This document shows, piece after piece, positions 1 through 64,000 of a stretch of 64,000 nt of DNA. Origin of the DNA: Cladopsammia gracilis (Eukaryota; Cnidaria; Anthozoa; Scleractinia; Dendrophylliidae); NCBI GenBank assembly GCA_022457155.1, contig JAJGOT010000122.1:420001-484000 (forward strand), written 5' to 3'. The position numbers and the translations under genes are program-made. The notes below the pieces were generated by a model that was not told the origin of the DNA, did not search any database, and saw only the letters and a program-made list of their open reading frames with translations. Positions within the stretch are counted from its first letter, which is position 1; the number at the start of each line of letters is the position of its first letter.

Positions 1-1404
1 CTCGTTCAACGTGGATCCTATTAGTGCGATCCCCCTTGTTCTTTCGACGTCAACAGGGTCCAGTTGTTCTTTTCCTTTAGTGAATGCTGGAATTACGAGT
101 TTGCTTGTTTAAGGGCAACACCATCGTGAACAGGGAATCCCGTCTGCCATAACTAGGATCCCCAGGAAGCAAGTTGTTGAGCAGCCCACAATTTTCTGTG
201 AGATACTTGTCTGAGGTGCGTCCCCCCCAGGCTTCTGAGCCAAATGAGACGCAGGCTTGAGGGGTTATGCCGATGAGGACCTTGACTTTGTTGTGGTGTT
301 TGTACGAGCTGAACATTTGTGCTCTAGCCAGGAGGTTAGTCGGTTTTTTGTCTTAATTCCAAACGAAAACTTAAAACACCGGGACATGGTCTTCCAAAGT
401 TCTTCCCTCTGGCCACCTGATCAGTGGGGACAACCGCACATCCAAGATGACCAGCCAGTGTGCAAATGTCCTTGATACTGTGGACATAGAGATTCCAAAT
501 CGGTAGGCCAGGTCTTGGTGTGGAACATTGAGTCTCAATTTCATCAGTACCATAACCATCTCTTGAAATTAAAGAAAGGGATTGTGTTCTTCGTTTGACA
601 TGGGGTGCAACATGATTAAAAGTGGCTTCCAGTACTTCATATGTTGGCAAACCAGTGTAGAAAGACACTTTCCCGTTACCCTCGTTGAAATAATTTTTGT
701 CAAAAGGCTTGCTAGTCACTGACTCAGCAAACAAGTAATCCAACTCTTCTGTTTGAGTTGAGGCATCACTTCGTGGACAGTCCTTGATGGAAAGAGATTC
801 CACGGAGCGATATAAATAATTAAAAGCTTCTGTTTGAGCAGAGCATGTGCTGTGTGTTGCTTGCTCGTTGGGATCTGATTCTTGCTGGTCTGTAGGTTGC
901 AAGTCTAAGTTCTCCACTTGACCTTGTTCTGAACTGGTACTTGCACTTTCGATCTCAGCAGCAAAATCTGCAAGGGGAACTCCAGGCTCATTTAATTTCT
1001 GCTGCTTCAGTAAACGTTCTTGTTCCTGTTGTTCCGCTTGACGTTTTCGCCTTTCCTTTGACCTCTGCTCGAGCCTCTCGCAATTGGGCTTGATGTTGTT
1101 CACCTGGCGTCGCCATTTTGTCATGGCCTAAATTTGGAGTGGGAACCCAGTCAATGTTGTAACGATCCCACAAAGGAGCTGCAGTTCCAGAATGGAAACG
1201 TTGGTCGCAAACTTTATCGCTGTTCAAGATTTTATCCGTAAGATCAGCACGGCTTATTGCAGAGATCCACAATCGCCGTCGCTCGATACTCAATTCCTCA
1301 ACTTCTGGGCCTTGATTTGTAATAATAGCTGGAACTCGATACAATCGGACTCCCTTACCTCGACCAGTCTTTCTAGAACAGCCAACGATCAGGCACATAG
1401 GCAT
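1..1404 (-). pseudogene. THAP-domain DDE transposase remnant (ISL2EU/IS4EU type)
   Basis: Read on the minus strand from ATG 1404. Residues 1-90 form a THAP zinc finger (CLIVGC, then RRRLW, then VCDQRF). A charged coiled segment follows, then an HTH (about 559-371, DLAYRFGISMSTVSRTF), then the DDE_4 catalytic region (316-77, with VLIGITPQ and [13 protein letters not shown]). The frame changes near 1070, near 558, between 371 and 316, and again near 150, so the gene is broken. The sequence runs off the window start just where the last catalytic Glu region (VER-like) is expected. The family excises and inserts DNA by a DDE mechanism. Its order matches the better-preserved element at 22007-23999. 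Terminal repeats were not identified. Confidence 0.75.
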
Positions 1405-1639
1405 TTTGAGGCAGTGGAATTAGGGAAAATCGCGTTTAGGTTCACAAGTTGGTGACTACGTGGTCAACACACTGGCTGCCATATTGGTTTTAGAACCCCA
1501 ATGTGGCGGATGAAAATGGCAAGTTTTACCGGAAGTCACGTGAGTGCATGCCAAGAATTGGGGGTGCTCAGAATAGTGTTAAAATATTTTCTAGATAATA
1601 TGAATTTACAAGTGTACCTACCATATTCATTACTTGAGT

Positions 1640-3070
1640 CATAATACCCATCCTCCAACACAGTGGACAACTGCCTCTTGAAGTACATTTCCATCCATTG
1701 CAACAGCTCTCGCCACCATGAGCTCGTAGATAAGTGTGGATGGTAGCCATCACAGCGGTTTCTGTTCCTCTATCCACACGTATCCTAGAGGGTAATACTT
1801 GCAACACAAAATATACAGAACAGATCAACTTGTCACTCAAAAATAATGATGAGGGGACACTGCCCCGCTTTATAAAAACAAGAGCAATAATATCTAAGAA
1901 AAAAGGAATAATACTTATTATAGAGAGGCAAAGTATTGCTATTTATTGGAAAAATTGAATTGATAACTTGCAGGTTTCAGGAAATTAGACACTTTTTACA
2001 ATACATTACCTCTGGTTTCAAACAGGTAGTCAAAGTAGAATCTCCCAACAATCGTTGGATCATTGTTAGAGGTCCATATCCTTAGAAAGTTCATTCTACC
2101 ACTGAAGGTATCCTGGGCACCATATATGCAAAGGGGGAACATTGACTTCTGGAATCCACAGAGTTTGTCATGCCCATCAAGAGACATTGTGCAATCAGAA
2201 CCCTAGATATGAGATAGGAATGATTCAGGTTAATTGAGGAACATACACAATATGGTTGTGGTTTAATTATTCTTATTTTATTTAAATTCTTATTTTCAGC
2301 TAGGAGCAAGAAATTGGTCTGCGGGCATGAGTTGGTGTGAGATTGAAGTTTTTGACCCGTGAAGTGGGTTTGTGAAAGGTTGTTGGATTGAACCTCTGGG
2401 TGCAGCATCTCTGTATGAAACTGTATTAAGCCCCTACCCCCCCTCCCCTTGGAGTGGTCCAGTATAATCATCTAGTTGTAAATAAAGGCACATGACAAGT
2501 CACGAGAATTAATATAGTTTGAAACGTAACATTTAAAAAAGATATAGCTGGTAACCAGAGTACGAAATGTAAGTTAAGAGGTAGACAAGGACCTCCTTGT
2601 GGCTACTGCACCTCGTACAATTAAAAAGGATTTTCAGCATATGCTTACACTGGAGGTAAATGCTCCTTTCCTCTTCGGCCGTTTGGGTTCCCCCACACCA
2701 CCTCTGTCTTTGAGGCCTTGAGGATTTACATCCGCCACACATCATAGAACACATTTCTCGGTACATTTATTTCATGCACTTCACGGATTTTTTTGTGAAG
2801 AGCACGATAGCCAAGCAAACTTCCTGGCCCATCCATTTCTTTTTCAACAGTGCATTTTACCTCTTCAACATCCACGTCGTAGTTCGTAAACTTTATTCCG
2901 AAGTGGCGCAGACGGCGAGAGAGAGTCCTTAGGCTCCATGCATACATCGGATACTGGACTTTTATTACATCTAAAATCTCCGATTGACGCAAATTACGCA
3001 GAACGTACACTTTGAGATCGTTTTGTAATGCCAAATAATCTTCCCAATCTCCGTTCCTAATACGAGACAC
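1640..3070 (-). pseudogene. rve-type integrase of an anthozoan mobile family, multi-exon and internally deleted
   Basis: The N-terminal piece (3070-2726) carries an HTH-like stretch (SLRTLSRRLRHFGI) and the segment LLGYRALHKKIREVHE. Coding continues in a shifted frame to about 2650. An acceptor-like CTAG near 2204 opens the next exon (2203-2010), which has SLDGHDKL, the first catalytic Asp, and IWTSNNDP. The third exon (about 1806-1640) has the second Asp in RVDRGTET. After TYLRAHG the reading jumps straight to a REL..W-like segment in another frame, so the stretch that should hold the catalytic Glu is missing. One single-base frameshift lies near 2730. The family is recognised from general knowledge; exon limits are inferred from GT/AG signals. 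It cannot encode an active integrase. Confidence 0.6.
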
Positions 3071-3084
3071 CAGGATGGATTAAG

Positions 3085-3289
3085 GAAAGGAGCGGTTGCG
3101 AGGCAATGGAAGCACGGAAAGGCATTGTGTGCTATGGTGTTGCTGGGCCATGTGCGAATTTTTTTTTGGAAAAAAAAAAAAGCTATGGCACTCCTGGGCC
3201 CACCGCAAATAATAAACAAAAAAAAGAGAGAAAAAATTTGAAAGTTGGAAAATAAGCAAAAAATGCTATGGCATGAAAGGGCCACCATA
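3085..3289. other. Low-complexity spacer with imperfect repeats
   Basis: Poly-A/T tracts and three loose copies of a GCTATGG...GGGCC phrase, spaced 60-75 bp apart, lie between the integrase remnant and the Helitron Rep segment. No coding is supported. Confidence 0.4.
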
Positions 3290-4685
3290 CACATGCATAG
3301 TGATCAATTACAACTTGTATGTCACAGTTTGCTCTCCAACCTTGTAGCTGGAGTTGTTGGTGGTTGTTTAGTCTGGGACCATTTCTCTTAGTAACAATCT
3401 TTGCTCTATATTGTACTTCATCAGTCTTAGAGTGAACTTGTTCAAATTCTATCTTTGTCTGTGAACAGTGTTCAAATGGAAAGTGAAACCTACATTTCAA
3501 ATCTGATTCATTGTGCTTCTTTCTCAGACAATAGTTAGTACTGCAGCGAGTATGGTGCTGAACTGTATTCAAGATATCTATATAATCAGAATCTAGTTCT
3601 GAATCAGGGATGTCCTTATAAGATTGCTGACATGTATGCAATTGTGACCTTATCCAGATGTTTTCAGCTGGTGGGTTTGGATTTACAGTTGATAATAACC
3701 AGCTTTCTTGCCGGTTTCAATGTCCTAGTCTAGTTCTGTTGTATCTAAATCATGTTCATCTTTATACCTCTGTGCAAGGAAACCTTGCAGTACCAGTGAG
3801 TTGACACAATCCTGGGTCATTGTTTAGTTTAGCAGTGCCATGACAGTGTATGCTACCTCTTCCTTGGTATTCATACCTAAACCAGTGCCATTTTGCATCA
3901 AGAGAATTATATAGCCAGTGTTTGGTAAAACTCTCTAATCTCTGAGTGAAAAACCAGTCTACAATGTGTGGATTGTTGATGACATTTTGTCGTCTAACCT
4001 CACTGTTGTTGTTGCTATTGTCTCCAAACAGAGAATGAAGTTCAGGCCAATGCATGTCAGCTGATGAAAATGTGAAGAACAATGTTGGTGTTCCAACATT
4101 TGTTATTATAGCTTTAAGGTCTTCTTTTACCTTATGCCAATAAGCATTTGAGCCAGCGATATTAGCAACATATCTAGACATTTTTGACCTAAATGCAGTA
4201 CAATCATTGCTTGTAGCCATTTCACATAATTCATCAATTGTAAGATGTGCTTCACCTGGATTCTGTTTCAAGAATATCCCAGTTTGTTGCAAAGTTCTCA
4301 TTCTCTGAATCATATTAAATGCCCAGTATGAAAACCTGGGATGACTGGCAAAGCAGTATACCCATTTACCATTTATTTTCTCAGCAAATTTCATAAGATA
4401 CTTGATATGTTCTGGAAAAGGAACATCTATTACCAGTGCATTATTGGTTAGGTCTCCCCTACCATCAGGGAATAGTGTAGGAAATGCCATAGTAGCAACG
4501 TATGGGGTTTGATATTCATTTAATGGCTGATCGTCAACTGGAAGCCAAGACATTGGTTCTTCATCAGAGAGCTGATTTCATACAGTATCCAGTTCTTGTT
4601 GTTGTTGTTCACCAACAGGTAAAAAACTACTCATTTCAGATTTATTATACACTGTATCTTCAGACGGGTTATCAGCAGGTGGACC
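3290..4685 (-). pseudogene. Helitron RepHel fragment: HUH Rep nuclease region
   Basis: The long minus ORF 4553-3762 contains the Helitron-helicase-like/Rep region: [23 protein letters not shown] and the HUH-type motif [12 protein letters not shown]. Helitron Rep nicks and rejoins DNA in rolling-circle transposition. Coding continues upstream to 4685 through an in-frame stop near 4580. Downstream it continues (3641-3290) with a Cys-rich stretch ending IDHYACV, then the family match stops abruptly. No helicase follows. The upstream half of this gene lies at 8951-10009, separated by the composite insertion at 4688-8948. Multiple stops and frameshifts make it non-functional. Confidence 0.8.
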
Positions 4686-4687
4686 TA

Positions 4688-4976
4688 CAATCGTTATCAA
4701 AAACCTTCGACCACTTGACTAAATTTTGATTAATTTTGTAGTGCATTAACCCCCTCCCCCCTTCCCACCCCCCTTCCCACCCCCTATATCAATGTTGGGT
4801 GGTGATTGGAGATACCGGGGGCTTGCCAACCGCATGAAGATTGATTTGGGTTCCAAAGTTTAGATCCAACATTGATATTGGGGGCCCGGGGGAAGTGAAC
4901 ATCAGCAATGTAGACTGAAAATTGTTAAAAAGTCAATTAAAATATAGGGTGGTCGAAGGTATTTTGCAAACGATTG
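4688..4976 (+). repeat. MITE copy 1 (289 bp, TA target)
   Basis: Terminal inverted repeats of about 28 bp (CAATCGTTATCAAAAACC... against ...GCAAACGATTG). It contains a C-rich CCCCCTTCCCACCCC stretch and GGGGGCCCGGG. Nearly identical to the copy at 8675-8948. Confidence 0.75.
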
Positions 4977-5376
4977 TCTGAGAGAGAATTCGCAAAGCGT
5001 TGTTTATAAGAAGACGTTACAAACATATATGTATTGATAGGCTATGTTGACAGTATTGACAAAATTTTTTTTTAGCTATATCCCTATAGACATGAAATAT
5101 TCGGCATTTTATGTGAAATGACGTCATTTTCTAACATTAACCCCAGGTAATATACCGAAGTGTACAATAATCGTTTTTATTCGGTAATAATTTTGAAATT
5201 ATTTTTTTTAAAGCAACACAGACATAATTAATTGAAAAATAATCAATATCAAGCGAATTCAACCAAGTATTTAACTTTTATCTCATGAGGGATCCCTGTG
5301 TAATGAAGCATGCTGGGATATATACAGCCTTTATCTGTTAGTTTTTATATTATGTTCAGATTGTTCACATGTAATC
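4977..5376. other. AT-rich spacer upstream of the Rep gene
   Basis: No ORF or structured element recognised. It ends just before the Rep ATG at 5377. Confidence 0.4.
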
Positions 5377-6708
5377 ATGAGTAAAGAAGGTTTAGGTCAA
5401 CAGAGAACGGTGTATCTTATTACGTATAGCAGGGCAGACGAGTCTATTGTACCATCCAGAGAAAGTTTTGCTCGTGTTGTGGCTGATACTTGGCATAGGG
5501 TCACCGAAAGCACCATTGTTCAATGGGTTGTAAGCAAAGAACCTCACGAGAATAATGAAGAAAACGATAGTGCTTGGCATTACCACATGGCTTTGAAGCT
5601 CGATAAGAAGTGTAGGTGGTTACAAGTCAGGAGAGAACTACAATCTCGGCATAACATCAGGGTGAATTTCAGTGATAAGCACAGCAATTACTTCACGGCG
5701 TACAAGTACGTTACCAAACAAGATACAAGTCCTGTACATTCCCAGGGACATGCAGATTTGAAAGATAGTGAACTCCCGAAAACCACACAGGCAACTAAAA
5801 AAGGCAGGGCAAAGTGCAAGGAGCTAAAGCAAGTGCTACCAAGAAAAAGAAAAAAGAAAGACAAAGCGTATTTGAAGTTGTTCAAATCATAAGAGAAAAG
5901 AAGATTAAAACACGCACAGAGCTATTAGCATTGGCAGAGAGCCAAAGAAGAAACGGCAAGCTAAATTTAGCTGAGTTCATAGCTAACAGAGGATACCGTG
6001 TAGTGAACGATGCGTTATCGTTACCTGAGGAGTTCGATGGGGCTAAAAGTGCAGTAAATCGTTCAAAGAAAGACCGCATTGAAATACTCCAAGAGCAGCT
6101 AGCAGAACTTTGTGTACCTGGGTGCGATAAGCAATGGCTTAGCGCTGCTTTGGAGCTACTCTCCAAGAATGGTATTGATGTTACCTTCTACTGCAATGCC
6201 ATTTTCAACGCTCTGCATTTTGGTCGTGGGAAATATAGAAATATATACATACACAGGCCATCTAATTGTGGGAAAACCTTCATGGTAGCACCCCTCAAGG
6301 AAATATACAAAGCGTTTGTAAATCCTGCATCTGGTACATTGCATGGGTTGGTGCAGAAAATGCAGAAATAATCCATCTAAACGACTTCCGGTGGTCTCCT
6401 TCAATAATTGCGTGGGCAGATTTGCTACAGATACTGGAAGGGGAAACCATGCACTTAGCGACACCAAAGAATTTCCAAAACAAGGATGTTGTCTTTGACA
6501 AAGACACCCCTTTCTTTGCCACCGCTGATGCTCCTATTACTCTTGTCAGAGGAGGTACCATAGACACCACGAATACCCAGATGATGGCAGTACGCTGGCG
6601 AGCTTCCAGTTCACGTATCAAGTGAAGGACAGTGAACGCAAAGAATTACGGCCATGTAAACGCTGCTTCGCAGAATTCATGTTGAGCAACAAGAGCTCCA
6701 GCAGCTAA
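5377..6708 (+). pseudogene. Rolling-circle Rep (HUH endonuclease plus superfamily 3 helicase), frameshifted
   Basis: The first ORF (5377-5892) has Rep motif I VYLITYSRAD, the HUH motif WHYHMAL and motif III YKYVTKQD. A basic linker overlaps the next frame (5814-6371), which has the S3H P-loop RPSNCGKT. A third frame (6345-6625) has the Walker-B-like EIIHLNDFRW, motif C FFATAD and a probable Arg finger AVRW. A last frame change near 6602 leads to a Cys-containing tail ending at TAA 6706-6708. This domain pair is that of replication initiators of small circular ssDNA viruses and plasmids. Three frame changes indicate an old endogenised or transposon-captured copy. It lies between the two MITE copies. 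Confidence 0.8.
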
Positions 6709-7189
6709 ATGTCGCGCCGTGTCACGCTACTATAATTCCACGATGCTCGCCTATCAACTCAAATAGCTCCATCCACGTTAAACATTTAGCATTTCATGGT
6801 ATTATTACATAATATACTACTAAAGACAAACATTATCTAAGCTAATTACTGTTTGTAATTTGCCATAGCTGTACATAATTGACGATTCTCAGCGTGACGA
6901 CGAAACAAAGAATATATGTCACTGAATCTTTTTATGTCACCAAAAAGCGAGAACCGTTGAAATGTAGTTTATTTACCGTCCAAAAATTAACTTTGGCATT
7001 CCTAACATGATTATCCTTATTATTTCTCTCTAAGGAGAGTTAACATGCAGTCATATGCGAAAGTAATCGTGAGAAATTAACAATAATCACCGAGCACCGT
7101 GCATGAGAATCGTGAGAAGGAAACAAACACACCAGCCCTCCCCCCAAAGACATGTTTTGCCGTGTACAAAAATATTCGTTTATTTTGCT
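6709..7189. other. Spacer between Rep and Tc1 remnants
   Basis: AT-rich, no coding support. A TATTATTAC nonamer at 6800-6808 resembles a circovirus-type origin but has no flanking stem. Confidence 0.4.
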
Positions 7190-8285
7190 TTAATACTTTG
7201 TACGTCCACCTTTTCTTGTTATAATAGCATTGATTCTTTTAGGAAAACTATCGATTAAAGAGTTTATATACGATATATCAGTCTCTTTGAGCATATTCAG
7301 CACTCGCTCTTTAAAATCCGAAAATGTTTCTTTTGTTATGTTTCTTGAAATGGCATCATTATCTAGCTGCGTCTTAAAAACATTAAATAAGTTCTCAATT
7401 ACATTGACATCAGGTGAACGCGGTGGAATAGTAAACAATTCTGCTCCAATATCGTCTATAGAATCTATAGCTACCTTGCTGGTTTGTGATGGATCATTAT
7501 CCATTAAAAACATCCAAGGACTGTCAGCATTCAACGTTTCAAAACATTTATGTAGCTCATCGTACACAAAGGTAGAAAAATATTCGCCATTCATGTGCTG
7601 ATATGGCTCACAAATAACCACACCTTTCTCGTAGGCTATGCCTACCATAAGGTGTAGTCTCTTGCCTCCAGCTAAGTCCTTGGACCTTTTGCTTGTTATA
7701 TCAAGTCCTTCATTTGGCTTTCGCCATACGCGAGCTTTAGGTCTCATTGCTTCTCCAAAAGGGTTTGTTTTAAATACAAACGATACCCCATCTAAATAAA
7801 TTTTTACTGTTTCACTGAAAAATTTGGGCTCCGTTTTCAGAATGTTCTTGCATTTTCGCAAATGCTAATCGCTTTTTCTTGTCCGCCTCACTGAGTACGC
7901 CCTTTTTCCTAGTCTGCCTGTACCCATACTTTTCGTCGTGTAATGTGCGAACATACGTGCAGTAACTGACTTGTTTAAAGTCCATTCCAGCAAATTCCAC
8001 GAGTTTTTTGATGGTAAAATTGGGATTGATCTTCCTCAGTGTATGGACTGAACGAATTAGATGGTGTCTGTCTCTTTCGCTCAGTTTTTTTGGCCTTCCT
8101 TGAGGTCGTTTTGTTTTTGGACTTTTTGTCTTTTTAGGCGTGCTGCTGTGTCTATGCGAATATTCGATAGCAGATGTCCTTGAAATTTGGCATTTCTTTG
8201 CAATTTGACTGTAGCTGTAGCCGTTCTCCCTCAGAACATATGCCAAAGCTTTTGTTTTTTCTGTAATTCCTTTTCTGTACACCAT
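7190..8285 (-). pseudogene. Tc1-like DD34E transposase, one frameshift
   Basis: The N-terminal half (8285-7812) has paired HTH segments (YSYSQIAKKCQIS; FTIKKLVEFAGM) and a GRPKKLS AT-hook-like link. The C-terminal half (7861-7190) has the catalytic motifs IYLDGV, FLMDNDPSQTS and NVIENLF. I count 34 residues between the second Asp and the Glu, which is the Tc1 DD34E spacing. The halves overlap in different frames near 7855, consistent with a single-base indel. Such enzymes cut and paste at TA. The enzyme lies inside the TA-flanked composite unit, but nothing shows that it moved that unit. Confidence 0.85.
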
Positions 8286-8674
8286 GTTTGCTCAAGTATT
8301 ACTGGTGATTGCACGCGCTCATTGTTATGTCATTTTCTGCGCGTGAGGTGTTGCTCGTGACGTAGTGACATTGTTTTAATATTTTTAATCCTAAAATATA
8401 GGCTTAGCCTGTTCGGTAACGTTTCAGGGAGATGTTATTTCCAGCATTTGACATATATCTTTGTTTCAGAATATAGTATATTCGACGACATACATATAAT
8501 TTTCTCACCTACGACATCACCGTTGTATAGATTGTACTATTTTTGACGTATTTACCTACACTATCATACACTTTCCCACTCAACGATTATTGAATGTTTT
8601 AGTTTAGACCTATAACATAGTGTGAAATACCGTGTTCGCTAGTTAAAAGCTTGTGTTAAGAAAAATACTTCGGA
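8286..8674. other. AT-rich spacer between Tc1 remnant and MITE copy 2
   Basis: No coding region, repeat or RNA gene recognised. Confidence 0.35.
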
Positions 8675-8948
8675 CAATCGCTATCAAAAACCTTCGACCA
8701 CTTGACTAAATTTTGGTTAATTTTGTAGTGCATTAACCCCCTCCCCCCTTCCTACCCCCTATATCAATGTTGGGTGGTGATTGGAGATACCGGGGGCTTG
8801 CCAACCGCATGAAGATTGATTTGGGTTCCAAAGTTTAGATCCAACATTGATATTGGGGGCCCGGGAAAGCGAACATCAGCAATGTAGACTGAAAATTGTT
8901 AAAGTCAATTAAAATATAGGGTGGTCGAAGGTATTTTGCAAACGATTG
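8675..8948 (+). repeat. MITE copy 2 (274 bp)
   Basis: Same sequence and orientation as the copy at 4688-4976, differing by a shorter C-rich tract and a few substitutions. TA follows it (8949-8950), but no TA precedes it. Confidence 0.75.
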
Positions 8949-8950
8949 TA

Positions 8951-10009
8951 CATCAGGTTCAACAGCAGCATCATCTGAGACAATGACATCATCTGTCTCG
9001 ACAGCCAAGATCTGGTGGTATCCCATCAACAGGCAAACAATCTAATGCCGAAGTATTTATTTCTACATTGTTATAAAGAGGATTATTTTGTTTAAGCCAC
9101 AACAAGGCATCAAGGACCTTTTGTCTTCTGACATTAACATCTTTGAAGGTATTGTCTCTACCTTTAACTTTGACAATCATCACGCAAAGATCTTTTGGAT
9201 ATCTTGGCAATGAGGATGCAAGTTCATTAACATTCTGTGGGATATTGATACAATGCCCAGAATAACCTCTTTGACCACCAGGTTTAATGTGAACGCGCAT
9301 TATAGGCCGAGCACGAGCAATGAACATATCTTCTATTTGAGTCAAACCTTGTAAGTTACCGTATTTCCTCGAATAATAGCCGTCCCTCGATTAATCGCCT
9401 CCCTCGAGTAATCGCCCCCCTTCGACGGAAATATTAAAAATAGTCACCTCCCTCGAATAATTGCCCCCCCCACCTCTCTCGCCATCTTCTCTTTCTTTTA
9501 TCCCCTCCCTGTCAAGTTAAAAATTGACACCTTGGATAACAAACAAGCTTTCATTTAATTGTTTACAACTAAATAGTTACAAAAGCACATGTTTTGTTAC
9601 TGTTTTTTCCATTGTAACGTTCATGTATTTCACTTTTTCCCTTATTCCTTGGAGCAATATTTGAAATGATCGCCTCCCTCAAATAATCGCCTTCCCTTGA
9701 ATAATCGCCCCCATTTGGTGCGAAAAATAAATCGCCCCCGGCTATTATTTGAGGAAATACGGTAATTGGGATTGGAGAAGGAATCAAAATTTTCTTTGAA
9801 AACTTCTTAATAATTTTCTTATCCCTAATACATCGTGAACGTACATAAGCATCTGCTGACCTAGGTTTTGATTTCAGTGGCCAAGTCTCTTGACAAACAG
9901 TACATTGAGAAACTGAAAATTGGATTGAATCATAGAATTTTGCAATATTAGACTTTGCCCAACTTTGTTTGTGGAGTTCCCCATATTTGATAGAATCAAA
10001 TTCATTCAA
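8951..10009 (-). pseudogene. Helitron RepHel N-terminal region, interrupted by a MITE
   Basis: The start segment (10009-9780) includes QCTVCQETWPL, the Cys-rich lead-in of Helitron polyproteins. After a MITE (9359-9761), coding resumes (9345-8951) with [19 protein letters not shown] and the stretch [11 protein letters not shown], family signatures upstream of the Rep nuclease. An acidic tail ([11 protein letters not shown]) runs to the composite insertion and continues in the segment at 4685. The broken frames make it inactive. Confidence 0.75.
9359..9761. mobile_element. MITE with CCGTATTTCCTCGAATAATAGCCG ends
   Basis: Inverted ends CCGTATTTCCTCGAATAATA and TATTATTTGAGGAAATACGG enclose about 0.4 kb rich in CCTCGAATAATCGCC phrases. 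TA flanks both ends. It sits inside the Helitron coding region and carries no ORF of its own. Confidence 0.7.
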
Positions 10010-10210
10010 GTAGTCTTTCTGAGAAAGATCCCCTTCTGCAGTTTTTTTGTCACTTTGCTTTCATGTGTTCTCTGACTTTTTTAAGTCTTGTGTTTCTTTC
10101 AAAAAGAGTTTCTGCTGATCTTTTTCTTTTTTGACAGGTTTTATTTTTCTCTAACCTGATTTCTCTTTCTTTTTCAGTTTCATTTGAAATCATTTTTTTC
10201 TTATAATCTC

Positions 10211-11280
10211 TTAGTTTTTTTTAAGCCCGTTAATTGTTTGACTTTCAGTCTCTTGACTTTTTCTCATTAATTGGTACATTGGTTCAATTCTATGTCTGTG
10301 AAACTCCAGGGGTACAACCTCAAATAAACAACTACTTAACTCAAGTGAGAGAGAATACAAATATTGCTCGAAGTAACACATATTAAGAAATTTCATAACA
10401 ACAGCAGTGCCATTTGGATCAGGCATACCACACGTATTTCGTGCATGACTGTCAAACACATAAATGCAATCTGTACTCTTTATCAAAGCCATTATGTAGC
10501 CTTCCAATATTATAAATGCATAATTGTTGAAAAAGCATTCATTGAAGCTGAACGTAAAGTGAAGAATGGGGCCTCATTTTTGTGTTCGTTGTGGAAAATG
10601 TTTCCTTGAAAAAATTCTTTGTAAGCTATCAACCACAAGGGGTTGTTATTTTGTTCTACCACAGGTAGATCAGTATTAATCGACCTAATAGGCGACTCAC
10701 TATGCGCCTGGAGAAGCAGATCATTTGTATCCATGTGGAGAAGCAGATCATTTGTAAGCGAATCATGCGTTTGTGCCCTAGCAGGCAAATCGTTTAAATT
10801 GTTAGTCTCAAACAGGTTGTTGTTTGGTTCTACCGCCGGTAGATCAGTGTTAGTCACCGTAACAGGCAACTCCGACTCAGTATCTGCCCAGAGAAGCAGA
10901 TCATCTGTATCCGCCTGGAGAAGCTGATCATTTGTTTGCATTTCAGCCCACATACGCGAATCATGTGTCTGTGCCTCAACAGGCAAATTGTTTGAATTGT
11001 TAGTCTCAACAGACCAACACGCCACATTGGGCAGATAATCCAGAGACAAGGTCTCTGTGTTAGGGATGGATCTACTTTCAAGAGCATCCAAATAGAGTTG
11101 ATTACCTTTTGTAAGAAACTGATCTACGGTGGAGACAGTCCATTGTTGAATCGGCAAACTCTGAGCACGTAACAACGCTGAAAAACCCATAAAAGAACAT
11201 TGCCTTCCCCGTGAAATGTCACTAAATCGTTCGTGACCTTGATGAATGCTTCCAGCAACAAAGAAGTTTGAATTTGGCAT
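10211..11280 (-). pseudogene. Helitron-associated cysteine protease, C76-like
   Basis: From ATG 11280. HERFSDISRGRQCSFMGF holds the probable nucleophile Cys. Next come VSTVDQFLTKGNQLYLDAL and, after a frame change near 10515, IYVFDSHARN with the probable catalytic His. This layout resembles the herpesvirus-tegument-type deubiquitinase/deneddylase fold (family C76), a domain I know from anthozoan Helitron polyproteins. Between the two halves is a region of imperfect repeats rich in TNDLLLQAD/AHSES phrases (about 10640-10990). It precedes the Helitron N-terminal segment and probably belonged to the same transposon. The exact family is an inference from two motifs and spacing. Confidence 0.55.
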
Positions 11281-11322
11281 GATACATTTGCAAATAGACA
11301 CACACTTAACAATAATTCCCAC

Positions 11323-24069: not shown

Positions 24070-24147
24070 TGTCCTCTAAGCCTTGTTTACATGTGAGTGC
24101 CTAGTTCTCAAGAACGCGCGTCCAAGAATATCGAAAGGATGCTATTG
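24070..24147 (-). repeat. Right terminal inverted repeat
   Basis: Reverse complement of 18532-18609. It closes the YqaJ/THAP element. Confidence 0.75.
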
Positions 24148-24280
24148 TACAAGAGGTTAATGCTGGAGAACATGTACAGTGGATCAAGATATACATATGT
24201 ATACAAAAAAACAAAGGCTTACTGAAATAAGATGCTCACATTTTCCCATTTTTTTGGTAGAATGGTACCCGCATTGACTT

Positions 24281-25088
24281 CTATGCGGTAGAATGATTTG
24301 AGGTATTGCAGGAAACCTGATATCTTTGGTGAGATTTCCTTTTTTTGCTAATCCAGATGAAATTTCTGGCTAGAAGGTAAAGAAAATTTATTTGCTGACA
24401 GTTTTTGGAGGAATCCGACTTTAGACCAAGTACAACAAGTATATCTAATGTGTAATGTTCGGGAATAATGTGAAGCAAAGTCAACTTAAAGGTCAAACTA
24501 TGCCAGAAAGAAGCCACTTTAGGACAAGACCAAAAGAGATGAAAAAGTTTCTCCGGTTCGTTATTACAAAAAGAGCAATTTGGGTTGTCTTTTACTCCAA
24601 TTTTTGTCAAGAAGTCATTTGTTGATATTCGTCTATGCAAAAATTTATATTGAAATTCAATAATTCTCGTACTTTTAGTGTGTTTAGCGGCCAGCTGGTA
24701 GGCTTCCCGCCAATTAATCACATCACCATCATTTTGGTTGCAGTCTTTTAGCCATTTCTGTTGATTATGGGATGGTAACATGCACTTTGTGGAAAGCAAC
24801 TTGGTGTATACAAGTTTGCTCGCACTTTGGCATTTTGTTAATCTCACTGCAAAGGTTTCATGATTGTTGCAGTTGTTGATACAGTTGTTTTTACATGTAA
24901 TCCAAAGAGATTTTAGAGCAGACAGAAGTCCGAAGTACTTTAAAAGACAAACTTTGAGGCTGTATTTGTGCTGCAGTTTAGCTAGTGATAAAAAATTGTT
25001 ATGTGCATTTTTCAAATGTTTTACTTTCGTTAACACCTCTATCGAACCATTCTCGATAGAAGAAAAGTGTGAAAAAGAAAATCTAAAA
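24281..25088 (-). pseudogene. Non-LTR retrotransposon C-terminal fragment (zf-RVT region)
   Basis: The minus-strand frame contains FQYKFLHRRISTNDFLTKIG and a CysCysHisCys knuckle (CSFCNNEPEKLFHLFWSC), typical of the RT zinc-binding domain after the reverse transcriptase of L1/Tx1-like LINEs. The tail ARNFIWISKKRK is also typical. No RT core is present, so the copy is 5'-truncated. On its 5' side it is joined to a tRNA-like sequence (25089-25165) rather than RT sequence. Confidence 0.7.
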
Positions 25089-25165
25089 TCCCCACTCAGG
25101 ATTGAACCTGTGACCACAGCTAGGCTTAGGCTTACACAGCCTACCGTACCACTGTACCACCTAGC
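25089..25165 (-). repeat. tRNA-like sequence (SINE head or tRNA pseudogene)
   Basis: On the minus strand it starts GCTAGGTGGTACAGTGGTAC (A-box region). It has an anticodon-arm-like TAGGC-TGTGTAA-GCCTA and a B box GGTTCAATCC. U33 is replaced by G, so it is unlikely to be a working tRNA. It abuts the LINE fragment. Confidence 0.55.
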
Positions 25166-25680
25166 TTCTCGGGTTGCTTAGAAAGAAAAAAATATATACT
25201 AATAAAAACTTTAGGGCTAACAACTCCTCGCAGTATACTCTGACTGACTTCACATTTACGGCAATTTCGTGGATAGCCCGTTCAAAGTTCACATGCTTCT
25301 ATCTGATGGGTTAAAAATAGTTGTTCATGCTATTAACATGATTAACGTTCTAATTGCATAATTATTTAGATAGTTTAGATAGGTGTCCTTACTTAGTGGG
25401 TAACTGCTATATTTTTTCTTGACACAGAAATAAAGTTTTTATTATTTTATTTTTTATTACAAATTGATGTTTAGGGTGAACTTTCGAGCTACGAAGTTCA
25501 GCAATGGTTCATTGTCCGCACCCGTGATCGACAGTAATGTAAATCTCTTAAATATATCAGATTTTTAAAGCTTCGATAAGAACATTGCATTTTAATTATA
25601 TGTGCCACACTCACTGCTGTTGATTGTTACAACACCTCATTTTACGAGTACGGATCCAAACAATGTTTGCTTCCCTCTGC
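25166..25680. other. Non-coding spacer with a dispersed repeat
   Basis: Contains TTTAGGGCTAACAACTCCTC at about 25211-25230, also seen near 18041 and, inverted, near 30115. No coding support. Confidence 0.4.
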
Positions 25681-28360
25681 ATCACCCTGATTTGTAATAA
25701 ACAACAGGATTTGTAATATCAACCGGATTTGTAATAAAAATCAACCTGATATGTAATAACAACAGGATTTGTAATAAAAATCAACCTAATATGTAATAAA
25801 ATAACTAACCGGATTTGTAACTAACTTTCAACCAAATTTGTAATAACATACTTAGCCGGATTTGTAATAACCTATTAACAGGATTTGTAATAACGCTGCG
25901 AAAGGTGAGTGATACTTTGATGTGCGTTTCCAATAAAATATGAATACCCTTACCTACCTCTAAGAGGGTCTGAATGGGGGGGTCCACATGTCGGTTGTCG
26001 GTTAAAATTTCATTACTTTGTCGGTTGTCGGTTAAAATTTTCGACCTTTGTCGGTTGTCGGTAAATCCCAGTTAATAATTAAAAATGCAAGATCATGCAA
26101 GTTAATTGTTCACATTTGTTATGTAATTTGCGCAGTTTTAAGACTTTAAACTCTAGAAGAAGTGTAAAACTTGTAATAATTCATTATTTGATTGCACCAA
26201 GAGATTATAATTGGACAATTATTTTCTCTTGATGGCACTTAAACCTAGTTAACTCTGTTTTTTAGCAACGTGATCGTCTACCCCACTTTTATTTGCAAAT
26301 CTAGTATACCGAGAAAATCACCAAAGCTTTTATTCTAGATGTGAATTTGTTTTCCTGTCGATTACAGGGCATCGAAGTAAATCAAGAGAGGTAAATTTGA
26401 CAAGGATGAAATGCCCACTTTAGCCTTTGGATACGTAATTTTGTTAGCTACGGAAGTATTTTTTTTCCCAAGACGTCCACAAACACTTATTACACTTATT
26501 ATTCAACGGCTCTCGTGGCTTTACTGTGGGGTTTCTTTGTTTTTTTTTTTGCCAAACATTTTGCTGCCATGCAAATTTTCCACTTCTGTTGTGAGCAACG
26601 TTTCGAGCAGCAGATCATCTAGAAATTGGGGGTTAACGTCCATCACCTTCTTGTATAGCCTGTCCATCCCCTTTATATAGACGTCTCAAAAGCAGGCAAA
26701 AGTTTAGGCAAAAGTATCAGAATCATGACACAACAGCAGGGCGTCTCGTCGGCTCGCTTACGAGCTGCTATACTAGAAATAAGCCCGCCGTTGCTCTCCG
26801 AAAAGGAGGATCCCTGGGCTTTAAAGTAATTTGAAGACAGGAAATTCTATAATTGACGAAATTTGGAATTAATGTGGTTACGTCTGGTGAAATGGAGCCC
26901 ACCAAAGGATCTGGACATTTCCTGCGCTAAAAATAAATTCAAAATGCTTTTCTTTCTGAATACAAACATCCCTATAACGTCGGACCATGTCGGTTGTCGG
27001 TTAGAATTTATTTGTCGCTAGTCGGTAATTTTTTTCTCGTTTTGTCGGTAGTCAGTAATATTTTTCGCCCTTTGTCGCTAGTCGTTTAACCCCATTCACA
27101 CCCTCCTCTAAGAATGGCTTTGGAAATTTCCAAAGGGAGCGGGGGGAGGTGAGTAAGGGGCTGAAATAAAATTCTTGGTAATTTTCTGACTGCCAACAAG
27201 AATAACGAAAATGCTTTATAGTTTGTTTTAATATAAGCAAAAGTGAAAACGCGAAACACATATATAGTATTTTTATGTTCGGCAGATTACTATGAGTAAA
27301 ACTTGTTATCATGATTACGAATTATACGAAATAAAAGCAAAATCTGGCCCCAGTTGTTCTAAAGGTGAAGAGTGCTATCAAGTGTCAAAATCACTATCCG
27401 GGGGATAACGAAAGTGGTCTCTTTAATACTTATCCACTTGCAATTAGGAATTTATCTACTAGATAAGAACTCTGGTCCTGGAATTTTCTTTTTATATTGT
27501 TTGGATCCGCTGAGGAAGTGTTTGTGTTGACTGAGTCGTTATCTTGAAGGGCTGTCCTGAGCTTTTCACTTTTCATTGAATCCAAGAAGTTTTGTTATTT
27601 AGAGCCACATATTTTTTATCATGTCCTTCGTTACTTGTAGAACGATGCAAGTTGTATTTATGAAATCGTAATGTCTGCTTTTAAATCTTACAGCTAAGCC
27701 GGGAACCGTAAACCAAGCACGGCTGCCACTGCAGTGGCGGGAAAACGAAGCGATCCCATTGCATGGTCGTATCATCAGAAGCCATGTATGATATTTTTTC
27801 ACAGTGAAAAAAAACGTTTGACCAATGAGAATGTTTCTTGCTATAGAAAGACGATTTTTACATCACTGCTTTTGTGTGAGTAAATCTAATACTTTTATAA
27901 TAAACCTCGTTATGAAGCGAGTGCCTTCCTTTTTGGGTTGAATGTCAGAGGTCATATGTGTAGACAGATGTAGAATATATTAACCCCATACCCTCTCCCC
28001 TAAACTCCTCTCAAATTGGCCTTTTCGATCCCTAACTTTTTGGAATATCCAAACCCTTCCTTTAGTGGGAGAATCAGAGAGTATCTTTAAGAAATGCACA
28101 TCAAGACAGTATAAAAATAAGTGACTCACCTTTCGCAGCGTTATTACAAATCCTGTTGATAGGTTATTACAAATCCGGTTAAATATGTTATTACACATCC
28201 GGTTGAAAGTTAGTTACAAATCCGGTGAGTTATTTTATTACATATTAGGTTCATTTTTATTACAAATCCTGTTGTTATTACATATCACGTTAATTTTTAT
28301 TACAAATCCGGTTGATATTACAAATCCTGTTGTTTATTACAAATCAGGGTGATACACCCT
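25681..28360. mobile_element. Fold-back element with repeat-filled inverted arms
   Basis: Arms at about 25681-25925 and 28125-28360 are inverted copies made of tandem phrases GGATTTGTAATAA / TTATTACAAATCC separated by short variable spacers. Inner inverted pieces (AGAGGGTCTGAATGGGG near 25966; its complement near 27090) bracket TGTCGGTTGTCGG arrays. No transposase is present. A clear target duplication was not found. Confidence 0.6.
25990..26075 (+). repeat. TGTCGGTTGTCGGTTAAAATTT array
   Basis: About three copies of a GTCGGTTGTCGGT phrase. Related copies occur at 26985-27080 in the same orientation. Confidence 0.6.
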
Positions 28361-29240
28361 CTGTGTTTAGTTTAGTTATGTACTGCGGTCATTGTTCAGA
28401 CTGTTAAGAAAGCGATATTAAATATGCGTTCTTGTCTCCTTTCATTTCAGGTCCCCAGTTTCATGTCATTATTGTTGCATTATGGTTAGCTTATCTCTAG
28501 ATTTCATATCTCCCATAGTTCTGTCCCAAGACTGTGCACAAGGTCAACAAACTTCGGCTACGATGTCGTAACATCACAGATAGAAAAGACACGTTTTTCC
28601 GGCCCCGTTTCATGTCGTTTAATACTGAAGAATTTGTGGTGATTTCTCAATTTTTACCGCCCACGTGCAAAGTTAGTGGCGACGCATGTCACTTTTCAGA
28701 GATATGCATATATTGTGAAGAAGTGATGTATTTCACTTTTCAAAATTATAAGCATATATAATGTCCTATTTCCGTTATTTATGCCTTTTCCCTTCCATCA
28801 CTTTCTAGACCATCCCAAGTGCTGGCTTGCATGAGCGCTGTTTACTGCGCAAAGAATGAAGACAACCATGTATGGCTATGAGCACAGGCTCATATACCCG
28901 CTTTTATTCAAAATATCAAGCTTTCCTTGAAAAGTGATAAATACATAACCTGGCCAAGTAAAGGTGAGGGCACAGAAAACGCCTGAACGTCTAGATAAAA
29001 AAAACACAAAGTAGAGGTGTACCGGCCATGATGAGGAGGAGGGAGAGGAAATGGGCATCTTAACCCGCAGTTGAACTGAAATGAATGACTAGCACATGAC
29101 CTTTTGGTCATATGACCGATGGTAACAACAAGAGGGGGTATCATCTAATTCTAATTATTTCCTACCCAAGCCCACTCGGATTTATTAACTAAAAATACAA
29201 AAAGGCGGGAAAAGGCATAAAAATTCTATTCGCAAGCAAA
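28361..29240. other. No gene recognised
   Basis: Open frames are short and lack known motifs. Confidence 0.35.
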
Positions 29241-29524
29241 TATTTTATTTAGGCACAGCGTAAGTGTTGTTTGCCCTAAATTTTTTATTAGTAAATTAAA
29301 TTTTTGTAAAAAAGATTTTGCTATAAAGATTAACGATAAAAGATTGTTTCGACCTCTCCGAGGTCATTTTCAAGTGGATGCAAAAATACAGAATTAGCAT
29401 AAATATATTACAGTATAAAAACATAAGAATGTAGAGAACGCTAAAATGTGGTAAAATATGTAAATATAGGTGATAAAATTACATAAAAAACAATTAAAAA
29501 ATAAAACCAAGCGAAATCAATGTG

Positions 29525-29842
29525 AAGGAAGACAAGCCGCCCCTTGTGAATCAACAATGCGTTGTATACCATTTCCAGTGTGATCTGTGCGATGCAGGTT
29601 ATGTCCGCTACACATGCTGACACTTACATCAACGCATTGAAGAACACAAGGGGTCGGCAGTCGGAAACCACCTCAGACAGCAACATGATATGGACTTGAA
29701 TGACATTGCGCGAAGTTTTAAGATTTTAAAGAAGTGCCAAAACAAATTTGATTGTCTTATTTTTGAAATGCTTTTTATCAAAGAACTCAAGCCAACATTG
29801 AACAAACAGTGCGACTCAATCCACGCTAAGTTATTTGTTTAG
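29525..29842 (+). pseudogene. GIY-YIG endonuclease C-terminal part of a Penelope-like element
   Basis: The plus frame reads CVVYHFQCDLCDAGYVRYTC, a GIY-YIG core with the CCHH-type Cys pair typical of Penelope-like proteins. An in-frame TGA follows, then HLHQRIEEHKG, NHLRQQHDMDL, LKKCQNKFDCLIFEMLFIKELKP and a stop at 29840-29842. The reverse transcriptase part is absent. The enzyme would nick DNA for target-primed reverse transcription. This copy is truncated and interrupted. Confidence 0.75.
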
Positions 29843-29984
29843 AAAGTCTTTTAACGCTTGGTTTTATTTTTAATTGTTTTTTATGTAATTTTATCACCTA
29901 TATTTACATATTTTACCACGTTTTAGCGTTCTCTACATTCTTATGTTTTTATACTGTAATATATTTATGCTAATTCTGTATTTT

Positions 29985-30030
29985 ACATCCACTTGAAAAT
30001 GACCTCAGAGAGGTCGAAACGTCGTGATCT
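29985..30030 (+). ncRNA. Hammerhead-like motif, degenerate
   Basis: AAATGACCTCAGAGAGGTCG then AAACGTC: a short stem flanked by an ATGA-like box and GAAAC. This resembles the core of the minimal hammerhead ribozymes of Penelope-like elements, but the CTGATGA box is degenerate. A second, inverted copy lies at about 29330-29375. Confidence 0.35.
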
Positions 30031-30682
30031 TTTATCGTTAATCTTTATAGGAAAATCTTTTTCTAAAAACCTACTCATTTAAATTTTTGTATACCGTTAT
30101 TTAGACACGGCGAGGAGTTGTTAGCCCTATTTTTTTATTATTATATAAAATATTTTTATATACAGGGGGGGTATTAATTTTTCATTTGAAATGTCCAAGA
30201 TTGTAGTTATGAAAAAACCATTAAAGAATATTGTTCCTACTTATACAAATGCCCAGATTATCAATAGTTGACTGAGTTGGCCTGGTTAGCCGAGCCAAAC
30301 TGTTTATATGAGAAAAAGTTGGCTCAACCAGCCGGGTAACCATGCCATTGAAAGTATGAAAACTTGGCTCGCCCAGGGTTGCTCAGGTGGTTGGTTGACC
30401 CGCCTACCCAGGACAATTCCATATAAACAGGCCTGAAACTTTCCGATCGACCACTAACTGTAGAACACTAAACAGCTAACATCTAAACTGTATAAAAGAC
30501 TGACCTCTTGTACCATCATTCTCGATTATCTTCAAGCCGTTACTGGTCACCAATTATAAAGATGTATCATTGAAGGCCTCTCTTGCCTTGGACTGAACGT
30601 AGTTAACATTAGCTGTATCTTCCTTCATATTCACATGTCTGCCCGATCTCCTGAAAGGTAGGAGTACCCTTGTCATTCTTGC

Positions 30683-30874
30683 TCATTTCCGCATGAACAA
30701 TCTTTGCAATGGCACCACCTTTTCGTCTTGCACCTCCAAAAAGTTGGACCTTGTAGAATTTGCTTGAGAGCCACCTTGAGGGACAGGACCATAAGTAAAC
30801 ACTTGACTTAATTGTCCTGATTGTTGTTCAGCAATTTGCAATTCATTTTTCAAATACAAGGAATTCGCTTCCAC
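30683..30874 (-). CDS. Possible terminal exon, unrecognised
   Basis: The minus-strand frame opens at a CATTTTACAG acceptor-like sequence (30874) and encodes about 63 residues (EANSLYLKNELQIAEQQSG, then VFTYGPVPQGG) to a stop. No family recognised and no neighbouring exon found. Confidence 0.2.
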   Translation of the reverse strand: MEANSLYLKNELQIAEQQSGQLSQVFTYGPVPQGGSQANSTRSNFLEVQDEKVVPLQRLFMRK

Positions 30875-31477
30875 CTGTAAAATGTAATTTCCTTTCGTTT
30901 ACTTCGTTTACCGCGAATGCTTAGTCATGTGCTATATAAATACCTACTTGCCTGAAACTGTGAATGGCTCTTGACAGTCTTGCCACAGACATAATTATTC
31001 TAATTCTTAATTCTTACCCTCTCTACAAAAATCGAAGGTTTTGCTGCTGGCCATACTAGAAAGGAGAAATCCACAAGGAACTACAAACACACTGACACTG
31101 TACGCCCAGCTGCAAACACAAGTTCCAAGATGACGCCCTCGGAAACCTCGTTCCCAGGGTTTTCTCGGTGGTGCCTTTTTACCTTGGAAACGAGGTTGTG
31201 CTCTTGTCCAAAGGAAGTGGGGTTATTCTCCCCTCCCAGCGTAGTCCCAAGCCAACCTTACACATTGAGTTTGTCTTCTTAGCTTGGCAGGCACCCCCAC
31301 TGCGTCAACTTTTCCCCAAAATCTCTCAATCGATTGCCAATTTTCAATTGAAAACAAAAATAGAAAATTGATATCAATTTTCAATTTATGTTTGCAAAGG
31401 TGAATTGAAGTAATGTTAACGATATGCCCTTTTCAATTTATTTCAATGCATAAAAACGGACAAATCGTATTACTATA

Positions 31478-31648
31478 TGTAATAGGACTACATGCTGTCC
31501 AATTTGGAAATAATTGGATGAAAAAAATTCCCAGGACAGCCAAAATTGGACGAGGCCATAGGCAGAGTCCAATTTGGCTGTCAGAGGAATTTTTTGAATC
31601 CAATTATTTCCAAATTGGACAAGCATGTAGTCCTATTACTTATTAATT
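31478..31648. repeat. Long palindromic fold-back (about 75-bp arms)
   Basis: TAATAGGACTACATGCTGTC and its complement GACAAGCATGTAGTCCTATTA bound arms containing CCAATTTGGAAATAATTGGA. The 15-bp spacer is GAGGCCATAGGCAGA. Related CAAATTGGACAG sequence occurs at about 32390-32403. Confidence 0.7.
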
Positions 31649-31659
31649 ATATAGCTAGT

Positions 31660-32311
31660 GAGGAAATACAGCTTAGCAGAATGTTTACCGAGCTGACCTG
31701 ACTGCCAGACAAGTTCTTTGTCTTCTTCATTCAAAGCGTGAGATGCATTTTTTCGCTTTCCGTAACCCTTCACTCTCAATTCTCTTGCTTTCGCCTCAAG
31801 TTGTTGCCTTGACTTTTCAAATTCGCCATCTCGCAAGATGCTGTGTTTTTTTGCCAGCGTTTTTTAAATAGCAGTCCAACGCGCTCTGCATCACTGCCAG
31901 ACTTTCTGGTTCATATTCGCAGCTGTCTTTTTCTCGAATTTCGGCTAAGAAGCGGCAGAGAATTGCATCTAGCTCTTCTGGAGGGATATCTTCAAAACGT
32001 CTCGCTTCGTTATTACGCTGGAGTTTCCACTCGTTGAAAACGTTCAGCCACGTTTTTGTGCTCTTGGCGGTGTTTGAGTTTTCGTTTCTGCTTCTAAGAG
32101 TATTAATTTCCTCTTCCTGCAACCATGGAAACCTCTCATTTGTGTTAGAACTGCTAAAGATGGAAAAATGTGGCAAATTTTCTTCACTGAATTCCTCCAT
32201 GTTGTCAACAATGGCGACCTGTCCTGCTTTTATTGAGTGCTGATGTTTGCTCACTGCTGATTGGTTGGTTTCACAATCCATTGTTTTCTCGGATTTCATT
32301 GGCTGAAACAA
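31660..32311 (-). pseudogene. KIAA1958/Crypton-like tyrosine-recombinase N-terminal fragment
   Basis: The frame from 32311 holds TWLNVFNEWKLQRN, FEDIPPEELDAILCRFLAEI and YEPESLAVMQSALDCYL, the helical N-terminal (core-binding-like) region of the KIAA1958/QRICH1/ZMYM group, thought to derive from Crypton tyrosine recombinases. A single-base change near 31845 shifts to the frame DGEFEKSRQQLEAKARELR and LNEEDKELVWQSGQLG. The match then stops at the palindromic repeat. The catalytic recombinase half is absent. Confidence 0.55.
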
Positions 32312-32759
32312 ACTGTCTTATTTTTTCCCAAATAGGACAGTTTCTGCATTTTTACTCAAACTTCATATTGAAAACTATCCAAATTAAATCGCAAATTGGA
32401 CAGTTCTGAGAAATTAAAGGATAATAGCCGTGCTGACAATACTGGATTAACTGACTGCTATATAATTAGATAAAACAATTTTCCAACAAACGTTTAAAAA
32501 AATCCAAAACAGACATCGATTTTTAATTTAAATAAAAAATTCAATGGATGGATGACCCACGGACCCCTTAACATACATGTACATGTATGACAGTTAACTG
32601 CTAAGCATCTGTTTTTCTCCACGGGCTTAATGAAGACACTATTGGAGGCCCCAGAATATTCATACATACATACTTTATTGCAACTCCCTTCAAGGGTTTT
32701 TCAGTTACAAGACTACCTAAATGAATAAAATAAAATATTTGCAACTTCATAATAAATAA

Positions 32760-33279
32760 ATTTATTTATCAGGTACTTATTCCCAGACACAAAATTTAGA
32801 GTAAAGGAGGTAGATCCTGACTATATCCCATCTGGTATTTCAAAAAGGAACTAACAAAAAGAGCGAAGTATCACGAGACAGTAATACAAGCTTTCTGGGA
32901 AAGATGGCAAAAGGAATATCTGACAAGTCTGCACGAACACCACTCTTACCAAAAGAAGACATCCAACAAGAAAGCAGTTGCTATAGGAGACGTTGTTCTC
33001 ATACATGATAATGTACCACGCAATCCGTGAAAAATAGGTGTTGTTACTAATTTACACAAAGGGAAAGACGAATTAGTGAGATCTGTATCTCTAAGAGTAC
33101 ATTTTGGCAATGGACTATCGAGACCTATACAGAAACTATATTCACTTCAGGTGTCAAACGAGAGTAATGTACACAGTAATAACAAAACAGATAAAGGAAA
33201 TGTAATTGATAAACAACGTCCTCCTGTACGACTTGCTGCTCAGAAGGCAACTCAGAGAATCAAGGAGCATTCAGAATGA
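32760..33279 (+). pseudogene. BEL/Pao retrotransposon C-terminal fragment (DUF5641 region)
   Basis: The plus frame reads AFWERWQKEYLTSLHEHH, then KAVAIGDVVLIHDNVPRNP, a stop where Trp is usual, and KIGVVTNLHKGKDELVRSVS, ending in a basic tail at 33279. This is the integrase-tail domain of BEL/Pao polyproteins. The rest of the element and the LTRs are not visible. Confidence 0.7.
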
Positions 33280-33760
33280 ACGCTTAACATTAAAGTGAAC
33301 AATATCAGATTTACTGTAATACTATGTAATACTATCCTGACACGTTTGCAGGGTTTTCTTTAAGAATTACAGTAGCAGGAGAGTAGTTTAAAGTAACAGG
33401 AGAATCTTGCGAAAGAGCAGCGAGCAACGCTCGCTCCACCCTCGGGGGGTCCGGGGGCATGCCCCCCCAGGAAATTTTGGATTTTTTTAACCCTCTGAGA
33501 TGCCATTTCCTGTTATCTGACAGCAAATTTCATTTCTCTCTAGCTGGCAAACAAAAAGGAATGTATACCTAAAAATGGTTCTAAACAGATGTTTTGTTCT
33601 TTGAATTTTACAAGCAAGTAAAGTTAAATCAAGAGCTCTAACCTTTTTACTCCAAGAGTCTTCTCAAATGAGTCAATTGGCCCTAACTTATCTATCTTAC
33701 TAAATATCAAATAATATACCAAAGTGTGAACATTGCAAATAAAAGGTAGCAAGCTGAAAT
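33280..33760. other. Spacer with G/C-rich palindromic phrase
   Basis: Contains CGGGGGGTCCGGGGGCATGC near 33434. No coding support. Confidence 0.35.
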
Positions 33761-36423
33761 TCAATATTTTCCTTGGATGCTATCAGTAGTAAAAGGGTTA
33801 ACTCTATTCATCAACTCCACTGTCTCCACTGTCATCACTCTCATCACTCTCAAGGCTTTTAGCAAAAGCTTCCAGAAAATGTAGCTCTTCCTCAACCATG
33901 TCATCAAGGCAAAGAACAAGAAGTGCTTCTTTATACTCCTCTCAGATGTTCTGCAACTCAGTGGTCGATGTTGCATCTGTCTGTGTCCCCATATCTTGTA
34001 CGACGGTGGTGGGAGTGGCAGCTTCTGTTTCACTGTTGGGTTCTCGCTGCGTGCTTGGTTTGTGGTATGGGAGCTTTCTCCTCTTCTTTGCAGTTTTCCA
34101 CGTATCCACAGCTTTGCTGACCAGGGAATCACAGGCTTCTGTATGTGGGACATGGCCATTGATGGTGATATGAAGGAGAGATGCAAGTAAGTCGTTCTTG
34201 ATCTGACTTCTTATCCTGCTCTTGATCAATTTCAACTGACTAGCGCCTCTTTCGGGCCAAGCATTGGAAACTGGGATTGCAAGTGCTGCCTCAGCTACCT
34301 GAACAGATCTTGGATAAAACTGCCCAAATGTTGACTTCATGGCCATGACTCTTTTAAGTGACCACTCGGTAGGTGTGCCTTTCTTGCCTTCCACTGTGTC
34401 TCTTGGGATGTGTTCTTTCCATGAAAGCAGATCGTACTACAGCTTCTTCCACTCTGTTTTAAATTCTTCTGCCTCGCTGTGATCACCATCAAAGAGATGG
34501 TCAGCTAGAACCTTACCTTCTGCATCTCCGTGGCTATGGAATGCAAGACTTTGCCTGTTTGGTATCAGCATGGGATCAAATGCTGAAAATGCACTGAGCA
34601 CTGGCAGAGATGACTTAAACCTCTAGTCAATGTTCTTCACAAGGGCTTTGATGTATTTCTGGGGAAGTCCCTGTAAGGCTTTAACATTGCTTTCAGTGCA
34701 CACAAGCTCCAGGGTCTCAAGACAACCACCACTAGAAAGATCTTGCTTAAGTTGCTTGATGGCTTCTTCTCTGCTCTTGACCTCATTTAGCCTGTCTTTG
34801 CTGTGGTTGATGGAGGGCGTTATTGAGGCATAATTGATAGTGCCTTTCTGAAAGGATTTGCTGAGGGTCGCCAATATAGGAAGAATCCACTTCAAAATGT
34901 ATACTACACCAATGAATTTCACTTTGTTGATCTTTTTCAATAAGCCATATGCTGCAGGTTGATTTGGGTCCTGTTTCAACTGCTTGAGGGTTTGAACTAC
35001 AGCAACAAGATCAGCGTACAAGGATTGGACTGCACTATTGAATGATAGCCATCTGGTATCGCAGGCCTTTTTTAATTTCCTTGTTACCATCTTTCTTGAC
35101 TCATTACTAAGTTTACGATTTTTTATTTGCTGTTGGACAGGTAGCAAGCAAGTCGCTTTGGCGTATTTTCGAAGAGCTTCTATAGTTGAGTTACCACAGT
35201 TTGATGAACCTCAAATTTGCGTCATCTTTGGCATCAGTGCATGCCAAGGCTAAATTGTGACATATGCAGTGCACTGAAACCAAACGGTGGTTGACCTCTT
35301 TCAGTTTAGCAGCTAACCCATTCTTTTTTCCCACCATAACTGAAGCTCCATCCGTAGCCAACCCAATAAGTTTTTTAGTAGAGAGAGTACATGCTTGCAA
35401 ATTGGACTTAATTGTTTCAAACATGGCTGTGGCATTTGCAGAGTCATTTTTCTCTAAAAGATTGTCCACTGAAAGAAACTCAACAGTGACTTCACTGCTG
35501 TCTTCATCGTAAAACTGGATAAATGTAATCATCTGCTCCATGACTGACATATCTGACACGTCATCCACGAGAAGTCCAAAACATCCTGCCGTTTTTGCTC
35601 TCTTCACAACTTTCTCTTTCAGTGCACAGCCCAGGGTACTAAACATTTCTCGCACTGATGCTGGTGATCGATGATCAAAGTACTTCAGATCACTTACTCC
35701 TAGCTTCTCAAGAAGGGTGAACAAGCCCGCTGCTTTTCCCTCCTTAGCTAGCCAGTAAATTGAATAAAATATTTTGTAAAGAATGTCGTCCTTCACTTTC
35801 TGCCGCTCATCCAATTCTTTTTGGAAAACAGAAACTCGATTCATCATCTCGCATGAAATTGCCACTGAATGTTTCTGCGACTGTGCATGTTCGTTGATTG
35901 CTGTCGTTTTGTATCTTACAGAAGGCTTCTCGTTAAAAATGTGGGATTTGTTTTGTTGATTCATACATTTGTATTTTTTGCAAATCAAGCAATACATACC
36001 CTCACCTTCAACAAACACGAGCCATCTCAAACCTGCCTTTTAACAAAATACGTTTGCTTCGAAGAGCCACTCGTGTTGGAACTTGTCTTTCTTGCTTGAC
36101 AACCTTTGTTTTTCGTCCGTTCGAAGGCCAGAACAATTTCTTTCCTGGCAGCGGTGGTACTGGTGCAATACTTTCTTTTGATCTTCCGTAAAAAGATCGT
36201 TGATTATACTACTCTCTACATCCTCAGAACTGACCAAAGATTTTTTTGAAGAAGCACACCTTGCTCCAATTGCCTCAGAAGAAGTTGACTTCAGACTCCG
36301 TTTAGGTGGCGGTTTGTCTTCATCTTTTTTGTTGTCGTTGTTGTCGCTGTTTGAACTCGCATTTGAGCGCTTCCCACCACAACTGCTCGTTCTGGGCGTG
36401 AAAAAGTTTGTAATTTTTGACAT
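33761..36423 (-). pseudogene. hAT-like transposase (ZNF862/KIAA1586 type)
   Basis: From ATG 36423, a Ser/Lys-rich leader is followed by a TTF/BED-like Cys finger (MYCLICKKYKC, then HAQSQKHS). The RNase H-like core has GCFGLLVDDVSDMS, IGLATDGASVMVGKKNG and SVHCICHNLALAC. A shifted frame (35147-34623) has KKACDTRWLSFNSAVQSL. The C-terminal dimerisation domain (34394-33942) has SNAWPERGASQLKLIKSRIR. An in-frame TAA lies at about 36040; frameshifts lie near 35190 and between 34620 and 34400. hAT enzymes make 8-bp target duplications; the ends of this copy were not located. Confidence 0.75.
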
Positions 36424-37044
36424 AGTGACCGGCAAATGGTGACCTCTGCTAAATTTTAGGACGGAAATATACCGTAATAATAAACACTGTTCTATAAATA
36501 GCACGGGACGTGAGAAAACTCTTCCTGCCTCTGTCGGCGACATGCACGGCAGAAGGAAAACATTTGTGCTCTTATCATGAAACCTTGCGTGTCCGGTTTC
36601 ATAATCAATTTCTTGAATGCAACAGTTTACAAGCAACGAATAATTCATCTTTGTTCCCCATACAGCTACAAGTTTAGGAGTTCCCTTTTACAAATCATGG
36701 TTAAAATAGAAAATTGTCGAAATTTGCATTTGCTTAGCAGTAATTTGATACTCATATTAAATATACAGTAATCATCGCCAGATTTTTTGGCATAGCAGCT
36801 AGTTTACCGAAAAATCATTTTTTCACAAATGTAGTTCACTATTTGTGCTTAAATTTGGCCAAGTTTTCATTTCGTGACTTTGCCGATTTTATTTGTTCGC
36901 CGTGTACTGTTTTCAAGACTTTTCACTAAGTCTAGTAAATAAAAAGAACGGCTCAAGCAAACAGGAAACTCTCCACGCTTAAGCAAGCCGTCGACAATTT
37001 TTTCTATTTATTTTAGGTGTTCGAATAAGCTTTTTAGCGGATTG
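36424..37044. other. Spacer and possible intron before the pogo ORF
   Basis: A pyrimidine-rich TTTTTTCTATTTATTTTAG at about 37015 could be a 3' splice site feeding the downstream ORF. No upstream exon recognised. Confidence 0.35.
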
Positions 37045-37986
37045 ATGCTTCGCCAAAAAGCAAAAGAACTGTCTGCTGATCCTACATTTAAGGCTTCACT
37101 TGGCTGGTACCAAAACTGGAAACGACGCCACTCTGTCAGCTTCCGCGCAAAAACAACACTCGCCCAGCGACTGCCAAATGACATGGAAGAGAAAGTTGTG
37201 CAGTTTCACCCGTTCGTAATAGCAGCCAGGCAGCGAGTTGGATATCCCTTGTCTCGTATCTTCAACATGGACGAGACGCTGATGCGGTTCGAACTCCCCT
37301 CGTCGCGTTCCCTCGAGTTCACTGGCAGCCGAACAGTTGCTGTTAAGACCTGCAGAGCAGAAAAGCACAGCTTCACCGTGGCACTTGCCGTCGCTGCAGA
37401 TGGAACCAAACTTCCACCGAAGGTGATCTTCAAAGGTGTGCGGACACCAAGAGACCTCATCATTCCGAATTCCCTCCGAGTTTCCTTCCACAAAAAGGGA
37501 TGGATGGACAAGTCGGGCGTGAAGGAATGGATTCGCCAGTGTTTGCCGAGAACCTGTAACCACGAACAGTCACTGTTAGTGTGGGACTCCTTCCGAACTC
37601 ACTTGACAGATGATGTTAAAGCAGCCCTGAAACAGCGGAAAATCGATGTGGCAGTCATCCCTGGTGGCCTGACCCCTGTCTTGCAGCCACTCGACAAATG
37701 CTTGAACAAGCCGTTCAAAGACAGCATCCGAAGGAAGTACTTGGCGTGGATGATTAGCGGACCGTTTGAGTACACTCCATCCGGTAAGAAGAAGGCGCCG
37801 ACAAGAAACCTCGTCCTTCGATGGGTGAATGAAGCCTGGCGAGAGATCCCAGCAGAAATGGTCATGAAGTCTTTCAGGACCTGTGGCATTTCAAATGCTT
37901 TGGACGGGACAGAAGACGACGAGCTCTACAATGAGGAGGGTCAGGAGATCGACGATGACGAAGACAACGAGTTTGAGACTGAGTGA
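37045..37986 (+). CDS. pogo/Tigger-like transposase (DDE_1), open across the catalytic core
   Basis: 313 residues from ATG 37045. A CENP-B-type HTH half (FKASLGWYQNWKRRH) is followed by the DDE_1 core: RIFNMDETLMRF (first Asp), LLVWDSFRTHL (second Asp) and LTPVLQPLDKCLNKPFK (third Asp), with 35 residues between the last two by my count. The tail is very acidic (EDDELYNEEGQ, DDDEDNEFETE). There are no stops or frameshifts, and GC content is higher than the surroundings. The N-terminal psq/CENP-B HTH is missing and may lie on an upstream exon. It is either a recently active or a retained transposase-derived gene. Confidence 0.75.
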   Translation: MLRQKAKELSADPTFKASLGWYQNWKRRHSVSFRAKTTLAQRLPNDMEEKVVQFHPFVIAARQRVGYPLSRIFNMDETLMRFELPSSRSLEFTGSRTVAVKTCRAEKHSFTVALAVAADGTKLPPKVIFKGVRTPRDLIIPNSLRVSFHKKGWMDKSGVKEWIRQCLPRTCNHEQSLLVWDSFRTHLTDDVKAALKQRKIDVAVIPGGLTPVLQPLDKCLNKPFKDSIRRKYLAWMISGPFEYTPSGKKKAPTRNLVLRWVNEAWREIPAEMVMKSFRTCGISNALDGTEDDELYNEEGQEIDDDEDNEFETE

Positions 37987-38335
37987 AGGCGAGAGTGACG
38001 CAGATGGTGAGTAAACTGTATTGTCAGTTGAAAGCTTTATACAAAACGGCTCCTTTAGGAGCCACCAATTCTATAAAAGTTCAATGACCAACAGTTTTAA
38101 TTTGTGTCTCTTGTTAGTTGTGTTTTATTACTGGGAACTTGGCTACAAGCCGATTTCGAAATTTGCGTGACATTTCCTTTGGTTTTGACGTCTGAGAAAA
38201 AAATTAAATCGATCAAACTCTCGGCTATAAGCCGAACCCCCTTGTTTGGACTTTATTTGGCAAATTGAAATCAAAATTTTTCAAAAAATAGGTCGGCTTA
38301 TAGGTAAATAACTATGGTATGAAATGAAACAATGA

Positions 38336-38447
38336 GTAGAGATCTGTATGAAAAGTTAATGCATACTAATTAGCTCAGCAGAGATCTGTATCAAAAGTTA
38401 ATGCATACTAATTAGCTCAGCAGAGATCTGTATCAAAAGTTAATGCT
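38336..38447 (+). repeat. Tandem repeat, about 43-bp unit, 2.7 copies
   Basis: The unit contains GAGATCTGTATCAAAAGTTA then ATGCATACTAATTAGCTCAG. Copies are nearly identical. Confidence 0.8.
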
Positions 38448-38872
38448 ACTGTTTAATAATTCATCAACTCAGTTGATCTGTATTGGGGTTTACAAACCTT
38501 CATTAAACATTCATTTCTTTTGTATTTTCCTTATGAATTATTAATGAATTTTATAATTTGAGGTTTTAATTTTAGTAAAAACGTGTCCATGTAAAAATAC
38601 ACGTCTCGATCATGTAGGTTTTTCTGTGAGAAAATGAAATGAACATACCATGTCACAATTCAGGACAAAAATATCAGGTCATGTCCAATCGTATATGATC
38701 TCAGAATGGAGTCCGCGTGAAATGCACACGGTAAGTTCAGTTCTAAACAAAAATAGAAGCATTGCTAAGCAAAAGAAAAGATAAAGTAGCCTTTAAGTTA
38801 CCGACCTTCTTTCCACTAGGCTGTTCATTGCCGAAATTAATTCCACCGCGACTGCTTCGGACGAGCAAAGAC

Positions 38873-39217
38873 TCATTTACTTTTGAGCTTTTCAGCATTC
38901 ACGGCGCAGATGGCAACACTTTGATGCATCTCAATTCTTTCAAAGGACGTTTGGGTCTCCGTAATGGTGCTCTTGAAAGCTTTAAAGATGTTCACCCATC
39001 TCTCACATGGTCTACATATTACACATGGCAGTAGTTCCCTCTGTGACAAAGACCCACCGTAAAGTTCTTTCACAGTTGCGAGCAGTGCTCGCTCATTTTT
39101 CGAAAACAAATTCTTGGAGTGCGAGATATCTCCTATAGACTTGCAAAGCCTACAGTTACTCAAATTTACGTGACTAGAAGCCGCAAAAATCTTTTTTGCC
39201 GTTTGAATTTGCGACAT
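38873..39217 (-). CDS. ZAD-like zinc-binding domain protein fragment
   Basis: From the ATG at 39217, a Cys pair (CRLCKSIGD) is followed about 40 residues on by CVICRPCERWVNIFKAF. The Cys2-Cys2 spacing with a hydrophobic, basic connecting helix resembles insect-type ZAD modules and similar cnidarian mobile-element proteins. The C-terminal half is short and without motifs. It may be one exon of a larger gene. It lies on the opposite strand to the alpha-kinase remnant at 39465. Confidence 0.4.
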   Translation of the reverse strand: MSQIQTAKKIFAASSHVNLSNCRLCKSIGDISHSKNLFSKNERALLATVKELYGGSLSQRELLPCVICRPCERWVNIFKAFKSTITETQTSFERIEMHQSVAICAVNAEKLKSK

Positions 39218-39464
39218 TTGACTTCTTGTGGGTAAATTTACTTTGCGGAGATTATCAATGTCACACAAACCAGATCTTTATTTTTTCATGCAAATACTCT
39301 CCGTTCCCTCGTAGGAAACCAAACTCCCGACTTCGCAGCCCCTCCCTGAATGTTTTCTTTTGTAATCTCCCAGATTCTTGGAGACATGTGACCAGCCTGT
39401 GCCAGGGTCTCTCTCTCTCACTCCAGGGGGGCGAGAAGAAGAAGAGACCCTCGGAACGAGGATG

Positions 39465-39790
39465 TGATTTGGGTGGTCAAGAAATACCTGAAGAGTACTT
39501 TTAGAGGATATTACAAAAACAGCATATGAAAAACAGATCAGAATGCTGAGAGCCACACAGAAAAGGCTGTGCAAATGCATCGTTTGGCCAGGAATTTTGC
39601 ATCCCAATTGAAAGATAAAGTGAAAGGGAAAAGTTGACAGGGTTTGGCGCTGCCTTTCATTATAAGGAGGTATTCCTAGGCAAGACGAGTGATGGTGACT
39701 ATTGAAGAATTCACTGATGGGGATTTTGTTAAGTATATAAACAAAAATGGGGACATTTATACTGAGGATGACATGGTCTGTGACACCTGA
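39465..39790 (+). pseudogene. Alpha-kinase-like gene, upstream coding piece
   Basis: Several plus frames read in turn WVVKKYLKS, HRLARNFASQLKDKVKG, KLTGFGAAFHYKEVFLGKTS and VTIEEFTDGDFVKYINKNGD, the N-lobe of eEF2-kinase-like alpha kinases as expanded in anthozoans. At least two single-base frame changes (near 39625 and 39690) break it. The match ends about 25 bp before the Polinton. The C-lobe piece is at 60785-61018, so the Polinton lies inside this locus. Confidence 0.6.
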
Positions 39791-39804
39791 CATGACAACA
39801 GATA

Positions 39805-39810
39805 TTCTTC
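39805..39810. repeat. Polinton target-site duplication, left copy
   Basis: TTCTTC immediately before the terminal AGTAGTATAAG. The identical TTCTTC follows the right end at 60459-60464. Six base pairs is the Polinton norm. Confidence 0.9.
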
Positions 39811-40108
39811 AGTAGTATAAGAGTTGGGGGCTCCAGATCAAAAAATAATTATTTTTGATCTGATTTCCACTCAACTCTATACTACTTTCCATATGATGGT
39901 AACCAGTTTTTTTTGTTTCCATTTAATGCAAACCAGTTTTTGGAAAACTATATGTTTCCATAAAATAATTAAACTATATGTTTCCATAAAATAATTAAAC
40001 TATATGTTTTATAAAAAACAAAGTGCGTTTATTCCATTGCGTGATTCCACATAATAGAATCATTTGCGTGACACAATTCTCGGAAACACAGGTAGTCTTT
40101 GATTCTTA
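39811..40108 (+). repeat. Polinton left terminal inverted repeat with hairpin tip
   Basis: Matches the reverse complement of about 60163-60458. The first 76 bp fold on themselves: AGTAGTATAAGAGTTG pairs with CAACTCTATACTACT (one bulge), and AGATCAAAAAT pairs with ATTTTTGATCT. Tandem AACTATATGTTTCCATAAAA units follow (about 39946-40012). Confidence 0.9.
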
Positions 40109-40116
40109 TAAAAATA

Positions 40117-40334
40117 GGAAGTCGATGATGTCATACAATAGGGGGTTCCCCGAGGAAAATTAGTCATTATGACACGGATGGTCACATTGCGTCACTTTCT
40201 CGGAAACATGGGAAGTCGATGATATCATAGTCTAAGAATTTTCCGCTTGTGAACAGGAAATGAGTCATCACGTATAGCCTATTGTTTCAGATCACGAGAC
40301 GGTCGTATGATTTTTTCAACCAATCAAAAGTTAG
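40117..40334 (+). promoter_or_regulatory. Repeated intergenic module upstream of the first Polinton gene
   Basis: Contains GGGGGTTCCCC and the segment 40251-40330, which recurs in the same orientation at 59322-59400 upstream of the last gene. Key shared phrases are AACAGGAAATGAGTCATCA, ATTGTTTCAGATCAC and ATGATTTTTTCAACCAATCA. A shared promoter or packaging/origin signal is possible. Confidence 0.55.
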
Positions 40335-40422
40335 CCCATAAATTTACCAAAACCAAAAATCTAACCAACTGGTTCAAAATCTGGTTTATTTTTGGTTAGA
40401 CATTTTGCTATACAGAAAAAGG

Positions 40423-40773
40423 ATGCCTTCATTAGAAGAACTTACTGCTCGTTTTGAGTCCACATGTGACAAGATTCAAGATTCTATACTTATAATTGAG
40501 GCGAATATGGGTGAGGCTCAAGAATTCGGTTTTAATATGACAAGGGAAATTTATAATTTGGCATCCATTGATATTAGTTCCATGGATAATGCTGTTGATC
40601 GTTATATCAAAGTCTTGGAGGAGTACAAGAGGGTCTTAAACTATGAGAAATCACGGAGGCGATTAGAAGACCGGATAAAGAAAACCAGTGAGATTAAGAC
40701 AATGAAGGATGGTTTGAAGAAGGCTCGTCAACAGAGGAAATTAGCAAGTGATCCCTATAAGAAGAAATCTTAG
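40423..40773 (+). CDS. Small helical protein, unknown
   Basis: 116 residues from ATG 40423 (the open frame extends upstream to a TTG, but no earlier ATG fits). Predicted all-helical with a Lys/Arg-rich C-terminal third (YEKSRRRLEDRIKKTSE, RQQRKLASDPYKKK), so perhaps nucleic-acid or virion-core binding. It follows a copy of the repeated end module that also precedes the gene at 59477. No family recognised. Confidence 0.6.
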   Translation: MPSLEELTARFESTCDKIQDSILIIEANMGEAQEFGFNMTREIYNLASIDISSMDNAVDRYIKVLEEYKRVLNYEKSRRRLEDRIKKTSEIKTMKDGLKKARQQRKLASDPYKKKS

Positions 40774-40864
40774 GAGTGTATTGACTGAACATGGTATTAT
40801 AGAAACTTTTGCGTGACGTCATGTTGTAATAACATATAAATAATATCTCATATAATAGTATAGA

Positions 40865-41419
40865 ATGAATTGTGATAAAATTCACGATGAATTTAAGAAT
40901 ATGGGAGAGTTTACTTGTCCTTTTTGTCACGTAAAATTAGTAGATTATGTATCGAAACAAGATGAGCCATGTTGTGAAAATAAAGATGTGTTAAATGACA
41001 ATGGAATGAATGTTTGTCGTAGTTGTGGCTCCGTTCATGATTATGATTTAGTTAGTCCATATGTTGACTTTTATGAGAATATATGTAAAATACGGCGAAA
41101 ATCGGTATATCATCGGAAATATCATATTTTAAACGTAATCAATGATATAGAACAAAAGAATAATATACAAATCAATAATAGAGAGAAAATCCTGAGAGTA
41201 TTCGCTTTAATTGATGAAGTATTATCACAGGTTAACAATTGCCGTAAACGTGTGATTAGTATTAAATTCATTTTGAGGCAGATATTTAGAATTTTGGCAA
41301 TAGAATATAAATTTATTCCACTTTCGAAATCAAAGAAAACATTAAGATTCTATGATCAATATTGGAAACAGGTTTATGAATTAATAAAGAATGATGTCAG
41401 CAAAATTATTAAAAGGTGA
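40865..41419 (+). CDS. VLTF3-like late transcription factor
   Basis: 184 residues. An N-terminal zinc ribbon (C18-x2-C21 ... C51-x2-C54-G) precedes a helical domain with YHRKYHILNVINDIEQ, RVISIKFILRQIFRIL and IPLSKSKKTLRFYDQYWKQV. This order is that of the poxvirus/NCLDV VLTF3 family, which acts at late viral promoters. The ATG is preceded by ATAATAGTATAG. A degraded copy of its first codons lies at 59214-59245. It is a good candidate to recognise the AT-rich motif found at the element's gene starts; that link is inference. Confidence 0.65.
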   Translation: MNCDKIHDEFKNMGEFTCPFCHVKLVDYVSKQDEPCCENKDVLNDNGMNVCRSCGSVHDYDLVSPYVDFYENICKIRRKSVYHRKYHILNVINDIEQKNNIQINNREKILRVFALIDEVLSQVNNCRKRVISIKFILRQIFRILAIEYKFIPLSKSKKTLRFYDQYWKQVYELIKNDVSKIIKR

Positions 41420-41446
41420 CCTGTTGCGTGGCATTCTCAGAAAAAC

Positions 41447-41482
41447 AGGAAGTCATACGTCATTCAAAGGGGGTTTTCCCTA
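41447..41482 (+). repeat. Intergenic GGAAGTCATACGTCATTC...GGGGGTTTTCCC module
   Basis: Third copy of the module also seen at 40117-40154 and 59130-59163. It lies between the VLTF3-like gene and the minus-strand block. Confidence 0.5.
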
Positions 41483-41549
41483 TGAATGAGTTATTGAATA
41501 AAGTTTGTTAGTAAAGTTTATCGTAAAAAGTAAAGTTTGTTAGTAAAGT

Positions 41550-42047
41550 TTACTCGGAAATGAATTTTTTATCATACTGTTTATCAAATTTATCGGCAAT
41601 AGGACAAAGATCGATGATTATTTCATCTAACTGTCTCATTTCATTGATGAAAACAGTGTGGTTAAATTGATTTCCTCTTAAACAAGACCGTAAATCAACT
41701 AATACTTTTTCATATGTTGTGTATGCAAATTTAGACATTTCTATTTTCTTCGAATAATTATTAATGTCACTTACTGTTTTTAGAACTAAACCAGCTCCAG
41801 AAATAGAAGCTAGTATAGCAGGATTTAATGTGATACTACCAGCTACTGTACCAATAACTACTAAGCCTGTTGAAGTTACATTAATAATTAAATTCAAGCT
41901 CTTGAAATATTTGAAAGCCTTCTTATAACACCAAAAGCGTTTATGATAAAATTTATACAATGCTTTGATTTCAGATAATTTTTCTGGGCTTATGTTTGTA
42001 TCAATATGATTGAAATCAAATATTTCTGTTTTATCTGTTTTAGTCAT
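41550..42047 (-). CDS. Two-transmembrane protein, SLATT-like
   Basis: 165 residues from ATG 42047, which abuts AATATATAATATA. N-terminal helix, then a hydrophobic pair (about residues 53-74 and 78-92: LIINVTSTGLVVIGTVAG and NPAILASISGAGLVL), then a long amphipathic helix and an acidic C-terminus. A soluble helix, a 2TM hairpin and a C-terminal helix are the layout of SLATT-type membrane effectors of nucleotide-signalling systems, but no diagnostic motif confirms this. It may instead be a virion membrane or holin-like protein. Last gene of the minus-strand block. Confidence 0.6.
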   Translation of the reverse strand: MTKTDKTEIFDFNHIDTNISPEKLSEIKALYKFYHKRFWCYKKAFKYFKSLNLIINVTSTGLVVIGTVAGSITLNPAILASISGAGLVLKTVSDINNYSKKIEMSKFAYTTYEKVLVDLRSCLRGNQFNHTVFINEMRQLDEIIIDLCPIADKFDKQYDKKFISE

Positions 42048-42067
42048 TATATTATATATTTGGATAA

Positions 42068-42469
42068 TTATATTTTAGGATTTGAAAGAACACAATATAA
42101 TACACCACTTATTTGGCCCATTATTGGAGATCTTTTTATTTTCTTAGGCAATGAATGGTAACAATATGTGTATCCAGGCCCCTTTCCATAGTCATTGTAA
42201 AATCTTCCAAATGCATCATGAAAAATAGCATGTTTAATTAAAAATTGGTATTTGGTGTTTATAGTACAAGAACCTGGTCCTATTAATCCAATGTCAGGGT
42301 GTTTTGCTAATATTTGGTTCATTGATATTGACTCATTCAAATAGTTTACATACAAAAATTGATATATTAAAGCCGATTTTAATATTTCATCTTTAGTATT
42401 AGGATGTAGGGTTTTTTGGGCTGTGAAAAATTTATTACAAAAATTAATTGCTTGCTCCAAATTCGGCAT
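42068..42469 (-). CDS. Unknown 133-residue Polinton protein
   Basis: From ATG 42469, preceded by AATAAATATAC. Compact mixed composition with YQFLYVNYLNE, GPGSCTINTKYQFLI and GPGYTYCYHSLP. No signal peptide, transmembrane helix or zinc motif. No family recognised. Gene order and a start motif like its neighbours support it as real. Confidence 0.6.
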   Translation of the reverse strand: MPNLEQAINFCNKFFTAQKTLHPNTKDEILKSALIYQFLYVNYLNESISMNQILAKHPDIGLIGPGSCTINTKYQFLIKHAIFHDAFGRFYNDYGKGPGYTYCYHSLPKKIKRSPIMGQISGVLYCVLSNPKI

Positions 42470-42588
42470 GTATATTTATTGATTATATTAAATTAGCTTT
42501 TATATATAAAAATATGGTGTATGTTTTTCCTATGTGATTAAAATTGAAGATGCCTGTTTTAGTTATTATATAATGTATTTATACTAAT

Positions 42589-44337
42589 TTATGGTGTGGT
42601 ATATTCAATTAGTATTGATATGTCCTGATTCTTAATCGGTTCGACCATCTCCACAGCCATATGACCATATGGTAAATCTAAGTTTATATCTATCGTTTGT
42701 CTTTGACTTCCAGATAAACTATAGGTTGTTATTTGAGTTAAAGAGAACCCATAGAATATTTTTAAGGATATTGTTTTGTAGGAAAAATCTAAGAGATTAT
42801 AGTGACCTATTATTTTTTTTAATTGACATCCGTTTGGAATTATTATTTTGTCACAACCGTTTAATAAAAACGTTTTACCCCCATTATTATCTGTTTTTAA
42901 TTGCCCCAATATGTGATGGGTTGCATTCATGATTTTGTATGAATTCATATTCAAATCAGTTTGCATGACCATCTTTTGATTTTCAAAAATGAAAGGTGCA
43001 TCGAAGACGCTGCTTTCAACATCAGGTTGAGAACCTTTGACACCATATGTGATCAGATTTGCATCTCCTTCTGCAGCTGACTCGGCAGTTCCCCGCCATT
43101 TCAGATCTAGAAATATATATTCAGGTGGAGAAATCTGCCATTTATGCATGTGGATGATGGATCTTGTATAAGTCGAAAACTTCTTTGTTGATTGTTGATT
43201 GATATTCAGACTTGTGCTCACGACATTAACACTAACACCATCCATTAACGCTGGGAAGAATTCAATGCAAATAGTGTATTCTCCTTCTGGTAATTTGTAC
43301 ATATTGAACCCAAGTCTCCCAGAGTATTCATTAAAAGGATCTTTTGTTATTTTCAAATCGTACGCCTTCTTATTGAAATGATGTGGAGAACTTGAAAAAT
43401 CAGTTATTCCAGTCACTGTCATATTATGTTCAGAGCTGGATTCATCAATGTCTTCCATCAGATACCGGAATTCATCTTTCGGATGGGAGGTTGATGAGAT
43501 ATGCGATTCATTTACGTATTTTTTAAGCTTCTCTTCTAATTCTATCGTGTGGACTACCACACCTCCTATCTGGTTATCCACATAAGATTTTGACGTGGGT
43601 TGATGCTTGAGAGTTGGCGTTGCAATATTGTTGATTTGTTGCGAGTTCATATCCAGGTTTCCGGTCATTGTTCCACCTTCCAACGAAAGCTTTTTCGCAG
43701 ATTGGGCATCCACATATCTTTTATTTGCGCCTTGGTCATCGACAGTTGGGTCTTTCACGTTAAAAATGGTGTGATTTCCCATATCCAAAGCCGTCTCCAT
43801 TGGAAACGTCTCTTTGCGGGATACGAAGATATTCTTGACATCATTGTAAGAAACTAGATTGTTATAATGTGCTCCCAAATCATGCCATGTTTGTTGTTTT
43901 GATTGGATAATATTGTACATCTCCTTCAAATCAATATCTTTAGTCACTTCATGAGTGTGAGCTGGAGCATTAGGATGATATTTTTTCAAAGTGATCATAT
44001 TGACGGCAGAAAGATCATTGTCTTCATCCGTATCCATATTTGTGATTAGTTTTCGATCCATATCAATTTCTCCGGGTAGAATTAATTTATTTCCTCGCAG
44101 ATCCAAATCTGCAGTCATATGAGTTGTTCCATCTAACTTTAAATAATGCGTGTCTCCATACTCTTTGTTGACGACATCTTTAAAATTTGTAGGATCCTTG
44201 ACATTAACTAATTTCTTGTTTTGCATATCATAATCACCATCATCTGTCAATTTGAACCCTACGCCGGGTAATCCACGTTGTGGTGTCGCCATTGATGTTG
44301 ATGTTGACGATGGTAAAATTCCATTTGAGTAACTCAT
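42589..44337 (-). CDS. Phage-tail-fibre-like protein
   Basis: About 582 residues from ATG 44337, chosen because it abuts AATTATAT; an ATG at 44367 would overlap the ATPase. The N-terminal half repeats the phrase found in phage tail fibres: LDMxxxxIxNVxDPT...AxxKxYVD, e.g. YDMQNKKLVNVKDPT, LDMGNHTIFNVKDPT and GGTMTGNLDMNSQQINNI...KSYVDNQI. Such repeats form trimeric beta stalks. The C-terminal 300 residues look like beta-rich head or knob domains. A spike role on the virion is inferred. It directly follows the packaging ATPase. Confidence 0.75.
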   Translation of the reverse strand: MSYSNGILPSSTSTSMATPQRGLPGVGFKLTDDGDYDMQNKKLVNVKDPTNFKDVVNKEYGDTHYLKLDGTTHMTADLDLRGNKLILPGEIDMDRKLITNMDTDEDNDLSAVNMITLKKYHPNAPAHTHEVTKDIDLKEMYNIIQSKQQTWHDLGAHYNNLVSYNDVKNIFVSRKETFPMETALDMGNHTIFNVKDPTVDDQGANKRYVDAQSAKKLSLEGGTMTGNLDMNSQQINNIATPTLKHQPTSKSYVDNQIGGVVVHTIELEEKLKKYVNESHISSTSHPKDEFRYLMEDIDESSSEHNMTVTGITDFSSSPHHFNKKAYDLKITKDPFNEYSGRLGFNMYKLPEGEYTICIEFFPALMDGVSVNVVSTSLNINQQSTKKFSTYTRSIIHMHKWQISPPEYIFLDLKWRGTAESAAEGDANLITYGVKGSQPDVESSVFDAPFIFENQKMVMQTDLNMNSYKIMNATHHILGQLKTDNNGGKTFLLNGCDKIIIPNGCQLKKIIGHYNLLDFSYKTISLKIFYGFSLTQITTYSLSGSQRQTIDINLDLPYGHMAVEMVEPIKNQDISILIEYTTP

Positions 44338-44353
44338 ATATAATTGAGTTATA

Positions 44354-44989
44354 TTATATTTGTTCATCAAAATTCTTAGTTATCAATTTCCGTTGTTTAT
44401 CAATATACAAGAAGCAAAATGGTTCTTTAGTTGCTTTCTCATATAATTCTTTTGGAATAGTGTTTTCACGGCAAATTAGACTCCTCTCATTAGCACTTGG
44501 GAATTCGTAAATAGAGAAATGTGAACAGTTCAATCTTATGTCTTTTGGTGTCTTATAGTAGCTTTGACTCAGATAAATCACACTGCAATTTTTATGTCTC
44601 CCTCGTATAAAATAGTCAATTAATGGTTTTTGGTTTTTTTCACATACGAAATCGTCGAATATTACTATTTTCTGACTTTCACTATCAAGATGATTTACGG
44701 GAATAATTTGATCATTACTTGCTTCAATAACATCATAACCAGCTTCATCAGTTATTGGCTGGAATATATCCATAAGATTCTTGTACTTGGACTGCTCTAA
44801 GTTTTTAGCATATAGGTATATTTTATCAAAGTACAGTAGATTGCATATCATATGCATTAGTGTGTTTCTTTTACCAGAACCACTAGGTCCGCAAACCAGC
44901 ATCCGAAAACATTTATTTGGCATGAAATCATATAACTGTTTAAAGTTTGAGACAACATCGTCTTCAACGTCATAATTTGGTATTTTCAT
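44354..44989 (-). CDS. FtsK/HerA-type genome packaging ATPase (A32-like)
   Basis: 211 residues from ATG 44989. P-loop CGPSGSGKRNT at residues 33-43; Walker B KIVIFDDF; sensor-like VIYLSQSYY; C-terminal FPSANERSLI. The family packages DNA into capsids. Position 41, Thr or Ser in active P-loops, is Arg (codon at 44867-44869, AGA; one base from ACA), which should block Mg-ATP binding. Preceded by CATATAATATAA. It heads the minus-strand block opposite the plus-strand block, sharing the divergent region 44990-45124. Confidence 0.85.
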   Translation of the reverse strand: MKIPNYDVEDDVVSNFKQLYDFMPNKCFRMLVCGPSGSGKRNTLMHMICNLLYFDKIYLYAKNLEQSKYKNLMDIFQPITDEAGYDVIEASNDQIIPVNHLDSESQKIVIFDDFVCEKNQKPLIDYFIRGRHKNCSVIYLSQSYYKTPKDIRLNCSHFSIYEFPSANERSLICRENTIPKELYEKATKEPFCFLYIDKQRKLITKNFDEQI

Positions 44990-45124
44990 TTATATTATAT
45001 GGGTATATTATTTCAATATAACATGGTGTATAACACGGTGTATAACACGGTGTATAACACAGTGTAAAACGTTATTTTTTATATATGATTTTCATTTTTA
45101 TGTAATGTAATAATATAATAATAA
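44990..45124. promoter_or_regulatory. Divergent promoter region between minus and plus gene blocks
   Basis: 135 bp separating two start codons, each abutting a TATAATATA-type motif. The centre holds the 12-bp repeat array at 45021-45068. Confidence 0.6.
45021..45068. repeat. Four 12-bp repeats ACACGGTGTATA
   Basis: Units ACATGGTGTATA, ACACGGTGTATA, ACACGGTGTATA, ACACAGTGTAAA. Each holds a dyad ACAC-N-GTGT, as expected for tandem binding sites of a dimeric factor, or iterons. Confidence 0.8.
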
Positions 45125-46144
45125 ATGAGTTTACTTAAATGGAAAGAACTTGCAAAGAATAAATCTGAATTAGGAAATAAGATTAATTATGTTCATAATA
45201 TAATAACGAAACATGATATTGGTCAGCAGACAAGCCAACAGTCATTGGCGAAGGTATTTAAACCAGTGACTAGTAAATTAGATGATGTTATTGACAGTAA
45301 TTTAGATTTAAGGATGCCTCAGAGAAAAAAGCGACCACCTAAGAAAGGTGAGCCTGGTATTGACTATATGCCTGAAGTTGATCCATATGAAGACATGGAT
45401 GTAGAAGGTCTGATTGATTTTGGTGATTATGTACCACCACAGCCAGAAAAACAACTAGTGCCAAAACCACCAAAATATGAAGAATCTTTACAAGATATTA
45501 TGGAAGGAAAGAAGGAGATTTATGTTGATCCTCAGTACTTCCCTCAGGAATTTGATGATTTACCACCAGAATATGATGACGACGAAGAGATCGACTATGG
45601 ATTATACGATGAAGATATAAGTAATGAAATTTTAAATGATATGGGTGTTATGGATTATGAAAATGTGGATAAGAGATTGAATCAACCAGAAATGACAAAC
45701 CAAAAAACTAGGGCCTATCTTAAAAAGATTATAAAGGAGGCTAAATCCAAAAGGGCTCAATTAAGTGGCTATAAAGCAACTGTTACAAAACAATACAATA
45801 AGGGGGAGATATCATCAGGTGAAAGACAAGTACGGAACAAAAGAATAAACAACGCGAGAGTTACTTTAAATGAATACATAAAACATTATGAGACTAAACT
45901 GGGAACAATAAAAGGTTCCGGGATCAAGAGTCGGGGAAAAAAACAGAGAGGTGGAAATATTATGTTTTATAATGATATAAAGCAGCTTTTGAAAAAATTG
46001 GAATTGATTATTGGTGAAAGATTGGCAGGGAATACCAGCATTGAGATGCGAAATATGGGAGTAACTATATTGGACACATTGAAAATGTCGACAATCAATA
46101 GACCGCAATATAATAAATTGTTTAGTCAATATTTCAAAATATAA
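45125..46144 (+). CDS. Virion-associated protein with two PPxY motifs
   Basis: 339 residues. The basic N-terminus leads to a Pro/Asp/Glu-rich middle with PPKY (115-118) and PPEY (147-150), matching the PPxY late-domain motif that binds NEDD4-type ligase WW domains. A Lys-rich helical part follows. IKGSG (262-266) fits the (M/I/L)xGx-G cleavage pattern of adenovirus-type proteases, and a C-terminal helical domain lies beyond it. First gene of the plus block; the ATG follows TAATATAATAATAA. A structural or precursor role is inferred. Confidence 0.65.
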   Translation: MSLLKWKELAKNKSELGNKINYVHNIITKHDIGQQTSQQSLAKVFKPVTSKLDDVIDSNLDLRMPQRKKRPPKKGEPGIDYMPEVDPYEDMDVEGLIDFGDYVPPQPEKQLVPKPPKYEESLQDIMEGKKEIYVDPQYFPQEFDDLPPEYDDDEEIDYGLYDEDISNEILNDMGVMDYENVDKRLNQPEMTNQKTRAYLKKIIKEAKSKRAQLSGYKATVTKQYNKGEISSGERQVRNKRINNARVTLNEYIKHYETKLGTIKGSGIKSRGKKQRGGNIMFYNDIKQLLKKLELIIGERLAGNTSIEMRNMGVTILDTLKMSTINRPQYNKLFSQYFKI

Positions 46145-46166
46145 TTAATATAACTTTATTATATAA

Positions 46167-46910
46167 ATGGAACGAGAGATAGTATTATCATCTTATAGTG
46201 TAAAAGATCAAGGGAATAATAAACCTGAGGATTTTACAACAAAATTTACTAGACCTATAATTTTGGATAGAAATATGCAATATGTTATTGGTCTTAACAG
46301 AATCATCAATATGAGTTTTACATGGTTTAATATTAATGCTGGATACAACAATCAATTAATCAAATATAGCTCCGATAGTGGTTCAACATTTAACATCACC
46401 TTTCCAGCTGGAGTGTGGAATTATACAGACTTCAACACATATATCAAGGAGATAACAAAGACTGGTGATACGTATCCGATCACTCTTGAATTCGATAATA
46501 CAACATTCAGAGTAACGATAGTATTGGCTCAGAATTACCAACTTGATCTAACCCATTCCAATTTCAATGAACTCATCGGGTTTGATAAGAAATTATTACA
46601 AAGTGGGACGAATATAGGGCCAAGAGTGCCTAATCTATCACAAGATACAGATGTATTGAATATCCATTGTGATCTGATTAATGATTCACTTGTAGACGGT
46701 CAAGATACGGACATAATTTATTCCTTCTCAACCAGTGTTCTCCAACCTAGTTATTCATTCACCTTAGAACCCCGGAGAATCACCTATAATCCTGTGAATA
46801 AGAATACGATTTCTAGTATAAGGATTTATATCACCGATGGAAAAAGAAGATTAGTTGACCTGAATGGGGCAGATACATCATTTTCACTAATCCTGAAAAG
46901 TTTAGAATAA
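46167..46910 (+). CDS. Penton (minor capsid) protein, single jelly roll
   Basis: 247 residues, beta-rich. Features recognised from Polinton pentons: SSYSVKDQGNNKPEDFTTKF at the start, GVWNYTDFNTYI, LIGFDKKLL, DTDVLNIHCDLI, DTDIIYSFST and the end RIYITDGKRRLVDLNG. Penton proteins form the pentameric vertices of the icosahedral capsid. The start abuts TTATTATATAA. It lies 22 bp after the PPxY gene and just before the pVI-like gene and the major capsid gene. Confidence 0.8.
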   Translation: MEREIVLSSYSVKDQGNNKPEDFTTKFTRPIILDRNMQYVIGLNRIINMSFTWFNINAGYNNQLIKYSSDSGSTFNITFPAGVWNYTDFNTYIKEITKTGDTYPITLEFDNTTFRVTIVLAQNYQLDLTHSNFNELIGFDKKLLQSGTNIGPRVPNLSQDTDVLNIHCDLINDSLVDGQDTDIIYSFSTSVLQPSYSFTLEPRRITYNPVNKNTISSIRIYITDGKRRLVDLNGADTSFSLILKSLE

Positions 46911-46928
46911 TATAACATAATAGTATAA

Positions 46929-47327
46929 ATGAAACCATATGAATTCAAAAGATTTTACCATCCACAACTTGGTAAATTTGTATATCAACACAAAGGGTCT
47001 GGGCTTATCGTTGATAATATTTTCAAACCATTAAAGAGTGTGGCATCAGCTGTTTTTAAGAAATTTGCTAAGCCAATAGCAAAGAAGGCACTAGAATCAG
47101 GGATATCGCATGCAGGTAAGCGATTGGGTGAGGCAGTATCACAGAAGTCAGGAGACCTAATAATGAAAAGATTGGCAAATTTGAGAAAAGGAGCTACAAG
47201 ACAAACGGCAAATGTTCCATCCTCACCCATTAAACAGCAACAGCAAGATGAAAGTACTGATATGATACTCAATAGATTGATATCAGGATCTGGTGTGAAA
47301 AGAAGGCGTAGAGTAAGAGTAGTATAG
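46929..47327 (+). CDS. pVI-like minor virion protein
   Basis: 132 residues. HKGSG near residue 23 precedes an amphipathic helix (VDNIFKPLKSVASAVFKKF). ISGSG at residues 118-122 leaves an 11-residue basic C-terminal peptide beginning at the second Gly (GVKRRRRVRVV). In adenoviruses pVI has the same plan: an N-terminal cleavage exposing a membrane-active helix, and a C-terminal basic 11-residue peptide that activates the protease. The protease is encoded nearby (49468-50070). The start abuts ATAATAGTATAA. Homology is inferred from layout rather than sequence identity. Confidence 0.65.
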   Translation: MKPYEFKRFYHPQLGKFVYQHKGSGLIVDNIFKPLKSVASAVFKKFAKPIAKKALESGISHAGKRLGEAVSQKSGDLIMKRLANLRKGATRQTANVPSSPIKQQQQDESTDMILNRLISGSGVKRRRRVRVV

Positions 47328-47407
47328 AATCAATAAAATGATTGAAAACATCTATATATTACAAAATTATGGTATATAATTGTAAAATTATCTAACATAA
47401 TAATATA

Positions 47408-48694
47408 ATGTCGTTTAGAACAAGTGAATATCTGCAAAGATATGAGTTGGTACGATTCCAACTTGATGATGTAATCAGAGCCCCAGCTAACAATCAACAC
47501 CAAGTGAAAAATGGGTATAAATTCACGATCAATGATCGATCGAGTTTCTACGATTGGTATAATGCATATTTTGAAGTTCAATTTCAGCTTCAAAAACTAG
47601 CAGATGGAGCAGGCTATGCCCAAGCTGATAGAATTACAATTATAAATGGATCACATAGTTTAATTGATCATCTTATGATTAAATCTGCAGGTAAAATAGT
47701 TTATGATACTGATAATTTGCATAAAGTGACTTTCGTAAAAAATTTGTTAGAATACTCTGATGATTTTAGCAGATCAGTAGCTAAAAACAGTTTCTGGTAT
47801 TTAGATACTGATAATACAACAGCTAATACCAATACAGGATATGAAGCTAGACGAGTACAAACTCAAGCTGTACAAAACGATGGTAATGGAGGCGCTAAAA
47901 ACATCAATATTATTATTCCGTTAAATCGTTTTTCATTTTTTGAAGAACTTGAAGATAAAATGTTAGTACCTATGCAATTACAATTCAACATTGAGCTACA
48001 AAATGATGATGAACTAATTCACATGGCTAATGGTACTGATGCTGGCAGAATTGTTGTTAATAGGTTTCTGCTTTGGGTTCCAAAATTAACACCAAAAGAT
48101 TCTCTGTATGATAAATTTGTTAGTTCATTTTTGAAAGAAACACAATGGAAATATTTAAGGGAGATGTATGAATTGTCAGCTCCTTCACAATCATCAGGAT
48201 TTTTCCAAATATCAAGTAGTATTGATAATGTTCAACATATTTTTGTTTATTTAAAAAGAACCAACCCACCTAATGATGCAATGGTTGAAGATTCGCCTTA
48301 TTTAATGGACACTTTTAAATTAAATGTAGGAAATAACAACTCATCATTACTAAATTGCAGATTAGAGTATGGTAACGGAGTCTTTTATCCAGAAACTGAG
48401 TATGATTCGGAATCAAAAGTAAGAATGTTTAATGATTTAATGTCATACGGTTTTAGGAAAAACGACTATAATAGTGGAACTCAATTGAATTTAGCAAATT
48501 ACAATTCTCTATATGGATTAATTTATTTTGATCTTACATATCAAACTGAAAAAGTAACAAGAGATCCAAAACAGCTTATATTTCGATATACATTAACTGC
48601 TAACCCAGCTGCGAATTTTAATGTACATGCTATAGTTTTGTATAAGGAAGAAGTTGTTATTGATAAGGTTGGTAATGAATTGGTTATAGTGTAA
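47408..48694 (+). CDS. Major capsid protein, double jelly roll
   Basis: 428 residues. Polinton MCP features: DDVIRAPANNQHQVKNGYKF, SSFYDWYNAYFEVQF, GSHSLIDHLMIKSAGKIVYDT, IIIPLNRFSFFEELEDKMLVP, LQFNIELQNDDEL and RFLLWVPKLTPKDSLY. The protein trimerises into hexon-like capsomers of an icosahedral virion. Length is in the family range with no breaks. The ATG directly follows AACATAATAATATA. Confidence 0.88.
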   Translation: MSFRTSEYLQRYELVRFQLDDVIRAPANNQHQVKNGYKFTINDRSSFYDWYNAYFEVQFQLQKLADGAGYAQADRITIINGSHSLIDHLMIKSAGKIVYDTDNLHKVTFVKNLLEYSDDFSRSVAKNSFWYLDTDNTTANTNTGYEARRVQTQAVQNDGNGGAKNINIIIPLNRFSFFEELEDKMLVPMQLQFNIELQNDDELIHMANGTDAGRIVVNRFLLWVPKLTPKDSLYDKFVSSFLKETQWKYLREMYELSAPSQSSGFFQISSSIDNVQHIFVYLKRTNPPNDAMVEDSPYLMDTFKLNVGNNNSSLLNCRLEYGNGVFYPETEYDSESKVRMFNDLMSYGFRKNDYNSGTQLNLANYNSLYGLIYFDLTYQTEKVTRDPKQLIFRYTLTANPAANFNVHAIVLYKEEVVIDKVGNELVIV

Positions 48695-48782
48695 AAAGTA
48701 ATAAATTACTAATCAAATAATATCATTATTTCATATATGTTTTATAACCAGAAAATTATATAACATATATTATATACAACAA

Positions 48783-49562
48783 ATGACTCAACTTTATGAG
48801 ATTAATGTGAAATTGTCTGACAATCAAAAGAAAAATCTTAGCAATGCTTTCCATGAAAGGGAAACGATCGTTCTAAGACTTACGAAGGACTCTCTTCGTG
48901 GTAATGATACTCTACATGTCCCGGCAATGGTGAAAAAAAGGTTGGAGAAAAATCGACTATTGAATAAGGGTATGGACATTAAGCTTGTGAAAACAAATAT
49001 TAGAAAACAAGTCGGTGGAAGTTTGTTAACTACTATTCTAACCCTTGGACGTGCAGCTTTACCAACTATTGGTAAAACCCTTGGTCTTTCAGCTCTTGCT
49101 GGTTTGGCTTCAGAAGGTGCTAGTCAGGTTGTTAAAGCTATATCTGGAAAAGGCATACAGTCTGGTGGTTTTCTCATACCACAAGAAAAAATCAATAAGC
49201 TGATAGAATATAAGCATCTTTTATCGACGAAACAAAAACAGGATATATTGAATGCCCTTCAATCAGGTTCGGGTGTTCATATCACACCAACAAAAACACA
49301 ATCAGGAGGATTTTTAGGCACTCTGTTGGCAAGCATTGGTGTTCCATTACTCCTAAATGCTCTAACTGGTAAAACTGGAAGTGGTGCTCCTAGACTCGGA
49401 ACTAGTAAGAAAAAAGCTGGTAGAGGAGCTCCAAGACTAGGCATATACAGACAACCACCTCCATTTTATGGGAGTTGGCCTGATAATACGATTGGTATGG
49501 GGATTAAAAAAAAAACAACCAAAAAAAAAAGACAACAAAAAGAGGCGAAGGCTTGCTATTAG
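48783..49562 (+). CDS. Hydrophobic core/pX-like virion protein with PPFY motif
   Basis: 259 residues in this frame. N-terminal alpha/beta domain, two hydrophobic segments (about 81-116 and 177-195) separated by GSG/SGG sites (QVGGS, QSGGF, QSGSG, TGSG), a repeat GAPRLG, then PPPFYGSW with a PPxY motif (226-229), and a Lys-rich end. It stops at 49562 just after two A10 tracts (49506-49515, 49521-49530). The -1 frame continues to a TAA at 49610-49612 with a Leu/Gly-rich hydrophobic tail that I associate with this family's normal C-terminus. Slippage or an indel in the A-runs is likely. Confidence 0.65.
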   Translation: MTQLYEINVKLSDNQKKNLSNAFHERETIVLRLTKDSLRGNDTLHVPAMVKKRLEKNRLLNKGMDIKLVKTNIRKQVGGSLLTTILTLGRAALPTIGKTLGLSALAGLASEGASQVVKAISGKGIQSGGFLIPQEKINKLIEYKHLLSTKQKQDILNALQSGSGVHITPTKTQSGGFLGTLLASIGVPLLLNALTGKTGSGAPRLGTSKKKAGRGAPRLGIYRQPPPFYGSWPDNTIGMGIKKKTTKKKRQQKEAKACY

Positions 49563-50070
49563 GGAAAAACAGCCCATTCAATGGCATCCCACTACTAGGG
49601 GCAATACTGTAAAACCGAAATTCCACAAAGACATCCCGTTAAGTAATCATGATCTAATAAAATGGTGCAGATATTTAAACATTCCAATCAGTGATGTTCT
49701 GTCAAGGGATGAAAGAGTTCCACATAATCATAGCCAAGCATTATTTATTTACAATCTGGAACCTAGTTATATGGCAGGATCTCATTGGGTTACAAGTTAT
49801 GTAAAAGACAACGTGATAAATTATTTTGACAGTTTTGGTATGCCTCCATTTCAAGAGATCGTAAATCATGCAAAAAGAAAGAATTTAACTCTGTTACATC
49901 AAAATAATCAAATCCAAAACATAAAAACGTCTACATGTGGCTACTTCTGTTTATACTTTCTGAACGAAATGAATAAGGGGAATTCGTATTATAATTTATT
50001 GCAAGTATTTGACATATATGATACAATGAAGAATGAGATATTCCTCGAACATTATTTCAGAAATATCTAA
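49468..50070 (+). CDS. Adenovirus-type cysteine protease (C5/Ulp1 fold)
   Basis: Catalytic residues in the family order: His106 in GSHW, Asp121 in YFDSFG, Gln149 and Cys157 in STCGYFC. The conserved lead-in is LSNHDLIKWCRYLNIP. The protease matures virion proteins at GG/GxG sites. The reading frame opens upstream at ATG 49468, inside the preceding gene, and no start motif precedes it. The next in-frame Met is within the catalytic region. Expression by slippage at the A10 tracts is possible. The true N-terminus is uncertain. Confidence 0.8.
   Translation: MGVGLIIRLVWGLKKKQPKKKDNKKRRRLAIREKQPIQWHPTTRGNTVKPKFHKDIPLSNHDLIKWCRYLNIPISDVLSRDERVPHNHSQALFIYNLEPSYMAGSHWVTSYVKDNVINYFDSFGMPPFQEIVNHAKRKNLTLLHQNNQIQNIKTSTCGYFCLYFLNEMNKGNSYYNLLQVFDIYDTMKNEIFLEHYFRNI
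49506..49530 (+). other. Double A10 slippery tract at the core-protein/protease overlap
   Basis: Ten A, CAACC, ten A. The upstream gene reads frame 0 here, the conserved-looking tail is in the -1 frame and the protease in the -2/+1 frame. It could be a recoding site or an indel hotspot. Confidence 0.5.
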
Positions 50071-50082
50071 CTTATATATGTA

Positions 50083-50241
50083 ATGGTAAAATCATATTGT
50101 GTTAGACAGAAGAAAGTCACTGAATGTGTTCCAGGAAGCGAACGATATGTGAAAACTAAAAATGGTCGAACTATGTTGAAATGCACTTGCGCTGAATGTG
50201 GTATAACAAAGACCAAATTTGTTAAAAATAAGGGAAACTAA
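50083..50241 (+). CDS. Zinc-ribbon protein (DUF5679-like)
   Basis: 52 residues from ATG 50083, which follows CTTATATATGTA. Cys6, Cys34, Cys36 and Cys39-Gly with KNGRTML resemble the small DUF5679 zinc ribbon. The usual second Cys of the first knuckle appears as Gln9, with Cys15 available instead. The ORF ends AAG GGA AAC TAA: an in-phase G-GGA-AAC slippery heptamer right before the stop, followed 6 nt on by a GC-rich stem. The -1 frame opens exactly there and continues into the PLA2 ORF. In related Polintons the ribbon and PLA2 are, as I recall, one protein. Confidence 0.65.
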   Translation: MVKSYCVRQKKVTECVPGSERYVKTKNGRTMLKCTCAECGITKTKFVKNKGN

Positions 50242-50264
50242 AAGGCCCGTCTGAAGGGGCGGGC
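50232..50264 (+). promoter_or_regulatory. Candidate -1 ribosomal frameshift signal, zinc ribbon to PLA2
   Basis: GGGAAAC (50232-50238) is in X-XXY-YYZ phase with the zinc-ribbon frame. The stop TAA is at 50239-50241. A 6-nt spacer precedes a stem GCCCGTCT/GGGCGGGC with loop GAAG (50245-50264; eight pairs, two of them G-U). The PLA2 frame has a TAA directly upstream at 50229, so it opens at the heptamer. Confidence 0.65.
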
Positions 50265-50306
50265 TTATTTGATATTGAAGGAAGTCACAGTCTTGGAGAG
50301 ATAGCT

Positions 50307-50858
50307 ATGAAAGCCGGTATGAAAGGTCTTTACAATTTAGGACGTGTAGGGGTGTCAAAGGCAATAAAATCAGACTTTGCTAAACAAAAGATCAAAGGTA
50401 TGGCTAACAAATATCTGGATCAAGCTTTGGATAGTATTACATCAGATTTATCAAAGAAAATAGATCCTTTACACAAAGGCGGTGCTATTGATATACATAA
50501 GGCCATTGGGAAGCTTCCGAAACCAAAAGGAGGGTGGACATTACCCGGTCATAAATATACTGGGCCTTATAATGATTTAGAGAGTCAAGTGAAATATGAC
50601 CCAACAACTGGCCAAATATTAGAAATATATGACCAACCTACAGGAAGAACGGATGCCATTGCCGTGCAGCATGATGTTGATTATAGTGTTTGTAAAGACG
50701 ACAGAAAATGTAAGAATAGAGCAGACCGAAAAATGGTTAAATCTTTAGACAACGTACCGTATAATGAAAGACAATGGGGACATTGGTTGGCTAGAAACAC
50801 GATTGATATAAAACAGAAATTAGGTCTTGGTGTTAAAAAAAGGAAGCCAAAAAACTGA
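50307..50858 (+). CDS. Phospholipase A2 domain protein (parvovirus VP1-like fold)
   Basis: 183 residues from the first ATG, but the frame is open from 50232. The N-terminal helix-rich part has GSHS/GG phrases. The PLA2 core has a calcium loop LPGHKYTGPYN (79-89), the catalytic His-Asp pair QHDVDYSVC (121-129) and a second Asp in RADRKM (140). Such domains open endosomal membranes for incoming virions in parvoviruses. No AT-rich start motif precedes ATG 50307, supporting translation by frameshift from the zinc ribbon. Its own end (CCA AAA AAC TGA) is a second in-phase slippery site leading into the integrase frame. Confidence 0.75.
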   Translation: MKAGMKGLYNLGRVGVSKAIKSDFAKQKIKGMANKYLDQALDSITSDLSKKIDPLHKGGAIDIHKAIGKLPKPKGGWTLPGHKYTGPYNDLESQVKYDPTTGQILEIYDQPTGRTDAIAVQHDVDYSVCKDDRKCKNRADRKMVKSLDNVPYNERQWGHWLARNTIDIKQKLGLGVKKRKPKN

Positions 50859-50900
50859 AAGCGGCGTTGAGTAAAAATGATTGGGCTCAACAATTAGCCG
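50849..50900 (+). promoter_or_regulatory. Candidate -1 ribosomal frameshift signal, PLA2 to integrase
   Basis: AAAAAAC (50849-50855) is in X-XXY-YYZ phase, with TGA stop at 50856-50858. A 6-nt spacer precedes a stem: CGGC (50862-50865) pairs GCCG (50897-50900), GTTGAG (50866-50871) pairs CTCAAC (50886-50891), with a 5-nt bulge and a 14-nt loop. The integrase lies in the -1 frame, open from a TAA at 50834 through this site. Confidence 0.65.
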
Positions 50901-51817
50901 ATGAATTACATAAGCCAATCAAACGAAAATTTAAAACAAGAAGAGTTATTGTTAATGGAATAGATGATATTTGGAGCGCTGACCTTGTAGAAATGCAGAA
51001 GTTTTCAAAATGGAATAAAGGTTATAGATATTTGTTAAACATCATTGATGTGTTTTCGAAATTTGCTTGGAGCATCCCTATTAAAAATAAAACAGGTAAT
51101 ACAATTACTGAATCATTTGATGATATTATTAAAAAATCCAAACGGAAACCTAAATTTATTTGGGTAGACCAAGGGTCTGAATTCTATAATAAAACTTTCA
51201 AAGACTGGTTAAAGAAAAATAATATTGAGATGTATTCTACTTTCAATGAAGGTAAAGCTGTTGTTATTGAGAGATTTAACAGAACATTAAAATCTAAAAT
51301 GTGGAAACAATTCACAGTTCAAAATAATACTGTTTGGCATAATATTTTAGATGATTTGGTTAAAAATTACAACAACACTAAGCACAGTTCAATAAAAATG
51401 TCACCGCTTCAAGCATCTAAGAAAAAGAATGAAGGAACTGTTTATTTCAATCTATATGGTGATATGGAACCATCATCATCAAAAGTAAAATTCAAAGTTG
51501 GTGATAAGGTTAGAATTTCAAAGTATAAAAGAAAGGTATTTGATAAAGGATATACTCCAAATTGGTCTGAAGAGGTATTTACAGTTGATAAAATCCAATA
51601 TTCCAATCCAATAATATACAAATTGAAAGATCTCAATAATGAACCAATAGAAGGGTCATTTTATGAACCTGAATTACAATTAGCAAAACAGGATGTATTT
51701 CGAATTGATAAGGTTATCAAAAGAGATTATAAGAAAAAACAAGCGTTAGTAAAATGGAAGGGATATAGTGATGATTTTAATAGTTGGATACCGCTAAAAG
51801 ATGTTAAAAATATATAA
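50867..51817 (+). CDS. Retroviral-type integrase with C-terminal chromodomain
   Basis: The frame runs without an ATG before the catalytic core; TTG 50867 sits where related proteins start. The core has Asp39 (WSADLVEM), Asp101 (VDQGSEF) and Glu135 (VIERFNRT), the rve catalytic triad. An SH3-like segment (VKFKVGDKVRISKYKR) and a chromodomain (FRIDKVIKRDY, ALVKWKGY, WIPLKDV) follow. It inserts the element with 6-bp duplications; chromodomains can guide insertion to modified histones. Lack of an ATG and start motif, together with the slippery site at 50849, points to synthesis as a PLA2-integrase frameshift product. Confidence 0.85.
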   Translation: MSKNDWAQQLADELHKPIKRKFKTRRVIVNGIDDIWSADLVEMQKFSKWNKGYRYLLNIIDVFSKFAWSIPIKNKTGNTITESFDDIIKKSKRKPKFIWVDQGSEFYNKTFKDWLKKNNIEMYSTFNEGKAVVIERFNRTLKSKMWKQFTVQNNTVWHNILDDLVKNYNNTKHSSIKMSPLQASKKKNEGTVYFNLYGDMEPSSSKVKFKVGDKVRISKYKRKVFDKGYTPNWSEEVFTVDKIQYSNPIIYKLKDLNNEPIEGSFYEPELQLAKQDVFRIDKVIKRDYKKKQALVKWKGYSDDFNSWIPLKDVKNI

Positions 51818-51827
51818 TGTTTATATA

Positions 51828-52007
51828 ATGAGAGATATTAGTAGACATATCAGAAAAATTGAAAGTCGAATCTATGATTGTGAAGAAGAATTAGTATATC
51901 TTCATGACAAAATACGCGATAATGAAGAGAGGTTGGACATGTTACAACATAAGGAAAAACTATTGAAACTTTATCATAAAAAATACATGAAATGGATGCA
52001 GATATAA
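51828..52007 (+). CDS. Small coiled-coil protein
   Basis: 59 residues from ATG 51828, which abuts GTTTATATA; the open frame extends to 51801 inside the integrase gene. Heptad-like charged helix (IRKIESRIYDCEEELVYLHD, ERLDMLQHKEKLLKLYHKK). No family recognised. It overlaps the next small ORF. Confidence 0.55.
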   Translation: MRDISRHIRKIESRIYDCEEELVYLHDKIRDNEERLDMLQHKEKLLKLYHKKYMKWMQI

Positions 52008-52135
52008 CATTGAAACAGTTATTAAAGATTATCTGTGACGAGATAGAAAACGATAATTATGACGAAGATTGTAATATATTGGAACAAACCAAAGTTGATG
52101 ATATAAAATATCTGAAGCGACAAAATTTTGATTAA
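51992..52135 (+). CDS. Small acidic ORF, unknown
   Basis: 47 residues from ATG 51992, overlapping the end of the coiled-coil gene by 16 bp. Acidic composition (CDEIENDNYDEDCN). The overlap is typical of compact virus-like gene layouts, but support is weak. Confidence 0.35.
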   Translation: MDADITLKQLLKIICDEIENDNYDEDCNILEQTKVDDIKYLKRQNFD

Positions 52136-52294
52136 AGAGTGTTGGTTTTAAAGGGTTAAAGAGATGTTGCTATTTACAAGTAGCCCATATCTCAGATTTA
52201 CTCTGTATTCGCTTTTTGTAGCCAAAAATATCAATGTTTCTGGCCGCATTTAAAACGCAACTATTTAAAAGAATATCTATAGGAATAATATATA

Positions 52295-52379
52295 ATGGAA
52301 AAAGAAATAATAAAGAGAGGTAAAGGACGACCAAGAATTTATAATGATGAAGAAAGAAAAAACCACAAATCAGTCTATA
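52295..52379 (+). pseudogene. Small AT-hook/zinc-finger gene, 5' piece
   Basis: The start abuts AATAATATATA. 28 codons with a KGRPR AT-hook-like core run into the inverted repeat of a nested element, where TGA follows within two codons. The frame resumes exactly at 55069 beyond the TA duplication. The intact gene would have about 75 codons. Confidence 0.7.
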
Positions 52380-52440
52380 TGTGACCCTCCATACGAAAAC
52401 ACGTCTTATCAAACATTGTAATTTAGTGAAACCGGGTTTC

Positions 52441-52640
52441 AAAAGGGTTTCCAAAGGGTTTCAAACCCCCTGAAACCGGGTTTCCAAAGGGTTTCGAAAG
52501 GGTTTCGAACGGGTTTCCAAAAGGTTTCCAAAGGGTTTCCAACGGGTTTCTAAAGGGTTTCCAAAGGGTTTCCAAAGGGTTTCTAAAGGGTTTCCAAAGG
52601 GTTTCTAAAGGGTTTCCAAAGGGTTTCTAAAGCGTTTCTA
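52441..52640 (+). repeat. GGGTTTCCAAA satellite-like array, left
   Basis: About 17 units of 11 bp with variants GGGTTTCTAAA and GGGTTTCCAAC. Confidence 0.85.
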
Positions 52641-54799
52641 AAGTGTCTAAGCGCTTCCGAAAGGGTTTGCAAACTCGTCATACCGTTTAATCAGCCTTGC
52701 TTTTGTATCATATCGTTGAAAACTATAACTAAGAAGACGTAATGAAAATTACCTGCAACATGTTGTTCCAACTAATTTCTGTGTAAAAATATCGAAGCCC
52801 ATTTATGTTCACGTCAGCGATAAAACTTTAAAAAATCGCGGCGTGTCTCTCTCGACAGATGAATTTCGCGCAAGATCATAAAATTTACGGCCGGGTGAGC
52901 GTGAATGCATCAGGTTTCTGAATTAATTTGTGAGCCGAAAAATATTTTTAGCATGCTATTTTGATGTTTATACTCTAAATTAAAATTGCTACCTTAAAGA
53001 AAAAATGCATCAGCTACATTCCTGGTTGCGAAATTTAATGATAATCTGAAGATAATCCCAGGACTGGTGTACTCTGTTTTCTCTGGTTTGCGTGACCGTA
53101 ACCTAAACACACCATGGCGTGTTCGACAAAAGTGGTTCGATTCTGAACCGAGATACAACGTTCATAAATAGCTGCTTGCAAATTGGTTCGAATAGAGACA
53201 TTGTGATTTTGATTGCAGCGATAGTTTTTTTACAGCCTTTGATTTTTGACCTTTTCACAAAGTTTTCTTTTCAACTCCGTATCTTTTGTTTACTATATTA
53301 CAGTAAACCGGAATAGTCAATGAAATGAACTGGCCCGCCTCCGCCGCGCATACCTTATGGTTTATAATGAAAACTTCTAAACAAATTGCCCCTAGTGGCA
53401 ATACAAGCCAGAAAAATGTAACAAGCATAACCTACAGTTCGTCGAAATCTGTTAAAAACTGTTTCTAAACCTGCCGTTTTCAAACTCACGCAAAATCGAA
53501 AAATTATCGGCCGGATGAGCGCGAACGCATGAAGTTTCAGGATTAATTTGCGGGCCGTAAAATATTTTTTAGCACGCTATTTTGATGTTTACTCAAATCA
53601 AAACCGACTTGTGAAATGAAAAAGCCTACTTATTCGCGGGCGGTCACGTTACGAACTTTGTAATATGCGTTGTTTACAAACATCTCATGAATTAAGTTTT
53701 AAGTTTTTTTTTGCTCCTTGGCCATCATCACTTTCATAACATTCGATTATCGATACACATTTTATTCAAGACTTAAGTTTTATTCAACAAAATAAACTAT
53801 AAGTTTTATTCAACAAGTTTCCCGAAAATGTTTCGATCTTTGACCGTATGCAAATATTCGATTTGAGCGCTTTTTCAAGTCCAAAGATATCTCCCGCGGG
53901 AATACGCTGTCGGCTCATTCCTTAAGTCTGTGAGATTATTTCCTGCTGGAAAAAAGCGGGAGAACTTTGCTCTTTCACAACCCTCATCTTCATTCCACTA
54001 TGTTCCTTTTTCCGGGAAAAATCATTTGATAAGATACACGTTATTCACATGATGAATTTATTTGTCGGTGAAAGTAAAAACGCAAAGAAACGAAATTTGA
54101 TACTCGTGCCTTTCTGACTACGTGACATGACTTGTGATTTAAGCGTGCAACGAAGAATTTGAAAGAAAGCAAGATTTGACACATGCCGAAAAAACTCACA
54201 AGTTCAAAGCTACTGATATCATAATTAATGACTACCTTCAAAGGCAGAGTATTTTACTGTTTCAATTGTAACTTTATATGTGTTGTGGAATCCACGATAT
54301 TCAATGCAAATCAATGCGGCCGCGCCGACAAATTGGCGCCCGCTTCTATGTATTTGCTCGCAATAAAGTAAACGAGAAATACTCGGCACATCGTGGAAAT
54401 TTTCATCACTACAGATTGTGCTTTTACCTCCAAAGATAAATAATAGTGGGGAAAGCGTCACCTACTCCGAATGGCAGTGTTATAATCTATGACGAGCGAG
54501 ATGTTTATAAAGTCATTGGAGTACGCATTGTCGAAATGGTTGCATGGCAAGCAAATGCAGACAATTCATACGGCTGTTGTTTCTCTCCGGCGAAAACAAA
54601 TTGATTTGTTTTACTCTCAAAAGACTTAGATTTTCAATACGGTGTTAGCGGTTTTGGTTGTTTACGTTTGCAACATAATCAAATGCATCGATAGCGCAAG
54701 TGTTTTAACAGAAAGCGAAACCATTCAAATGAATTAACAACAGCCCTAATTTAAAAGACAAAAAATGTAGGAAGCAACGCCGAATTTCTCTTTCAGCGT

Positions 54800-55000
54800 T
54801 TCCAATGGGTTTCGAACGGGTTTCCAAAGGGTTTCTAAAGGGTTTCCAACGGGTTTCCAAAGGGTTTCCAACGGGTTTCCAAAGGGTTTCCAACAGGTTT
54901 CCAAAGGGTTTCCAAAGGGTTTCTAAAGGGTTTCCAACGGGTTTCCAAAGGGTTTCCAAAGGGTTTCAAACCCCCCAAAACCGGGTTTCCAAAGGGTTTC
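54800..55000 (+). repeat. GGGTTTCCAAA satellite-like array, right
   Basis: About 17 units in the same orientation as the left array, ending at AACCCCCCAAAA next to the inverted repeat. Confidence 0.85.
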
Positions 55001-55068
55001 TAAGTGACCTCGAACCCCCCAAAAAACGCTTTTGTTGATAAGACGTGTTTTCCTATGGAGGGTCACAT

Positions 55069-55212
55069 ATGTTAAATAAAGAATGGTTTTGTGATATATG
55101 CAAAAATGATAAAAATTACACACTTGCTGGAAAATCTTGCCACATTAAAACAAAAAAGCATATACTAAACTATAGAATGAAACATATGCGAATAGTATAT
55201 ATAGATGAATGA
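55069..55212 (+). pseudogene. Small AT-hook/zinc-finger gene, 3' piece
   Basis: 47 codons with FCDICKND and later SCHIKTKKH, a C2H2-like finger, and a basic tail ending at TGA 55210-55212. It continues the frame of 52295-52379 precisely when the nested element and one TA are discounted. Confidence 0.7.
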
Positions 55213-55228
55213 TCTTTTCATATTATAG

Positions 55229-55259
55229 TTCGAAGGATCCATGATTGGGATCCTTTGAA
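55229..55259. terminator. Perfect-loop hairpin upstream of the polymerase gene
   Basis: TTCGAAGGATCC and GGATCCTTTGAA with a 7-nt loop (one G/A mismatch position), 70 bp before the polymerase ATG. It could end upstream transcripts; the role is not established. Confidence 0.4.
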
Positions 55260-55328
55260 TTCTTGATAAAGATTAAACGCACTTTTATGAGAACATATTT
55301 AAAGAATTATCTATAGTTAATATATAAT

Positions 55329-58300
55329 ATGAACAAGAGTGATCTTGAGAAACTTAGTAAGTCTCAACTAATCAAATTGCTTTTAAAGCAACAGAATAAG
55401 AAGCCTAAAACTATTGTGGTAAATGATACCAAACCAGTTCCAACACCAAGAACTTACAAACCAGTGCCAGCACCTCGTAAGAGTGTAAATCAAATGGTCC
55501 AAGATTATGAAAACAATATAATTCTTCCACCATTGGAATTCAGGGATAAACCAGTTCCAGCACCTAGAACTAAAAAGTCAGTTGCAGAAAAACCAGTTCC
55601 TGCTCTAAGAACTAAAATAGAGCAAACAGACAAAGCTCTAAAAGGTTATACTAAATCCTATGAAATCACAATTAAAAACGATAAAGACCCATTAGTTCAA
55701 CTACAAAACACTGGAAAGGGTATTGAATACCAGCTCATAAAAATATTAACATCGATGAAAGGACTGAAATTTGTTGAAACGCTTAAGGTAACATTTACAA
55801 AAATGTCAGACGGAGAAATAGTGTATAAGACCGCATATTTTAACAGTGTGGCTCAGACGATTATTAACCACATAGAAATTGCTGAATCACTACAATTGTC
55901 AAAACAGCAAATCTTGAATAAGATAGCTCAATGGATATCTGAAGGGTCTGGTTGGACTGTTAAATCGGTTGATAATCATTATATTAACATAGTAAAATAT
56001 CAACCAATGAGAGGCTCTTCATACATTAAACTACCACAAGAACTCAGAAACAGTGCAAAGGGATTGATAAATATGAAAAATGAGGATGATGAATGCTTTA
56101 GGTGGTGTCACATTAGACATTTGAATCCTCAAGACAAATACCCACAGAGAATTAAAAAAGTTGACAAACCATTCTTTGAAAATTTAAATTATTCAGGGAT
56201 TGAATTCCCAGTCACCACCAAACAGTACAACAAGATAGAAAAACAAAATAAGATCAACATCAATGTTTTCGGTTATGAAGATCGACAACCATACCCAATT
56301 TATGTCTCAAAAGAAAAATATGAAGACCGTATGAATCTGCTTCTGATAACAGAAAATGAAAAAAAGCACTATGTATTGATCAAAGATTTTAACAAGTTAA
56401 TGTACAATCAGACAAAACACAAAGAAAGAAAACATTTCTGCATGTATTGTCTTCAATGCTTCAGCTCTGAAAGAGTATTAACTGATCATAAAGAAAACTG
56501 TATACAAGTGAATGGCACACAAGCTATAAAAATGCCTGACAAAAATGACAACATATTAAAATTCAATAATTTCCATAAACAACTACCAGTACCATTTGTT
56601 ATTTATGCAGATTTTGAGGCTATTACTGAAAAAATACATGGTTGTCAACCTAATAATGATAAATCATACACTAAAGAATACCAAAAACATACAGACTGTG
56701 GTTATGGTTATAAAGTAGTTTGTTGCTATAATGATCGGTATACTAAGAAGGTTCAATCTTATAGGGGTGAAAAGGCTGTTTATAAATTTATGGAAAAGAT
56801 GCTAGAAGAAGTTAAGTATTGTAAAAATATTATGAAAAAGGAATTTAACAAACCATTAAAAATGACAAAAGATGATGAAGAGGAATTTCAAAAAGCTAAA
56901 GAATGTCATATTTGTAATAAAAAATATACTGATAAGGACATTCGAGTTCGAGACCATTGCCATATTATAGGTAAATACAGAGGCTCTGCTCATCAAGATT
57001 GTAACCTGAAACTCAAAATAAAACCAGAAGAAATAAAAATACCTGTTATATTTCACAACTTGAGAGGATATGATAGTCATTTTATAATGCAAGAGATTGG
57101 TGCTATTGTTAAGGAATATACATATACAAATAAGAAAGGTGAAAAGTGTGAAATGAATATCAATGCCATACCTAACAACATGGAGAAGTATATGGCTTTC
57201 ATGCTTGGTAATCATCTTACCTTCATTGATAGTTTCCAATTTATGAGCTCAAGTTTGGAAAACCTAGTGAGCAATCTACCAAAAAAATTGTTGAAATACA
57301 CCTCAAAAATTCAAAAGTGAAAAACTTGATTTAATGTCACAAAAAGGAGTCTATCCATACGACTTCATGGACAGTTTTGACAAATTCAATGAAAAGCTGC
57401 CACCAAAAGAAGAATTTTACAGCATATTGAATGATGAGCATATCTCAGATGAAGATTATAAACATGCTCAAAATGTATGGAATACATTCTCTCTTAAAAA
57501 TATGGGTGAGTACCACGACTTATATCTTAAATCTGACATACTTCTGTTAGCTGATGTATTCGAAAACTTTCGAAAGACCTGTCTGCAATACTATAAACTT
57601 GATCCTTGTCATTATTTCACGTCTCCAGGACTTTCATGGGATGCTATGCTAAAAATGACTAATATAAAACTAGAACTAATGACTGATATAGATATGTTCC
57701 AATTTATTGAAAAAGGTATGCGTGGTGGTATATCATATATAGCCAATCGATACGGAAAGTCAAATAATAAATACATGAAAACATACGATGAGAAGGCACC
57801 CTCAAAGTATATCATGTATCTAGACGCTAATAATTTATATGGTTGGGCTATGTCACAATACCTACCAACTGGTGGTTTTAGATGGATGACATATAAACAG
57901 ATTAACAACATAGATTTAGCTAAATACAATGAAAACAGCGAAAAAGGTTTAATATTAGAAGTTGATTTAGAATACCCCAAAGAGTTGCATGACCTTCATA
58001 ACGACTACCCACTAGCTGCTGAGAGGGTTTGTGTAAATAAAGATATGCTATCTGGGTATTGTAAAAAAATAGCTACCAAATATAATATATCAACAGGTAT
58101 AGTACAAAAACTGATACCAACATTGAGCAACAAAGAAAAATACGTTCTACATTATAGAAACCTTCAATTATATACAGATCTTGGATTAAAAGTCATTAAA
58201 GTTCATCGAGTATTAGAATTTAATCAGTCACCTTGGCTTAAACAATACATTGACTTCAACACCAACAAACGAAAGAATGCTAAAAATGCTTTTGAAAAAG

Positions 58301-59108
58301 ATTTTTTCAAACTTATGAATAATAGTGTTTTTGGTAAAACAATGGAAAACTTAAGAAAGAGAGTTGATGTCAGATTAGTAACCGATGAAAAGAAACTATT
58401 AAAATGGCTGCCAAACCTACTTATGTAAGTAGTAAGATCTTCAATGAAAACCTTGTAGCCGTTCATAAGATCAAAGAAACACTAACCCTAAACAGGCCGG
58501 CATATGTGGGTATGTGTATTCTAGATCTTAGTAAGACATTAATGTATGAGTTTCATTATAACTATATCAAAGATAAGTATGGTAATAGGGCTAAGCTGCT
58601 CTTTACCGATACAGACTCCCTAACCTATGAAATCGAAACCGAAGACGTCTATAGGGATTTCTGGAATGATAAAGATAAATTCGATAACAGCGACTACCCT
58701 GAAAGCTCACCGTATTTTAATAAGTTAAATAAAAAAGTAATTGGTAAATTCAAAGATGAAGCCGCAGGAGTTCCCATTTATGAATTCGTCGGTCTACGAT
58801 CAAAAATGTATAGTTACATGAAAGACGATCAAAAAGGTGGAAAAACAGCAAAAGGAATCAAAAAGAATGTCATTAAAAATGAAATCCAACATGAAAACTA
58901 TAAAGACACACTCTTCAATAATAAACAGATGCACCATCAAATGAAAACAATTAGGAGTCAAAATCATCAATTAGGAAGTTATGAAATCAATAAAGTATCA
59001 CTCAGTTGCTTTGATGACAAACGATATATTCACGATAATGGTGCGACAACTCACGCATATGGACATTATGCTATTAACAATTTCCCATGCGTGGGAAACG
59101 AATTTTAA
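55329..59108 (+). pseudogene. polB: Protein-primed DNA polymerase B, two frameshifts
   Basis: N-terminal linker with repeated KPVPAPR phrases. Zinc knuckles FCMYCLQCFSS and CHICNKKY...RVRDHCHI. Exonuclease motifs YADFEAI, FHNLRGYDSHF and FIDSFQF. Polymerase motif A YLDANNLYGWAMS, motif B KLMNNSVFGKTMENLR, motif C FTDTDSLTYE, and FVGLRSKMYSY. The frame changes near 57310 (after KYTSKI) and again near 58403 (LLK|MAAK region). Each is explained by one missing base in a short T or A run. All catalytic residues survive. The polymerase copies the linear element from a protein primer. The start abuts TTAATATATAAT. Confidence 0.9.
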
Positions 59109-59129
59109 GATAAGAAAACAATAGCATTG

Positions 59130-59163
59130 GATGACTTCATTTCATAGGGGGCTTCCCCTGTTT
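59130..59163 (+). repeat. Intergenic GGGGGCTTCCCC module, right end
   Basis: GACTTCATTTCATAGGGGGC then TTCCCCTG; related to copies at 40117-40154 and 41447-41482. Confidence 0.5.
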
Positions 59164-59206
59164 TTTCCGAGAATGTCACACACCGATAACTCCATCCTGT
59201 TTACAT

Positions 59207-59245
59207 AGTATAGAATGAGTTGTAATTCAGTAATTCACAATGAAT
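59207..59245 (+). pseudogene. Remnant of the VLTF3-like gene start
   Basis: AGTATAGAATGAGTTGTAAT then ATTCACAATGAATATT mirrors the promoter and first codons of the gene at 40865 (AGTATAGAATGAATTGTGAT, ATTCACGATGAATTT), then diverges into a stop. Confidence 0.6.
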
Positions 59246-59321
59246 ATTATTTTTAAAACAATAGCTATAAGCGGTGCGTGTCTAAATTCCCAGAAAACAA
59301 AAATAGCGAACATGTTTTAAT

Positions 59322-59400
59322 AACAGGAAATGAGTCATCATTAATAGCTATTGTTTCAGATCACAAGATAGTCTATGATTTTTTCAACCAATCAGAAGGT
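59322..59400 (+). promoter_or_regulatory. Repeated end module upstream of the last Polinton gene
   Basis: Same orientation and near-identical to 40251-40330. It precedes the ORF starting at 59477. Confidence 0.6.
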
Positions 59401-59476
59401 GGGCGTTGCATCATTCAGTTATGTATGTTTGGTGAAAGATGAAATAATCTTCACACGACTAGCAAATTCCAGCTAC

Positions 59477-60064
59477 ATGATGAACAAGAAGAGATTCACA
59501 CAATTCACCCATCATCTTGAAGGGTTTACCCAAAGGATTGTCACACAATTTCCACACACATTGGAGTTCATCGAGGCAGAAAAAAGGCAAATGATCGATA
59601 AATTTCCTGAGCTTGGGTTGTCTGAAACATCTTCTTCAACAAGAACGGGATTTGAAAAGGTTAAACATACACTGGATGTATCAGTTAATAATGAAAGAAA
59701 GAAATGTTATCATGAGATGGAGGTGAAACGAGGAACTCCAGAGGATTGTGTTGAATCACTGAATCTGTTAACAAGAGCTATTGGAAATGCACATAAAGAC
59801 ATACTTTATTACTCCGCCATACAAGGAGAACTGATATCAACATTAAAGGAATTGTGTACACCAGAGGCGTTTAGACTGCTTTTACGTAATAACATCAACC
59901 TATCGAAAACACATGCTAATTTTTTAGTGAGATTTTACAAGCTAACCATGAAATATCCACGACTTCTTAAGTGTGAATTACCACAAAGTTTTTTTTGTAA
60001 GAACATAAACACTGTTGAGGAAGTTTGTGAGAAGGATTCAGATGTTTGGTGTAATATGTTTTGA
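59477..60064 (+). CDS. Unknown helical Polinton protein
   Basis: 195 residues from ATG 59477; the open frame runs back to 59375, but that part lies in the repeated promoter module. Mostly helical, with FTQFTHHLEGFTQRIVTQFP, ESLNLLTRAIGNAHKDILYY, ANFLVRFYKLTMKYPRLLK and several late Cys residues. No family recognised. It shares its upstream module with the 116-residue gene at 40423, suggesting co-regulation of the two end genes. Confidence 0.55.
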   Translation: MMNKKRFTQFTHHLEGFTQRIVTQFPHTLEFIEAEKRQMIDKFPELGLSETSSSTRTGFEKVKHTLDVSVNNERKKCYHEMEVKRGTPEDCVESLNLLTRAIGNAHKDILYYSAIQGELISTLKELCTPEAFRLLLRNNINLSKTHANFLVRFYKLTMKYPRLLKCELPQSFFCKNINTVEEVCEKDSDVWCNMF

Positions 60065-60162
60065 ACTGGCCGTTGCTTATGTATTAGAATTTATCTTAGT
60101 CGTGACATGCAACTGCTTAAGTTGCTTAGTTCACTGAGAGGATTCCACGTCATAAACTTTTC

Positions 60163-60458
60163 TGAGAATCAAAAGACTTCCTGTGTTTCCGAGAATTGTG
60201 TCACGCAAAGGATTCTATTATGTGGAATCACGCAATGGAATAAACGCACTTTGTTTTTATAAAACATATAGTTTAATTATTTTATGGAAACATATAGTTT
60301 AATTATTTTATGGAAACATATAGTTTTCCAAAAACTGATTTACGTTAAATGAAAACAAAAAACTGGTTACCATCATATGGAAAGTAGTATAGAGTTGAGT
60401 GGAAATCAGATCAAAAATAATTATTTTTTGATCTGGAGCCCCCAACTCTTATACTACT
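60163..60458 (-). repeat. Polinton right terminal inverted repeat with hairpin tip
   Basis: Reverse complement of 39811-40108 with a few small differences. The last 76 bp (60383-60458) are self-complementary as at the left end. Confidence 0.9.
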
Positions 60459-60464
60459 TTCTTC
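60459..60464. repeat. Polinton target-site duplication, right copy
   Basis: TTCTTC, identical to 39805-39810. Confidence 0.9.
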
Positions 60465-60784
60465 CAAACAAATTTCTACCAAATAAATGATTTATTTATC
60501 TCGGGAATGGGTAGCTTTTTGGTTTCATTCCATAGCATCATTTATTATTTTGCTATCGTCAAAAGACCCTGTATCATCTGGGAGAAGCTGGTTGATGGGA
60601 CAGTACTTAGCACAAGTAGCTAAAAATGTTCTGGTGGTGGTGCTGGAGCTGGCAACTTCTCTTTCTAAATGATCACTGTCAGGTATAAAAAGTCCACTTT
60701 ATTATCTGAGGGTACTAGGGACTAAAAGGTTATTACTGCTATTTTGAGGCTCGGTTTAAAACATGAAATTTTGTTGTAGAAACA

Positions 60785-61018
60785 AAGAGGCCTCGGTGCT
60801 TTGCACATTTCACATATGAAAAGTCGCTAGGCAAGATCATTGTCCTAGATGTGGTGCACAACTCAACCTGTATGACCCTGAAATTGCCTCAGCAGAATTA
60901 ACTGATGATCAAGGTTCCCTGCGCTTCAACAATGGCAACTTGACAGAGGGAGCTATTAAGAATTTCTTTTCAAATTAATCACAAGTGTAATTTTAATTGT
61001 AGGATCTTGAATCTTAAG
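60785..61018 (+). pseudogene. Alpha-kinase-like gene, downstream coding piece
   Basis: CFAHFTYEKSLGKIIVLDV, then after a frame change YDPEIASAELTDDQGSLRF and NNGNLTEGAIKNFF, and after another frame change HKCNFNC with RILNL. The DP-I, GNL-GI-F and HxCNxxC features are those of the alpha-kinase C-lobe and its zinc site. Two frame changes make it non-coding. It continues the piece at 39465-39790 across the Polinton. Confidence 0.6.
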
Positions 61019-62493
61019 TTATTACTAGCCTTTCCCTCCCCCTGACACTTGTAGATCGGATTTCCAAATAATGACAACACATGGGAGGGGAGATTTTTGA
61101 CACTGTGAGCAGAACAAGCAAGTTTGCGAGTTTTGTACTGCAAGTTTACTACGAGTTTGGATTAAAACAGTGAAAAAAAAAAACAATACAAGGTGTGATT
61201 TCTTGGTGTACCAGTTGAGAGTTACGGTACACCAGTAGGAAAGTAAGTGCTTTTTGGCTGACTTTCTCTGGCCACGTTTATATGGAGCAGGGCAGCGCAG
61301 GTTGACTTAGGTTCCAGTTGGCAGCACAAACTAGTTAAAATATATTAGCTCTTAACAACATGATTGAGACATAAACAGTTCACGCTTTACTTTATTAAGA
61401 ATGGCTGCTGTGGTAGCTGTCCCGTGTTCAGACATTTCAATTTCACTCAAGATGAAAGATTAAGAGGGAATGTCCACAAAGACCGAGCAAAATCGAACAT
61501 ACATGGCACATAATGAAAAGTTCAAAATTCTGCATATTTCGTCTATTGATACCCTATGGTAATTCTAGAAACGTGGTGGGATTTTTTTTTTGAAATATCT
61601 TTTTAAACTGGAAAAAAAGTAATTAAAACCTGTTGCGGCACAAGGCGCCCTGAAAACACCTGAAATAAATGTGTCTCGTACCTTCTCGTAAACTGAGCTC
61701 TTTTACATTCGCATCATAAGAAACCCTGTTTTGAGCTTGTAAATTTGCTGTTGAAGTGTTGAATTGTTTCAGTCCAGGTATAGACCTGTGGATTAATTTC
61801 CAAGGTAATGGCTGGCCGCTGAAAATCACTAAAATTTGCTTGCTCAAAATTCTTAATTTGGTTCACTTTTTCAAGAGAGTTTTTCTACCTGGTAAAACAC
61901 AGAATCACTTGAAATTTAGCATTCTTGAAAGAGGAAATGCCATTCTAAAACCTGATATAAAAATTAGTTTCGGGCTTTTTTTCAGCGCCAAATACTAATG
62001 TTCCCAAAATACCGATAATTACAACATTAAACTGTCAACAATTTACACAATTGACACATTCCTCCAGCCAAATAACCAAAATCTTCAAGTTTTACTCAGT
62101 ATTCGGTTGTAAACCACGGTAAAAAGGTAATGTTTAGCTCACATTGGTAAGATATTGTCTAAATATCTGGCTGTGTGTATTCAGCTGTGTAGTCTATAAT
62201 TATTTCATATCTTGACATCTTGACGCGTGGAGTCAACAACCTATTTCCTTCCAGCCTTTTATTTTTAAAATCAAGAGCCTTTACAAATCTGATCAAACAA
62301 GTTTACTTTTCTGTGACTTTCAAAACATTGTTTCCAATGAAACATCTTGCCTGTAGTCTTTATGATATTTCAAAACGATAATTTCTTGCTCATAAGCTCT
62401 CATGGAATTGTGTCTGTTTGGTTAGTCACGCAATGAAATGTCATGGATGTAACTTTGCCCGATGTCAGGTTTGACCTTGTGAACTGTGATTCA
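61019..62493. other. No gene recognised
   Basis: Mixed AT-rich sequence with short open frames only. Confidence 0.35.
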
Positions 62494-63319
62494 GACTACG
62501 TTTACACAAAGGAGATTTTTCCGGATGCGTGACGAATCCGGAACATTTTGGTATTGGATTCGTTTTGCCGTTTACACGTAGATTGATGAATCCGAAATAA
62601 AAACGTCCCGGTTTGGTCGAGTCTCCGGAGATTTTGAATCTGAAATCTAAAGTGAAGAGTTTGTATCCGAATACTGTTAAATCCGCAATGTTTTGTTGTG
62701 TCAACAGTTCCAATGTATCCGGATGCTTTTTTTCCTGCTGCAATAATACGATTTTGCGGGAAAACCAAAATGGCGGACGTAGGCACGCTAATGGCAGAAG
62801 CTGGTTGCCTTATTTTGTTGCAGGCACAGACAATCTATTTTGTTATAGCTACTGCCGTATTCCTGAGAAAACGTGAGTTAATGATTCAAGCCATGTTAAC
62901 ATCGACCACAGTTTGTTGGAGACAGCGACGATGGCAGGACCGAAGACCTCAACATTTTTGGGTAAGACCCGGCAGGACAAGTGCCTGGTGGAACAACATG
63001 ATGGACAACATTACCGTGGTCAACGAGTGGAAAGAAAACTTCAGAATGTCTCGCAATACCTTTATGACACTCTGGAGATCTTAGATCCCTACTTGAGAGA
63101 AAGTCAACCAAAATCTTTCTGGGCGGCATTTTGTTGATGTCCGCCGAGGATAGGCAAACCGCATGAATGTTGTCTGATTTCAATATCGATGTGTGTAAAC
63201 GGTTGGGAATCCGAATACCCTTTAGTATAAATGCCTGCGAATCCAAATACCCTAAATTTAATAAATCCGGAAACATTTATGAATCCGGAAAAGTCTCCTT
63301 TAGTAGTCTCAACGTAGTC
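62494..63319. mobile_element. Harbinger-type element remnant, 826 bp
   Basis: Inverted ends GACTACGTT...AAAGGAGA with TTTTCCGGAT, flanked by TCA (62491-62493 and 63320-63322), a 3-bp T-N-A duplication as in Harbinger. It contains only the transposase N-terminus. Confidence 0.65.
62770..63100 (+). pseudogene. Harbinger transposase N-terminal fragment
   Basis: From ATG 62770. FWVRPGRTSAWWNNMMDN and EWKENFRMSRNTFMTL match the conserved lead-in of PIF/Harbinger transposases. A frame change follows near 63080 (continuing EILDPYLRES) and the catalytic domain is absent. Confidence 0.7.
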
Positions 63320-63322
63320 TCA

Positions 63323-64000
63323 AGGGCGAAGACTACACAGGCAGCAACATAACAAACGTGGCCAAATGTGTGCAGACATGGTGAAAAAAGAATGAACCTT
63401 TACAGAGCTGTGGACCCAGAACCAATGATTTATTTACATATTTTTATCATGACAACAGTGATTTAAAAAACGAAATTATTGTTTGTGGACATAATTAAGA
63501 CAGTAACAGTATATGGGTTAGTTTAGTATTTGCCATAAACCAGGCTTGTAGCCAGTAGAGGGTCCCAGTCATTTTTGGTCTCGGTAAGCTTATAAAACAA
63601 TTTAAAGGCAAACTAAGCAGGTTTCCTACATGTGCATGCACAACTCACAACTATCTCATGTCTCACTATCGGCTTGTTGTTCGTCATCCGCAAGGGTTTT
63701 CTCTGAAGCAGGGCGTGAAAAGTAAGTATAACAAATTATTATGAGGTCCATGAGTCATGCATCCATATCAATTTTTTATTTAAATTAAAAATTGAAAATC
63801 GATGTCCGTTTTGAATTTTCTTTTTTTTTATCAGAAGAAATAGAAAAACGCAACATCAAAAACTTTACTTTCTTTCCAAGAAAATCAAAATAGGACATGC
63901 ATTTCGCAACTGAAACCAATGTATGTTGGCCCACGATTATCACAGTAAAAATGTAAGTTATTGTGAAGAAAAGAATAAAAAAAAAATTATTAAGCAATAA
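63323..64000. other. No gene recognised
   Basis: AT-rich tail of the window. No ORF with motifs and no clear repeats. Confidence 0.35.

Follow-up and report, generated by a model that had tools for sequence, protein, structure and literature searches.

The window analysed here, the whole 64,000-nucleotide stretch of Cladopsammia gracilis DNA, comes from an 878-Mb assembly and contains a Polinton roughly 20.6 kb long. The element shows the features of the Polinton/Maverick group, namely terminal inverted repeats, an RVE integrase, a family B polymerase (DNA_pol_B_2 match, E 2.2e-15, to one piece of a split gene) and an A32/FtsK-like ATPase (Pox_A32 match, E 2e-11). No reverse transcriptase was seen in the element, and the 428-aa ORF at 47408-48694, sought as a double jelly-roll major capsid protein, is without a Pfam match. 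The polymerase gene of the window copy is spread over three ORFs in two frames (55329-59108), so this copy is decayed in that part. Between integrase and polymerase, at 52377-55070, a 36-nt inverted pair (97%) surrounds two arrays of an 11-nt unit, with about 19 and 15 copies, and the whole resembles a nested insertion. The genes and signals considered below are collected in Table 1.

Table 1. Features of the Polinton and of its two candidate frameshift sites, in window coordinates.
Feature	Position	Strand	Basis
Left terminal inverted repeat	39811..40100	.	
ORF with weak adenain-like match	49468..50070	+	PF00770, E 0.052, 13.7 bits (cut-off 21.3)
Zero-frame ORF, 52-aa DUF5679-like zinc-ribbon protein ending ..KGN-stop	50083..50241	+	PF18930, E 6.1e-6
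Slippery heptamer 1, G GGA AAC, in zero-frame phase	50232..50238	+	Recurs in copies and diverged elements
-1 frame ORF, phospholipase A2 (PLA2)-like protein, open from heptamer 1; first ATG 50307	50232..50858	+	PF08398, E 8e-10
Zero-frame stop TAA right after heptamer 1	50239..50241	+	Some copies have TGA or TAG instead
Hairpin 1, proposed stimulator; core stem 50245-50252 / 50257-50264, 6-nt spacer	50243..50266	+	Predicted fold and comparison
Slippery heptamer 2, A AAA AAC, in PLA2 phase, then TGA 50856-50858	50849..50855	+	118/130 copies
RVE integrase with C-terminal chromodomain, -1 relative to PLA2; first ATG 50993 (Met47)	50855..51817	+	Pfam match, alignment
Candidate structure 2, hairpin	50862..50900	+	Predicted fold; 21/200 shuffles equal
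Right terminal inverted repeat	60172..60458	.	

The first of the two sites lies at the end of the zinc-ribbon gene. Read from its ATG, the ribbon ORF ends ..AAG GGA AAC TAA, which places heptamer 1 in the phase X XXY YYZ. The codon before the heptamer in the -1 frame is TAA (50229-50231), and from the heptamer this frame stays open to 50855. The first-pass annotation had proposed that a canonical -1 signal here fuses the ribbon to the PLA2, and the parts it named are all found in the window: the heptamer in its phase with an immediate stop, the -1 frame that opens exactly there and runs into the PLA2, and the spacer (50239-50244) followed by a GC-rich stem of eight pairs. Its remark that the PLA2 ATG lacks the AT-rich start motif of other genes also holds. 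The 30 nt upstream of this ATG are 53% A+T, against 83-97% in the 30-nt leaders at 8 of the 11 plus-strand starts checked; the remaining low values belong to the protease ATG (60%) and the integrase ATG (57%), and four minus-strand leaders have 73-93%. The PLA2 ORF scores 39.3 bits against Phospholip_A2_4 (PF08398), passing the cut-off of 23.9. The ribbon reaches 26.7 bits against PF18930 (DUF5679), below the Pfam cut-off of 27, and is therefore called DUF5679-like. Its first zinc knuckle (ribbon, 50083-50238) is degenerate, C-V-R-Q, and a full CxxC pair is present in its relative P0144.

The earlier reading of this junction as a frameshift fusion of ribbon and PLA2 is supported, but it missed a second site, and the predicted end product is a ribbon-PLA2-integrase protein. 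The PLA2 ORF itself ends CCA AAA AAC TGA, a second heptamer in phase, and the -1 frame at this point is that of the integrase. Among 28 aligned integrases, Asp43 and Glu139 never vary and Asp105 hardly does. By the rve match and an alignment with foamy-virus integrase, Asp105 and Glu139 correspond to the second and third catalytic acids; Asp43, which lies before the start of the foamy-virus alignment, we take from the family pattern to be the first. The first ATG of the integrase encodes Met47, past Asp43, so a protein started at this AUG would lack the presumed catalytic residue. Elsewhere in the element, directly past the last polymerase piece, a second GC-rich hairpin is followed by a T-run (59144-59161). 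GGGAAAC at 59093 was considered as a further site; it is in phase and precedes this hairpin, but its -1 frame is closed and it was rejected.

Copies of the element were sought in the same genome. A search with window positions 50232-50855 gave 2,494 candidates, of which the best 150 were scored and 130 copies read, the window copy among them. A second search with P0075 gave 2,479 candidates; from the best 150, which were scored, 20 diverged elements were chosen by eye, leaving out copies already read. Both queries cover the -1 frame from heptamer 1 or from upstream of it, and only top scorers were taken, so that open -1 frames are favoured in these counts; the queries hold neither the zero-frame stop nor the ribbon in its own frame. 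Copies within one genome are also related and recombining, so the counts are not independent.

Heptamer 1 and its stop stand in the right phase to the PLA2 in 124 of the 130 copies, as GGGAAAC (110), TTTAAAC (12) or AAAAAAC (2). With the stop included, the forms are GGGAAACTAA (107 copies), GGGAAACTGA (3), TTTAAACTAA (11), TTTAAACTAG (1) and AAAAAACTAA (2); the other six copies (L040, L058, L068, L072, L112 and L126) have an altered, non-canonical heptamer. The ribbon motif is in phase with the heptamer, with the PLA2 in -1, in 114 copies, is +1 off in six and already in the PLA2 frame in eight, while two could not be classified. The zero frame is open over the 20 codons upstream of the heptamer in 111 of 130, and some ribbons contain stops. 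The window copy shares 98.2-99.8% identity with ten others (L002-L011) over at least 3.4 kb, so the architecture was copied recently.

This arrangement extends to more distant elements. Of the 20 diverged elements, 19 have GGGAAAC followed by TAA, TGA or TAG (L150 has no heptamer). In 16 of the 20 a ribbon motif precedes it in phase, some of these with stops further upstream; in L138 the stop comes one codon earlier, and no ribbon motif was recognised in L139 and L144. The 30 nt upstream of the heptamer have a pairwise identity of 52% among these elements. Across 49 distinct 70-nt stretches, pairwise identity is 0.82 in the heptamer, 0.97 in the stop, 0.49 in the upstream 30 nt and 0.69 in the stem-loop, the stretches being anchored on the heptamer, which somewhat favours its value. 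Heptamer, stop and stem, whose conservation the first-pass annotation had put forward for comparison across coral Polintons, are kept within this one genome, the stem by re-pairing as described below.

The second site recurs in a similar manner. Heptamer 2 is in phase with both the PLA2 (0) and the integrase (-1) in the 118 copies counted in Table 1. The twelve exceptions comprise two in-frame fusions (L020 and L077), one copy that is one A short (L021), one with G for A (L063) and eight whose integrase either has an altered start or was not matched in frame. Among the diverged elements, 17 of 20 could be read at this site, the windows of the other three being cut too far downstream, and 15 of the 17 have AAAAAAC with the integrase in -1. 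L166 has neither this arrangement nor a single-frame fusion. In L165, PLA2 and integrase run in one frame through AAAAAAACGG, and a strong hairpin remains (-17.1 kcal/mol), which suggests a switch between frameshift and permanent fusion.

The stimulatory structure of -1 frameshift signals typically lies about 5-9 nt downstream of the heptamer. In the predicted fold of hairpin 1, an A-U and a G-U pair are added at the base of the stem, giving ten pairs and -17.2 kcal/mol. None of 200 dinucleotide shuffles folded equally well for stretches of 26 and 33 nt, and 6 of 200 did so for 72 nt. Downstream of heptamer 1, the 130 copies contain 20 distinct 32-nt sequences, with three stems, GCCCGTC/GGCGGGC, GCCAGTC/GGCTGGC and AGCCCTC/GGGGGCT. 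Among the ten recurrent sequences, 0-4 of 200 shuffles equalled the native fold; for the ten single ones the range was 0-29 (L127 29, L122 15, L069 6), and in L087 and L127 the stem is visibly disrupted. A second shuffle run with seven representative hairpins gave 0-9 of 200.

Pairing was also scored over 31 distinct 36-nt stretches from 150 copies. As the third stem is one base out of register, stems were matched by best pairing rather than by a fixed alignment. All seven core pairs form in 23 stretches and at least six in all 31, against a mean of 0.4 (maximum 2-3) and 4.2 (maximum 10), respectively, in the shuffled control. Full pairing was found in 13 stretches with a spacer of 5 nt, 23 with 6 nt, 24 with 7 nt and two with 8 nt, and in none of the 31 at spacers of 0, 2, 3, 4, 9 or 10 nt. 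Five of the seven core pairs are seen in a form with both bases replaced, in one case in a single stretch. In copies carrying the hairpin termed B, the first triplet of the heptamer is GGG in 10, TTT in 12, AAA in two and broken in three. The stem thus keeps pairing while its sequence changes, and the heptamer switches among canonical types.

At site 1, then, a stable structure follows the heptamer at a 6-nt spacer, supported as a hairpin alone; simple hairpins generally stimulate less strongly than pseudoknots do. Structure at site 2 is weakly supported. Past heptamer 2 there are 25 distinct sequences, of which 14 were folded: 0-26 of 200 shuffles equalled the native fold for eight recurrent sequences and 1-81 for six single ones. 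Structure 2 is weaker than hairpin 1, and the diverged elements mostly fold weakly here, so that it is not clearly kept. A possible pseudoknot pairing of 50878-50884 with 50915-50921 was noticed by eye.

The -1 frame past heptamer 1 varies as coding sequence does. Over its codons 1-32, diversity at positions 1, 2 and 3 is 0.15, 0.16 and 0.31 (127 of 130 copies with an end anchor, 56 distinct sequences), and one serine is kept in 56 of 56 distinct sequences despite strong variation in its first two bases. Over the same codons a stop interrupts the -1 frame in 4 of 127 copies, and the zero frame has two to five stops per copy. The first in-frame ATG is at codon 56 in 75 of 130 copies, at codon 8 in 26 and at codon 25, as in the window, in 13, with another position or none in 16. 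The -1 ORF is therefore open through heptamer 1 with coding-like variation upstream of its own start. Given this variation from the heptamer onwards and a first ATG that is mostly 56 codons in, most copies would be translated in the -1 frame from the heptamer or close to it.

These observations bear directly on the view that PLA2 and integrase are separate genes with starts of their own, reached by AUG, near-cognate initiation, reinitiation or leaky scanning, and that the hairpin marks the 3' end or terminator of the ribbon gene. The hairpin does top the terminator-like sites in 40000-59999, in a scan whose promoter search is meant for bacterial promoters, and in 43 of 130 copies, the window type among them, the -1 frame contains an ATG no more than 25 codons past heptamer 1. 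Coding-like variation that begins 56 codons ahead of the first ATG in most copies is nevertheless difficult to reconcile with such starts, as are the missing AT-rich leaders at both ATGs and the loss of Asp43 from an integrase begun at its ATG. Of the 118 copies with heptamer 2, 112 have the integrase ATG at codon 47 or 48, eight codons past the start of the IW[SC]AD motif; 105 of these 112 are open as far as the ATG and seven contain an earlier stop. The other six copies differ. Ribbon homologues point the same way: a length-limited search gave 374 matches, and among the best 120, 49 retain Gly-Asn and continue into a peptide resembling the window stem translated past its stop; 50 end ..GN at the heptamer. 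Separate starts are thus very unlikely. The hairpin as a terminator alone was rejected on the re-pairing of its stem and the coding-like -1 frame.

Protein databases contain relatives in which the same domains are joined. A PLA2 search gave 2,153 matches, and the best 120 include a ribbon in the same frame in 76 by one motif and 72 by a stricter one. In ten of these 120 (for example P0049, with 206 members), Gly-Lys-Leu (or Arg) comes after an N-terminus that looks like a -1 reading of the ribbon tail, and these ten N-termini may represent that tail and then the heptamer. Lys-Asn shortly past the LGxG motif, as from heptamer 2, occurs in 44 of the best 120; 66 have Lys-Lys without Lys-Asn, and the LGxG motif was not found in seven. 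The ..GKKN ends of 30 of the best 120 were considered as heptamer 2 with its stop and rejected, the heptamer being the earlier Lys-Asn, present in 30 of 30.

Integrase matches numbered 7,209, and 29 of the best 120, judged by eye, also contain PF08398. P0144 holds ribbon, PLA2, integrase and chromodomain together, each above its Pfam cut-off (ribbon PF18930, 45.3 bits), P0165 joins ribbon, PLA2 and integrase in one protein, and in the integrase of a Trichoplax MELD virus (P0221) a ribbon-like N-terminus is fused directly. Named relatives come from Stylophora, Oculina and the Trichoplax MELD virus. Many solitary integrase entries start with Met where fused relatives have Leu, probably because TTG was taken as a start. 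These natural single-frame fusions point to the fused protein as a real product, and they do not undo the frameshift signal. Scans of IMG/VR with P0049 and with an integrase alignment yielded no relative, and a DNA pattern of heptamer plus stem matched 13 stretches there, none with a ribbon in the 30 codons upstream. Rfam gave a single chance-level match (E 1), and none at sites 1 or 2.

A change of frame could instead arise in the RNA, through transcriptional slippage on the A-run of site 2 or through splicing or editing. AAAAAAC does contain six A, and longer A-runs nearby vary in length between copies. GGGAAAC and TTTAAAC, however, contain no long homopolymer, and the seventh base at site 2 is C in 118 of 118 matching copies, in a search that permitted A, C or T. 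Coding is continuous across both sites, which would leave no room for an intron. We therefore consider a change in the RNA very unlikely.

A one-base indel would mean that ribbon and PLA2, and likewise PLA2 and integrase, were once a single ORF that is broken in the window copy. Single-frame relatives do exist, the element is decayed elsewhere, as its polymerase split over three ORFs attests, and the queries favoured copies with a -1 frame. Sister copies with one uninterrupted ORF and neither heptamer nor stem had been named at the outset as the finding that would indicate an indel; eight copies are single-frame, and 124 keep heptamer and stop. The same offset, heptamer and stop recur in these 124 and in 19 of the 20 diverged elements, and TAA, TGA and TAG are all in use. 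This argues against breakage, and a nearby junction illustrates what breakage looks like. Between the core-like gene and the protease-like ORF, 30 copies were examined and 18 could be read, with offsets of 0, 1 and 2 in four, five and nine; A-run lengths vary among these copies, which are about 98% identical. This is the pattern of indels. Half of the control copies (9/18) are also in -1, and -1 is kept far more firmly at sites 1 and 2. An indel at the two sites is accordingly also very unlikely. The protease-like ORF and the core-like gene before it overlap in different frames (49468-49562), the ATG of this ORF having the 60% A+T leader noted above, and this overlap may be either a third recoding site or an indel hotspot.

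Taken together, comparison among copies argues very strongly for a working -1 signal at site 1 and strongly for one at site 2. It is very probable that the two form a Gag-Pro-Pol-like cascade that yields ribbon, ribbon-PLA2 and ribbon-PLA2-integrase: there are two successive -1 sites, presumably on one transcript, and the last leads into the integrase. A single transcript from the AT-rich start of the ribbon gene would be read in three steps. Most ribosomes would end at the UAA at 50239 and release the 52-aa ribbon. Some would slip one base back on G GGA AAC, aided by the hairpin, and make a ribbon-PLA2 protein of about 258 aa by arithmetic. Some of those would slip again on A AAA AAC (50849) and produce ribbon-PLA2-integrase-chromodomain, about 578 aa. 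Falling yields would leave few integrase-bearing chains, and the PLA2 protein could bring these into the particle, as Gag-Pro-Pol does with retroviral integrase; Polinton virions are predicted. The fusion may then be cut by the neighbouring protease-like protein.

The mechanism class has well-known representatives. Gag-Pro-Pol of betaretroviruses and deltaretroviruses is made by two successive -1 frameshifts, and the heptamer types GGGAAAC and AAAAAAC are both known there. The Polinton shares with it the X XXY YYZ heptamers, a downstream structure, a structural protein upstream (here the PLA2 protein, a probable one) and an RVE integrase in the last product. It differs in being a double-stranded DNA element, in having a zinc ribbon and a PLA2 as upstream partners, and in the support for a hairpin alone at site 1. 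The OrfAB transposase of the IS3 family is likewise a DDE recombinase made by -1 frameshifting on an A-rich heptamer. Unlike the Polinton system, it is bacterial, uses one site and involves no structural protein.

Closer to Polintons, KnotInFrame predictions of -1 sites have been described in adintoviruses, for Penton C-termini and a Hexon-adenain fusion (PMC11071296); these belong to the same broad virus group and concern other proteins. In the accessible text of that paper, 'PLA2' is absent from the main text and the integrase is unnamed in the frameshift passages. In a Spodoptera Maverick, a PLA2-domain protein ('CAP') and an RVE integrase with chromodomain (INT) are both present and, in the portions available, are described as separate ORFs, the two mentions of 'frameshift' found there concerning errantiviruses (PMC5803895). 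As far as their accessible text goes, PMC11071296 alone proposes -1 frameshifting in the group, among PMC11071296, PMC8097293, PMC10120064, PMC12721341, PMC5803895, PMC11071308 and PMC4028283. In a search mostly confined to open-licence literature, no report of -1 frameshifting was found for the ribbon, PLA2 or integrase of this group. Programmed -1 frameshifting is thus known as a mechanism, and as far as searched its host and architecture here are new.

For the wider lineage, we lean towards a general version of this account, in which animal Polintons of this type make their integrase only as the last and rarest product of two tandem -1 frameshifts, relatives alternate between frameshift and permanent fusion, and integrase would be loaded into the particle of a DNA virus as in Gag-Pro-Pol; the upstream protease-like ORF may be a third such product. 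Automated annotation probably cuts such genes wrongly, and several database entries appear to be mis-started or to read a neighbour out of frame. If true, a double frameshift conserved in this way would link the integrase with a likely virion protein, account for its lack of a usable start codon, and place a retrovirus-style recoding cascade in double-stranded DNA elements.
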